A stretch of 39,552 nucleotides of DNA from Planctomycetia bacterium (GCA_016795345.1 JAEUHO010000332.1:1-39552), one strand, 5' to 3'; positions 1 through 39,552 are shown, counted from the first letter of the stretch. Program-made: numbers and translations. Notes: generated from the sequence alone by a model not told the origin.

Positions 1-1
1 C

Positions 2-802
2 GCCGGCGCCGGGGTCCCGCGGCGGGCGCGCCTCTTCGCGCCGGTCCCCGCCGACGGCGCGTTCCGCCTCCTCGGCGCGTCGGAGGGCGTCTGGCGCGTC
101 GCGCGCGCGGGCCCGCGTCGCTTCGCGGGCACCATCCACCCCGACCTCGAGGACGCGTTCGCGACGGTCGTGCGCGTGCCCGGCGCGGCGCTCGCGCTGG
201 GCGCCCCCGCGCGGTTCGTGACCGTGGCCGTGCGCGCGGGTCCGACGCCGGTCGCGGGCGCGATCGTCGCGTTCTCGGCGACGCGCGGCCGCCTGGTCGT
301 GCGCGCCGACGCGGACGGCCGCGCGAGCGCGTGGGTCCGCGCCGACCGCGCGCTCGACGTCACCGCCACCTTCCTCGGCGCCGTGCCGCGCGCCGTGCGC
401 TGGACGCCGGACGGCCCCGACACGCTCGACCTCGACCTCGAACTCGCCGACCCGTACGACGACCCCGACATCCCCCCCGCGCCCCCGACCGGCCCGCTGC
501 TGCACGTCGTCGGCGACGACGGCCTCCCGATCGCCGCCGACCTCCGGCTCCTCGACGACGCGGGCCGTCCGCTCCCGTCGCGGTTCGCGGAGATCCTCTC
601 CGCCGACGCGTGGATCGAGCACGACGGCCGGTCCTCGCCCCGAGGCCCGGTGCGCCTCCTGACGGCCCCGCCGCCGACGCCGGTGCGGCTCGAGCTGTCC
701 GGCCCCGAGTGCGAGGCTCGCACGGTGGAGGTCGAGTTCGGGCCGGCGCCGGTGTACGTCCGCGTCCGCGCGCGCGCGGCGGACCCCACCACGGTGCGCT
801 GA
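2..802 (+). CDS. Surface/secreted beta-domain protein, 3' part (5' end outside window)
   Basis: The reading frame is open from the first bases of the window to the stop at 800-802, so the true start lies upstream; a GTG at 170 is an internal codon. About 266 residues are visible. They are rich in beta-prone, Val/Asp/Arg-rich stretches with no enzyme motif. The middle part (a segment around PTPVAGAIVAF, then DADGRASAWV) resembles the carboxypeptidase regulatory-like or Ig-like repeats that decorate cell-surface proteins. The last 100 residues have the same plan as the C-terminus of the next gene: a GP-LHV opening, a G-P-V-R-L-L or equivalent turn, then R-T-V-E and a closing beta strand. This suggests the two are tandem paralogues. 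The role is inferred to be structural or extracytoplasmic; no specific function is recognised. Confidence 0.7.
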   Translation, partial: AGAGVPRRARLFAPVPADGAFRLLGASEGVWRVARAGPRRFAGTIHPDLEDAFATVVRVPGAALALGAPARFVTVAVRAGPTPVAGAIVAFSATRGRLVVRADADGRASAWVRADRALDVTATFLGAVPRAVRWTPDGPDTLDLDLELADPYDDPDIPPAPPTGPLLHVVGDDGLPIAADLRLLDDAGRPLPSRFAEILSADAWIEHDGRSSPRGPVRLLTAPPPTPVRLELSGPECEARTVEVEFGPAPVYVRVRARAADPTTVR

Positions 803-804
803 CC

Positions 805-837
805 CCTCCCGGGACGGCGAGGCCCGGCGCGCGGCGG
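805..837 (+). repeat. 33-bp copy of the GGGAC(C/G)GCGAGGCCCG element after the first gene
   Basis: It starts two bases after the stop of the preceding gene. The core at 811-826 is GGGACGGCGAGGCCCG. The 33 bases are identical to 2558-2590, which follows the next gene in the same orientation. It can fold into a short GC stem (CCGGG...CCCGG), so it may act as a weak terminator or mRNA 3' end. Confidence 0.75.
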
Positions 838-850
838 CCCCGCCTAGACG

Positions 851-857
851 GTACCCT
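851..857 (+). promoter_or_regulatory. Putative -10 motif for the gene at 867
   Basis: GTACCCT lies nine bases before the ATG, which would give a nearly leaderless transcript. Similar GTACnnT or TAnnnT motifs precede several other genes in the window. No good -35 hexamer is visible, so this is a pattern-based inference. Confidence 0.3.
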
Positions 858-866
858 CGGCCGGTC

Positions 867-2549
867 ATGAGGAGCTCGAGGGTCGTCGCCGCATGCCTCG
901 CCGCCACCGCGGTCGGCGCGGGCCTGGCGTGGTGGCTCCGATCCGCCGCCGCCCCGAGTCCCGTCGCCGCGCCGGACGACGGGAGCGCCGGTTCCGTCGA
1001 AGCCGCCCCCGCGCGCGCGCCCGACCTCGAGGCGGGCGCCCCGACGCCCGTGCCCTTGGCGACGAAGCTCCGCCGCGTGACGGTGGTGCTCGACGCGCCG
1101 CTCGCGCGCGAGGTCACCGACGTGGCGTTCGCGCGCTCCGACGGCAGCGCCGTCGCGACGGATCGCGGGCGCTTCGTGCGCGCGTCCGAGCACACCTTCG
1201 TCTGCGACGACCCTCGCCCCGGGCTCCCGACGCGCGCTCCGCCCGAAGTGCTGGTACGGCGGGGCGACGAGGCCCCGATCCGCGTCGAGGTCCCGCTCCC
1301 GCGCACGGCCACCGGCGCGTGGCAGGAGCGCTACGACGTGTCCGTGTCGGTGCGGGCGGAGACGCTCGCGACCTTGACGGGGCGCGTGGTCACGCCGGAG
1401 GGCGCGCCCGTCCCCGGCGCGTGGGTCGAGGTGTGGCCGACGGACGCGGCGGCGGGAGGTCGGCGTGCCGCACCGGTGCGCTCCGACGACGACGGGACGT
1501 TTCGCGTCGCCGTGGACCTCGGCGCGGCGCGTTCGCAGGAAGTGCGCATCGAGGCCGTCGCGTCCGCGCTCGGATGGGCCGAGGGGGTCCGCGCGACCCT
1601 CGAGGCGGGGCGGACGCGCGCCGCGCCCGACCTGGTCGTCGGGGCCGCCCGTCGCGTGCGCGGACGGGTGCCGAACGACGAGCACACCCCCGCCTGGGCG
1701 CACGTCGCGGCGCGCCCGGTCCGCCGCACCCCCGCGGACCCCGAGACCGGCGAACGGCTCGTCTGGGACACGCCGTACACGCGCCCGGGCGAGGACGGCA
1801 CGTTCACGCTGCGGGGGCTGCCCGACGGCCCGGTGGTGCTCACCGCGACCCTCGAGGTCGGCCCGTTCGTGAACGTCCATCCCGACGTCGCGGTGGCGCA
1901 GGAGACCGTCGTCGACGCGCCCACGGACGACGTGGCCCTCGGTGCGCGCTGCCGGCTGCTGACGTTCGTCGCCGACGACGAGGCCGGCCGCATCGACGAG
2001 TTCGCCCTCACGATCGACGGCCAGGCCGGCACGCTCCACCTCCGCGCGACGCCGGACCGCGAGCTCGACGTCGTCGTCCCGACGGACCGCGCGCTCCGCC
2101 TCACGGTCCGCGCCGCGGGCCACGCACCGATCGAGACCGCGCTCGACGCCGCGACGTCCCCGGATCCCGTCCGGCTGCGGCTGCCGGTGGCGGCCGCGAT
2201 CGGGCCCCCGCCGCATGCACGGCCCGACGCGGTCGCGAAGGGCGGCCCTTGGCTGCACGTCACGTGCGGTGAGGGCCACCCGGAGGATCGCTGGCCGATC
2301 CGCGCGAACGTGCGTCGTCGCGGTCCGGACCGCGCCCTCGTGGACGTCGAGGTCGCCTCGGATACGCCGAACGGCGTCTCGGTCTGGCGAGGCTTCATCC
2401 CGCGGAGCGGCGGTCGGGTCCTGCCGATCGACGGCCTCCGCACGCTCGAGGTCGAGGTCAGCCATCCGCGGTTCGCGCCCCGCACGGTCGAGTTGTCGTT
2501 CGACGGGCCCGAGGAGTCGGTCGAGCTCGTCCACCTCTCCTTGCCCTGA
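867..2549 (+). CDS. Membrane-anchored carboxypeptidase-regulatory-like protein
   Basis: 560 residues. Residues 1-30 form a signal anchor (RSSRVV followed by a hydrophobic AACLAATAVGAGLAWWL stretch), so the rest should lie outside the cytoplasm. Around residues 165-250 is a segment typical of CarboxypepD_reg domains (TLTGRVVTPEGAPVPGAWVEV, then DDDGTFRVAV). A second such unit around 265-340 contains GEDGTFTLRGLPDGPVVL. These are beta-sandwich modules used for adhesion or to link surface proteins, with no catalytic residues. The C-terminal 100 residues are organised like the end of the preceding gene. ATG 867 is chosen because it directly opens the signal anchor. A gap of 64 bases separates it from the upstream gene and contains a repeat and a -10-like motif, so it may have its own promoter. 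Confidence 0.75.
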   Translation: MRSSRVVAACLAATAVGAGLAWWLRSAAAPSPVAAPDDGSAGSVEAAPARAPDLEAGAPTPVPLATKLRRVTVVLDAPLAREVTDVAFARSDGSAVATDRGRFVRASEHTFVCDDPRPGLPTRAPPEVLVRRGDEAPIRVEVPLPRTATGAWQERYDVSVSVRAETLATLTGRVVTPEGAPVPGAWVEVWPTDAAAGGRRAAPVRSDDDGTFRVAVDLGAARSQEVRIEAVASALGWAEGVRATLEAGRTRAAPDLVVGAARRVRGRVPNDEHTPAWAHVAARPVRRTPADPETGERLVWDTPYTRPGEDGTFTLRGLPDGPVVLTATLEVGPFVNVHPDVAVAQETVVDAPTDDVALGARCRLLTFVADDEAGRIDEFALTIDGQAGTLHLRATPDRELDVVVPTDRALRLTVRAAGHAPIETALDAATSPDPVRLRLPVAAAIGPPPHARPDAVAKGGPWLHVTCGEGHPEDRWPIRANVRRRGPDRALVDVEVASDTPNGVSVWRGFIPRSGGRVLPIDGLRTLEVEVSHPRFAPRTVELSFDGPEESVELVHLSLP

Positions 2550-2557
2550 CGCATCCC

Positions 2558-2590
2558 CCTCCCGGGACGGCGAGGCCCGGCGCGCGGCGG
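2558..2590 (+). repeat. Second identical 33-bp copy of the GGGACGGCGAGGCCCG element
   Basis: It is base-for-base identical to 805-837 and starts eight bases after the stop of the 867-2549 gene. It lies between that gene and the convergent CotH-like gene, so it may serve as a shared 3'-end structure. Confidence 0.75.
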
Positions 2591-2608
2591 CGCGCGATGC
2601 GGCGCGCG

Positions 2609-4330
2609 TCAGCGCTCGCGCACGACGCGGAGGGCGTTGAGCTTCGCCACGCCGACGCCGGCGGACGCGAGCAGCTCCACGGAGAGCTCGACGTTGCGGG
2701 TCTCGGCCACCGTGAAGGTCACGCGCTGCGTCTTCCAGCCCGTCGTCCCCGCGAGCCGCGGCGCCTCGGTCGCGCCCGCCACGCGGACGCCGAGGCCGCC
2801 GGCCACCGGGCCTTGCGTCGCGACGACCCCGTTCGCCTGCACGCCGGCCTCGAACCGATAGGTGCCCGGCGCGAGCAGCACCCGCCCGCGCCACGACGCG
2901 GTGGTGTCGCCCTGCGAGCCCGCCTCGAGGCGCAGCACGCGATCGGCCCCGAAGACGGTCTGGGTCAGCTTCGCGCCGCCCGCCTCGACGACCGGGCGCC
3001 ACGCCTGGACCCGATGGGCCTCGCCCACGTCGAGGTCGAGGGGCTTCGGGCTCGGCAGCGCCGCCTGCGCGACGAGGTTCTTCGCGCGCGCGGCGAACCG
3101 GCTCTTGATCTGCCCCGGCTGGGGCCCGCCGTCCGCGCCGGCGAGCGCGGGGCCGGCGCGGCGCGAGGCCTCGTCGAGGCGCTTGAAGAGGCGCTCGGGC
3201 TTCGTGAAGAGCGGGAGGACGGCCTGGATCTGGCGGCGGTACTCGGCCTGCCACGCCGCGTCGCGGAGCACCGCGACCGCGACGATGCCGATGGGTTCGT
3301 CGAGGATCGGCGCCTTCACGTCGCCGAGGAGCTGGTCGGCGCCGTGCGGGAGGAACACCGCGCGGCCGCTCGCGGGCACGAAGATCCGGTAGTTGTTCCG
3401 GTTCATGCAGTACCCGTCCCAGTGGCCGAGCATCCGCTCGAGCGCCATGAAGCGGAGGAACGCGTCCACGTCGAGGTGCGCCGCGATCCCGGCGCGCGCC
3501 TTCACGGGGTCGGTCTCCTGGCACGCCGCGAGGAGCGCGGCGAGGTCGGCGCGGTCGTCGGGGTCCTTGCCCTCGTCCTTCTCGAGGTCGGTGTCGATGT
3601 CGGTGCAGAACCCGCCGTCGTAGAGGTTGCCGTCCGGCGACGGGAACCGGTCGCGGAGGAACCGCTTGTCGTACCCCTCCTTGAGCACGTAGGCGCCGAG
3701 GTCGCGGCCGTTCAGGTGCACGCGCGCGTGCATCGCGCGCGGGGCCGGGATCCCCGCGGCCTGGAACACCTCCGCGGCGACGAACTCGTTGAGGTACGTC
3801 GGGTCCTGCACCCCGTTGTTGAGGTGGAACTTCGCGAGCCCGTGGAACCGCTGCGACTTGACGAACTTGTCCATCCGGACCGTGAGCCCGGGTTTGTCGC
3901 TCAACGGGCGGAAGCTGCCCGCCGACCCCTTGAGGTGGACGCCGACGTCCTCGTAGACGACCCGCTCGCCCTCGCGGAGGGTGGCGCGCACCCACGTCTT
4001 GGGGGCGGCGTCGAGCGTGGCGCAGTCCGCGGCGGAGATCGTCAGCCGCAGGGTGGGCACGGGCCCCTTGGGGCTCGTGAAGTACGCGGCGACCTCGTCC
4101 GGCGGCGCCGGGACCGCGGGCGCCGCGGGCGCGTCGGCCGCCTCGACGGGACGCGAGCCGTGCCACGGGGTGGCGACGGCGGCGACGACGACGGCGCCGA
4201 CGAGGAGGTCGCGGACGCCAAGGCCCCGCGACCCCGGGCGGCCCCGCGGCGGGCGCCCGGCGGAGCGGGGCGCGGGCGGTTCGGGTCGTCGGCGGCGCAC
4301 GCGCGTCCTCGGCACCGGCGGCGGTCGCAC
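2609..4330 (-). CDS. CotH-type protein kinase-like protein with C-terminal carbohydrate-binding-like domain
   Basis: 573 residues, GTG start at 4330. An Arg/Pro-rich head (1-40) precedes one hydrophobic segment (41-55), giving a likely signal anchor. The CotH core spans about 90-370. VHLKGSAGSF (131-140) matches the G-loop-like beginning of CotH proteins, LNGRDLGAYVLKEGYDK (206-222) the next conserved block, and HWDGYCMNRNNYRIF (303-317) the hallmark motif whose Asp305 is the expected catalytic residue. PHGADQLL (328-335) supplies the second Asp. Spore CotH phosphorylates coat proteins; relatives in non-sporulating, high-GC bacteria are secreted kinases of unknown substrates. Residues 430-573 look like a beta jelly-roll, suggesting binding to a polysaccharide or surface. 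It is transcribed away from the ABC exporter across an 83-bp gap and converges on the upstream gene. Kinase activity is inferred from the family. Confidence 0.85.
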   Translation of the reverse strand: MRPPPVPRTRVRRRRPEPPAPRSAGRPPRGRPGSRGLGVRDLLVGAVVVAAVATPWHGSRPVEAADAPAAPAVPAPPDEVAAYFTSPKGPVPTLRLTISAADCATLDAAPKTWVRATLREGERVVYEDVGVHLKGSAGSFRPLSDKPGLTVRMDKFVKSQRFHGLAKFHLNNGVQDPTYLNEFVAAEVFQAAGIPAPRAMHARVHLNGRDLGAYVLKEGYDKRFLRDRFPSPDGNLYDGGFCTDIDTDLEKDEGKDPDDRADLAALLAACQETDPVKARAGIAAHLDVDAFLRFMALERMLGHWDGYCMNRNNYRIFVPASGRAVFLPHGADQLLGDVKAPILDEPIGIVAVAVLRDAAWQAEYRRQIQAVLPLFTKPERLFKRLDEASRRAGPALAGADGGPQPGQIKSRFAARAKNLVAQAALPSPKPLDLDVGEAHRVQAWRPVVEAGGAKLTQTVFGADRVLRLEAGSQGDTTASWRGRVLLAPGTYRFEAGVQANGVVATQGPVAGGLGVRVAGATEAPRLAGTTGWKTQRVTFTVAETRNVELSVELLASAGVGVAKLNALRVVRER

Positions 4331-4340
4331 CGCCGGAGCG

Positions 4341-4359
4341 CGCGAGTCTACCGCTCGCG
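4341..4359. promoter_or_regulatory. Divergent promoter region with inverted repeat
   Basis: The 83-bp gap between the CotH-like gene and the ABC exporter holds CGCGAG (4341-4346) and CTCGCG (4354-4359) as an inverted repeat. The minus-strand motif GTAGACT (4345-4351), a candidate -10 for the CotH-like gene, lies inside it. The repeat could be an operator. The arms are short, so the call is tentative. Confidence 0.25.
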
Positions 4360-4413
4360 GGGTAGAACCACCGCCATCTCGCGGCGGCGGAACCGTCCGA
4401 GCAGGACCCGACG

Positions 4414-6210
4414 ATGCCCGACCCGGCTCCGGCCCCCGCCTCGACGCCGACGCGCTCGGTGCCGGACGGCGTGTTGTACCGCCGGCTCCTCGCCGAGGCC
4501 CGGCCGTCCTGGCGGCACCTCGCGGGGCTGTTCCTCGTGCAGCTGCTCGCGACGCCCATCGCGCTCCTCGCGCCGGTCCCGTTGCAGCTCGCGGTGGACC
4601 AGGTCCTGGGCCACCTGCCGCTGCCGGGCTGGCTCGACGCGATCGTGCCTGCCGGGTGGCGCGGCCCCGAGGCGCTGCTCGCGGTCGCCGCCGGGATCGT
4701 CGTCGTGGCGGCGGTGCTGGCGCAGCTCCAGGACATGTATGCCTGGGTGTACCGGACGTGGCTCGGCGAGCGGCTCGTGCTCGCGCTGCGCGGCCGCGTG
4801 TTCCTGCACCTCCAGCGGCTGTCGCTGGTCCACCACGACGCGGGGACGAGCGCCGAGTCGGTCTATCGCGTGCAGACCGACGCGGGCGCCATCGAGACCG
4901 TGGTCGTGCAGGGCCTCGTCCGCATCGTGACCGTCGCGTTCCGCGTCGTCGTGCTCGTCGTGGTCGCGGCGCGGATCGACGCGAAGCTCGTCCTCGTGGC
5001 GCTGCTCGCGGGCCCGGTGATGGTGCTGCTCGCGCGGCGCTACCGCGGACGGCTCCGCGCGCGGTGGAAGGAGGCGAAGGCCGAGGAGACGGCGGCCATG
5101 GGCGTCGTCCAGGAGACGATGGCGGCCGTCCGGGTCGTGAAGGCCTTCGGCCGCGAGGAGCACGAGCGCGACCGCTGGCGCGCGCGGGCCGACGCGGGCG
5201 TCGCCGCCACGATGCGGGCGACGACGTACCGCGGGTGGTTCGACGTGCTCATGGGCGCGACGGCCGGCCTCGCGGGCGCCGCGGTGCTCTGGGTCGGCGT
5301 CCACGAGGCGCGCGCCGGGGTCATCACTCTCGGGCAGCTCCTCCTCGTGGTCGGGTACCTCACGCAGCTGTTCGGCCCGATGCGCGAGCTCGGCAACAAG
5401 ATGGCCGACCTGCAGCGCGCGCTCGCCGGCGCCGAGCGCGTGTTCGCGGTCCTCGACACCGCGCCCGAGGTCGTGGACGCGCCGGACGCGCGGCCCCTCG
5501 GGCGCGCCGCCGGGGCCGTCGAGGTCGAGGGCGTCACGTTCGGCTACGGCGACGGGCGGCCCGTCCTGCGCGACGTGTCGTTCCGCGTGCCCGCGGGCGC
5601 GCGCGTGGGCATCTCCGGGCGCACGGGCTCGGGCAAGTCCACGCTCCTTGCGTTGCTCTTCCGCTTCTACGACCCGCGCGAGGGGCGGATCCTCCTCGAC
5701 GGCGTCGACACGCGGGCGTTGCGCCTCTCGGACCTGCGACGGCAGCTCGCGCTCGTGCTCCAGGACACGGTCCTCTTCTCGGCGTCGGTGGCGGAGAACA
5801 TCGCCTACGGCCGGCCCGGCGCGACGACGGCCGAGATCGAGGCCGCGGCCCGCGCGGCGGACGCGCACGACTTCGTGGCGCGCCTCCCCCACGGCTACGC
5901 GACGCAGGTGGGCGAGCGGGGCGTCCGCCTCTCGGGCGGCGAGCGCCAGCGGATCGCGCTGGCCCGCGCGTTCCTGAAGGACGCGCCGGTCCTCGTGCTC
6001 GACGAGCCGACGAGCGCCCTCGACGTCGGGACCGAGGCCTCCGTCATGGCGGCCATCGAGCGCCTCATGCGCGGCCGCACGACCTTCCTGGTCGCGCACC
6101 GCGCCTCCACGCTCGCCGGCTGCGACCTCCGCCTCCACCTGGAGGACGGCCGCCTCTCCGCGGCGTCCGACGCCGACTCCAACCCGACGTCGCAGCTCCC
6201 GAACCGATGA
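4414..6210 (+). CDS. ABC exporter, fused membrane and ATPase domains (ABCB/MsbA type)
   Basis: 598 residues, the normal size of a half-transporter that works as a homodimer. The transmembrane domain covers about 30-345 with hydrophobic stretches near 35-62, 88-108, 165-210 and 275-325, including the coupling-helix region VVKAFGREEHE (241-251). The ATPase has Walker A GRTGSGKST (402-410), Q-loop Gln450 in LVLQDTVLF, signature LSGGERQ (506-512), Walker B VLVLDE (526-531), D-loop SALD and switch His562. All catalytic residues are present, so it should be active. The family exports lipids, peptides or drugs; the substrate cannot be read from the sequence. It has no partner gene: it is divergent from the CotH-like gene and ends 26 bases from the convergent J-like gene. 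Confidence 0.93.
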   Translation: MPDPAPAPASTPTRSVPDGVLYRRLLAEARPSWRHLAGLFLVQLLATPIALLAPVPLQLAVDQVLGHLPLPGWLDAIVPAGWRGPEALLAVAAGIVVVAAVLAQLQDMYAWVYRTWLGERLVLALRGRVFLHLQRLSLVHHDAGTSAESVYRVQTDAGAIETVVVQGLVRIVTVAFRVVVLVVVAARIDAKLVLVALLAGPVMVLLARRYRGRLRARWKEAKAEETAAMGVVQETMAAVRVVKAFGREEHERDRWRARADAGVAATMRATTYRGWFDVLMGATAGLAGAAVLWVGVHEARAGVITLGQLLLVVGYLTQLFGPMRELGNKMADLQRALAGAERVFAVLDTAPEVVDAPDARPLGRAAGAVEVEGVTFGYGDGRPVLRDVSFRVPAGARVGISGRTGSGKSTLLALLFRFYDPREGRILLDGVDTRALRLSDLRRQLALVLQDTVLFSASVAENIAYGRPGATTAEIEAAARAADAHDFVARLPHGYATQVGERGVRLSGGERQRIALARAFLKDAPVLVLDEPTSALDVGTEASVMAAIERLMRGRTTFLVAHRASTLAGCDLRLHLEDGRLSAASDADSNPTSQLPNR

Positions 6211-6236
6211 GCTCCACGGGGCACAAGGCCCAATCC

Positions 6237-7757
6237 TCAGTAGCCGGCAAACGTGACCAACGCAAGGGCGGCGGCGGCCCCGATCCACGCCGCGATCAGC
6301 ACGAGGCAGCCGGTGCCTCCGCCTCGGCGACGAGCAGCGGTGACGCGGGGACTCGCTGCGCCTGGCCGTGCAACCGGTGTGGGAACGGGGGGCGACGCGG
6401 TCGCGCCACCGCCGACTTCTCGGCGCGACGACCGCGGCGCGGCGTCTCTGCTGGACTTCCCGCACCCGTGTGCGTGCCCCCAATCTTCGAACACGCTGCA
6501 GCGCGGGCAGCGCCCCGGATCGCGAGCAACCTTGGGAACAGGGATCCCGGAACGCCGGCCGACGAAGTCCAGGACATGGCCCAGAAGTTCATCATCGAGG
6601 TCGTACAGCGCCGGATATCGCCTTCTGAGGCCGAGAATGTCCTCGATGATCGCAGCGGACGAAGCCCGGTCGAGCGCAGTCGTGTAGGCCCGCACCGACG
6701 CCCGATCGTCTGCATCCGCGTCCGGGATCGAACCGCTGACCCGACCCAGCACGTACAGCGCCCGTGTCGTGAGAGGCCCGGAGACGGCCGGGTCTCCACG
6801 GAGGCGATCAACGTCTCGGAACGCCGCGGCCATCCTGCCGCTGAAGACGCGGAAGTCGCACGTCGTCTCCTCGGCGGGATCCAACAACGAAGCCTCGAGC
6901 GCAAACCAGTGTGCCAAGTCGAATCTCCTGGCCTCTGACCAGCGAAGACCCAACCGGACGAGCCTCGAGGCGATGTACTTCCGGGCCTCAGGCTCGTCGG
7001 GGAGGCACGACCGCATGCGCCTGACCTCGACCGCGATCGCGTCGCGGCGCCCCAGTCGAGCCAGGATTGCACACCGTAGATCGAGCGTATCCAGGTCCGC
7101 CGCGTCGAGCCCCCCATCCGCGGACACGGCCTTGTCGAACCACGCGAGCGCGTTCTCCAGCTCACCCTGTCGCACGTAGGTTCGGGCCGTATGTAGGTAC
7201 GGCATGGCATTCCGCGGGTCCAATCCGATCGCGACCTTGAACCGGTTGCGTGCCTTGATCAGCAACTGATCGTCCTCGATCCCGCCGGTACCGTCCCCCG
7301 CCACCGACTCTCGGGCGTACCCAAGACCATAGTTGATCCAGTACTCTGCCACATCCGGGGCGACTTCCGTGAGGCTCTTGAAGGTCCGGCGTGCATCAGC
7401 CCATCGCTTGAGCTCGAGCTGACACAGTCCGAGCGAGTTGCTCGCGGCGTGACTGCCGGGCCAGAGCACCAGGATCTCCTTCCAGGCGCGTTCCGCGTCT
7501 CCCCACGACTCGGCGGCCATCGAGGCGTGAGCGCGCGCGACCAGCTCCGAGACGCGCTCACCATGGGCCTGAAGCGCGTCGTAGTCCCGGCGAGCAGCCT
7601 CGTCGGAGAGCGTCTCGTATGCCTTGCGAATCAGCGCGAACTTCTCGGCATCGCGTTCCGGCGGGGACTCACGCACCAACTTCGCGTACGCGCGGCGCAC
7701 CTCGTCCCGTGTCGCAGTGGAGGCGACTCCGAGGATCTGATAGTAGTCACTCCCCAT
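6237..7757 (-). CDS. J-like/TPR tail-anchored membrane protein lacking the HPD motif
   Basis: 506 residues. Residues 4-62 clearly follow the J-domain pattern (DYYQILGV, then RRAYAKL, then FALIRKAYETLSD). The invariant His-Pro-Asp that stimulates Hsp70 ATPase is replaced by Ser-Pro-Pro at 31-33. Residues 65-400 are helical and repeat-like; TPR-type units are plain around 100-130, 135-150, 183-213 and 222-240. A Cys cluster, CPRC (417-420) with Cys432, may bind zinc. A Pro/Arg-rich linker leads to one C-terminal transmembrane helix (481-503), giving a tail-anchored protein with its body in the cytoplasm. It starts nine bases after the Hsp70 stop, with GGAGGAG in that gene's end as ribosome site, so it is the last gene of a grpE-like/dnaK-like operon. 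The likely role is an adaptor or client receptor for the Hsp70 next door. More A/T-ending codons occur than in flanking genes. Confidence 0.85.
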   Translation of the reverse strand: MGSDYYQILGVASTATRDEVRRAYAKLVRESPPERDAEKFALIRKAYETLSDEAARRDYDALQAHGERVSELVARAHASMAAESWGDAERAWKEILVLWPGSHAASNSLGLCQLELKRWADARRTFKSLTEVAPDVAEYWINYGLGYARESVAGDGTGGIEDDQLLIKARNRFKVAIGLDPRNAMPYLHTARTYVRQGELENALAWFDKAVSADGGLDAADLDTLDLRCAILARLGRRDAIAVEVRRMRSCLPDEPEARKYIASRLVRLGLRWSEARRFDLAHWFALEASLLDPAEETTCDFRVFSGRMAAAFRDVDRLRGDPAVSGPLTTRALYVLGRVSGSIPDADADDRASVRAYTTALDRASSAAIIEDILGLRRRYPALYDLDDELLGHVLDFVGRRSGIPVPKVARDPGRCPRCSVFEDWGHAHGCGKSSRDAAPRSSRREVGGGATASPPVPTPVARPGAASPRVTAARRRGGGTGCLVLIAAWIGAAAALALVTFAGY

Positions 7758-7766
7758 GGTCTCGAC

Positions 7767-9509
7767 TCACTCCTCCTCTCGCTCACAGTCGTAGAGCAGA
7801 TCGACGAGGCGATTGCCGAGCCTCCTGGTCGCGCCAGCGTCACCGGACTCGATCGCCGCCTTCAGTTCGCCGACCGCCTGGCGGATCGCTTCTCGAGACG
7901 TCCCACTGAGCTCACCGAGCATCCGTTCGGCCTTCTCGATGACGGCTCGAAACTCCCGCGCCTCCGGTCGGGACTGCCAGAGTTCCGAGACCCGCTTCTC
8001 TGCCTCGGCGCGCCCCTCCGGGGACAACACGGCTGCGTTGGCCTTCTCCTCGATCACGACCGTCTGCCCAGTCGCAGGGATCGTCCCTTCCACGCGGATC
8101 AGGCCGTTCAGGTCGTACTGGAAGAGCACCTCGATCGCATGGGGCGTGCCGTCGCTGGCGCACGGGACGTCCGTGATCACGGCCTCCTTCATCAACACGG
8201 CATCCTCCGGGTACCGCGCCCGGCCCGTCGAGTCCTGATAGACACAAACGTTCACCGCATCCTGCTCGGAGCTCATCAGCCGATAGGTCTTCCGTGTCCG
8301 GAAGGGAATCGTCGTGTTGGGGCGGATCAGCGGCTCGTAGACGAGCATGCGACGATCGCCGACGACTTCGACGACGGCGATCCCGACGCCCTTGGGCGCG
8401 ACATCGGTGATGACGGGGCCGGTCGCGCCGTCCAGCAACCCAGAGACCTGCGCGGCTCGAATCGACGCACCCATGGCCACGGCCAGATCCGCCGGGACAT
8501 CGGCTGAACCCTGCTTCCCGAACGTCTCTTCGATGATGTTCCGCACCGCGGGGATGTAGCTGGTGCCACCGACCAAGAGGATCTTCTGTACCGAGCTGGG
8601 GCGTACCCCCTTTGCACCGAGGGCCGTCCTGAGGCAGGCTCGGGTCCGGCTCAACAGCTCCGAGCAATGCCGGTCGTAGTCGTCTCGCGAGACGACGACG
8701 TCGAGGTCGATCTGCTGGGTTGCCGTGGCGCCGACGTTGCGGAGTTGCACTTCCGTGGTCGTTCGGCTCGAGAGGTCGACCTTCGCCCGCTCCGCGCGGT
8801 CCTTCAGATCGCGGTCGAGGTTGGCACTCAACCGGACCTGCGGAACGCTCTGGATCACCCGTTGCTTCAGGAGTGAGATCATCACGTCGTCGAAGTCCTT
8901 GCCACCGAGCGCGACGTCGCCGTGCGAACTGCGGACTTCGATGACCCCGGACATCATCTCCAAGATCGAGATGTCGAGCGTTCCGCCGCCGAAGTCGAAG
9001 ACGAGGAGTTGCTCATCGGCGTCGAGACGCGTGAGCCCATAGGCCAGCGCCGCGGCCGTCGGCTCCGCGACGAGCAGTTGGACCTCCAGCCCCGCGATCC
9101 GCGCGGCATCGAAGGTCGCGCGCTTCGCGACATCGTCGAAGTTCGCCGGAACGGACACCACGGCCTCTCGAACCGGCTGGTTCAGATAGACCTCGGCGCT
9201 CTCCTTGAGGGCTCGGAGGATGATGGCCGCGATCTCGGGAGGACGGTGACGCCGGCTGCCCAGCGGGATCTCGACGTCCCTTCCCATGAGGCGCTTCGAC
9301 TCCCGAACGCCCCTGCCCGGGACGTCGACCGCGCCTCGCGCCTCCTCGCCGACCAACAACTCGTCACGCGAGTTCAGCGCGACCAACGACGGGAGGACCA
9401 CGGACTTCGACGATGCGACCGGCACCGGCTCCGGCCGACCGTGGCGAAACACGCAGATCTCGGAGGTCGAGGTCCCGAGGTCGATGCCGACAGCGAATCG
9501 CTCACCCAT
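7767..9509 (-). CDS. DnaK-like Hsp70 chaperone (short, accessory)
   Basis: 580 residues against about 640 for housekeeping DnaK. The ATPase half has phosphate-1 loop DLGTSTS (10-16), catalytic-type Lys72 in ESKRLMGR, phosphate-2 loop FDFGGGTLD (171-179), DVALGGKDFD (198-207) and adenosine loop LLVGGTSYIP (311-320). A DnaK-style linker is not conserved (around 363-372). The substrate-binding beta domain is recognisable from LIRPNTTIP (394-402) and ALFQYDLNG-like text near 460-470. The helical lid is short (about 495-580) and there is no EEVD-like tail. I prefer ATG 9509 over the in-frame GTG at 9521. ATG 9509 overlaps the stop of the GrpE-like gene by eight bases, so translation is probably coupled. 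This operon layout, with both partners membrane-bound, points to a specialised Hsp70 rather than the general stress chaperone. Confidence 0.93.
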   Translation of the reverse strand: MGERFAVGIDLGTSTSEICVFRHGRPEPVPVASSKSVVLPSLVALNSRDELLVGEEARGAVDVPGRGVRESKRLMGRDVEIPLGSRRHRPPEIAAIILRALKESAEVYLNQPVREAVVSVPANFDDVAKRATFDAARIAGLEVQLLVAEPTAAALAYGLTRLDADEQLLVFDFGGGTLDISILEMMSGVIEVRSSHGDVALGGKDFDDVMISLLKQRVIQSVPQVRLSANLDRDLKDRAERAKVDLSSRTTTEVQLRNVGATATQQIDLDVVVSRDDYDRHCSELLSRTRACLRTALGAKGVRPSSVQKILLVGGTSYIPAVRNIIEETFGKQGSADVPADLAVAMGASIRAAQVSGLLDGATGPVITDVAPKGVGIAVVEVVGDRRMLVYEPLIRPNTTIPFRTRKTYRLMSSEQDAVNVCVYQDSTGRARYPEDAVLMKEAVITDVPCASDGTPHAIEVLFQYDLNGLIRVEGTIPATGQTVVIEEKANAAVLSPEGRAEAEKRVSELWQSRPEAREFRAVIEKAERMLGELSGTSREAIRQAVGELKAAIESGDAGATRRLGNRLVDLLYDCEREEE

Positions 9510-10407
9510 GGACGGCCTCACTCGAAGGGGGAACAGGGGGTGCCGCAGCCTGCCCCGGGTCTGGGGTCGCGACGCTCTCGGTCGGCGGCGGCGGAAGTGC
9601 GGGTGCGGGCGGCATGGCAGGCGGGGGCCTCGCAGCCGTTGTCACCCGCGCAAGCGTCAACACCTGCCCCCGATAGCGGTAGCCCCAGGCGGCGCAGCGA
9701 AGCACCGAACCTTCCGGCACGGTGTCCGACGGATCGGTGCCGACGACCTCGTGTTCGGAGGGATGCACGACGTCCGCGGGCTTGGGGTCGATGAGCGTGA
9801 CTCCGCAGTGCGCGAGGTCGCGGATCATGGCGCGCGCCCGATCTTCCCCTGCGCGGGACAAGGCGTCAGTCCCGTCGCGCTGTCGAAACGCGCGCTCCTC
9901 CGCCCGCACGAAGTCCAGCGCGGTCTTGGCGGTCTCCTCCTCGCGCTTCTCGGCTTGCCGCATGGCGTGCCGAGTCTCTCCGATCGTCCGATCGACCTCT
10001 TGCAGGCCGGTCGAGACGGCCTCGACCCGTGCGACCGCGCTCAGCATCGCGGACAGCGAAGCCGTCGCGTCCTCGAGCGAAGCTCGCAGCTTCGAGTGTT
10101 CTCGTCGCACGGCGTCGAGGTTGGCAACCTCGGTGCGGACGGTGGCGAGGGCCTCGGGAAGCGTCTCCAGCAACTGGACTCGAGCTCGATTGACCGTCGC
10201 GCTCAGCAGGACGAACGCCGCGCCGAGAATCAACGCCGCGGACGACGCGCAGAGCACGACCCTGAGTTCAGGCGGGCCAGAAAGGGCGAGGCCGACGATC
10301 AGGGACACGGCGCCAGTCGCCAGCGGCAACAGCCACGCGAGGACCGCCCCGCGCCACGCGGATCCGGAAGGCGGACTCGTGCCGCTCGACTCGTGACTCA
10401 CTTGCAT
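9502..10407 (-). CDS. Membrane-anchored GrpE-like nucleotide exchange factor
   Basis: 301 residues. Two adjacent hydrophobic helices (about 20-42 and 49-71) form a membrane hairpin, followed by a long helical, coiled-coil-like segment (about 72-165). Residues 190-248 match the GrpE beta head: AHCGVTLIDP, then HPSEHEVVGTDPSD, EGSVLRCAAWGYRYRGQVLTLARVT. Ordinary GrpE has the same order (helix, then the H-x-A/V, D, G-x-V, GY, A-x-V pattern) but no membrane segments. Residues 250-301 are Pro/Ala-rich. The role is inferred as ADP release from the Hsp70 encoded next, at the membrane. ATG 10407 is chosen over much longer open frames because a strong GGAGGAGGA ribosome site precedes it and a sigma-70-like promoter lies just upstream. 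First gene of the operon. Confidence 0.85.
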   Translation of the reverse strand: MQVSHESSGTSPPSGSAWRGAVLAWLLPLATGAVSLIVGLALSGPPELRVVLCASSAALILGAAFVLLSATVNRARVQLLETLPEALATVRTEVANLDAVRREHSKLRASLEDATASLSAMLSAVARVEAVSTGLQEVDRTIGETRHAMRQAEKREEETAKTALDFVRAEERAFRQRDGTDALSRAGEDRARAMIRDLAHCGVTLIDPKPADVVHPSEHEVVGTDPSDTVPEGSVLRCAAWGYRYRGQVLTLARVTTAARPPPAMPPAPALPPPPTESVATPDPGQAAAPPVPPSSEAVHG

Positions 10408-10432
10408 GCGTTCCTCCTCCGCGGCGCGCTGC

Positions 10433-10461
10433 ATTCGATCGCACTGACCACTGGGTGGCAA
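10433..10461 (-). promoter_or_regulatory. Sigma-70-like promoter of the GrpE-like/Hsp70/J-like operon
   Basis: On the minus strand, TTGCCA (10456-10461, five of six to TTGACA) is followed by a 17-base spacer and TCGAAT (10433-10438, four of six to TATAAT). Transcription would start about 20 bases before the ATG at 10407. It is the most consensus-like promoter I found here. Confidence 0.5.
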
Positions 10462-11920
10462 TGATCTCGTCGGTCGTCGTACTCGTCCCTCGCGACCACG
10501 GTGCGCCCCCAGCGTACCCGAGCGACACGCTCGTTGCCTCACGGGTCGCGCGGGATGCCGTCGTCGGTCCCTGCGGGAGGTACCGGCGACGCTGGTGGCA
10601 CGCGAAGGTCGGGCAGCGTCCCGGGACGTCGCTCGTCTCTTGACCGCGTGTGGCGACAAGGACCTTCCGGTGCGCTCCTCGCGATCGGACGCGAGGCCGA
10701 CATCGGCGATCGAGGGCACCGGTCCTCGGGGCGCGGCGGGCATCGCCCGAGTGACGCGCGACCCAAGCCCGTGTGCCGGCGGGATTCGCGTCCGTCCTGA
10801 TTCGGATCGCGCCGGCCGGGAGCCTCGCCCGAAGCGCACCGCAACCCCTCGAGGCGCATCGCGTCTCGCGCCGGCGCCTTGACGATCGCCGGGAGCGGCG
10901 AGTGCGAGGCCGGACTGCGGGCCCGTGAGGCGATCGGGGGGGCCGGTACGCCGTGGCGTCGAAGACGACACGCCGTCCGCAGCGCCCAGCGGCCCGAATC
11001 CGACGTGCGATGCCGCGGTGCGTCGGTCGGAGCAGGCGACGCCCGCGGTCCTGCGCGTGAACCCCCACAACATCGATGAACCGCAGCCTGGAACTGGTCG
11101 GCGCCCACCTCCCATGTCGGATGGTACCGCCGGCGATCCGGCGGAGGGCGGAGGCAGACTCGCCCGACACCGGAGGGCACCGCCGAGATCGCCGAGCGCA
11201 CAGAGGCCGGACAGGGGGCCGACTGCACCATCTGCTGCGCCGAAGAGCCGAACTGGCCGGCGGCTGGCGCCGGGTCGGCGGACGCGTCCACCAGGTCCGG
11301 GGCTCCGCAGGAGCGGAGCGGCTCGCCGCCGGGTACGTCGCGCCCTTGGAGCACCTTGCGCCTGCATCGACCGCACCCGAGGCGGTCGGACGCACACGGG
11401 CGGCTCTTCGCGGCACGTCCAAGACTCGCTCCCTCGAGCACACGAGGCAGGCCTACGCCGAGTCGCGGCTCCGTGACACACCCGTGGGACGTCGACAGCG
11501 GCCCGGAGACCCGGAACAAGGGTCGACGGGGACACCACGTCGCGCGGACGCTCAGGATCACCGAAGCGGCCGGCCGCCGACGCTGACCGAAGGCTCCCCG
11601 CCGGGGACGGTGCTGCGCGGGACGTCGAGTCGGGATGGGCCCCGACGGCAATCCCGAGCAGGGGGTCGTTGACCACCGCCACAGCCCGCCACGGATGGCC
11701 CCGGGGCCTCGCATGGGTCGCCGTCCTCGTCGGCGACGTCGTCCACCGCGGGCTCCGACGACGACGTCGCGGACGACGGCATCGCGGGGCCCCGCCCCGC
11801 CTGAGCGCCCCGGGGTCGCCGGGCCGCCCCCCTGCCCCCGGACCCCCTGTCCCCCCGAGCCGAGGTCCGCCGCCCCGGTGGGCCGGCGAGGACGGAGGCG
11901 GCGGGGATCGCCCGCGCAGG
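10462..11920. other. 1.46-kb stretch without a recognisable gene
   Basis: Several long open frames cross this stretch on both strands, but their translations are Arg/Pro/Ser-rich without domains, signal peptides or plausible starts. No frame shows the strong third-position G/C preference of the genes around it. No tRNA-like T-arm, large palindrome or known riboswitch core was seen. It separates the minus-strand Hsp70 operon from the plus-strand menaquinone operon. It may be a decayed gene, an untranslated RNA region or remnant of acquired DNA. Confidence 0.5.
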
Positions 11921-11921
11921 G

Positions 11922-11951
11922 TTCGGACGCCCCCGGGGGAGGCCCTACACT
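11922..11951 (+). promoter_or_regulatory. Putative promoter of mqnC-mqnE-ispG
   Basis: TACACT (11946-11951) is a four-of-six -10 hexamer. TTCGGA (11922-11927) lies 18 bases upstream as a weak -35. The ATG follows 24 bases after the -10, with GGAG (11966-11969) as ribosome site. Confidence 0.35.
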
Positions 11952-11975
11952 CGCCCGAGGATCCCGGAGTCCCCC

Positions 11976-13091
11976 ATGACCGCCACGCTCGCGAGCGCCC
12001 TCGACGCCGCCTACGACAAGGCCGCCGCCGGGGAGCGCCTGTCCGTCGAGGACGCCGTCCTGCTCCTCGGGAAGGGCGACCTCCTGACCCTCGGGTCCCT
12101 CGCGAAGGCCGCCCGGGAGCGGCACAACCCCGGCAACGTCGTCACGTACATCGTCGACCGGAACGTCAACTACACGAACGTGTGCGTGACGTACTGCTCG
12201 TTCTGCGCGTTCTACCGTCCGCCGGGCCACGAGGAGGGGTACGTCCAGACGTTCGAGCAGGTCGCGGCGCGGCTCGAGGAGCTGCGCGCGCAGGACGGCC
12301 GGCAGGTGCTGCTCCAGGGCGGCCACCACCCCGACCTCCCGATCGGCTGGTACGAGGGGATGCTGCGGTCGATCAAGGCCCGGTTCCCCGAGATCAACAT
12401 CCACGGGTTCTCGCCGCCGGAGATCACGCACTTCGCCGAGATCTGGAAGCTGCCGGTGGCCGAGATCGTCGCGCGGTTCAAGGCCGCCGGCCTGCGCTCG
12501 ATCCCGGGCGGCGGCGGCGAGATCCTCGTGGACCGCGTGCGGAAGATCATCGCCCCCATGAAGGCGACGAGCGACGAGTGGCTCGCGGTCATGGGCGAGG
12601 CGCACCGCCAGGGCCTGACGTCGTCGGCGACGATGATGTACGGCCACGTCGAGACGCTGGCCGAGCGCGTCGAGCACATGGACCGCATCCGCCGCCAGCA
12701 GGACGAGACGAAGGGGTTCACCGCCTTCATCTGCTGGTCGTACCAGAACCCCAACACGAACCTCCTGCGCAAGGTGAAGGACCCCGCGGGCGCCCACGAC
12801 TACCTGCGCACGGTGGCCGTCGCGCGCCTGTTCCTCGACAACGTCCGCCACGTGCAGTCGTCGTGGGTGACGCAGGGCCCGAAGATCGGCCAGCTCGCCC
12901 TCGAGTTCGGCTGCGACGACATGGGCGGCACGATGATGGAGGAGAACGTGGTGTCGGCCGCCGGCACGACGTTCCAGCTGCCGCCCGACGAGATGGAGCG
13001 CACGATCCGCGACGCGGGCTACGAGCCGCGCCGCCGCACGACGTTCTACGAGGTGCTGCCGCCCGTGACCGTCCCTGGAGCCCGCCCGTGA
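11976..13091 (+). CDS. mqnC: Cyclic dehypoxanthine futalosine synthase MqnC
   Basis: 371 residues, a radical-SAM enzyme of the futalosine route to menaquinone. It cyclises dehypoxanthine futalosine to the spiro-naphthalene precursor in the cytoplasm. The diagnostic block is NVVTYIVDRNVNYTNVC followed by TYCSFCAFYR, with the iron-sulphur ligands Cys70, Cys74 and Cys77 (CX3CX2C). QGGHHPDLPIGWYE follows, then SIPGGGGEI, all typical of MqnC rather than MqnE. Length is normal. The stop overlaps the GTG start of mqnE (GTGA at 13088-13091), so the two are co-translated. A strong ribosome site (GGAG, six bases before ATG) supports the start. Confidence 0.93.
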   Translation: MTATLASALDAAYDKAAAGERLSVEDAVLLLGKGDLLTLGSLAKAARERHNPGNVVTYIVDRNVNYTNVCVTYCSFCAFYRPPGHEEGYVQTFEQVAARLEELRAQDGRQVLLQGGHHPDLPIGWYEGMLRSIKARFPEINIHGFSPPEITHFAEIWKLPVAEIVARFKAAGLRSIPGGGGEILVDRVRKIIAPMKATSDEWLAVMGEAHRQGLTSSATMMYGHVETLAERVEHMDRIRRQQDETKGFTAFICWSYQNPNTNLLRKVKDPAGAHDYLRTVAVARLFLDNVRHVQSSWVTQGPKIGQLALEFGCDDMGGTMMEENVVSAAGTTFQLPPDEMERTIRDAGYEPRRRTTFYEVLPPVTVPGARP

Positions 13092-14236
13092 CCCCCGCCG
13101 CCACCGCCCCCGTGGACGCCGCCGCCGACCTCAAGCGCCTGCGCGCGCCCGCCGACCTCGCCGACCTCGCGGAGAAGGTCGTCCACCGCCAGCGCCTCTC
13201 CTTCGACGACGGCGTGCGGCTCTACCGCCACCCCGACCTGCTCGCGGTCGGCCGCATGGCCGACCTCGTCCGCGAGCGGCTCCACGGCGACCGCGTCTAC
13301 TACAACATCAACCGCCACATCGAGCCGACGAACGTGTGCGCGACGGCATGCGCGTTCTGCGCCTTCGGCCGCGACGCGCAGGACCCCGAGGCCTACGAGA
13401 TGTCGCACGACGACGTCTACGAGCGCGCGGCCGCATGCGTGGCCGAGGGGGCGACGGAGGTCCACATCGTCGCGGGCCTGCACCCGCAGTTCGACCTCGA
13501 GTGGTACGAGGAGATGCTGCGCGGGCTGAAGGCCCGGTTCCCGGCGCTCCACCTCAAGTGCTTCACGTCGGTGGAGATCGCGTACTTCTGCCGCCTGCAC
13601 AAGCTGTCCCACGAGACGGTGCTGCGGCGGCTGATCGCCGCGGGCCTCGACTCGATGCCCGGCGGCGGCGCCGAGATCTTCGCGCCGGAGGTCCGGACGC
13701 AGATCTGCGACAACAAGTGCGACGCCGACGAGTGGCTGCAGGTGCACCGCACGGCCCACGGCCTCGGCCTGCGCAGCAACTGCACCATGCTCTACGGCCA
13801 CATCGAGGGCGACGAGCACCGCGTCGACCACGTCCTCAGGCTCCGCGCGCTGCAGGACGAGACCCACGGCTTCCAGGCCTTCATCCCGCTCGCGTTCCAC
13901 CCGGCGAACACGCGGCTCTCGCACCTCCCGGGCCCGTCGGGCCGCCTCGACCTCCGCGTCATCGCGGTCTCGCGGCTCCTGCTCGACAACATCCCGCACC
14001 TCAAGGCCTACTGGATCATGCTCGGCGAGAAGACCGCCCAGGTCGGCCTCTCCTTCGGCGCCAACGACCTCGACGGCACCGTCGTCGAGGAGAAGATCGT
14101 CCACATGGCCGGCGCCGAGAGCCCGGAGCGCCTCGCGGTGGACCGCCTCACGTTCCTCATCCGCGAGGCGGGCAAGACGCCCGTCGAGCGCGACACGCTC
14201 TACAACGTCGTGAAGCGCGAGAAGGCCCGCGCATGA
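13088..14236 (+). CDS. mqnE: Aminodeoxyfutalosine synthase MqnE
   Basis: 382 residues from the GTG that overlaps the mqnC stop. A radical-SAM enzyme that joins the 3-enolpyruvyl benzoate precursor to SAM-derived adenosyl to make aminofutalosine, the entry step of the futalosine pathway. Features: YYNINRHIEPTNVC followed by ACAFCAF with Cys84, Cys88 and Cys91; HIVAGLHPQFDLEWYE; SMPGGGAEIF; and the C-terminal EEKIVHMAGAESPE block, which distinguishes MqnE from MqnC. The open frame continues far upstream inside mqnC in another frame; that part is not coding. The start is fixed by the GTGA junction and by the alignment of the N-terminus with mqnC-type helices. The stop overlaps the ispG ATG (ATGA). 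MqnA and MqnB/D are not in the window. Confidence 0.93.
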   Translation: MTPAATAPVDAAADLKRLRAPADLADLAEKVVHRQRLSFDDGVRLYRHPDLLAVGRMADLVRERLHGDRVYYNINRHIEPTNVCATACAFCAFGRDAQDPEAYEMSHDDVYERAAACVAEGATEVHIVAGLHPQFDLEWYEEMLRGLKARFPALHLKCFTSVEIAYFCRLHKLSHETVLRRLIAAGLDSMPGGGAEIFAPEVRTQICDNKCDADEWLQVHRTAHGLGLRSNCTMLYGHIEGDEHRVDHVLRLRALQDETHGFQAFIPLAFHPANTRLSHLPGPSGRLDLRVIAVSRLLLDNIPHLKAYWIMLGEKTAQVGLSFGANDLDGTVVEEKIVHMAGAESPERLAVDRLTFLIREAGKTPVERDTLYNVVKREKARA

Positions 14237-15417
14237 GCGGGGCCCCCGCCCGCGGCGTGCAGGTGATCGGGCCCGGCGGGTCGTTCGCGACCCCGCGGGA
14301 CGAGCACGGCTTCCTCCGGCCCCGCCGCAAGGCGCGCGAGGTCCGCGTCGGGAACCTCGTGCTCGGCGGGGCCCACCCGGTCCGCGTCCAGACCATGACC
14401 AAGGGCGACACCGGCGACGTCGAGACGACGTTCGACGAGGTCGTCGGCCTCGAGGCCGCCGGCTGCGAGCTGGTCCGCGCCTCGGTCCCCACGATGCGCG
14501 AGGCGAAGGCGCTCGGCGAGCTCAAGCGCCGCATCAAGATCCCCCTCGTCGCGGACATCCACTTCTCCGCCCCGCTGGCCCTCGAGGCCATCGCGCAGGG
14601 CGTCGACAAGGTCCGCATCAACCCGGGCAACATCGGCACGCGCGAGGAGGTCGAGCGGGTCGTCCGCGCCGCCCGCGACCGCGGCGTCGCCATGCGCATC
14701 GGCGTCAACTCCGGCTCGATCCGCGAGCGCAAGGCGCTCGAGGTGAAGGCGCAGGACGAGGACATGGTCGAGCTCTGCGTGCGCGAGGCCCTGCGCCACG
14801 TCGAGATCTTCGAGTCGCTCAAGTTCCACGACTTCCTCATCAGCATCAAGGCCCACACGGTCCCGCTGACCGTCGCCGCGAACCGCAGGCTCGCGGCCGC
14901 GTGCGACTACCCGCTCCACCTCGGCGTCACGCACGCCGGCTCGGCCGAGCCGAGTTTGATCAAGTCGTCGGCCGCGTTCGGCATCCTGCTCGCCGAGGGC
15001 ATCGGCGACACGATCCGCGTCTCCATCACCGGCGACAACCGCCAGGAGGTCCGCGTCGGCCACGTGCTGCTGCAGGCCCTCGGGCTGCGCGCGCCGACGT
15101 TCGACGTCTACGCCTGCCCGTCCTGCGGCCGCGCCGAGATCGACCTCATCGGGCTCACGAAGAAGGTCGAGGAGGCCACCAAGGGCCTCACCTACCCGTG
15201 CCGCGTCGCGGTCATGGGGTGCATCGTGAACGGGCCCGGCGAGGCCGCGGAGGCCGACGTGTCGGTCTCGGCGGGCAAGGGCGCCGGCTTCATCTACCGC
15301 GGCGTCAAGATGATCAAGAAGGTGCGCGAGGAGGACATCGTCCGCGAGCTGCGCGCCGAGATCGACGCGTGGATCGCGGAGAAGCAGGCCGCCGAGGGCG
15401 CCGCCGCGCAGGGCTGA
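14233..15417 (+). CDS. ispG: 4-hydroxy-3-methylbut-2-en-1-yl diphosphate synthase IspG (GcpE)
   Basis: 394 residues, the compact bacterial form (TIM barrel plus iron-sulphur domain, no plant-type insert). It reduces MEcPP to HMBPP in the MEP isoprenoid pathway. Seen: VRVQTMTKGDTGD (51-63), VADIHFSAPLALEA (106-119), DKVRINPGNIG (125-135), GVTHAGSAEPSLIKSS (231-246), and the 4Fe-4S ligands Cys295 and Cys298 (CPSC), Cys330 in VMGCIVNGPGE and Glu337. All catalytic residues are present. It overlaps mqnE by ATGA. The link with menaquinone genes makes sense because the MEP pathway supplies the prenyl side chain of menaquinone. A structured repeat and a large inverted repeat follow the stop. Confidence 0.96.
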   Translation: MSGAPARGVQVIGPGGSFATPRDEHGFLRPRRKAREVRVGNLVLGGAHPVRVQTMTKGDTGDVETTFDEVVGLEAAGCELVRASVPTMREAKALGELKRRIKIPLVADIHFSAPLALEAIAQGVDKVRINPGNIGTREEVERVVRAARDRGVAMRIGVNSGSIRERKALEVKAQDEDMVELCVREALRHVEIFESLKFHDFLISIKAHTVPLTVAANRRLAAACDYPLHLGVTHAGSAEPSLIKSSAAFGILLAEGIGDTIRVSITGDNRQEVRVGHVLLQALGLRAPTFDVYACPSCGRAEIDLIGLTKKVEEATKGLTYPCRVAVMGCIVNGPGEAAEADVSVSAGKGAGFIYRGVKMIKKVREEDIVRELRAEIDAWIAEKQAAEGAAAQG

Positions 15418-15420
15418 GCG

Positions 15421-15532
15421 GCTGTGGAGGAGTCGGAGACTCCTTCACGGCCGCGAAGCGCGGGCCCGCAGGGCCCGCACGCCGAGCGGGTGCTCGGGGG
15501 GTTCGGGCCCCGAGAACCGAGCGAAGGCGATT
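15421..15532. repeat. 112-bp three-hairpin repeat, copy 1
   Basis: It starts three bases after the ispG stop. Hairpin 1: 15424-15434 pairs with 15438-15448 (11 pairs, loop GGA). Hairpin 2: GCGGGCCC 15460-15467 with GGGCCCGC 15471-15478. Hairpin 3: CTCGGGG 15493-15499 with CCCCGAG 15508-15514. The second copy, 20310-20421, is the same length without gaps and differs at 11 positions, four of which form two compensated pairs. It sits between convergent genes. It could be a bidirectional terminator, a REP-like element or a structured RNA. Confidence 0.85.
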
Positions 15533-15560
15533 TCCAGAGAGCCCTGATGCCCGGTCGTGC

Positions 15561-15640
15561 TCCCGGGACCGCGAGGCCCGCTCGCCGTCCGTTCCGACGG
15601 CCCCGGGGACTCTCGGTCACCGGGCCTCGCGGTCCCGGGA
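15561..15640. terminator. Large inverted repeat of the GGGACCGCGAGGCCCG element between convergent genes
   Basis: The 20-base arms at 15561-15580 and 15621-15640 are perfectly complementary around a 40-base loop. Each arm contains the dispersed core GGGACCGCGAGGCCCG. The position between the ends of ispG (+) and the cyclase-homology gene (-) suggests a two-way terminator. There is no T-tract, as is usual in such GC-rich DNA. Confidence 0.6.
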
Positions 15641-15649
15641 GGAGGGCTG

Positions 15650-16663
15650 CTACCCGACGCCCATGGAGCGCGCGATCTTCGGCCAGTCGCGGACGAGCAC
15701 GCGGCGGCCCTCCTCGGAGACGAGGAGCGACTTCTCCTTGCCCTCGAAGAACGAGCGGTAGCCCGGGCCCTCGACCTGCGACGCGACGAAGAACCGCGTG
15801 AACGCCTCGAGCACCCAGACGTCGATGCCCTGGTAGTACTCGAGCAGCGCGGCGAGGTCGTCCTTGTGCTCGGCGGGCACGCGGTGCACGGGCCCGACGC
15901 CGGGCTTCTCGAGCGGGTCCACGAGGTCCGACGCCATCATCGAGAACATGGGCACGAGCGCGACGGCCTGGCGCGGCGCGAGGTGGCTGCGCACGAACAC
16001 GTTGTGCTTGAGCAGCAGGGCCATGTAGACGGCGAGGAACTCGGGGATGCCCTCGCCCTGCTCGTCGTGGAGCGGCGCGGGCTCCTCGCTGTTGAGCGAG
16101 GGGATCGACGGGTCCACCAGCTGGCAGACGCGGATCATGACGCCGTGCTTCACCTGGAGCTTCAGCTCGCGGAGCTTGCCCTGGTAGGTGTCGCGCTGGG
16201 AGAGGCGCTCGGCGACGACGGGGCCGAGGAAGATGTTGCCGCCGTCGGCCATGCTCATGATGCGCTGGGCCTGGTTGATGCCGAGGCCCGTGACGTTGCG
16301 GTGGCCGTTGACGTCCACCACGAGGTTGTCGCTGTTCTCGTTGACCGCGACGCGCACGAGGAAGCGGCGCTGGCGGTCGGTCTGCTCGGCGTTCAGCGCG
16401 GCGATGCGGGCGAGGAGGTCGAGGGCGATGCCGACGTCGACGTCGTAGGGGCGCATGACGTCGATGAGGACGATGCCGACGCCGTCGCCGGTCGGGAGGA
16501 GGAGTACCTGGTCCTTCGGGACCCCGCTGGCCCCGACGGCCTCCACGATCACGCGGTTGAGCGCGTGGATGATGTGGCTCTGGGCCTCGATGGTGCGGCC
16601 CTTCGAGTAGCCGACGACGTCGAGGAAGACGTACTTCGCGTTGACGGTCTCGATGCTGGACAT
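15650..16663 (-). CDS. Protein with class III nucleotide-cyclase-homology domain, probably non-cyclising
   Basis: 337 residues. Residues 8-155 follow the cyclase homology fold: KYVFLDVVGYSKGRT with metal-type Asp15, LLLPTGDGVGIVL with Asp60, and NVTGLGINQAQRI with Asn130 and Arg134, the transition-state pair. The adenine-selecting Lys usually just before the GD motif is absent (LLP-T-GDG), so substrate specificity or activity is doubtful. Residues 160-337 have no domain I recognise and no membrane helix. ATG 16663 is preferred because the sequence after it begins the conserved strand within ten residues; a longer in-frame start at 16735 adds only a disordered leader. AGCCTAG at 16697-16703 could be its -10 (minus strand TAGGCT). 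A nucleotide sensor or regulator is inferred. Confidence 0.75.
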   Translation of the reverse strand: MSSIETVNAKYVFLDVVGYSKGRTIEAQSHIIHALNRVIVEAVGASGVPKDQVLLLPTGDGVGIVLIDVMRPYDVDVGIALDLLARIAALNAEQTDRQRRFLVRVAVNENSDNLVVDVNGHRNVTGLGINQAQRIMSMADGGNIFLGPVVAERLSQRDTYQGKLRELKLQVKHGVMIRVCQLVDPSIPSLNSEEPAPLHDEQGEGIPEFLAVYMALLLKHNVFVRSHLAPRQAVALVPMFSMMASDLVDPLEKPGVGPVHRVPAEHKDDLAALLEYYQGIDVWVLEAFTRFFVASQVEGPGYRSFFEGKEKSLLVSEEGRRVLVRDWPKIARSMGVG

Positions 16664-16759
16664 GCGCGGGCCCCGGCGGTGGACACGAGCCCGGAAGCCT
16701 AGCACCCCGTCCGCCGCGCCCCCCATCACCCGCACGCAGCGGCGGGGCTGGGCGGCCCG

Positions 16760-18547
16760 TCACCGGTCGCGCGGCACGCGCCGAAGCACGGTCAACACCC
16801 ATCCCTCGGGGCCGTGGCCGCGGTCGATCGTGAGGGCGCGGCGAACCTCGCTGCCCGGACCGATGCGTACCCGCAGCGGCACGACCACGGAGGTGACGGT
16901 CGGCCGGCGCAGCGAGCGGATGCCGATCGGTTCGTTGCGGCCGAGCGCGTCCGTCCCCCAGGGCCTCGGCACGTCGATCGCGTCCCACGCCACGTCGTCG
17001 CCTGCGACGGTCAGGGACAGGTCGAACGTCCGCTCCGGCCGGTCCGGATCCGCATCGCAGGCGGCCACGCGCACGGCGAGCGGGGTGGTCAACGACCGCG
17101 CGAGCGCGGCGAGTTCGCGGACGGTCGCGTCGGTCGGGTCGCCGACGTCCGCGTCGCGCACCGACGACGGAGCGAGACCTGCGTCCACCGGCGCGCCCCC
17201 CACGAGGTCCACGCGGCCCGCCACGGGCCGGCCGGCCGCCCCCGGCCGGTCGACGACGATGTCGAGCGTCTCGACGTCGGGCGGCACGAAGCCGCCGGCC
17301 GCGAGCGCGACTTCCACCCGCGCCCAACCGCGCCGGACGGGAGCGGAGTCGTCCACGCGGAGCACGGTGACGCGATAGCGGCGCCCGCCGCACTCCGCCT
17401 CGCCGACCGCGCCGGCAACCGCCGGCACGACCGTCGTCGCGAAGACCCGCGTCAGGGCCCGCTGCGTCAGGGGTGCGACGAGGTCGCGGGGAGCGAACGG
17501 GGTGTCCTGCGCGACCGAGACGTCGGGCTCGCCTCCGTCCGCGGTCGAACGGTCGAATGACCGATCCAACGTCAGGGTCACCTCCACGGTGCCGCCGTCA
17601 TCGCTCGGCGCCCAGCGTGCCGACACCGTCAGGCCGTCGCGGACGAGGTCGAACAGAGGCGTGTACAGGAAGCACTCCTGCCCGACCTCGAGGTCGAGGC
17701 CGCCGCAGGCAATCCGCGCCCGCCCGCCCGTGGCAGCGACGGAATGCGGCTTCGGTGCGTCGAGCGTGAGCGCCCGCACCGAGCCTTCGGCGGTGGCCGC
17801 CGGGTCCAGCCCCTCGACCAGCAGCGTGGCCACCGGCCCGTCCACCGTGGCGACGCGGTCGAGGGCCGCTTCGATCGTGCCGCGTGCAGCCGACGGTGCA
17901 ACGATACACAGCGACAACCTGGGCTCGCGCGAGGCGACAAAGACCACCGCGCGAGGCCAGAACCTAAGTGCGGCTTCGAGTTCGTCGCACTTCAACCCCG
18001 TGTCGTCGGCTTGCTCGTCGGTCGGAGTCGTCTGGGGTTCGAGCGTCGCGGGGCCCATCGCGTCGCGGTGGGACATCGAAAGGTCGTAGGCGAAGGTCTC
18101 GTACCCGAGCGCGGTCGCCTCGTCCGCTCGTCGGGCTCCCGCCGTCACGCGCCGATCCCACCGCGAGGCGACGTTGCACTCTTCGGTTGTGTCTACGGCG
18201 TCCGCTGCCGCCCGCCGCTCGTCGCGCGCCGCCGCGTCGGCGGGGCACGTCGCGAGGGCCGGATCGGTCGGGGCGGCCGTGGCGGCACCGTCGGGCGACG
18301 GCCGTCTTGCCTCGCACGATCCAGGTCTCGCAGCAACCGCAAGCGCGGGCGGAGCGTCCATGGGCGCAACGAGCGCATCGACGACGGGCGCCGGCGTCGC
18401 CTCGTCCCCGTCGGACGCGAGTCCACCGGGCGTTCCGCCGACGATCATGCCGCCCACGACGCACCCGACCAGGCCGACGGCCACAAGCGTGCGACGGACG
18501 AGCACGACGTCGGGGACCATCGCGGAACTCTCGTCGGGCCGCGTCAC
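16760..18547 (-). CDS. Secreted or membrane-anchored protein of unknown function
   Basis: 595 residues from GTG 18547, supported by GGAGGG ten bases upstream; an alternative ATG lies at 18520. Residues 19-40 (a TLVAVGLVGCVVGGMIVGG stretch) form one membrane helix or signal anchor. The rest is Ala/Asp-rich with several Cys residues (for example in EECNVASRW, GLKCDELE, IACGGLDLEVGQECFLY), which could form disulphides if exported. No known domain is recognised. Codon use is less G/C-extreme than in ispG, so recent acquisition or low expression is possible. It lies upstream of the cyclase-homology gene with a 96-bp gap and is divergent from the methyltransferase. Confidence 0.65.
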   Translation of the reverse strand: MTRPDESSAMVPDVVLVRRTLVAVGLVGCVVGGMIVGGTPGGLASDGDEATPAPVVDALVAPMDAPPALAVAARPGSCEARRPSPDGAATAAPTDPALATCPADAAARDERRAAADAVDTTEECNVASRWDRRVTAGARRADEATALGYETFAYDLSMSHRDAMGPATLEPQTTPTDEQADDTGLKCDELEAALRFWPRAVVFVASREPRLSLCIVAPSAARGTIEAALDRVATVDGPVATLLVEGLDPAATAEGSVRALTLDAPKPHSVAATGGRARIACGGLDLEVGQECFLYTPLFDLVRDGLTVSARWAPSDDGGTVEVTLTLDRSFDRSTADGGEPDVSVAQDTPFAPRDLVAPLTQRALTRVFATTVVPAVAGAVGEAECGGRRYRVTVLRVDDSAPVRRGWARVEVALAAGGFVPPDVETLDIVVDRPGAAGRPVAGRVDLVGGAPVDAGLAPSSVRDADVGDPTDATVRELAALARSLTTPLAVRVAACDADPDRPERTFDLSLTVAGDDVAWDAIDVPRPWGTDALGRNEPIGIRSLRRPTVTSVVVPLRVRIGPGSEVRRALTIDRGHGPEGWVLTVLRRVPRDR

Positions 18548-18605
18548 GCTCCGGTCCCTCCGGGGTCACGTGCACGTCATGCGCGCCGCGCGCACGGCGG
18601 CGGCC

Positions 18606-18612
18606 GTACGAT
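18606..18612 (+). promoter_or_regulatory. Putative -10 motif for the methyltransferase gene
   Basis: GTACGAT lies 36 bases before the ATG at 18649. A GGGAGAGG ribosome site sits directly before the start codon. No clear -35 is seen. Confidence 0.25.
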
Positions 18613-18648
18613 GGGACCGACGGTCCGTGCCTGCGAGCGGGAGAGGTC

Positions 18649-19428
18649 ATGCCCGAGTCCACGCCGTCCTGGTCGTACGCGACGCCCGAGCCGCTCGCCG
18701 CGCGCATCGCGCTGCATGCGAAGTACGGCACGGCGCGCGAGCCATGGCACCGCTGGGTGTTCGACCGGATGGACCTCCGCCCCGGCGCCACGGTGCTCGA
18801 GGTCGGGTGCGGTCCGGGCACGATCTGGGCACGGAATGCGGACCGACTCCCCCCAGACGTCCGTTTGACCCTGACCGACCGGTCGCCGGGGATGGTCGAG
18901 GCGGCCCGTCGGATGCTGGGCGAGACCGGCATCGAGGCCACCGTGGCGGTGGCGGATGCGGCCCGGCTCCCGTTCGCGGAGGCCACGTTCGACGTCGTCC
19001 TCGCGGCGCACATGCTCTATCACGTCGAAGACCGTGCGCGGGCGATCGCCGAGGCGCGCCGCGTGCTCCGACCGGGCGGACGCTTCGTCGCGACCACGAA
19101 CGGGCGCGCGCACCTCCGCGAACTCGAGGCGTTCGCCTGCGGGCACGTCGCCGGATGGGTCCCCCCCGCCCCCACCCTGGCGTTCGGCCTCGAGCACGGC
19201 GAGGCGCAGCTGCGCGCGTCGTTCCGCGACGTGTCCCTCTCGCGCCACGAGGGAGGCCTCGTGGTCCCGCACGCCGAGCCGCTCCTCGCGTACCTCTGCT
19301 CGCTGCCCGGGCTCGACGCACTCCCCTTCGCCGACGTCGCGCGGCTCCGCGCGGCGCTCGAGGCCCACGTCGGGGCGCACGGCGCGCTGCGGATCACGAC
19401 CGACAGCGGGGCGTTCGTCGCGAGGTGA
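18649..19428 (+). CDS. Class I SAM-dependent methyltransferase
   Basis: 259 residues. Motif I is VLEVGCGPGTIWA (49-61), the acidic residue binding the SAM ribose is Asp77 in LTLTDRSP, motif II-like is VADAARLPF, and motif III is LRPGGRFVATTNG. This is the UbiE/small-molecule type arrangement (Methyltransf_11). No substrate can be assigned. It could be a quinone or small-metabolite methyltransferase, but it is not near enough to mqn genes to argue for that. The start has a strong ribosome site. A 35-bp gap separates it from the next plus-strand gene. Confidence 0.88.
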   Translation: MPESTPSWSYATPEPLAARIALHAKYGTAREPWHRWVFDRMDLRPGATVLEVGCGPGTIWARNADRLPPDVRLTLTDRSPGMVEAARRMLGETGIEATVAVADAARLPFAEATFDVVLAAHMLYHVEDRARAIAEARRVLRPGGRFVATTNGRAHLRELEAFACGHVAGWVPPAPTLAFGLEHGEAQLRASFRDVSLSRHEGGLVVPHAEPLLAYLCSLPGLDALPFADVARLRAALEAHVGAHGALRITTDSGAFVAR

Positions 19429-19463
19429 CGTGCCGGCCAGCGGGCCTCGCGTACCATCGCGGG

Positions 19464-20306
19464 ATGGCCGCGACCCCGGTGCCCCCGCGACTGCACGCGA
19501 TCCTCGCGCGGGACGGTCGGCACGCCGTCGTCCTCGCGCGCGTGCGGCGTCGGCTCACCGCGAGCGTGGGATGGGACCTGCGGCGCGACACGTTCGAGGT
19601 CGGGCAGTACGTGCGGGCCACGCTCGCGCCGCTGCGGTCCGACCTGTCGCCCGACGGGAGACACTTCGTCTACTTCGCGCTCGACGGCCGACGGGCGGCC
19701 CGCGGCGCGACGCTCGCGTACACCGCGGTCTCCCGCCGGCCGTGGCTGAAGGCGCTCGACTTTCACCCGGCCGGCGACACGTGGTACGGCGGCGGCCTCT
19801 TCGTCGACGACGAACACGTGTGGCTGAACGGCGTGGAGAAGCACCCCGAGGCCCGCACGACGTCCGGGCTGCGGCGGGCCGGGCGCCCGCGCGCGGCCGG
19901 CGCCGGCGACACGGGGGACCAGAGCGTCTACGTCCGCCGGCTGCTGCGCGACGGGTGGACCTCGACGGGGTCCCGCACGCTCACGCCGCGGCACGACGTC
20001 GCGACATTCGAGCGGGACCTGCGGCACGGGCACGTGCTGCGCAAACGTCTCCACGCGACGTCCGGCCCTCGCGCCGAGGGACGCGGGTGCGTGTACGAGA
20101 CCCACGGGGTCGTCGGCCCCGCCGGGACGGAGACCGCACACGACGACTGGTCGTGGGCCGACGTGGACGGGCCGCGCGCGCGGGTCGTCTTCGCCCGCGA
20201 CGGCGCGATCCACGCGGCGCCGCTCGGCCGGACCGGCCCGGGCCCGTCGTGGGTCCTCTTCGACGCGAGCGGCCTCTCCTTCGAGGCGCTCGAGGCTCCG
20301 TACTGA
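19464..20306 (+). CDS. Conserved-looking protein of unknown function
   Basis: 280 residues, no signal peptide or membrane helix. Beta-rich, with LSPDGRHFVYFALDG around 58-72, which resembles a TolB/beta-propeller strand, and many Trp and Tyr residues (KALDFHPAGDTWYGGGLFVDDEHVWLN is one such run, stated here only by its key W, G and D residues). Repeated patterns of a verdict such as DWSWADVDGPRARVVFARDG near the end also fit short propeller-like blades. Start ATG 19464 is six bases after GTACCAT (19451-19457), so it may be leaderless. A copy of GGGCCTCGCG (19442-19451) overlaps that motif. Function unknown. Confidence 0.7.
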   Translation: MAATPVPPRLHAILARDGRHAVVLARVRRRLTASVGWDLRRDTFEVGQYVRATLAPLRSDLSPDGRHFVYFALDGRRAARGATLAYTAVSRRPWLKALDFHPAGDTWYGGGLFVDDEHVWLNGVEKHPEARTTSGLRRAGRPRAAGAGDTGDQSVYVRRLLRDGWTSTGSRTLTPRHDVATFERDLRHGHVLRKRLHATSGPRAEGRGCVYETHGVVGPAGTETAHDDWSWADVDGPRARVVFARDGAIHAAPLGRTGPGPSWVLFDASGLSFEALEAPY

Positions 20307-20309
20307 GAG

Positions 20310-20421
20310 GCTGGGAAGGAGTCGCAGACCCCTTCCCGGCCGCGAAGCGCGGGTCCGAAGGGCCCGCACGCCGAGCGGGTCTTCGGGGGGTTCGGGCCCC
20401 GAAAGCCGAGCGAAGGCGATT
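20310..20421. repeat. 112-bp three-hairpin repeat, copy 2
   Basis: It starts three bases after the stop of the upstream gene, like copy 1. Hairpin 1: 20313-20323 with 20327-20337 (one A/C mismatch). Hairpin 2: 20349-20356 with 20360-20367 (one G/U). Hairpin 3: TTCGGGG 20382-20388 with CCCCGAA 20397-20403. The convergent minus-strand gene ends at 20455. Confidence 0.85.
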
Positions 20422-20454
20422 CGTCCACGAACACGGACGCGACGGGCGACGCGC

Positions 20455-20985
20455 CTACGACTTCGCCGGCGGCACGTTCGCGTCGAGCCAGGCGAAGAGC
20501 TCGCGTTGCCGGGCGCGCGAGAGCATCCAGAGCGGGATGCGCCGCTCGGTCCCGTCGCGCCGCGTCACGAGATGGGTGCCGACGTACCCGGTGCCCGGGC
20601 GCCAGACCAGCTCGCGGGCCTCGAACGTGGCGACGCGCGCCGGGAACGCGCGGCGCCAGTGGAGGCGGCCGTCCTCGGTCCGGAGCATCGGCGCGAGGAG
20701 ATAGGTGAGGGCCGAACTCACGGCGTAGCCGCTCGCCAACGCCAGCGGGATCGCGACGAACGCCACGGGCACGACGTCGATCAGGCGGCCCGGCGCCCCG
20801 ATCAGGACGGCGGCGCGGACGAGCACCGACACGTAGGCGACCGTGAAGCACGCCGCGACGACCTGCGCCGCGACGAGGGAGAACCGGACCCGGAACCCGC
20901 GCGGCCCGGAGGCACCCACACCGGCCTCGTCGCGCGTCGCGCGCGGGCCGTAGGCGGGGACGGGCGTCAGGTCGCCGACGTACAC
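20455..20985 (-). CDS. Two-helix membrane protein, paralogue A
   Basis: 176 residues from GTG 20985. Two membrane helices occupy about residues 31-60 and 70-98. The C-terminal cytoplasmic part has GRLHWRRAF, ARELVWRPGTGYVGTHLVTRRDGTERRIPL and a final R-x-LFAWLDANVPP. The neighbour at 21085 has the same order of blocks. The GTG start is chosen over a longer in-frame GTG at 21078 because it makes the N-terminus (LTPVPAYGPRA) line up with LPAPTGYGVRA of the paralogue. The tail region resembles small membrane proteins with a PH-like domain, but I cannot confirm this. Function unknown. Confidence 0.65.
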   Translation of the reverse strand: MYVGDLTPVPAYGPRATRDEAGVGASGPRGFRVRFSLVAAQVVAACFTVAYVSVLVRAAVLIGAPGRLIDVVPVAFVAIPLALASGYAVSSALTYLLAPMLRTEDGRLHWRRAFPARVATFEARELVWRPGTGYVGTHLVTRRDGTERRIPLWMLSRARQRELFAWLDANVPPAKS

Positions 20986-21084
20986 GGCCCCAGCGTACTC
21001 GACCCGAGGCCCGACGTCCGGCCCTCGGCGGCGCGCACGAGCCGGCGACGCTCGTGGGACCGCGCTCCGACGTTGCACGCCGGG

Positions 21085-21654
21085 TCAGCGAGCCCTCGAC
21101 ACGCCGGAGGGAGCCGGCGGCGGCGCGCCGGGAGGGACACTCCGGTCCATCCACGCGAAGAGCCGCCGCTGGTCATGCCGGCGGAGGAGCGCGAGCGGGA
21201 GCTTGCGCTCCTCGCCCTCCCGTGACGTCAACAGGTACCGCCCCACGTAGGTCGCACCCGGGCGCCACCGCAGCTCGGCGGCGTCGAACTCGAGTTCCCG
21301 GCGACGGAACGCGCGTCGCCAGTAGAGGCGCCCACGATCGACTCGGCCCATGGGCGCGACCGCGAAGGTGAGCGCCGTGACCAAGGCGGCCGCACCGAGG
21401 AGCCAAGCCACGAGGGCGTACACGACGACGCGCAGCGTACCGAACGAGGACGGCCACTCCCCCGAAGCGACCAGCGCCGACGTGAAGTACCAGCCCACCC
21501 CACCGGCCACCGCCGCACCGACGAGATTCCCGACGACGTACGACCTCCGACACCGCAGTTCGAGCGGCTCCGCGAGATCGGCGGCGCTCAGGTCGGCGCG
21601 CGCGCGAACGCCGTACCCCGTCGGCGCGGGCAGGGAGTCGTCGGTCGAGTTCAC
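21085..21654 (-). CDS. Two-helix membrane protein, paralogue B
   Basis: 189 residues from GTG 21654. Helices are at about 38-62 and 72-97 (VVYALVAWLLGAAALVTALTF region). The C-terminal block GRLYWRRAF, AAELRWRPGATYVGRYLLTSREGEERKLPL and RRLFAWMDRSVPP matches paralogue A residue by residue over most of its length. The pair, 99 bases apart on the same strand, results from tandem duplication with considerable divergence. No enzyme motif is seen. They may work together as a hetero-oligomer in the membrane, which is inference. Confidence 0.65.
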   Translation of the reverse strand: MNSTDDSLPAPTGYGVRARADLSAADLAEPLELRCRRSYVVGNLVGAAVAGGVGWYFTSALVASGEWPSSFGTLRVVVYALVAWLLGAAALVTALTFAVAPMGRVDRGRLYWRRAFRRRELEFDAAELRWRPGATYVGRYLLTSREGEERKLPLALLRRHDQRRLFAWMDRSVPPGAPPPAPSGVSRAR

Positions 21655-21725
21655 CCCGGGAACATATCGCCGGCGCACGGCGCTCGCCACGGGACCCCGC
21701 TCGCGCCCGCGCCGATCACCGGCCC

Positions 21726-23039
21726 CTACATGAAGTTCGGCGTGTGGAGGTCCGAGAGGGTGCGCGCCTGCGTCACGGTGAAGCCGGCCGCGACCAGGCG
21801 GCGGACGCGGTTGTGGCCCATCTCCTCGAGGAGCTCGCGGAAGGCCGCGTGGCCCGTGCGGACCGCGGCCGGCTCGTCGCCGTGCGCCGCCAGCACCGTC
21901 AGCGCGTCCTGCACCGACGCCGGGACACCCGCGTCCCCCATCGTCGCGGCGCGCCGCCGCACCGCCGCCTCGAGGCGGTCGTAGAGTGCCGGGTCGTGCG
22001 CGAGCGCGTGGCGCACGTGCGCGAGGCCGAAGTGGACGTGCCGGGCCTCGTCCGCGCGCGCCTTGCCGACGAGCACCGACGTCGCCTCGTCGGGCGCGTG
22101 CACCTCGACGAACCGCAGGAGGTCGAGGAACGTGCCCTCGCCGAGGACCGAGAGCAGGAACATCGCCTCGGTGAAGTCCTCCTGCTGCAGCAGCGACAGC
22201 AGCGAACGCGACGTCGTCACGTGGCTGACGCCGAGCCCGCCGCCGCCGGCCCGCGCGCGCTTCAGGAACACGTCGACGTGCCGCGCCTCGTCGGCGAGCG
22301 TCACCGCGAGCAGCATCGCCACCTCGGCGTACGCCGGGTGCAGCCGCGGGAGGAACTTCGCGGGCACCCACAGCGCCGAGAGCTCGTTCTCGGCGAGGAA
22401 CGTCATCACCTGCCCGAGCGCGCGCTCGAGCGCCACGGGCAGCGTCGCCACCTTGTCCCAGGGCACGTCCCGCGTCGCGTCCCACTGCGCGGCGACCGCC
22501 TGGTCGTAGAGGCGCGCGGTCTCGGGCGGCGCGAGCCGGTCGCGGTCGAGGAGGTCCACCGGGTACGGCGGGCCGCCGGGCTCGACGCGCGCGCCGCGCG
22601 GCGCGAAGCCCGTCGCGGGGTCGGCGTGCGCCGGGAACGGCACCGCGGCGAGCACGTCGGCGGCGAGGAAGGTCCCGTCGGGGCGTCGCAACGCGAGGCC
22701 CGCTCCGCCGCCGCCGGACGCGCCGCCCGCGGGCGCGGCGCCGTGGGGCCCGCGCGCCACGCGGTGCACCGCGCGGCCGTCGGGGAGGCGTTCGGCGCCG
22801 AGGTAGACGTGCCGCTCCGCGCGGCACCACGACGCGACGTCCTCGGCGAACGCGGGCGAGACGCTCGCGACGGTCACGACGCCGCCCTCGGTCACGAGGT
22901 CGAGCGCGGGGCGCAGGATCGCGAGCGCGCCCCCGCCGATCGCGAGGTCGCCCACGTCCACCGCGACCGCGCCGGCCGCCCCCTGCGACGCACCGGGCCT
23001 CGCGTCGGCGGGCTCGGGCCGGGCCTCGCGTGCCGTCAC
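21726..23039 (-). CDS. TusA-like domain fused to a ferritin-like di-iron oxidase domain
   Basis: 437 residues from a GTG that overlaps the stop of the PhnD-like gene (GTGA). Residues 23-98 have the TusA/SirA pattern (VAVDVGDLAIGGGALAIL, then LVTEGGVVTVASVSPAFAEDVASWC), but the sulphur-carrying Cys of CPxP is replaced by Gly-Gly, so it cannot carry persulphide at that site. Residues 165-437 are helical with two clear ferritin-like motifs: Glu217/Glu219 in AENELS, Glu251-x2-His254 in DEARHVDVF, Glu301 in GEGTFLD, and Glu331-x2-His334 in DEARHVHFG. These give the six or more ligands of an O2-activating di-iron centre. The N-terminal 20 residues are encoded by a copy of the dispersed CGAGGCCCG repeat. 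An oxygenase acting with the neighbouring flavoprotein is inferred; substrate unknown. Confidence 0.75.
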   Translation of the reverse strand: MTAREARPEPADARPGASQGAAGAVAVDVGDLAIGGGALAILRPALDLVTEGGVVTVASVSPAFAEDVASWCRAERHVYLGAERLPDGRAVHRVARGPHGAAPAGGASGGGGAGLALRRPDGTFLAADVLAAVPFPAHADPATGFAPRGARVEPGGPPYPVDLLDRDRLAPPETARLYDQAVAAQWDATRDVPWDKVATLPVALERALGQVMTFLAENELSALWVPAKFLPRLHPAYAEVAMLLAVTLADEARHVDVFLKRARAGGGGLGVSHVTTSRSLLSLLQQEDFTEAMFLLSVLGEGTFLDLLRFVEVHAPDEATSVLVGKARADEARHVHFGLAHVRHALAHDPALYDRLEAAVRRRAATMGDAGVPASVQDALTVLAAHGDEPAAVRTGHAAFRELLEEMGHNRVRRLVAAGFTVTQARTLSDLHTPNFM

Positions 23040-23839
23040 CAGCCGCCCGCCGCGTCGAGCGCCGCCACGAGGCTCGCGTAGCCCTCCTCGCGGGGCGGCA
23101 TCCACTGCCGCAGCCCCTCGAGCTCGAGGAGGCGGCGGCTCTTCGGGTCGTCCCAGCGCATTGCGGCGAGCGCGCGCCAGAACGCGTCGGCCTGGGCCGA
23201 CGGGAACGAGGCGAGCGCGTCGAACATGCAGTGGTCGAAGCCGGGCGTCGTCCAGAGCGCCTCGAGGCGCGACGGGTCGACGCGGCCCGCGGCCTGCTCG
23301 CCGACCCAGACGAGGTCGCCGACGACGCCCGCCTGCGCGCGGCCGTCGCGCAGCGCCGCGAGCACGTCGAGCTCGCTGGTGCCCGTGTCGCCGTGTTTGC
23401 CGAGGTCGGTGTCGAACGGCAGGACCTTCACGCGCGCGAGGTCGACGCCCTCCTGCGCGAGGAAGTGGAGCGGGAGGATGCGGGCCTGCGTCGAGTCGCG
23501 GCTGCCGACGGCCAGCGTCTTGCCGTGGAGGTCGGCGAGCGAGCGGACGCCCGCGTCGCGGCGCACGACGAGCTTGCTGTGGAAGTCGCGGTCGCTGTCG
23601 CGCATGCCGAGGGAGCGGGAGGTCCCGCCGGTGCGGCGCCGCACGCGGACGTGCGCGAGCGGCGTGTTCCACGCGACGTGGACGTGGCCCGCGAGGAGCG
23701 CCTCGACCTGGCGCTCGTAGTTGCTGAACAGGCAGAAGTCCATGGGGACGCCGGCCCCGCGGAAATGGTCGCGGATCCCCTCCCAGATGGTGACCACCTT
23801 GGGGTCGTACGCCACCGCGCCGAGGACGATCGTGTTCAT
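23036..23839 (-). CDS. PhnD-like periplasmic-binding-fold protein without signal peptide
   Basis: 267 residues. The start (MNTIVLGAVAYDPKVVTIWEG) goes straight into the first beta strand, with no signal or lipoprotein sequence, so it should be cytosolic. The PhnD/SsuA-like pattern is clear: NYERQVEALLAGHVHVAWNTPLAHV (40-64), SLADLHGKTLAVGSRDSTQARILPL (100-124), DVLAALRDGRAQAGVVGD (158-175). Typical relatives bind phosphonates, phosphite or other oxyanions for ABC uptake, but there is no ATPase or permease here. Such orphan proteins can act as ligand sensors or enzyme-associated binding subunits. It is translationally coupled to the TusA/di-iron gene and lies 102 bases after the flavoprotein gene. 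ATG 23839 is the only sensible start. Confidence 0.8.
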   Translation of the reverse strand: MNTIVLGAVAYDPKVVTIWEGIRDHFRGAGVPMDFCLFSNYERQVEALLAGHVHVAWNTPLAHVRVRRRTGGTSRSLGMRDSDRDFHSKLVVRRDAGVRSLADLHGKTLAVGSRDSTQARILPLHFLAQEGVDLARVKVLPFDTDLGKHGDTGTSELDVLAALRDGRAQAGVVGDLVWVGEQAAGRVDPSRLEALWTTPGFDHCMFDALASFPSAQADAFWRALAAMRWDDPKSRRLLELEGLRQWMPPREEGYASLVAALDAAGGW

Positions 23840-23905
23840 CCCGACACCCTACCTTTCCGCCCCGCGGACGCCCTCCTCGGGCCGACGATCCGACGGCGGC
23901 CGGGC

Positions 23906-23931
23906 GGGGCGCCCCCCGTGGAGGGCGCCCC
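23906..23931 (-). terminator. GC hairpin just after the flavoprotein gene
   Basis: GGGGCGCCC (23906-23914) and GGGCGCCCC (23923-23931) pair perfectly around an 8-base loop. It lies 10 bases past the flavoprotein stop (minus strand) and 66 bases before the PhnD-like start. It could terminate, or attenuate, transcription between the first gene and the other two. There is no T-tract. Confidence 0.45.
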
Positions 23932-23941
23932 GAGGCCCGCG

Positions 23942-25108
23942 TCAGCCGAAGAGCGGGAGCCCCGTCAGCGCGCGGCCGACGAACTCCTGGAGGTGGTCGA
24001 CGGTGGGCGCCATGACCCAGCCGGCGCGCGCGTCGCGGAAGACGCGCTCGAGGCCGAGGTGCTTGCTGAACGCCGCGCCGCCGCAGGCCTTCATGCCGAG
24101 GTCGGTGACCTCGGTCGCGGCGTCGAGCGCGGCGAGGCGGGCCTGCAGCACGAGCAGCGGCGTGTCGGCCGCCGGCGCGAGCATGGCGGCGACCGTGCGG
24201 CCGAGGAGCGACCGCGCGGCCTCCGTGCGCATGCTCATGTGCGCGAGCCGCGCGCGCAGCGTGGGGAAGTCGCGCAGCTTCGCGCCGGAGTCGAACCCGG
24301 CGCCCGAGAGGTGGCCCGCCGTCGCGGCGATCGCCGCGCGGCAGAGCCCGAGGGCCATCGCGGAGGTGCCGACCGCGAACCACGGCAGCACGACCTGCAG
24401 CATCCCGTCGGCGCCCTTGCCCTGCTCGGTGAGCAGGTCGCCGCGCGCGACCGCGAGCTTGTCGAGGCTGACGGGCGCGCTGTCGTTGCCGCGCAGGCCG
24501 AGGCCCGTCCACGGCGCCGTCACCGTCACGCCCTTCGCCGTGCGTCGGCAGAGGTAGAGCGTGGACTCGAGGGGCGACGACGCGCTCGGGGCCTGCGCGC
24601 TCGAGACGTAGGAGTCGGCCTGGTTGGCCGACGTGACCCACGACTTCGTCGCGTCGGTGGACCACGCGCCGCCGGACTCGACGAGCGCCGACACCGGCGA
24701 CCAGAAGTGCGAGCGCGAGCCCTTCTCCGAGAACGCGAGCGTCGTCAGGTGCTTGCCCGACGCCATGTCGCGCAGCACCGCGTCGCGGTCCTTCAGCGTG
24801 GTCGAGGCCGCGACCATCTGCGACGCGGTCACGTGCATCACGTAGACCATCGCCGTCGAGGCGCACGCCGTCGCGAGCTCCTCCACGACCGCCGCGAAGA
24901 GGCCCGGCGTGCCGCCGAGCCCGCCCACCGCCTTCGGCAGCGCGACGCCCCACAGCCCGCGCTTGCCCAGCTCGGCCATCGCCTCGGCCGGGTACCGACC
25001 CGCGCCGTCCACCTCGGCGGCGAACTTGGCCGCCACCGCCTTCGCCGCCGTCACCGGCCCCGCGAGGAGCGCCTCGCCGGCCGCATCGAGCCCGTACACG
25101 TGTGCCAT
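23942..25108 (-). CDS. Acyl-CoA-dehydrogenase-fold flavoprotein without the usual catalytic Glu
   Basis: 388 residues, normal for the family. N-terminal helices are followed by the FAD-binding beta domain with TLAFSEKGSRSHF (123-135) and TKSWVTSANQAD (154-165), then GLRGNDSAPVSLDKLAV (204-220), and the C-terminal helix bundle ending in LGLERVFRDARAGW (351-364). In true acyl-CoA dehydrogenases the next block is Y-E-G-T with the catalytic Glu; here it is MAPT (366-369). That loss is typical of family members that act as flavin monooxygenases or oxidases (DszC or SfnC type), rather than as desaturases of acyl-CoA. ATG 25108 follows GGAGG ten bases upstream; an in-frame GTG at 25141 is less likely. 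With the PhnD-like and di-iron genes it forms a minus-strand set. Substrate unknown. Confidence 0.85.
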   Translation of the reverse strand: MAHVYGLDAAGEALLAGPVTAAKAVAAKFAAEVDGAGRYPAEAMAELGKRGLWGVALPKAVGGLGGTPGLFAAVVEELATACASTAMVYVMHVTASQMVAASTTLKDRDAVLRDMASGKHLTTLAFSEKGSRSHFWSPVSALVESGGAWSTDATKSWVTSANQADSYVSSAQAPSASSPLESTLYLCRRTAKGVTVTAPWTGLGLRGNDSAPVSLDKLAVARGDLLTEQGKGADGMLQVVLPWFAVGTSAMALGLCRAAIAATAGHLSGAGFDSGAKLRDFPTLRARLAHMSMRTEAARSLLGRTVAAMLAPAADTPLLVLQARLAALDAATEVTDLGMKACGGAAFSKHLGLERVFRDARAGWVMAPTVDHLQEFVGRALTGLPLFG

Positions 25109-25187
25109 CGTCGTCGCGCCTCCGGGGCGCGACGGACTCACGTCCCGGTCGACGCCCTGCCAGTTCCCTCACGCCGAATCGCCACGC

Positions 25188-25207
25188 GACCCGCGGACGC
25201 GGGTCAA
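25188..25207 (-). promoter_or_regulatory. Palindrome overlapping a possible -35 upstream of the flavoprotein gene
   Basis: GACCCGCG (25188-25195) and CGCGGGTC (25198-25205) form an inverted repeat. On the minus strand TTGACC (25202-25207) matches five of six -35 positions and overlaps it, though no good -10 follows. It could be an operator for the flavoprotein/PhnD/di-iron set. Confidence 0.3.
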
Positions 25208-25292
25208 CCGAAGCCGCTCGGGTGCGGGAGGGGGAACGTCATGGCGCCGTTCTACCGGACCGCGGGGGCCGCGGGAACCCCCGGGCCTCGCG

Positions 25293-26225
25293 TCAGCGGG
25301 GCGGGGTCGGGCCCGCGTCCGGGAACGCCACGGTCCGCGCGCGGAACCGCAGCACGAGCCGCGTGTCGACCGTCGGCGCGAACCCGCGCGGGAAGAGGAC
25401 GAACACCTCGCCGTGCGCGGGGAGCGTGACGGTCCGCTGCCACGTCGCGGCCACGATCTCCGGCCGCTGCACCCGCGCCGTCGCGCCCCCCTCGAACACG
25501 TCGAGGGTCTCCTCGACGATCGGGTCGTGGAGCCGCCGCACCTCCGCGTCGAACGCGACCTCGATCGGCCCCGCGGCGCGCCGCTGGCGCGGCGTGAACG
25601 CGAGCCGCACGCCCGTCTCCACGCGACCGACGATCGGGTCGGCGATGGTCGTGCCGTTCGCGTGCGACGTCACCTCGATGTCGTCCACGACGGCGCGCTG
25701 CGACGACGCGGAGACCTCGACGCGTTGGCCCTCGTAGCCGGAGCTGTCGGCCTCCGTGAGCGGCGTGATCGCGCCGGCGCGCAGCGCCTTCGCCCACGCC
25801 TCGAGGAGCGCCGGCGTCGCCGGGACGACGACGGGATCGACGTCCGGCGCGGGCGCGCCGAGCGTGGCGGCGACGTCCGCCGCGCCCATGCGGACCCACT
25901 CGACCTCGTGCGCGACGCCGACGGTCGGGGGCGCGCCCGTGCGCGCGGGACGCGAGGCCCGGTCCGCGCCGACCGTCGCCGCGTCGAGGCGGTCGCGCAG
26001 CGCCAGCGCGACCGCGCGCAACGTCGCGGCGTCGGCGTGGGCCAGCGCCTCCTCGGCGAGGCCGCGCGCGGCGCTGCGGTCCTCGACGAGGCCCGCGACG
26101 AGGCGGTCGACGGGGCTCTCCGCGAGCGGCGGCGCGGCCGGGGCGTCGCCCCCCCACGCAGCGGGGCCACGGACCCCGGAGAGGCCCACGAGCAGCAGGC
26201 ACGGCGCGAGCACGGTTCGACGCAC
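25293..26225 (-). CDS. Exported protein resembling the C-terminal part of secretins
   Basis: 310 residues from GTG 26225, with GGGAGGG as ribosome site. Residues 1-25 are a clear signal peptide (RRTVLAPCLLLVGLSGVRGPAAWG), so the protein is exported. A helical part (30-150) precedes a beta-rich half. The run YEGQRVEVSASSQRAVVDDIEVT, then IADPIVGRVETGVRLAFTPR, then a long strand-rich stretch ending VFVLFPRGFAP, recalls the beta domain of secretin-family proteins. Secretins form outer-membrane pores, but this protein lacks the N domains, so pore formation is uncertain. GGGCCTCGCG (25283-25292) touches its stop codon. The nearest neighbours give no pathway clue. Confidence 0.6.
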   Translation of the reverse strand: MRRTVLAPCLLLVGLSGVRGPAAWGGDAPAAPPLAESPVDRLVAGLVEDRSAARGLAEEALAHADAATLRAVALALRDRLDAATVGADRASRPARTGAPPTVGVAHEVEWVRMGAADVAATLGAPAPDVDPVVVPATPALLEAWAKALRAGAITPLTEADSSGYEGQRVEVSASSQRAVVDDIEVTSHANGTTIADPIVGRVETGVRLAFTPRQRRAAGPIEVAFDAEVRRLHDPIVEETLDVFEGGATARVQRPEIVAATWQRTVTLPAHGEVFVLFPRGFAPTVDTRLVLRFRARTVAFPDAGPTPPR

Positions 26226-26326
26226 GGACGGACCCTCCCGGGACGCTGACGCGGGAGAGTCTCCGGACGGCCCGTCACCGGGACGCCACCGCGAAGCCGC
26301 CGCGGGCCCGGCGCGCGGCCGGGCCG

Positions 26327-26857
26327 TCAGGCCCCGCGTCGCGCCCGCGCGCGCGCGGCGAGCGCCACGCCCGCGACCGCCATCACCCCGGCGGCCGTCG
26401 CCGCGACGCCCCGCACCCAGGCCGCCAGCTGCGGGCTGCGGCGCGGGTGCCCGAGGGCCTCGTAGACGAGGTGCTCGCAGTTCCCGGAGAACAGGCGGTA
26501 CCGGCGGCCGAGGTGGCGCCGCGCGCGCGCGAGCGCCTCGTCGCGCGACACGAACCGCGGGATCGACGGCCGGTAGACGACGCCGCCCTGGGCGAAGTCG
26601 TGGAGCGGCTCGTCGAAGACGCCGCCGCGCCGCGCGGAGGCCGAGATCACGCGCAGCCCGGCGGGGCCGACCGCGCTGACGACGCCCACGTGCGTGACGA
26701 CGCGGCCGGGGAACACGTCCACCGCGATCGGGTCGCCCGGGAGGAAGGCGTCGTCCGCCGACGCGCCCCCGCGCGGGGACGCGCCGTGGGCGCGGGCCCC
26801 GAAGGGCGACGCCCCCGAGGGAGACGACGCAGCGGAGGGACGACGGGCGTGGTTCAC
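26327..26857 (-). CDS. LRAT-type papain-fold protein with C-terminal membrane helix
   Basis: 176 residues from GTG 26857. After a disordered, low-complexity head (1-35) comes a permuted NlpC/P60 (LRAT) domain: GDPIAVDVFPGRVVTHVGVV (41-60) with His56, and YRLFSGNCEHLVYEALGHPRRSPQL (120-144) with the NCEH motif (Cys127, His129). In LRAT-like proteins the Cys and His transfer acyl groups or cleave amide bonds on lipids or peptides. The middle FAQGGVVYRPSIP segment matches the usual strand before the helix. Residues 150-170 form a membrane helix, so the domain is likely tethered. A start closer to GDPI is possible because the head looks unstructured. A divergent 40-bp palindrome lies 25 bp upstream of its start. 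Confidence 0.7.
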   Translation of the reverse strand: MNHARRPSAASSPSGASPFGARAHGASPRGGASADDAFLPGDPIAVDVFPGRVVTHVGVVSAVGPAGLRVISASARRGGVFDEPLHDFAQGGVVYRPSIPRFVSRDEALARARRHLGRRYRLFSGNCEHLVYEALGHPRRSPQLAAWVRGVAATAAGVMAVAGVALAARARARRGA

Positions 26858-26882
26858 GGTGGGCGATCGTACCCCGGTCCGA

Positions 26883-26922
26883 GGGACCGCGAGGCCCGGC
26901 GGCCGCCGGGCCTCGCGGTCCC
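26883..26922. repeat. Perfect 40-bp palindrome made of two head-on GGGACCGCGAGGCCCG elements
   Basis: Bases 26883-26902 are the exact reverse complement of 26903-26922, with no spacer. It lies in the 199-bp gap between the LRAT-like gene (-) and wecB (+), both reading away from it. It contains the dispersed core in both orientations. Possible roles are a cruciform site, an operator, or an insertion of an inverted element pair. Confidence 0.9.
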
Positions 26923-26970
26923 GAGCACCGGTTCGCTGCCCCCACCCGTTCCCTCGCGCGGAGGTCTGCC

Positions 26971-26977
26971 GTACGCT
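26971..26977 (+). promoter_or_regulatory. Putative -10 motif upstream of wecB
   Basis: GTACGCT lies 79 bases before the wecB ATG. TTCCCT (26949-26954) is a weak -35, 17 bases before TACGCT. The leader between is very C-rich. Confidence 0.3.
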
Positions 26978-27056
26978 TCGCCCTCCCCCGCGAGCCCTCG
27001 CCCCTGCGCCCCCCCGCACGCCAACGCCCGTCGTCCCCCGCGAGCGCCGCGCGCCG

Positions 27057-28234
27057 ATGAAGCACGTCCTCGTCGTGTTCGGGACGCGGCCGGAGGCGAT
27101 CAAGATGGCGCCGGTCGTCGCCGCGCGGCGCGCGCGCGGCGACACGCTGCGGACGACCGTATGCGTGACGGGCCAGCACCGGGAGATGCTCGACCAGGTG
27201 CTGGCGCTGTTCGGGATCGTGCCGGAGATCGACCTCGGGCTGATGCGGCCGGGGCAGACGTTGTCGGACGTGGCGGCGTCGGTGCTGACGCACATGGACG
27301 ACGTGCTGACGGACCGCGAGCCCGACGTCGTGCTGGTGCACGGCGACACGACGACGGCCATGGCGACGGCGCTCGCGGCGTTCCACCGGCAGGTGCCGGT
27401 CGGGCACGTGGAGGCGGGGCTGCGGTCGGGGCGCATGGACGCGCCGTTCCCGGAGGAGATGAACCGGGTCGTCGTGGACCGCGTCGCGACGCACCTGTTC
27501 GCGCCGACGCCGGGCGCCGCGGAGCACCTGCGGCGCGAGGGCGTGGACGAGCGCGGCGTGCTCGTGACGGGCAACACGGCGATCGACGCGCTGCTCGCGG
27601 TGCGCGGGCGCGTCGCGACGATGGACGTGCCGGTGAAGGCGGTGGTGGGCGACCGCAAGCGCATCGTGCTGGTGACGGCGCACCGGCGGGAGGCGTTCGG
27701 GAAGCCGTTCGCGGACGTGTGCGCGGCGCTGCAGGCGGTGGCCGTGGCGCACCCCGACGTCGCGTTCGTGTACCGGTGCACCTGAACCCGAACGTGCGCG
27801 GGCCCGCGCGCGAGCGGCTGTCGGCGGAGAACGTGTTCCTGCTCGAGCCGGTGGACTACGCGTCGCTCGTGTGGCTGCTCGACCGCTGCGAGCTGGTGCT
27901 GACGGACTCGGGCGGGATCCAGGAGGAGGCGCCGGCGCTCGGGAAGCCGGTGCTCGTGCTGCGGGACGTCACCGAGCGGCCGGAGCTGATCGAGGCGGGC
28001 GCGGGGGTGCTCGTCGGGACGAACCCGGAGCGGATCGTCGCGGAGGCCGGGCGGCTGCTCGACGACGCGGCGCACCGCGCGTCGGTGGGGCGGCCGCGGG
28101 GCCTGTTCGGCGACGGGCGCGCGGCGCTGCGGATCGCGGCGCGGCTCGCGGGCGAGGCGGTGAAGCCGTGGGCGCCGACGCCGACCGGCCCGGACGCGGC
28201 GGCCGCGCCGGCGCCGGCGGGACCCGCGCGATGA
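27057..28234 (+). pseudogene. wecB: UDP-N-acetylglucosamine 2-epimerase, frameshifted by one missing base
   Basis: The frame from ATG 27057 gives the start of WecB: HVLVVFGTRPEAIKMAPVV, CVTGQHREMLDQV, VHGDTTTAMA, GHVEAGLRSG and MNRVVVDRVA, then stops at 27785. In the next frame the protein continues without loss: HLNPNVRGPARERL, VDYASLVWLLDRCELVLTDSGGIQEEAPALGKPVLVLR, ending at 28234. At 27771-27778 the text reads TACCGGTG; the conserved YPVHLNPNV needs TACCCGGTG, so one C is absent. The two parts together make about 393 residues, near the usual 370-390. The enzyme interconverts UDP-GlcNAc and UDP-ManNAc for surface polysaccharides. No slippery motif is present, so programmed frameshifting is unlikely. 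A sequencing error in a C-run is the simplest explanation, and a real mutation the alternative. The end overlaps the glycosyltransferase start (ATGA). Confidence 0.85.
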
Positions 28235-29010
28235 GCGCGACCGCCGGGCCCGCGCGCGCGCGGCGGGTCCTCGTGATGCTGCCGGCGTACCACGAGGAGA
28301 AGAACCTCCCGCCGCTGCTCGCGGACTTCCGCGACACGTTCGCGCGCTGGCCCGGCGCGCCCGCGTGGTCGCTGCTCGTCGTGGACGACGGGAGCAAGGA
28401 CGGGACGGCGGCGGCGGCGCGGTCGGTGCCGGGCGTGCCGGTCACCGTGATCACGCACGCGGTGAACCAGGGGCTCGGCGCCGCGATGCGGACCGGGATC
28501 ACGTACGCGCTCGAGCACGGGACGGACGACGACCTGCTGCTGACCATGGACGCCGACCACACGCACCCGCCCGAGCTGGTGCCGTCGATGGTCGCGCTCG
28601 CGGACGCGGGGAGCGACCTCGTGATCGCGTCGCGGTACCAGCCCGGGGCCGAGATCCACGGCCTCGTGTGGTGGCGGCGGTGGCTGTCGGACGCGGCGTC
28701 GCTCGTGTTCCGGGCGGTGTTCCCGTGCGGGGCGCGCGACTACACGTGCGGGTTCCGGTGCTACCGGATCGGGCTCCTGCGCTGGGGGCACGCGCGGTAC
28801 GGGCGCCACTTCCTCAACCAGCGCGGGTTCTCGGTGATGGTGGACCTGCTGCTGAAGCTGCGGCGCCGGGCCCGGCGCATCGCCGAGGTGCCGCTCGTGC
28901 TGCGGTACGACCGCAAGCAGGGCGCGAGCAAGATGAAGGTCGTGCGCACGATCGTGACGACGCTGCGGCTGCTCGGCCGGCGCTTCGTGGGCGACCCGAC
29001 GGGGCCTTAA
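28231..29010 (+). CDS. Family 2 glycosyltransferase, dolichyl-phosphate mannosyltransferase-like
   Basis: 259 residues. GT-A fold motifs: VLVMLPAYHEEKNL (13-26), VVDDGSKDGT (50-59), NQGLGAAMRTGI (79-90), the metal-binding DAD (107-109) in TMDADHTHPPE, then IASRYQPGAEI, CGFRCYRIG, and a final RYDRKQGASKMK block typical of DPM1-like enzymes. These transfer a sugar from a nucleotide donor to a polyprenyl phosphate or related lipid at the inner face of the membrane. There is no C-terminal membrane domain. It overlaps the wecB stop by ATGA, so the pair likely makes and uses an activated amino-sugar or a lipid-linked sugar. The donor and acceptor are not determined. Confidence 0.88.
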   Translation: MSATAGPARARRVLVMLPAYHEEKNLPPLLADFRDTFARWPGAPAWSLLVVDDGSKDGTAAAARSVPGVPVTVITHAVNQGLGAAMRTGITYALEHGTDDDLLLTMDADHTHPPELVPSMVALADAGSDLVIASRYQPGAEIHGLVWWRRWLSDAASLVFRAVFPCGARDYTCGFRCYRIGLLRWGHARYGRHFLNQRGFSVMVDLLLKLRRRARRIAEVPLVLRYDRKQGASKMKVVRTIVTTLRLLGRRFVGDPTGP

Positions 29011-29073
29011 CCCCCCGGTCCGACAGCGAGACAACGGGGTCGCAGCCCTTCGTCTCGGTGTTGACCCGGGGGG
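29011..29073. terminator. 63-bp inverted element filling the gap between two convergent genes
   Basis: The outer arms CCCCCCGG (29011-29018) and CCGGGGGG (29066-29073) touch the stop codons of the glycosyltransferase (TAA) and of the ArsR gene (TGA read on minus). An inner stem pairs CGAGAC (29027-29032) with GTCTCG (29052-29057). It occupies the entire intergenic space and probably acts as a two-way terminator. Confidence 0.65.
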
Positions 29074-29460
29074 TCAGGGGTCGCGGCGACGGCGGCGGAG
29101 AGGGCGGTGGGCGGCACCGGGGGACCGCGCGCGGGAGTCCGGCGGCTCGACGTGCAGCGGGATCCGCGGACGGGCGGCCGGCGGGGGCAGGAGGCCCCGG
29201 AGCCACCGGTCGGACAGGGCGGTGAGCGGCGCGGGGTCCAGCGTGTTCCAGGTGACGCGGCCCTGCTCGCGCGCGCCGACGAGGCCCGCGCGCCGCAGCA
29301 CGCCGAGGTGCTTCAGCACCGCGAACCGCGTCAGGCGCGGGAACGCCGCGCACAGGGCCCCCGAGGTCCGCGGCCCGGCCCGCAGCAGGTCGAGGAGGGC
29401 CCGCCGCGTGGGGTCGGCGAGCGCCCGGAACACCGGATCGAGATCGTCCCCGGCCGTCAT
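29074..29460 (-). CDS. ArsR-family winged-helix transcription regulator
   Basis: 128 residues from ATG 29460, preceded by GGAG at four bases. The winged helix is clear: DPVFRALADPTRRALLDLLRAGPRTSGALC (8-37) with the recognition helix in FPRLTRFAVLKHLGVLRRAGLVGAREQGRVTWNTLDP. There is no metal-binding CxC or obvious ligand motif, so it belongs to the non-metal or unassigned group. The C-terminus is Arg/Pro-rich. An alternative ATG at 29478 adds six residues. It is divergent from the desaturase gene, and the 94-bp gap between them is the natural place for its operator, so it may control that operon. Confidence 0.85.
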   Translation of the reverse strand: MTAGDDLDPVFRALADPTRRALLDLLRAGPRTSGALCAAFPRLTRFAVLKHLGVLRRAGLVGAREQGRVTWNTLDPAPLTALSDRWLRGLLPPPAARPRIPLHVEPPDSRARSPGAAHRPLRRRRRDP

Positions 29461-29542
29461 GTGACTCCAGGGAAACATGACGTCGGCCCGGCCCGAACGG
29501 GAATCGCTCGGGCGTCGTTCCGCTCCCCCCGGCGCCCCCGGG

Positions 29543-29548
29543 GATACT
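29543..29548 (+). promoter_or_regulatory. Putative -10 of the desaturase-moaD-moaE-ppsR-ABC operon
   Basis: GATACT lies six bases before the ATG at 29555, separated by a run of C. This would give a leaderless mRNA. It also lies in the gap that the divergent ArsR gene may control. Confidence 0.3.
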
Positions 29549-29554
29549 CCCCCC

Positions 29555-30541
29555 ATGGCGACCACGGTCCCCTACGCCGAGTCGAGCCGCGAGCTCCGCG
29601 CCGCGCTGACCTCGGCGCTCGACACCGAGCGGCTGAAGGCCCTCCACGAGGTCTCGGGCCTCCGCCACGCGCTCGTGGTGCTCCGCCAGCTGCTCGTCCT
29701 CGCGGCGGCCGTCTACGTGATCCTCCGCTGGCCCGACGTCCCGTGGGCCTGGGTGCCCGCCACGATCACCATCGGCTTCGTCGTCTTCTCCTTCCTCCAC
29801 CTGCTCCACGAGGTCGTCCACCGGGTCGTCTTCCGCAGCCACCGCAGCCGCTTCAACCGCGCGCTGGGCCTCGCGTACGCGACGCTCGGCGGGTTGTCGG
29901 CCTCGCAGTTCGAACGGTGGCACCTCGACCACCACGACATGCTCGGCACCGCCGACCGCGACCCCAAACGCGCCCACCTCACGCCCAAGATCGTGCGCCG
30001 CTGGTACAAGGCGCTCTACCTCACGCCGGCGCTCTTCCCGATCTACTTCCGCGCCGCCGCGAAGGCCTCCGCGGGCTACGAACCCGCCCTCCGCGCCCGC
30101 ATCCGTCGCGAGCGGCTCGTCACCACCGTCTTCCACCTCGGGCTCGCGGCCACGCTCTGGGTCACGCTGGGCCCGGCGGCCGCCGCGAAGCTCCACCTCC
30201 TGCCGGTCTTCGCCGTGTTCCCGTTCGCGTTCACGGTCAACCGCCTCGGCCAGCACTACGACGTGAACCCCGACGACCCGGCGGCCTGGAGCACGCTCAT
30301 GCGGCCCAGCCCGCTCTTCTGGGACCGCGTCTTCCTCTGGACCAACTACCACCTCGAGCACCACTACTTCCCCCGCGTGCCGATGTACCGGCTGCCGGCG
30401 CTGCGGAAGGCCCTCGACCCGTTCCTCGCGGCGCGCGGCGTCCGCCCGCACACCTACCGCGGGCTGCTCTGGGGCTGGTTCGTGCTCAACCGCGCCCCGC
30501 ACACCGACTGGCGCGTCCCCGCGGAGGCCGCGCGCCCGTGA
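29555..30541 (+). CDS. Membrane fatty-acid desaturase/hydroxylase family protein
   Basis: 328 residues. The three histidine boxes of integral-membrane di-iron desaturases are present: HEVVH (85-89), HLDHHD (123-128) and HLEHH (266-270), plus His234 in GQHYD as a possible extra ligand. Hydrophobic stretches at about 40-60, 65-85, 150-165, 190-230 place it in the inner membrane. The family introduces double bonds or hydroxyls into acyl or related lipids using O2 and an electron donor. The spacing fits the FA_desaturase domain; the exact reaction cannot be told. ATG 29555 is preferred to one at 29477 because the latter adds a disordered leader and lies over the ArsR start. The stop overlaps the moaD GTG. 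Confidence 0.88.
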   Translation: MATTVPYAESSRELRAALTSALDTERLKALHEVSGLRHALVVLRQLLVLAAAVYVILRWPDVPWAWVPATITIGFVVFSFLHLLHEVVHRVVFRSHRSRFNRALGLAYATLGGLSASQFERWHLDHHDMLGTADRDPKRAHLTPKIVRRWYKALYLTPALFPIYFRAAAKASAGYEPALRARIRRERLVTTVFHLGLAATLWVTLGPAAAAKLHLLPVFAVFPFAFTVNRLGQHYDVNPDDPAAWSTLMRPSPLFWDRVFLWTNYHLEHHYFPRVPMYRLPALRKALDPFLAARGVRPHTYRGLLWGWFVLNRAPHTDWRVPAEAARP

Positions 30542-30789
30542 GCCCGGCCCGCGTCGAGGTCCTCTTCTTCGCGGCCGCGCGCGAGGCGGCGGGCGCGCCG
30601 TCGGTGCGGCTCGAGGTCGCGCCCGGCACGACCGTGGACGCCCTCGCCGCGACGCTCCGCGCTCGCTTCCCGAAACTCGCCGCCGTCGGCGCGGTACGCT
30701 TCGCCGTCGGCGAGCGGTTCGCCGACGGTGCGACGGTCGTCGCGGACGGCGACGTCGTGGCGTTCATCCCCCCGGTCAGCGGAGGGTAA
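30538..30789 (+). CDS. moaD: Molybdopterin synthase small subunit MoaD
   Basis: 83 residues from a GTG that overlaps the desaturase stop (GTGA). Ubiquitin-like fold with VEVLFFAAAREAAGAP at the start, a central LRARFPKL, VRFAVGERFADGATVVADGDVVAFIPPVSGG at the end. The final Gly-Gly, which is thiocarboxylated and carries sulphur for molybdopterin, is exactly at the C-terminus. It works with MoaE, encoded one base downstream. Length is normal. Confidence 0.92.
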   Translation: MSPARVEVLFFAAAREAAGAPSVRLEVAPGTTVDALAATLRARFPKLAAVGAVRFAVGERFADGATVVADGDVVAFIPPVSGG

Positions 30790-30790
30790 G

Positions 30791-31252
30791 GTGTTCGCGC
30801 TGACCGACGCCCCCATCGACGACGCCGCCGTGCGTCGCGCCGTCGAGACGACCGCCGCCGGCGCCGTCGTCGTCTTCCACGGGACCGTCCGCGACGCCAC
30901 GAAGGGCCGGCGCGTGCGGTTCCTCGAGTACGAGGCGTACCCGGCCATGGCCGTCGCGCAGCTGCGCGCCCTCGCGGGCGCCGTCACCGCAGCCCACGGG
31001 CTCACGGGCCTCGCGTGCGTCCACCGCGTCGGCCGCCTCGCCCTCGGCGAGACCGCCGTCGTCCTCGCGGTCAGCGCCCCCCACCGCGGCGCCGCGCTCG
31101 CGGCCGTCGACGACTTCATCGTGCGGCTGAAGCGCGACGTCCCGATCTGGAAGAAGGAGCACTTCGAGGACGGCGCGGTCTGGGTAGGCTCTCCCGACGA
31201 CCCGCAGGGCGAGCGCGCGTCCGCGGGCCGGCGCACGGAGACGAACCGATGA
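30791..31252 (+). CDS. moaE: Molybdopterin synthase large subunit MoaE
   Basis: 153 residues from GTG 30791, with GGAGGG as ribosome site inside the end of moaD. Contains GAVVVFHGTVRD (24-35), RFLEYEAYPAMA, CVHRVGRLALGETAVVLAVSAPHR and the catalytic lysine block LKRDVPIWKKEHFEDG. It converts precursor Z to molybdopterin with two MoaD thiocarboxylates. The other moa/moe genes are not in the window. The stop overlaps ppsR by ATGA, an unusual partner. The C-terminal 15 residues are a hydrophilic extension. Confidence 0.93.
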   Translation: MFALTDAPIDDAAVRRAVETTAAGAVVVFHGTVRDATKGRRVRFLEYEAYPAMAVAQLRALAGAVTAAHGLTGLACVHRVGRLALGETAVVLAVSAPHRGAALAAVDDFIVRLKRDVPIWKKEHFEDGAVWVGSPDDPQGERASAGRRTETNR

Positions 31253-32367
31253 TCGGCGGCACGATCCTGGTGGCCTCGGACGCGACCGGCGAGACGGGCG
31301 AGAAGGTCGTCCGCGCGGCCCTCGTGCAGTTCTTCGGCCACGAGAAGGTGCGGATCGAGGTCCTGCCGCACGTGCGCGACGAGGCGACGGTGCGCGCCGT
31401 CGTCGCGGAGGCCAAGAAGCGCTCGGCCCTCCTCGTCTACACGCTCGTGGGCTCGACGCTCCGCGCGCGCCTGAAGCAGGTGGCCGAGGAGGCCGACGTG
31501 CGCGCCGTGGACCTCCTCGGCGGCCTCCTCCTCCAGATGGCGATGCACTTCGGCGAGGACCCGCTCTACAAGCCCGGCCTCGGCCACGAGCTCAACGCCG
31601 AGTACTTCAAGCGCATCGACGCCGTCGAGTTCGCGGTCAACAACGACGACGGCAAGGAACCGCGGAACCTTCGCAAGGCCGACATCGTCCTCGTGGGGGT
31701 GAGCCGCACGAGCAAGACGCCGCTGTCGCAGTACATCGCGCACCGCGGCTACCGCGTCGCGAACGTGCCGCTCGTGCGCGAGATCCCGCTGCCCCGCGAG
31801 CTCGAGCTCGTCGACCCGCGCCGCGTCTTCGGGCTCATGGTGGACCCCGCGATGCTCATCGAGGTGCGCCGCACGCGCATGAAGCACATGGGCATGGAGC
31901 CCAGCAGCGAGTACGGCGACCCGCGCCGGGTCCGCGAGGAGCTCGAGTGGTGCCGCCGCCTGTTCGCGGACCACCCGCAGTGGACGCTCCTCGAGATCTC
32001 GGGCAAGGCGATCGAGGAGACCGCGTCGTTGATCCTCGAGCGCTACCGGCAGCGGTTCTCCCATCCCGGGCCGGCGGCCCCGGCCCGCCCCGGGGCCGAG
32101 CCGTCCACGGCGCCCCCCGCCGAGCCCCCGGCCGCCCCGCCGGCGCGCCCCGAGCCCGCGCCCGCCCCGGCGAGGCCGGCGGCGTCGAAGGACGCGACCT
32201 CGACCCCCGGGACCGCGAGGCCCGCTGCGAAGCCGGGAGCGAAGCCGGCAGCGAAGCCGATCGTGAAGGCCCTCGAGCCGGCGGCCGAGCGAGCGGTCAC
32301 GAAGCCGGCGACGGGCACGGCGCGGCGGCCCGGCGCGAAGCCGACGGCGAAGAAGGCGAAGGGCTGA
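31249..32367 (+). CDS. ppsR: PEP synthetase/pyruvate phosphate dikinase regulatory protein, with long C-terminal tail
   Basis: 372 residues; the usual length is about 270. The conserved part (1-268) has SDATGETGEKV (10-20), LLGGLLLQM (89-97), HELNAEYFKRIDAVEFAVNNDDGK (113-136), the P-loop GVSRTSKTPLS (150-160) and LEISGKAIEETA (248-259). The family is bifunctional: an ADP-dependent kinase that inactivates, and a Pi-dependent pyrophosphorylase that reactivates, pyruvate phosphate dikinase or PEP synthetase. Residues 270-372 are Pro/Ala/Lys-rich, with AAKPGAKPAAKP-like repeats, and carry one copy of the dispersed DNA core (32209-32224). The target enzyme gene is not in the window. It overlaps moaE (ATGA) and is followed four bases later by the first ABC gene. 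Confidence 0.9.
   Translation: MIGGTILVASDATGETGEKVVRAALVQFFGHEKVRIEVLPHVRDEATVRAVVAEAKKRSALLVYTLVGSTLRARLKQVAEEADVRAVDLLGGLLLQMAMHFGEDPLYKPGLGHELNAEYFKRIDAVEFAVNNDDGKEPRNLRKADIVLVGVSRTSKTPLSQYIAHRGYRVANVPLVREIPLPRELELVDPRRVFGLMVDPAMLIEVRRTRMKHMGMEPSSEYGDPRRVREELEWCRRLFADHPQWTLLEISGKAIEETASLILERYRQRFSHPGPAAPARPGAEPSTAPPAEPPAAPPARPEPAPAPARPAASKDATSTPGTARPAAKPGAKPAAKPIVKALEPAAERAVTKPATGTARRPGAKPTAKKAKG
32209..32224 (+). repeat. GGGACCGCGAGGCCCG core inside the ppsR tail
   Basis: All 16 bases of the dispersed core occur in frame inside the low-complexity tail of ppsR, encoding part of TPGTARPA. This is the only full-length core found within a coding region here. Confidence 0.7.
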
Positions 32368-32371
32368 CCGC

Positions 32372-33379
32372 GTGGCCATCGTCACGGTCACGAACCTCAC
32401 GAAGGCCTACGGCCGCCGCCCGCCGGCGCTCGTCGACGTGTCCCTCGAGTTCCGCGAGGGCGTCACCGGCCTCCTGGGCCCGAACGGCGCCGGGAAGAGC
32501 ACCCTGCTCCAGTGCGTGCTCGGCCTCCTGCGCGACTTCTCGGGCCGCGCGACCGTCCTCGGGCTCGACGCGCGGCGCCAGCGCCTCGACATCCGGCGGC
32601 GCGTCGGCTACATGCCGGAGGCCGACGCGCTCCTGCCGCGCATGAGCGGCGTCGCGTCGTGCCGGTTCCTCGCCCAGCTGTCGGGCCTGAGCCGACGCGA
32701 GGCCCTGCGCCGCGCCCACGAGTGCCTCCACTACGTCGGGCTGACGGAGCACCTCTACAAGTCGGCCGAGGAGTACTCGACGGGCATGCGGCAACGGCTG
32801 AAGCTCGCGCAGGCCATCGTCCACGACCCCGACGTCCTCTTCCTCGACGAGCCCGTCTCCGGCATGGACCCGCAGGGCCGCGAGGACTTCCTCGCGCTCG
32901 TCCGCGGGCTCGCGAAGGAGCACGGCAAACACGTCATCTGGTCGAGCCACATGCTCCCCGACGTCCAGCGCGTCGCGGACGGCATCCTCGTGCTGCAGGG
33001 CGGGCACGTCCGCGGCTCGTTCCGCCTCGAGGACCTCGAGGGAGCGACCGGCCGGTTCGACGTCGAGGGCGAGGGCCACGCGATGCCGTTCCTCGACGCC
33101 CTCGCCACGCGCGGCGTCCGCGTCGAGCCGGAGGACGCCACCCCCGGCGCCCTGGACCCGACGAGCCTGCGGTTCCGCCGCATCGTCCAACCGCCCGGCG
33201 GCGACGCGGGCCCGGTGTTCGAGGCGGCGCACGCCACCGCGACGATCCTCCGCGCGGTGACGCCGGTCGTCGAGCGGCTCGAGGACGTGTTCCACCGCCT
33301 GATCGACGGCGGGAGGATGCAGCGCCCGGAGACCCTCACGCTGCCCGCCGCGGGCCCCGGTGCGGAGGCCGCGCGATGA
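32372..33379 (+). CDS. ABC-2 type transporter ATPase, first pair
   Basis: 335 residues from GTG 32372. Walker [10 protein letters not shown] (36-44), signature YSTGMRQRLKLAQ, Walker B DVLFLDEP, D-loop SGMD and switch SSHMLPDV. The Q-loop position reads GYMPEADAL, as in many ABC-2 export ATPases. The C-terminal 90 residues are a regulatory extension. It pairs with the permease that overlaps it by ATGA. Export of a polysaccharide, lipid or antibiotic is possible; the cargo is unknown. It lies four bases after ppsR. Confidence 0.93.
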   Translation: MAIVTVTNLTKAYGRRPPALVDVSLEFREGVTGLLGPNGAGKSTLLQCVLGLLRDFSGRATVLGLDARRQRLDIRRRVGYMPEADALLPRMSGVASCRFLAQLSGLSRREALRRAHECLHYVGLTEHLYKSAEEYSTGMRQRLKLAQAIVHDPDVLFLDEPVSGMDPQGREDFLALVRGLAKEHGKHVIWSSHMLPDVQRVADGILVLQGGHVRGSFRLEDLEGATGRFDVEGEGHAMPFLDALATRGVRVEPEDATPGALDPTSLRFRRIVQPPGGDAGPVFEAAHATATILRAVTPVVERLEDVFHRLIDGGRMQRPETLTLPAAGPGAEAAR

Positions 33380-34293
33380 CCGTCCACGCGCGCGGCTACC
33401 GCCCGTTGAAGGACCGACGCCGCTCGAAGGGGCTGCGGTTCGTGCCCATCTTCCGCGAGGCCCGACGCGACGCGATGCGCGGGGTGCTGCTCCTCGTGTT
33501 CCGCCTCCTCTGCGTCCTCCTGCCGCTGATCCTGATCGGCTTCTTCCTCTACTTCCAGTCCGGCCCGCTGTCGGCGATCCTCCGCCAGACCACCGGCGGG
33601 ATGCAGCTCGACGAGCTCACGACCGCTCGGGAGACGCTGTCGATCGCGCTCCTGATGTTCCACGACTGGACCGCGCTCTGGATCGTGCTGCTCTCCCTCT
33701 TCGTCGGCGCCGGCGTCATCGCCGACGACCTCCGCACGCGCGCCCTGCCCCTGTACCTCGTGCGGCCGATCACGCCGATCGACTACTTCCTCGGCAAGTG
33801 GCTAGTCCCGGTGTCGGCGCTGGTCGTCTACGTGTTGTGCCCCGGGTTGCTGCTCGTCCTGCTCGCCGCCTCGATGCGCCCGAGCGGCGAGACCTGGGCA
33901 TTCCTCGTGGACCGCCGCGACGTGATCCTGGCGCTGCTCCACCACTTCGCCGTGCTCGCCGTGGGGTACGCGAGCCTCGTGGTCCTCGTGTCGACGGTCG
34001 CCCGCCGGCGGCTCTCGGCGATCGTCCTCGGCGCCCTCGTCTTCCTCGGCGGGTCGCTCATCGCCGGGAGCGCGATGGGCGTCAAGGGACCGCTCGGCGA
34101 CGCCGCCCGAGCGACGTCGCTCTACGCCAACGCGCAGCGCGTCCTCCAGGACGGGCTCGGTTCGAGCCTCCCGTACGCCCAGCGCGCCGAGCTCCCCTCC
34201 ACGACGGCGGCCTACGTCGTGACCGGCGCGTTGTTCGTCGCCTGCGCCGTCGCCGTGCTGCGCCGCGCGCGGACCTCGGAGGTCGTCTCGTGA
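33376..34293 (+). CDS. ABC-2 type transporter permease, first pair
   Basis: 305 residues. A basic N-terminus (KDRRRSKGLRF) leads into about six membrane helices near 37-60, 90-117, 140-170, 185-210, 215-235 and 270-290. The segment ADDLRTRALPLYLVRPITPIDYFLGKW matches the ABC-2 permease loop that contacts the ATPase (LRTG/RPIsR-type). The start overlaps the ATPase stop (ATGA) and the end overlaps the next ATPase start (GTGA), so the four-gene set is translated together. Confidence 0.85.
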   Translation: MTVHARGYRPLKDRRRSKGLRFVPIFREARRDAMRGVLLLVFRLLCVLLPLILIGFFLYFQSGPLSAILRQTTGGMQLDELTTARETLSIALLMFHDWTALWIVLLSLFVGAGVIADDLRTRALPLYLVRPITPIDYFLGKWLVPVSALVVYVLCPGLLLVLLAASMRPSGETWAFLVDRRDVILALLHHFAVLAVGYASLVVLVSTVARRRLSAIVLGALVFLGGSLIAGSAMGVKGPLGDAARATSLYANAQRVLQDGLGSSLPYAQRAELPSTTAAYVVTGALFVACAVAVLRRARTSEVVS

Positions 34294-35210
34294 CCCTCCC
34301 GAGCATTCGCGTGCAGGACCTGTCCATGTGGTACGGCGACGTCCTCGCGGTCAACGAGGTCACCGCCGACTTCGGCCCCGGCGTCACCGGCCTCCTGGGC
34401 CCCAACGGCGCCGGCAAGAGCACGCTCATCAAGGTCGTCGCCGGCATGCTCGCGCCGCGGATCGGCACGGTGACGGTGATGGGCGAGGCGCCGTTCGACA
34501 ACCCCCGGGTGATGCGCCGCGTCGGCCTGTGCCCCGAGCAGGACGCCGTGTACGCCGGCGCGACCGCCATCGAGACGCTCACCTACCTCACCCGCCTCCA
34601 CGGCTACCCGAAGGGCGACGCGTCGGCCCGGGCACGCGAGGCGCTCGTGCGCGTCGGCCTCGAGGCCGCGATGGACCGCCCGGTCGCCGGGTACAGCAAG
34701 GGCATGCGGCAGCGCGTCCGGCTGGCGCAGGCGCTGGCCCACGGGCCCGACGTCGTGATCCTCGACGAGCCCCTGAACGGGCTCGACCCCGTCGCCCGGC
34801 GCGACATCGTCGCGCTGGTGCGCGCGCTGGGCGACGAGGGCCGCTGTGTCGTCGTCTCGAGCCACGTGCTGCACGAGGTCGAGGCCATGACCCGTCGGGT
34901 GCTCATGATGGCCCACGGCCGCGTCGTCGCCGACGGGACCATCGAGGAGATCCGTCGGGACCTGTCGGACCGGCCGCTCGCGATCGAGGTCACGACGGCC
35001 GACCCCCGCGCCGTCGCGCGGCTCGCGGTCGAGCTGCCCGGCGTGCTCCGCCTCGAGCTTCGCGACCGCGCGGTCCACGTGGTCACGTCGAAGCCCCTCG
35101 AGCTGTTCCAGGCGCTCCCCGCCTGGCGCAGCACGGCCGGCGTCCCGGTGGACGGGTGGCGCCCCGTGGACGAGAGCCTCGAAGCCGTGTTCCGGTACCT
35201 GACCACCTAG
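34290..35210 (+). CDS. ABC-2 type transporter ATPase, second pair
   Basis: 306 residues from GTG 34290. Walker [22 protein letters not shown] as Q-loop, signature [15 protein letters not shown], Walker [13 protein letters not shown], and switch SSHVLHEVE. The nucleotide text around Walker A is nearly the same as in the first ATPase gene, consistent with duplication. The C-terminal domain may recognise substrate or dimerise. It pairs with the next permease, eight bases downstream. Confidence 0.93.
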
Positions 35211-35218
35211 GAGTCGCC

Positions 35219-36103
35219 GTGCCCGACGTGCTCCGCGACGTCCCGCTCTCCCCCCGCCGCGACGCGGGCGTCCGCCCCTTCGAGGGATTCTCGGTCGTCT
35301 TCGCCTGGGGGCTCCGCCGAGGCTTCTCGGCGAAACGCTTCCGCTGGACCGCGGGGCTCACGCTCGGCATCGGGATCCTGCTGGCGTTGCTCCACGGCGG
35401 CGCGCGCGACGCGGCGTTCCGGCTCTGGATGAGCCTCGACAACGGCATGCTCGGGGTCGGCGTCCCCCTCGTCGCCCTGGCGCTCGCGGGCGGCGGGTAC
35501 GCCGAGGAGGTGGCCGACCAGACCCTCGTCTACCACCTCGTGCGCCCGGTCTCGCGCGCGACCGTGTTCCTCGGCCGGTTCGCCGCGGGCATCGTGCCGT
35601 GCATCGCCACCGCCGTGGCGCTCGTCCTCGCGGTCATGCTCGCGACGGGCGTCTCCCTGCCGCCCATGGTCTACGTCAAGACGGCCGCGGTCGCGGGCAT
35701 CGGCGCGACGTGCGTCGGCGCCGTCTACTTCGCCCTCGGCGCCCTCTTCCGCCGCGGGCTCATCGCCGGCCTCGTGTACACGTTCGTGGTCGAGGCGCTG
35801 TTCCAGTTCCTGCCGGGATCGGTCCAGAACCTCTCGTTGATGCACCACGTGCGGAGCGTATTCCACCGCTGGTGCGACGCCGACTTCGCGCCGCTGTCCC
35901 GCGGCATCGCCGGCCGCATCGCCGCGCAGGCCCAGGGCGGCCCGCAGGTCGGACGCCCGCAGGACATCGTCTTCCAGCGGGCCACGGAGGTCTGGTCGTC
36001 CGCCGGCAACGCGCTCCTGATCTGCGGGTCGGTCCTCGTGATCGCCCTCGCCGCCGGTTGCATGGCCGTCAAGCGGACGGACTACGCCCTCAAGGACGCC
36101 TGA
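35219..36103 (+). CDS. ABC-2 type transporter permease, second pair
   Basis: 294 residues from GTG 35219, preceded by GGAG at six bases. Membrane helices near 42-58, 75-95, 115-145, 150-175, 180-200 and 263-285. [26 protein letters not shown] is the counterpart of the permease loop in the first pair. Overall sequence is only loosely similar to the first permease, so the two complexes may have different cargo or make one heteromeric exporter. Last gene of the packed run that starts with the desaturase. Confidence 0.83.
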
Positions 36104-36150
36104 CGCCCGGCGACGCCCCGCCCGCGGCGGGCCGGGCCCGCCGTCGCGTG

Positions 36151-36157
36151 GTAGCGT
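36151..36157 (+). promoter_or_regulatory. Putative -10 motif of the cyclophilin gene
   Basis: GTAGCGT lies 23 bases before the ATG at 36181 in the 77-bp gap after the ABC operon. It suggests that the cyclophilin has its own promoter. No clear -35 is seen. Confidence 0.25.
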
Positions 36158-36159
36158 CC

Positions 36160-36176
36160 CGGCTCCCCCGGAGCCG
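36160..36176 (+). promoter_or_regulatory. Hairpin enclosing the ribosome site of the cyclophilin gene
   Basis: CGGCTCC (36160-36166) pairs with GGAGCCG (36170-36176) around CCC. The GGAG inside the right arm is the only ribosome site before ATG 36181. Folding would hide it, so translation could be controlled by temperature or a ligand. The fold is read by eye. Confidence 0.4.
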
Positions 36177-36180
36177 CACC

Positions 36181-36651
36181 ATGCCGAAGATCGCCACGCT
36201 CGAGACCGCCAAGGGCACCATCCGCCTCACCCTCTTCGAGAAGGACGCCCCGAAGACCGTCGCCAACTTCGAGAAGCTCATCACCGAGGGCTTCTACGAC
36301 GGCGTCACCTTCCACCGCGTCGTGCCGAACTTCGTCATCCAGGGCGGCGACCCCCTCTCGAAGACCCTCGCCCCGGGCAGCCCGCGCATCGGCACCGGCG
36401 GCCCCGGCTACACGATCAAGTGCGAGACCGCGGGCAACCCGAACAAGCACACGCCGGGCACGCTCTCCATGGCCCACGCGGGCAAGGACACCGGCGGCAG
36501 CCAGTTCTTTATCACCCACACCGCGACGCCCCACCTCGACGGCAAGCACACCGTCTTCGGCCGCGTCGTCGGCGCCGAGGACATGGCGGTCGTCAACGCG
36601 ATCCGCGCCGGCGACAAGCTCCTCAAGGCCACGGTCGCCGAGACGAAGTAG
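36181..36651 (+). CDS. Cyclophilin-type peptidyl-prolyl cis-trans isomerase
   Basis: 156 residues, no signal peptide, so cytosolic. Cyclophilin motifs in order: [19 protein letters not shown] (12-30), [21 protein letters not shown] (38-58, with the catalytic Arg46), [19 protein letters not shown] (94-112, with active-site Gln and Phe), and [12 protein letters not shown] (118-129). It catalyses proline isomerisation during folding. The stop codon at 36649 lies inside an 18-bp tandem duplication. Confidence 0.95.
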
Positions 36652-36690
36652 GGCACCGAGACGAAGTAGGGCACCGAGACGAAGTAGGGC
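36638..36690 (+). repeat. 18-bp tandem repeat that duplicates the cyclophilin stop
   Basis: Units CCGAGACGAAGTAGGGCA at 36638-36655 and 36656-36673, then a third from 36674 to 36690 that lacks its last base. Each unit carries the ETK-stop end of the cyclophilin gene, giving three in-frame TAG stops 18 bases apart. Confidence 0.9.
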
Positions 36691-36781
36691 CCGAGAGGGC
36701 GTAGGACCGGCGACGACGTCGGCCCCGAGCCCCGCTCGGGGCCGCAGCGGCGCGGGGTTCCCGCGACCGCGCCCGCCTTCC

Positions 36782-36797
36782 GGGACCGCGAGGCCCG
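36782..36797 (+). repeat. Single GGGACCGCGAGGCCCG core
   Basis: A full copy of the dispersed core in the 386-bp gap after the cyclophilin gene, 66 bases before the related tandem array. No gene is apparent in this gap. Confidence 0.8.
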
Positions 36798-36862
36798 GTC
36801 GCCGCCGTGCGACCCGGGCCCTGCGTCCGCCCGCCAGAGCGCAGCGGACGGCCGGACGGGGC

Positions 36863-37003
36863 GGGCCTCGCGTGCCGCGGGTCGGGCCTCGCGTGCCGCG
36901 GGTCGGGCCTCGCGTGCCGCGGGTCGGGCGTCGCGTGCCGCGGGTCGGGCCTCGCGTGCCGCGGGTCGGGCCTTGCGTCCCGCGGGTCGGGCCTCGCGGT
37001 CCC
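36863..37003 (+). repeat. 21-bp tandem array built on the GGGCCTCGCG half-core
   Basis: Six units, GGGCCTCGCGTGCCGCGGGTC or with one to three changes, run from 36863 to 36988. A seventh, 36989-37003, reads GGGCCTCGCGGTCCC, the reverse complement of the dispersed core. Units 1-3 and 5 are identical. The array is in frame with the downstream FHA gene without stops, but no start or ribosome site supports translation. Confidence 0.9.
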
Positions 37004-37037
37004 CGACGCGGGTCGCGGACCCGACGTCGGCGCGCGG

Positions 37038-37235
37038 TCAGCGGAACCAGCGACCGACGTCGAGGGCGTCGCCGAGCGCGGTCTGCCCGGTCGCGAGGGC
37101 CAACGCGGCCGCCGCGAGGAGGACCGCGCCGCCCACCGCGATCCACGTGGCCCAGGCGGCGGCGAAGGTCGGCGGGGCCGCGGTCGGCGCGGCGTCGGCG
37201 GGCGGGTCGGAAGGCGTCGGGGTGGTGGCGGGCAT
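37038..37235 (-). CDS. Possible small single-helix membrane protein
   Basis: 65 residues from ATG 37235 (an in-frame GTG at 37262 is possible but lies close to a palindrome). A Pro/Thr/Ala-rich head precedes one hydrophobic helix (about 30-50, AWATWIAVGGAVLLAAAALALA) and a short tail ending DVGRWFR. No ribosome site is visible. Codon use is G/C-ending like real genes. It may be genuine, but small ORFs open easily in DNA this GC-rich. Confidence 0.35.
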   Translation of the reverse strand: MPATTPTPSDPPADAAPTAAPPTFAAAWATWIAVGGAVLLAAAALALATGQTALGDALDVGRWFR

Positions 37236-37262
37236 GGGGCGCTCGTCCCGGGGGAACGCCAC

Positions 37263-37280
37263 GGGAAGCGTGCGCTTCCC
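37263..37280. promoter_or_regulatory. Palindrome between the small ORF and the FHA gene
   Basis: GGGAAGCG (37263-37270) and CGCTTCCC (37273-37280) are perfect 8-base arms separated by TG. It lies between divergent genes; GATACT (37299-37304) follows 18 bases later as a possible -10 for the FHA gene. This fits an operator. It is also long enough to be a small hairpin. Confidence 0.35.
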
Positions 37281-37346
37281 GCGCCGGGTCCGTCGATGAT
37301 ACTGTCCGACTCACGGACGAAGGGACGCCGGTGCGTCCCGTCCCCC

Positions 37347-39473
37347 ATGCCGGCCCCTTCGCGCCCCCACCTCCTCCTCCCGTCGCCCCAGGGGCTCCTC
37401 CACTACGACGTGGTCGAGGAGACGGTCTTCCTCGGCCCGGCGGCCCGGGGAGGGCTGCACGCCGCGCCGACGCCGTTCCCCGACGCGAAGGCGGTCATCC
37501 GCATCGAGGTCGGGCAGTTCCAGGTGAACGCCCTGCCCGGCGAGCCGCCGCCGGAGGTCAACGGCGTGCCCGACGACGGCGCGGTCCTGCGGGACGGCAG
37601 CCGCATCAAGATCGGGGAGTTCGTCGCGTTGTTCCGGCTGCCCGGCGGGTCGGCGGCCGCCCCGCCGCCGCCGGCGCGGGAGCGCGCGCCGATCGCGTCC
37701 GCCGCCGACCGGCCGCGCCGCGCGCCGACGGGCGTGCCGGAGGGCGCGCGGCAGGCCGGACGCGCCCTGTGGCTGACGGCGCTCCTCGTGTTCGGGTTCG
37801 CGGCGTACGAGACCGTGCGGTACCTGCAGACCCCGGGCGCCCGCGCGGTGCCCCCCGTCACCGCGGCGAGGCGCCGCGTCCCCGAGCCGGTCGTGCCGCG
37901 CGGCGAGGCCGCGGCGACGAAAGCGTTCGCGGAGGCCGAGGCGTACGAGCTCGCGTCGCCGAAGGACGTGGACGGCGTGGTGGCGCGGTACGCGGCGCTG
38001 GCGCGCAACCAAGCGGGCACGGCCGCCGCGGAGCGCGCGGCGGCCCGCGTGGCCGAGCTGTGGCCGCGGTACGCCGCGGCGACCTGGCCCACGGCCCGCG
38101 AGCAGGCCCAGACGGCGGCCAACCAGGGCAAGTACCGCCGCGCGCTCGCGGCCCTCGACGAGTTCGACGCGCGGTTCGCCGGCACGCCGACGGCGACGGA
38201 GGCGTCGGCGCTGCGCGGCGAGCTGCGGACGTCGGCGCGGGCCGCCCTCGACGGGCTGCGCCAGCGCGCGGCGCCGCTGTTCTCCACCGACCCGACGCGC
38301 GCGTACAAGCTGCTGTACGGCGCCGGGCTCGAGCTGCCGCCGGACCTCGAGGCCGAGCTCGGCGCGCTCATGGCGCACGCGCGCTCGCGCTGGGACGAGG
38401 TCCCGGGCAAGCCCCCGCCGGACCGGTCGACGCCGAACGCGCCGCCGACGCGCGACCCGCCGACGCGCGACCCGCAGCCGCCGAAGGAGCCCGCGGCCCC
38501 GAAGCCGCCGGCGGCGCCGAAGGAGCGGCCCGGCGAGCCGCCGCCGCTGCCGCCGGGCGCCGAGAGCGAGACCCTCGCGAAGTCCACGTGGATGGCCGCC
38601 CACGAGGCCCTGGCCGCCAAGCGCTGGACGGAGGCCCGCGCGGCCTACGACTCGCTCCTCGGCTCGCTGCGGGGCACCGCGCTCGTGCGGGCGAACGAGG
38701 CGAAGCTGCGCGCGGGCCGCCGCGCGGCCGACGTCGGCGTGCGCGGGCCCGTGGCGTTCTGCTCGGAGGACGCGACGTACAAGGACGGTCGCCTCACGGC
38801 CGAGTGGCAGTTCGACGGCGACCGCTCCATGCGCGAGGACTTCGACCTGATCGAGCCCTTCGGCGCGGTCGAGCCGGTCTCCGGCGAGGTCCGCGAGGGG
38901 ATGGTGGTGCTCGGCGGCTCCGCCGCGCTGCTCCTGAAGGTCGTGTTCGACCCGAACGACGTCCTCTGGGAGATGGACTGCTTCTCGGACGAGCCGCAGG
39001 ACTTCGGCCTCATCGGCCTCCAGGAGGGCCGGGTCTACCGCGCGTGCGCCATGCACGTCGGCAACTCGCGGTTCCGCCTGAAGAAGGGGAGCGCCGCGAA
39101 GGTGCTCGCGGGGCACGTGTTGTGGCTCTTCGGCGACGGCGTGTGGCGCGACGCCGACCCGGGCGAGCGCGGCTTCGTGCGGCTCGCCGTCCGCGACGGG
39201 AACACGCTCAAGGCCGGCGAGTCGTTCCGCGTCGTCACGGAGCTGCGGGCGGGGCAGATGACGGGCGAGATCCACGCCAAGAGCGACCCCGTGGACCTCA
39301 AGGGCCCCATGAAGGGCGACGACGGCGTCGGCATCGGCCCGCTCCGCGTCGGCCCGTTCGCGTACGGCGGCCGGGTGGGCGTCCAGCGGTTCCGCGTCTC
39401 GGGGCGGGTGGACGCCGCGTGGTTCGAGAAGACGCTCGAGACCCTCGCGCAGGCCGACCCCGGCCCCGACTAG
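37347..39473 (+). CDS. Membrane protein with FHA-like head, TPR-like middle and jelly-roll tail
   Basis: 708 residues from ATG 37347; an in-frame ATG at 37296 would add 17 residues and neither has a good ribosome site. Residues 8-98 look like a forkhead-associated domain (TVFLGPAARGG, IRIEVGQFQVNALPG, PEVNGVPDDGAVLRDGSRIKIGEFVALFRL), which normally binds phosphothreonine. A Pro-rich linker and a basic stretch precede one membrane helix (139-158), placing the head in the cytoplasm. Residues 185-370 are helical, with TPR-like spacing. A Pro/Lys-rich spacer with repeated PPTRDP follows (about 365-415). Residues 460-700 are a beta sandwich (LamG or DUF1080-like). It could link cytoplasmic phosphosignals to an external glycan-binding domain, which is inference. 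Confidence 0.7.
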   Translation: MPAPSRPHLLLPSPQGLLHYDVVEETVFLGPAARGGLHAAPTPFPDAKAVIRIEVGQFQVNALPGEPPPEVNGVPDDGAVLRDGSRIKIGEFVALFRLPGGSAAAPPPPARERAPIASAADRPRRAPTGVPEGARQAGRALWLTALLVFGFAAYETVRYLQTPGARAVPPVTAARRRVPEPVVPRGEAAATKAFAEAEAYELASPKDVDGVVARYAALARNQAGTAAAERAAARVAELWPRYAAATWPTAREQAQTAANQGKYRRALAALDEFDARFAGTPTATEASALRGELRTSARAALDGLRQRAAPLFSTDPTRAYKLLYGAGLELPPDLEAELGALMAHARSRWDEVPGKPPPDRSTPNAPPTRDPPTRDPQPPKEPAAPKPPAAPKERPGEPPPLPPGAESETLAKSTWMAAHEALAAKRWTEARAAYDSLLGSLRGTALVRANEAKLRAGRRAADVGVRGPVAFCSEDATYKDGRLTAEWQFDGDRSMREDFDLIEPFGAVEPVSGEVREGMVVLGGSAALLLKVVFDPNDVLWEMDCFSDEPQDFGLIGLQEGRVYRACAMHVGNSRFRLKKGSAAKVLAGHVLWLFGDGVWRDADPGERGFVRLAVRDGNTLKAGESFRVVTELRAGQMTGEIHAKSDPVDLKGPMKGDDGVGIGPLRVGPFAYGGRVGVQRFRVSGRVDAAWFEKTLETLAQADPGPD

Positions 39474-39552
39474 CCCGGCCCATGCACGAGGGGACGAGGT
39501 GGGGGCCGCGGCTGCGACCCGGGCGTATCGCAGGGCCACCGGCGGGCACGAA
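39474..39552. other. Last 79 bases: nothing recognised
   Basis: Sequence after the FHA gene stop. No motif, repeat copy or gene end is visible before the window stops. Confidence 0.4.

Follow-up and report, generated by a model that had tools for sequence, protein, structure and literature searches.

A stop-flush palindromic repeat family in a planctomycete genome, probably a non-autonomous mobile element integrated 3' of CTGA

A three-hairpin repeat occurs in about 30 copies scattered over the genome of a Planctomycetia bacterium, far beyond chance. We read it, with a probability of about 0.6, as a species-restricted, non-autonomous palindromic mobile repeat of the REP/PATE/MITE kind, about 130 bp long and inserted, always in the same orientation, 3' of the tetranucleotide CTGA. 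Two of the copies lie in the stretch of 39,552 bp that was analysed (the window). Its source genome (G000) is a draft of 4.9 Mb in 614 contigs with 88% completeness and, judged by its nearest relative, a Planctomycetota MAG.

The earlier note had described the two window copies at 15421-15532 and 20310-20421 as aligning without gaps with 11 differences in 112 positions, and realignment gives exactly this number, with most of the differences preserving pairing. Both doubly changed pairs that it listed (T-A to G-C at 15425/15447 and C-G to T-A at 15493/15514) are present, as are the wobble changes at 15427/15445 and 15465/15473. Positions 15492 and 15516, placed by it outside the stems, are actually opposed to each other: copy 1 has G.A there and copy 2 has C-G, and half of the 20 aligned copies have T-A. 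Our own gene calls, made with a simple codon-usage gene finder trained on the source genome, agree that both copies lie between convergent genes. The folds of both are very stable (-72 and -66 kcal/mol).

Table 1. Features of the two repeat copies in the window.
Feature	Position	Strand	Remarks
TGA stop of ispG/gcpE	15415..15417	+	within CTGA 15414-15417 flanking the element
Copy 1, full element	15418..15547	+	three hairpins and 3' tail ending CCCTGA; from the 20-copy alignment
Copy 1, hairpin 1	15420..15452	+	15 bp stem, 3-nt loop; holds most compensatory variation
Copy 1, hairpin 2	15460..15478	+	8 bp stem
Copy 1, hairpin 3	15480..15529	+	lower stem nearly invariant, upper stem covaries
Copy 1, 3' tail	15530..15547	+	family form TTCTTCACAGCCCTTGA; from the alignment of copies with flanks
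TGA stop of upstream gene (about 19464-20306)	20304..20306	+	part of CTGA
Copy 2, full element	20307..20436	+	last ~18 nt of tail diverged; alignment and covariance model
Copy 2, hairpin 1	20309..20341	+	
Copy 2, hairpin 2	20349..20367	+	
Copy 2, hairpin 3	20369..20418	+	

A BLAST search of the source genome returned 37 matches, 23 of them strong. The covariance-model search that the earlier note had proposed, with a model built from 20 copies, found 29 matches at E < 1e-3 in the genome (the one for copy 1 spans 15414-15550), which bears out the existence of a repeat family; an exact pattern for hairpin 1 was too strict and matched one copy only. Alignment of the copies with their flanks gives a full unit of about 130 bp with three hairpins. 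The unit begins directly 3' of TGA with GMGGCTGTGAAG. A start three bases after the stop had been proposed; the three skipped nucleotides (GCG/GAG) are the first bases of the conserved unit. At the other side, the unit ends in most copies about 20 nt beyond the previously assigned end, in CTTCACAGCCCTTGA, and the 3' CTTCACAGCC is an inverted match of the 5' GGCTGTGAAG and, in addition, a repeat of the 3' arm of the first hairpin.

Eight short forms (L019, L020, L026-L029, L058 and L059) are missing the first hairpin or the first two and still start at a stop codon. The start of the full element reads CTGAGCGG and the foot of its third hairpin CCGAGCGGG, and the joint in L027-L029 and L058 reads CTGAGYGKG, so the short forms were probably produced by deletion between the direct repeats CTGAGCGG and CCGAGCGGG. 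Copies L005 and L002 (C316:8050-8317) form a head-to-tail tandem which reads CTGA-[unit CCCTCGA]-[unit CCCTTGA], with the joint CCCTCGA-GAGGCC. Since their near-identical first hairpins share private variants, the tandem would have arisen by local duplication or from a dimer.

The family is species-restricted. At the thresholds used, it is absent from one congener and from 57 further genomes of the phylum; the covariance model gave marginal matches only (27-34 bits) in two other relatives. No match was found in viral contigs (searched with one exact pattern), plasmids or phages, nor in the window for any Rfam family at the gathering score.

Other repeats occur in the window as well. A second, more abundant motif, CGCGAGGCCCGS, is found at 15558-15645 and at least 35 other places (e.g., 15570, 19440, 22993, 25281, 26888, and 36787), with 36 window matches at no more than one mismatch against 11.9 expected. 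It often forms an inverted pair in intergenic DNA and also stands beside several copies of the main repeat on other contigs. Directly after a gene that ends with TAA at 29010 comes an unrelated stable hairpin, CCCCCCGGTC...GACCCGGGGGG (29008-29077, -46 kcal/mol), and a minus-strand array of CGCGAGGCCCGA-like units spaced by 21 or 42 bp occupies 36861-36998. The codon-usage finder calls no gene at 6210-11976 and 17845-18892 despite long ORFs, owing either to atypical genes or to the limits of the finder.

The earlier claim of a gene-end location with a preference for convergent pairs holds across the family: 25 of the 33 catalogued copies, short forms included, abut the in-frame stop of the upstream gene, the full-length ones at an identical distance. 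Two catalogued copies are at contig ends. Two full-length ones, L013 and L015, have no stop next to them, and L015 lies beside a tRNA gene. Where the downstream neighbour of an at-stop copy is known, the pair is convergent in 17 cases and codirectional in six. The convergent share exceeds that of the element-free spacers of the source genome and the congener, with a Fisher p around 1e-3 in order of magnitude (for counts of 18:6, on small samples).

The flank is specifically CTGA, which is stricter than stop-codon usage predicts. Full-length copies are flanked by TGA, with one TAA exception and no TAG, against a background of 54 TGA, 15 TAG, and 2 TAA, and the base preceding the flanking stop is C more often than in the background. 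A requirement for any stop codon would accept TAG. L013 (CCGA), L015 (CTGC, not at a stop), and L008 (CGGA, where the gene runs off the contig) each carry a one-letter variant of CTGA, as expected if an unselected CTGA decays.

How much of the stop anchoring follows from this flank depends on where CTGA is available. In the element-free spacers of the source genome, CTGA is at a stop in 4 out of 4 convergent and 13 out of 19 codirectional cases (17/23 together); in those of the congener, in 11/22 and 9/16 (20/38 together). These small counts, taken from spacers between called genes with divergent ones excluded, give a background of 53-74%. A first background, in which 52 of 141 noncoding CTGA were at stops, made the anchoring look very specific and was discarded because it included long unannotated stretches. 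As most intergenic CTGA in this compact genome are stops, a CTGA target combined with purifying selection predicts most of the anchoring, and insertion at CTGA together with selection against gene disruption largely explains the gene-end location. Stop-flush copies (16-17 out of 19) are still somewhat above the CTGA background, with p of about 0.007-0.09 depending on the background chosen (0.01-0.03 at 61%, 0.09 at 74%). This residual excess leaves room for something more, e.g., targeting that recognises stop codons, translation-termination sites or the convergent gene-end context beyond the letters CTGA, which would make insertion nearly harmless and supply a bidirectional 3' structure; we consider such targeting very unlikely. 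In a relative (G005), one copy of the palindromic repeat family ACACCCGGTACC (L190-L205) overlaps the ispG stop. We looked at this family as a parallel stop-adjacent case and rejected it, as most of its other copies are not flush with stops.

Comparison with the congener indicates that the stops are older than the insertions. Congener IspG ends at the same residue as its orthologue in the source genome, with TAG and no element, and the orthologue of the gene upstream of copy 2 also ends at the same residue. One concatenated search of upstream-gene C-termini found recognisable congener orthologues for 19 out of 24 genes (the exceptions being the upstream genes of L004, L011, L014, L019, and L057). 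The C-termini coincide exactly in eight of the 19, lie within 1-2 residues in seven, and differ by 5 to 44 residues for the genes upstream of L007, L018, L020, and L027; the element is absent at all congener orthologue sites compared. As most orthologues lack the element and yet terminate at the same residue or close to it, the copies arrived at existing stops and, as a rule, did not create them by truncating genes. The at-stop status of L007 is doubtful, as the reading frame there extends 44 residues past the end of the congener orthologue, which suggests that, upstream of the insertion, the frame has shifted or a stop has been lost.

The hairpins covary more than neutral evolution would predict. 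The covariation score of the alignment is 0.123 against 0.091 for column shuffles, none of 500 shuffles scoring as high. In a tree-aware simulation, which started from a paired ancestor and let every site evolve independently on the FastTree tree, 5.6 +/- 2.5 doubly changed cells were expected and 23 observed (0/400), and pairing was 91.4% compared with 87.4% in the simulation. The signal is located in hairpin 1 and upper hairpin 3, the lower part of hairpin 3 being nearly invariant in sequence. Selection on one strand as RNA should make G-U departures more frequent than A-C ones. Their ratio is 29:25, with one fixed U-G pair left out, and thus gives no sign of selection on an RNA strand. The earlier proposal of selection on a fold therefore stands in so far as the hairpins are maintained beyond neutral expectation, and is not supported at the RNA level. 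The constraint more likely acts on DNA hairpins recognised in mobilisation, or reflects templated correction of the palindromes.

In the latter case, compensatory changes would be made when imperfect palindromes are corrected during replication, one arm being copied from the other, and no selection on the fold would be needed. Double changes do come in short runs inside one hairpin (e.g., GAGTC/GACTC vs GAACC/GGTTC), and the mismatch types lack strand bias. Such correction must nevertheless be inefficient, since G.A, C.A, and other mismatched intermediates persist and pair 12/34 is unpaired in 6 out of 20 copies. We regard it as possible, though on balance unlikely, and it concerns the covariation only, being compatible with a mobile element.

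A functional RNA at transcript 3' ends, either a bidirectional terminator or an mRNA-stabilising structure kept where genes converge, would fit the start of the copies at stop codons, their predominance between convergent genes, the stable folds and the above-neutral covariation. No intrinsic terminator (a GC-rich hairpin followed by a U run) was found in 15300-20600, which speaks against the two-way terminator suggested earlier, and the element is not a canonical terminator. Moreover, the pairing departures favour neither strand as RNA, a 3'-end function would not predict the avoidance of TAG stops, the congener orthologues lack the element, and an insertion is also safest in a convergent spacer. 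Altogether, a role as RNA seems quite improbable.

Among mobile elements, a classical MITE of a DDE transposase would be bounded by the 10-12 bp terminal inverted repeat RRGGCTGTGAAG, with the TGA at either side as a 3-bp target duplication. The element does begin with GMGGCTGTGAAG and has the inverted match CTTCACAGCCCT at its 3' end, TGA or CGA stands on both sides of most copies, and the source genome has five DDE_Tnp_1 loci. Yet none of these loci (DDE_Tnp_1 being the family searched) carries the ends of the repeat, so we rejected them as parents. The flank on the top strand of the element is TGA and never TCA, hence the target is not symmetric, and CCCTYGA is kept on the 3' side of copies with TAA or GTGA as 5' flank, which makes the 3' TGA look internal to the element. 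A DDE origin is therefore unlikely.

Of the three readings in the earlier note, the REP-like mobile element fits best, although the host enzyme that it was to be carried with was not found. Y1_Tnp (PF01797) gave no match in the 88% complete draft, while a Y1 transposase is present in the congener and most relatives. We considered a RAYT/REP origin and rejected it: the source genome lacks Y1_Tnp, and the RAYT-like gene of the congener is flanked by unrelated GGTGCCNGGCACC palindromes. That congener gene (G001, L183 760-2010) lies between GATACACCGGTGCCNGGCACCGGTGTATC palindromes in inverted arrangement and is likely a REPtron of the genus. A search for IS91-type Y2_Tnp gave no match, and its controls gave none either. 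The ends of integron attC sites were also compared and dismissed, as the core ends RYYYAAC...GTTRRRY do not occur, the two ends read CTGAGMGGCTG and CAGCCCTTGA, and the copies stand after ordinary genes such as ispG.

Several known repeats resemble the element in part. GTAG/CGTC REPs are palindromes of intergenic DNA, found preferentially near gene 3' ends where neighbouring genes are convergent or codirectional. Their families are confined to single species and many number 20-100 copies, and the TAG stop of an adjoining ORF is reported to come often from the terminus of a GTAG REP (PMC3733652). Our family shares the palindromes, the intergenic placement at gene 3' ends and the restriction to one species. 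However, REPs are single palindromes of 20-40 bp, whereas the element has about 130 bp and three hairpins, starts with GMGGCTGTGAAG, is flanked by CTGA, carries neither a GTAG nor a CGTC tag, shows no G-T pairing bias and has no Y1 (RAYT) transposase found in its genome. PATEs (palindrome-associated transposable elements) are relatives of the IS605-type transposons (PMC3119063). The element resembles them in its near-terminal palindromes (hairpins 1 and 3), lack of coding capacity, conserved short terminal target oligonucleotide and core deletions between short direct repeats (PMC3119063). It differs from PATEs and from IS200/IS605 elements by its 10-12 bp terminal inverted repeat GGCTGTGAAG...CTTCACAGCC, and no related IS200/IS605 transposon was found in the source genome. 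As a PATE-type target flank, CTGA is clear; the 3' end of the element also reads TGA, which blurs a duplication.

Like the element, MIRUs of mycobacteria occupy precise codon landmarks, inserting at overlapping stop/start codons, and hardly affect the gene. They too are short mobile repeats (PMC12548453), but contain a small ORF and lie between co-oriented coupled genes, while the element consists of hairpins and lies mostly between convergent ones. With MITEs it shares the short length, non-autonomy, terminal inverted repeats and many copies (reviewed in PMC10969869); unlike them, it has no parent transposon found and no demonstrated target duplication.

Our preferred reading is thus a non-autonomous mobile repeat that would integrate directly 3' of CTGA in one fixed orientation. 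Purifying selection would close coding DNA to it, and in this compact GC-rich genome the remaining CTGA would mostly be stop codons, so that surviving copies would be stop-flush and mostly between convergent genes. We take it for a small selfish element, harmless in such places, more readily than for a signal in gene control. A mobilising enzyme (or replication) would act on the hairpins as DNA, with active source copies kept paired and individual copies decaying. We infer mobility itself and an enzyme, as well as a single-strand (IS200/IS605-like) route, which is suggested by the fixed orientation, CTGA outside the element, the similar TTGA at its 3' end, the subterminal hairpins and the head-to-tail tandem. 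Against this reading, the terminal inverted repeat GGCTGTGAAG/CTTCACAGCC is atypical of IS200/IS605 derivatives, and the congener has diverged too far between genes to provide an empty/filled site pair at the DNA level. Candidate flanking ends for an autonomous partner are GGCTGTGAAG...CCGAGCGAAGGCGA.

Overall, the family is best seen as a new species-restricted case of the known small palindromic mobile repeats. For this planctomycete lineage, it adds repeats whose boundaries are sharp and whose target follows a candidate rule. Compensatory changes within palindromic repeats cannot on their own establish an RNA function, and comparing G-U with A-C departures is a cheap check. The family may serve as a worked case of how palindromic repeats would accumulate flush with stop codons through a four-letter target left open almost only at gene ends.
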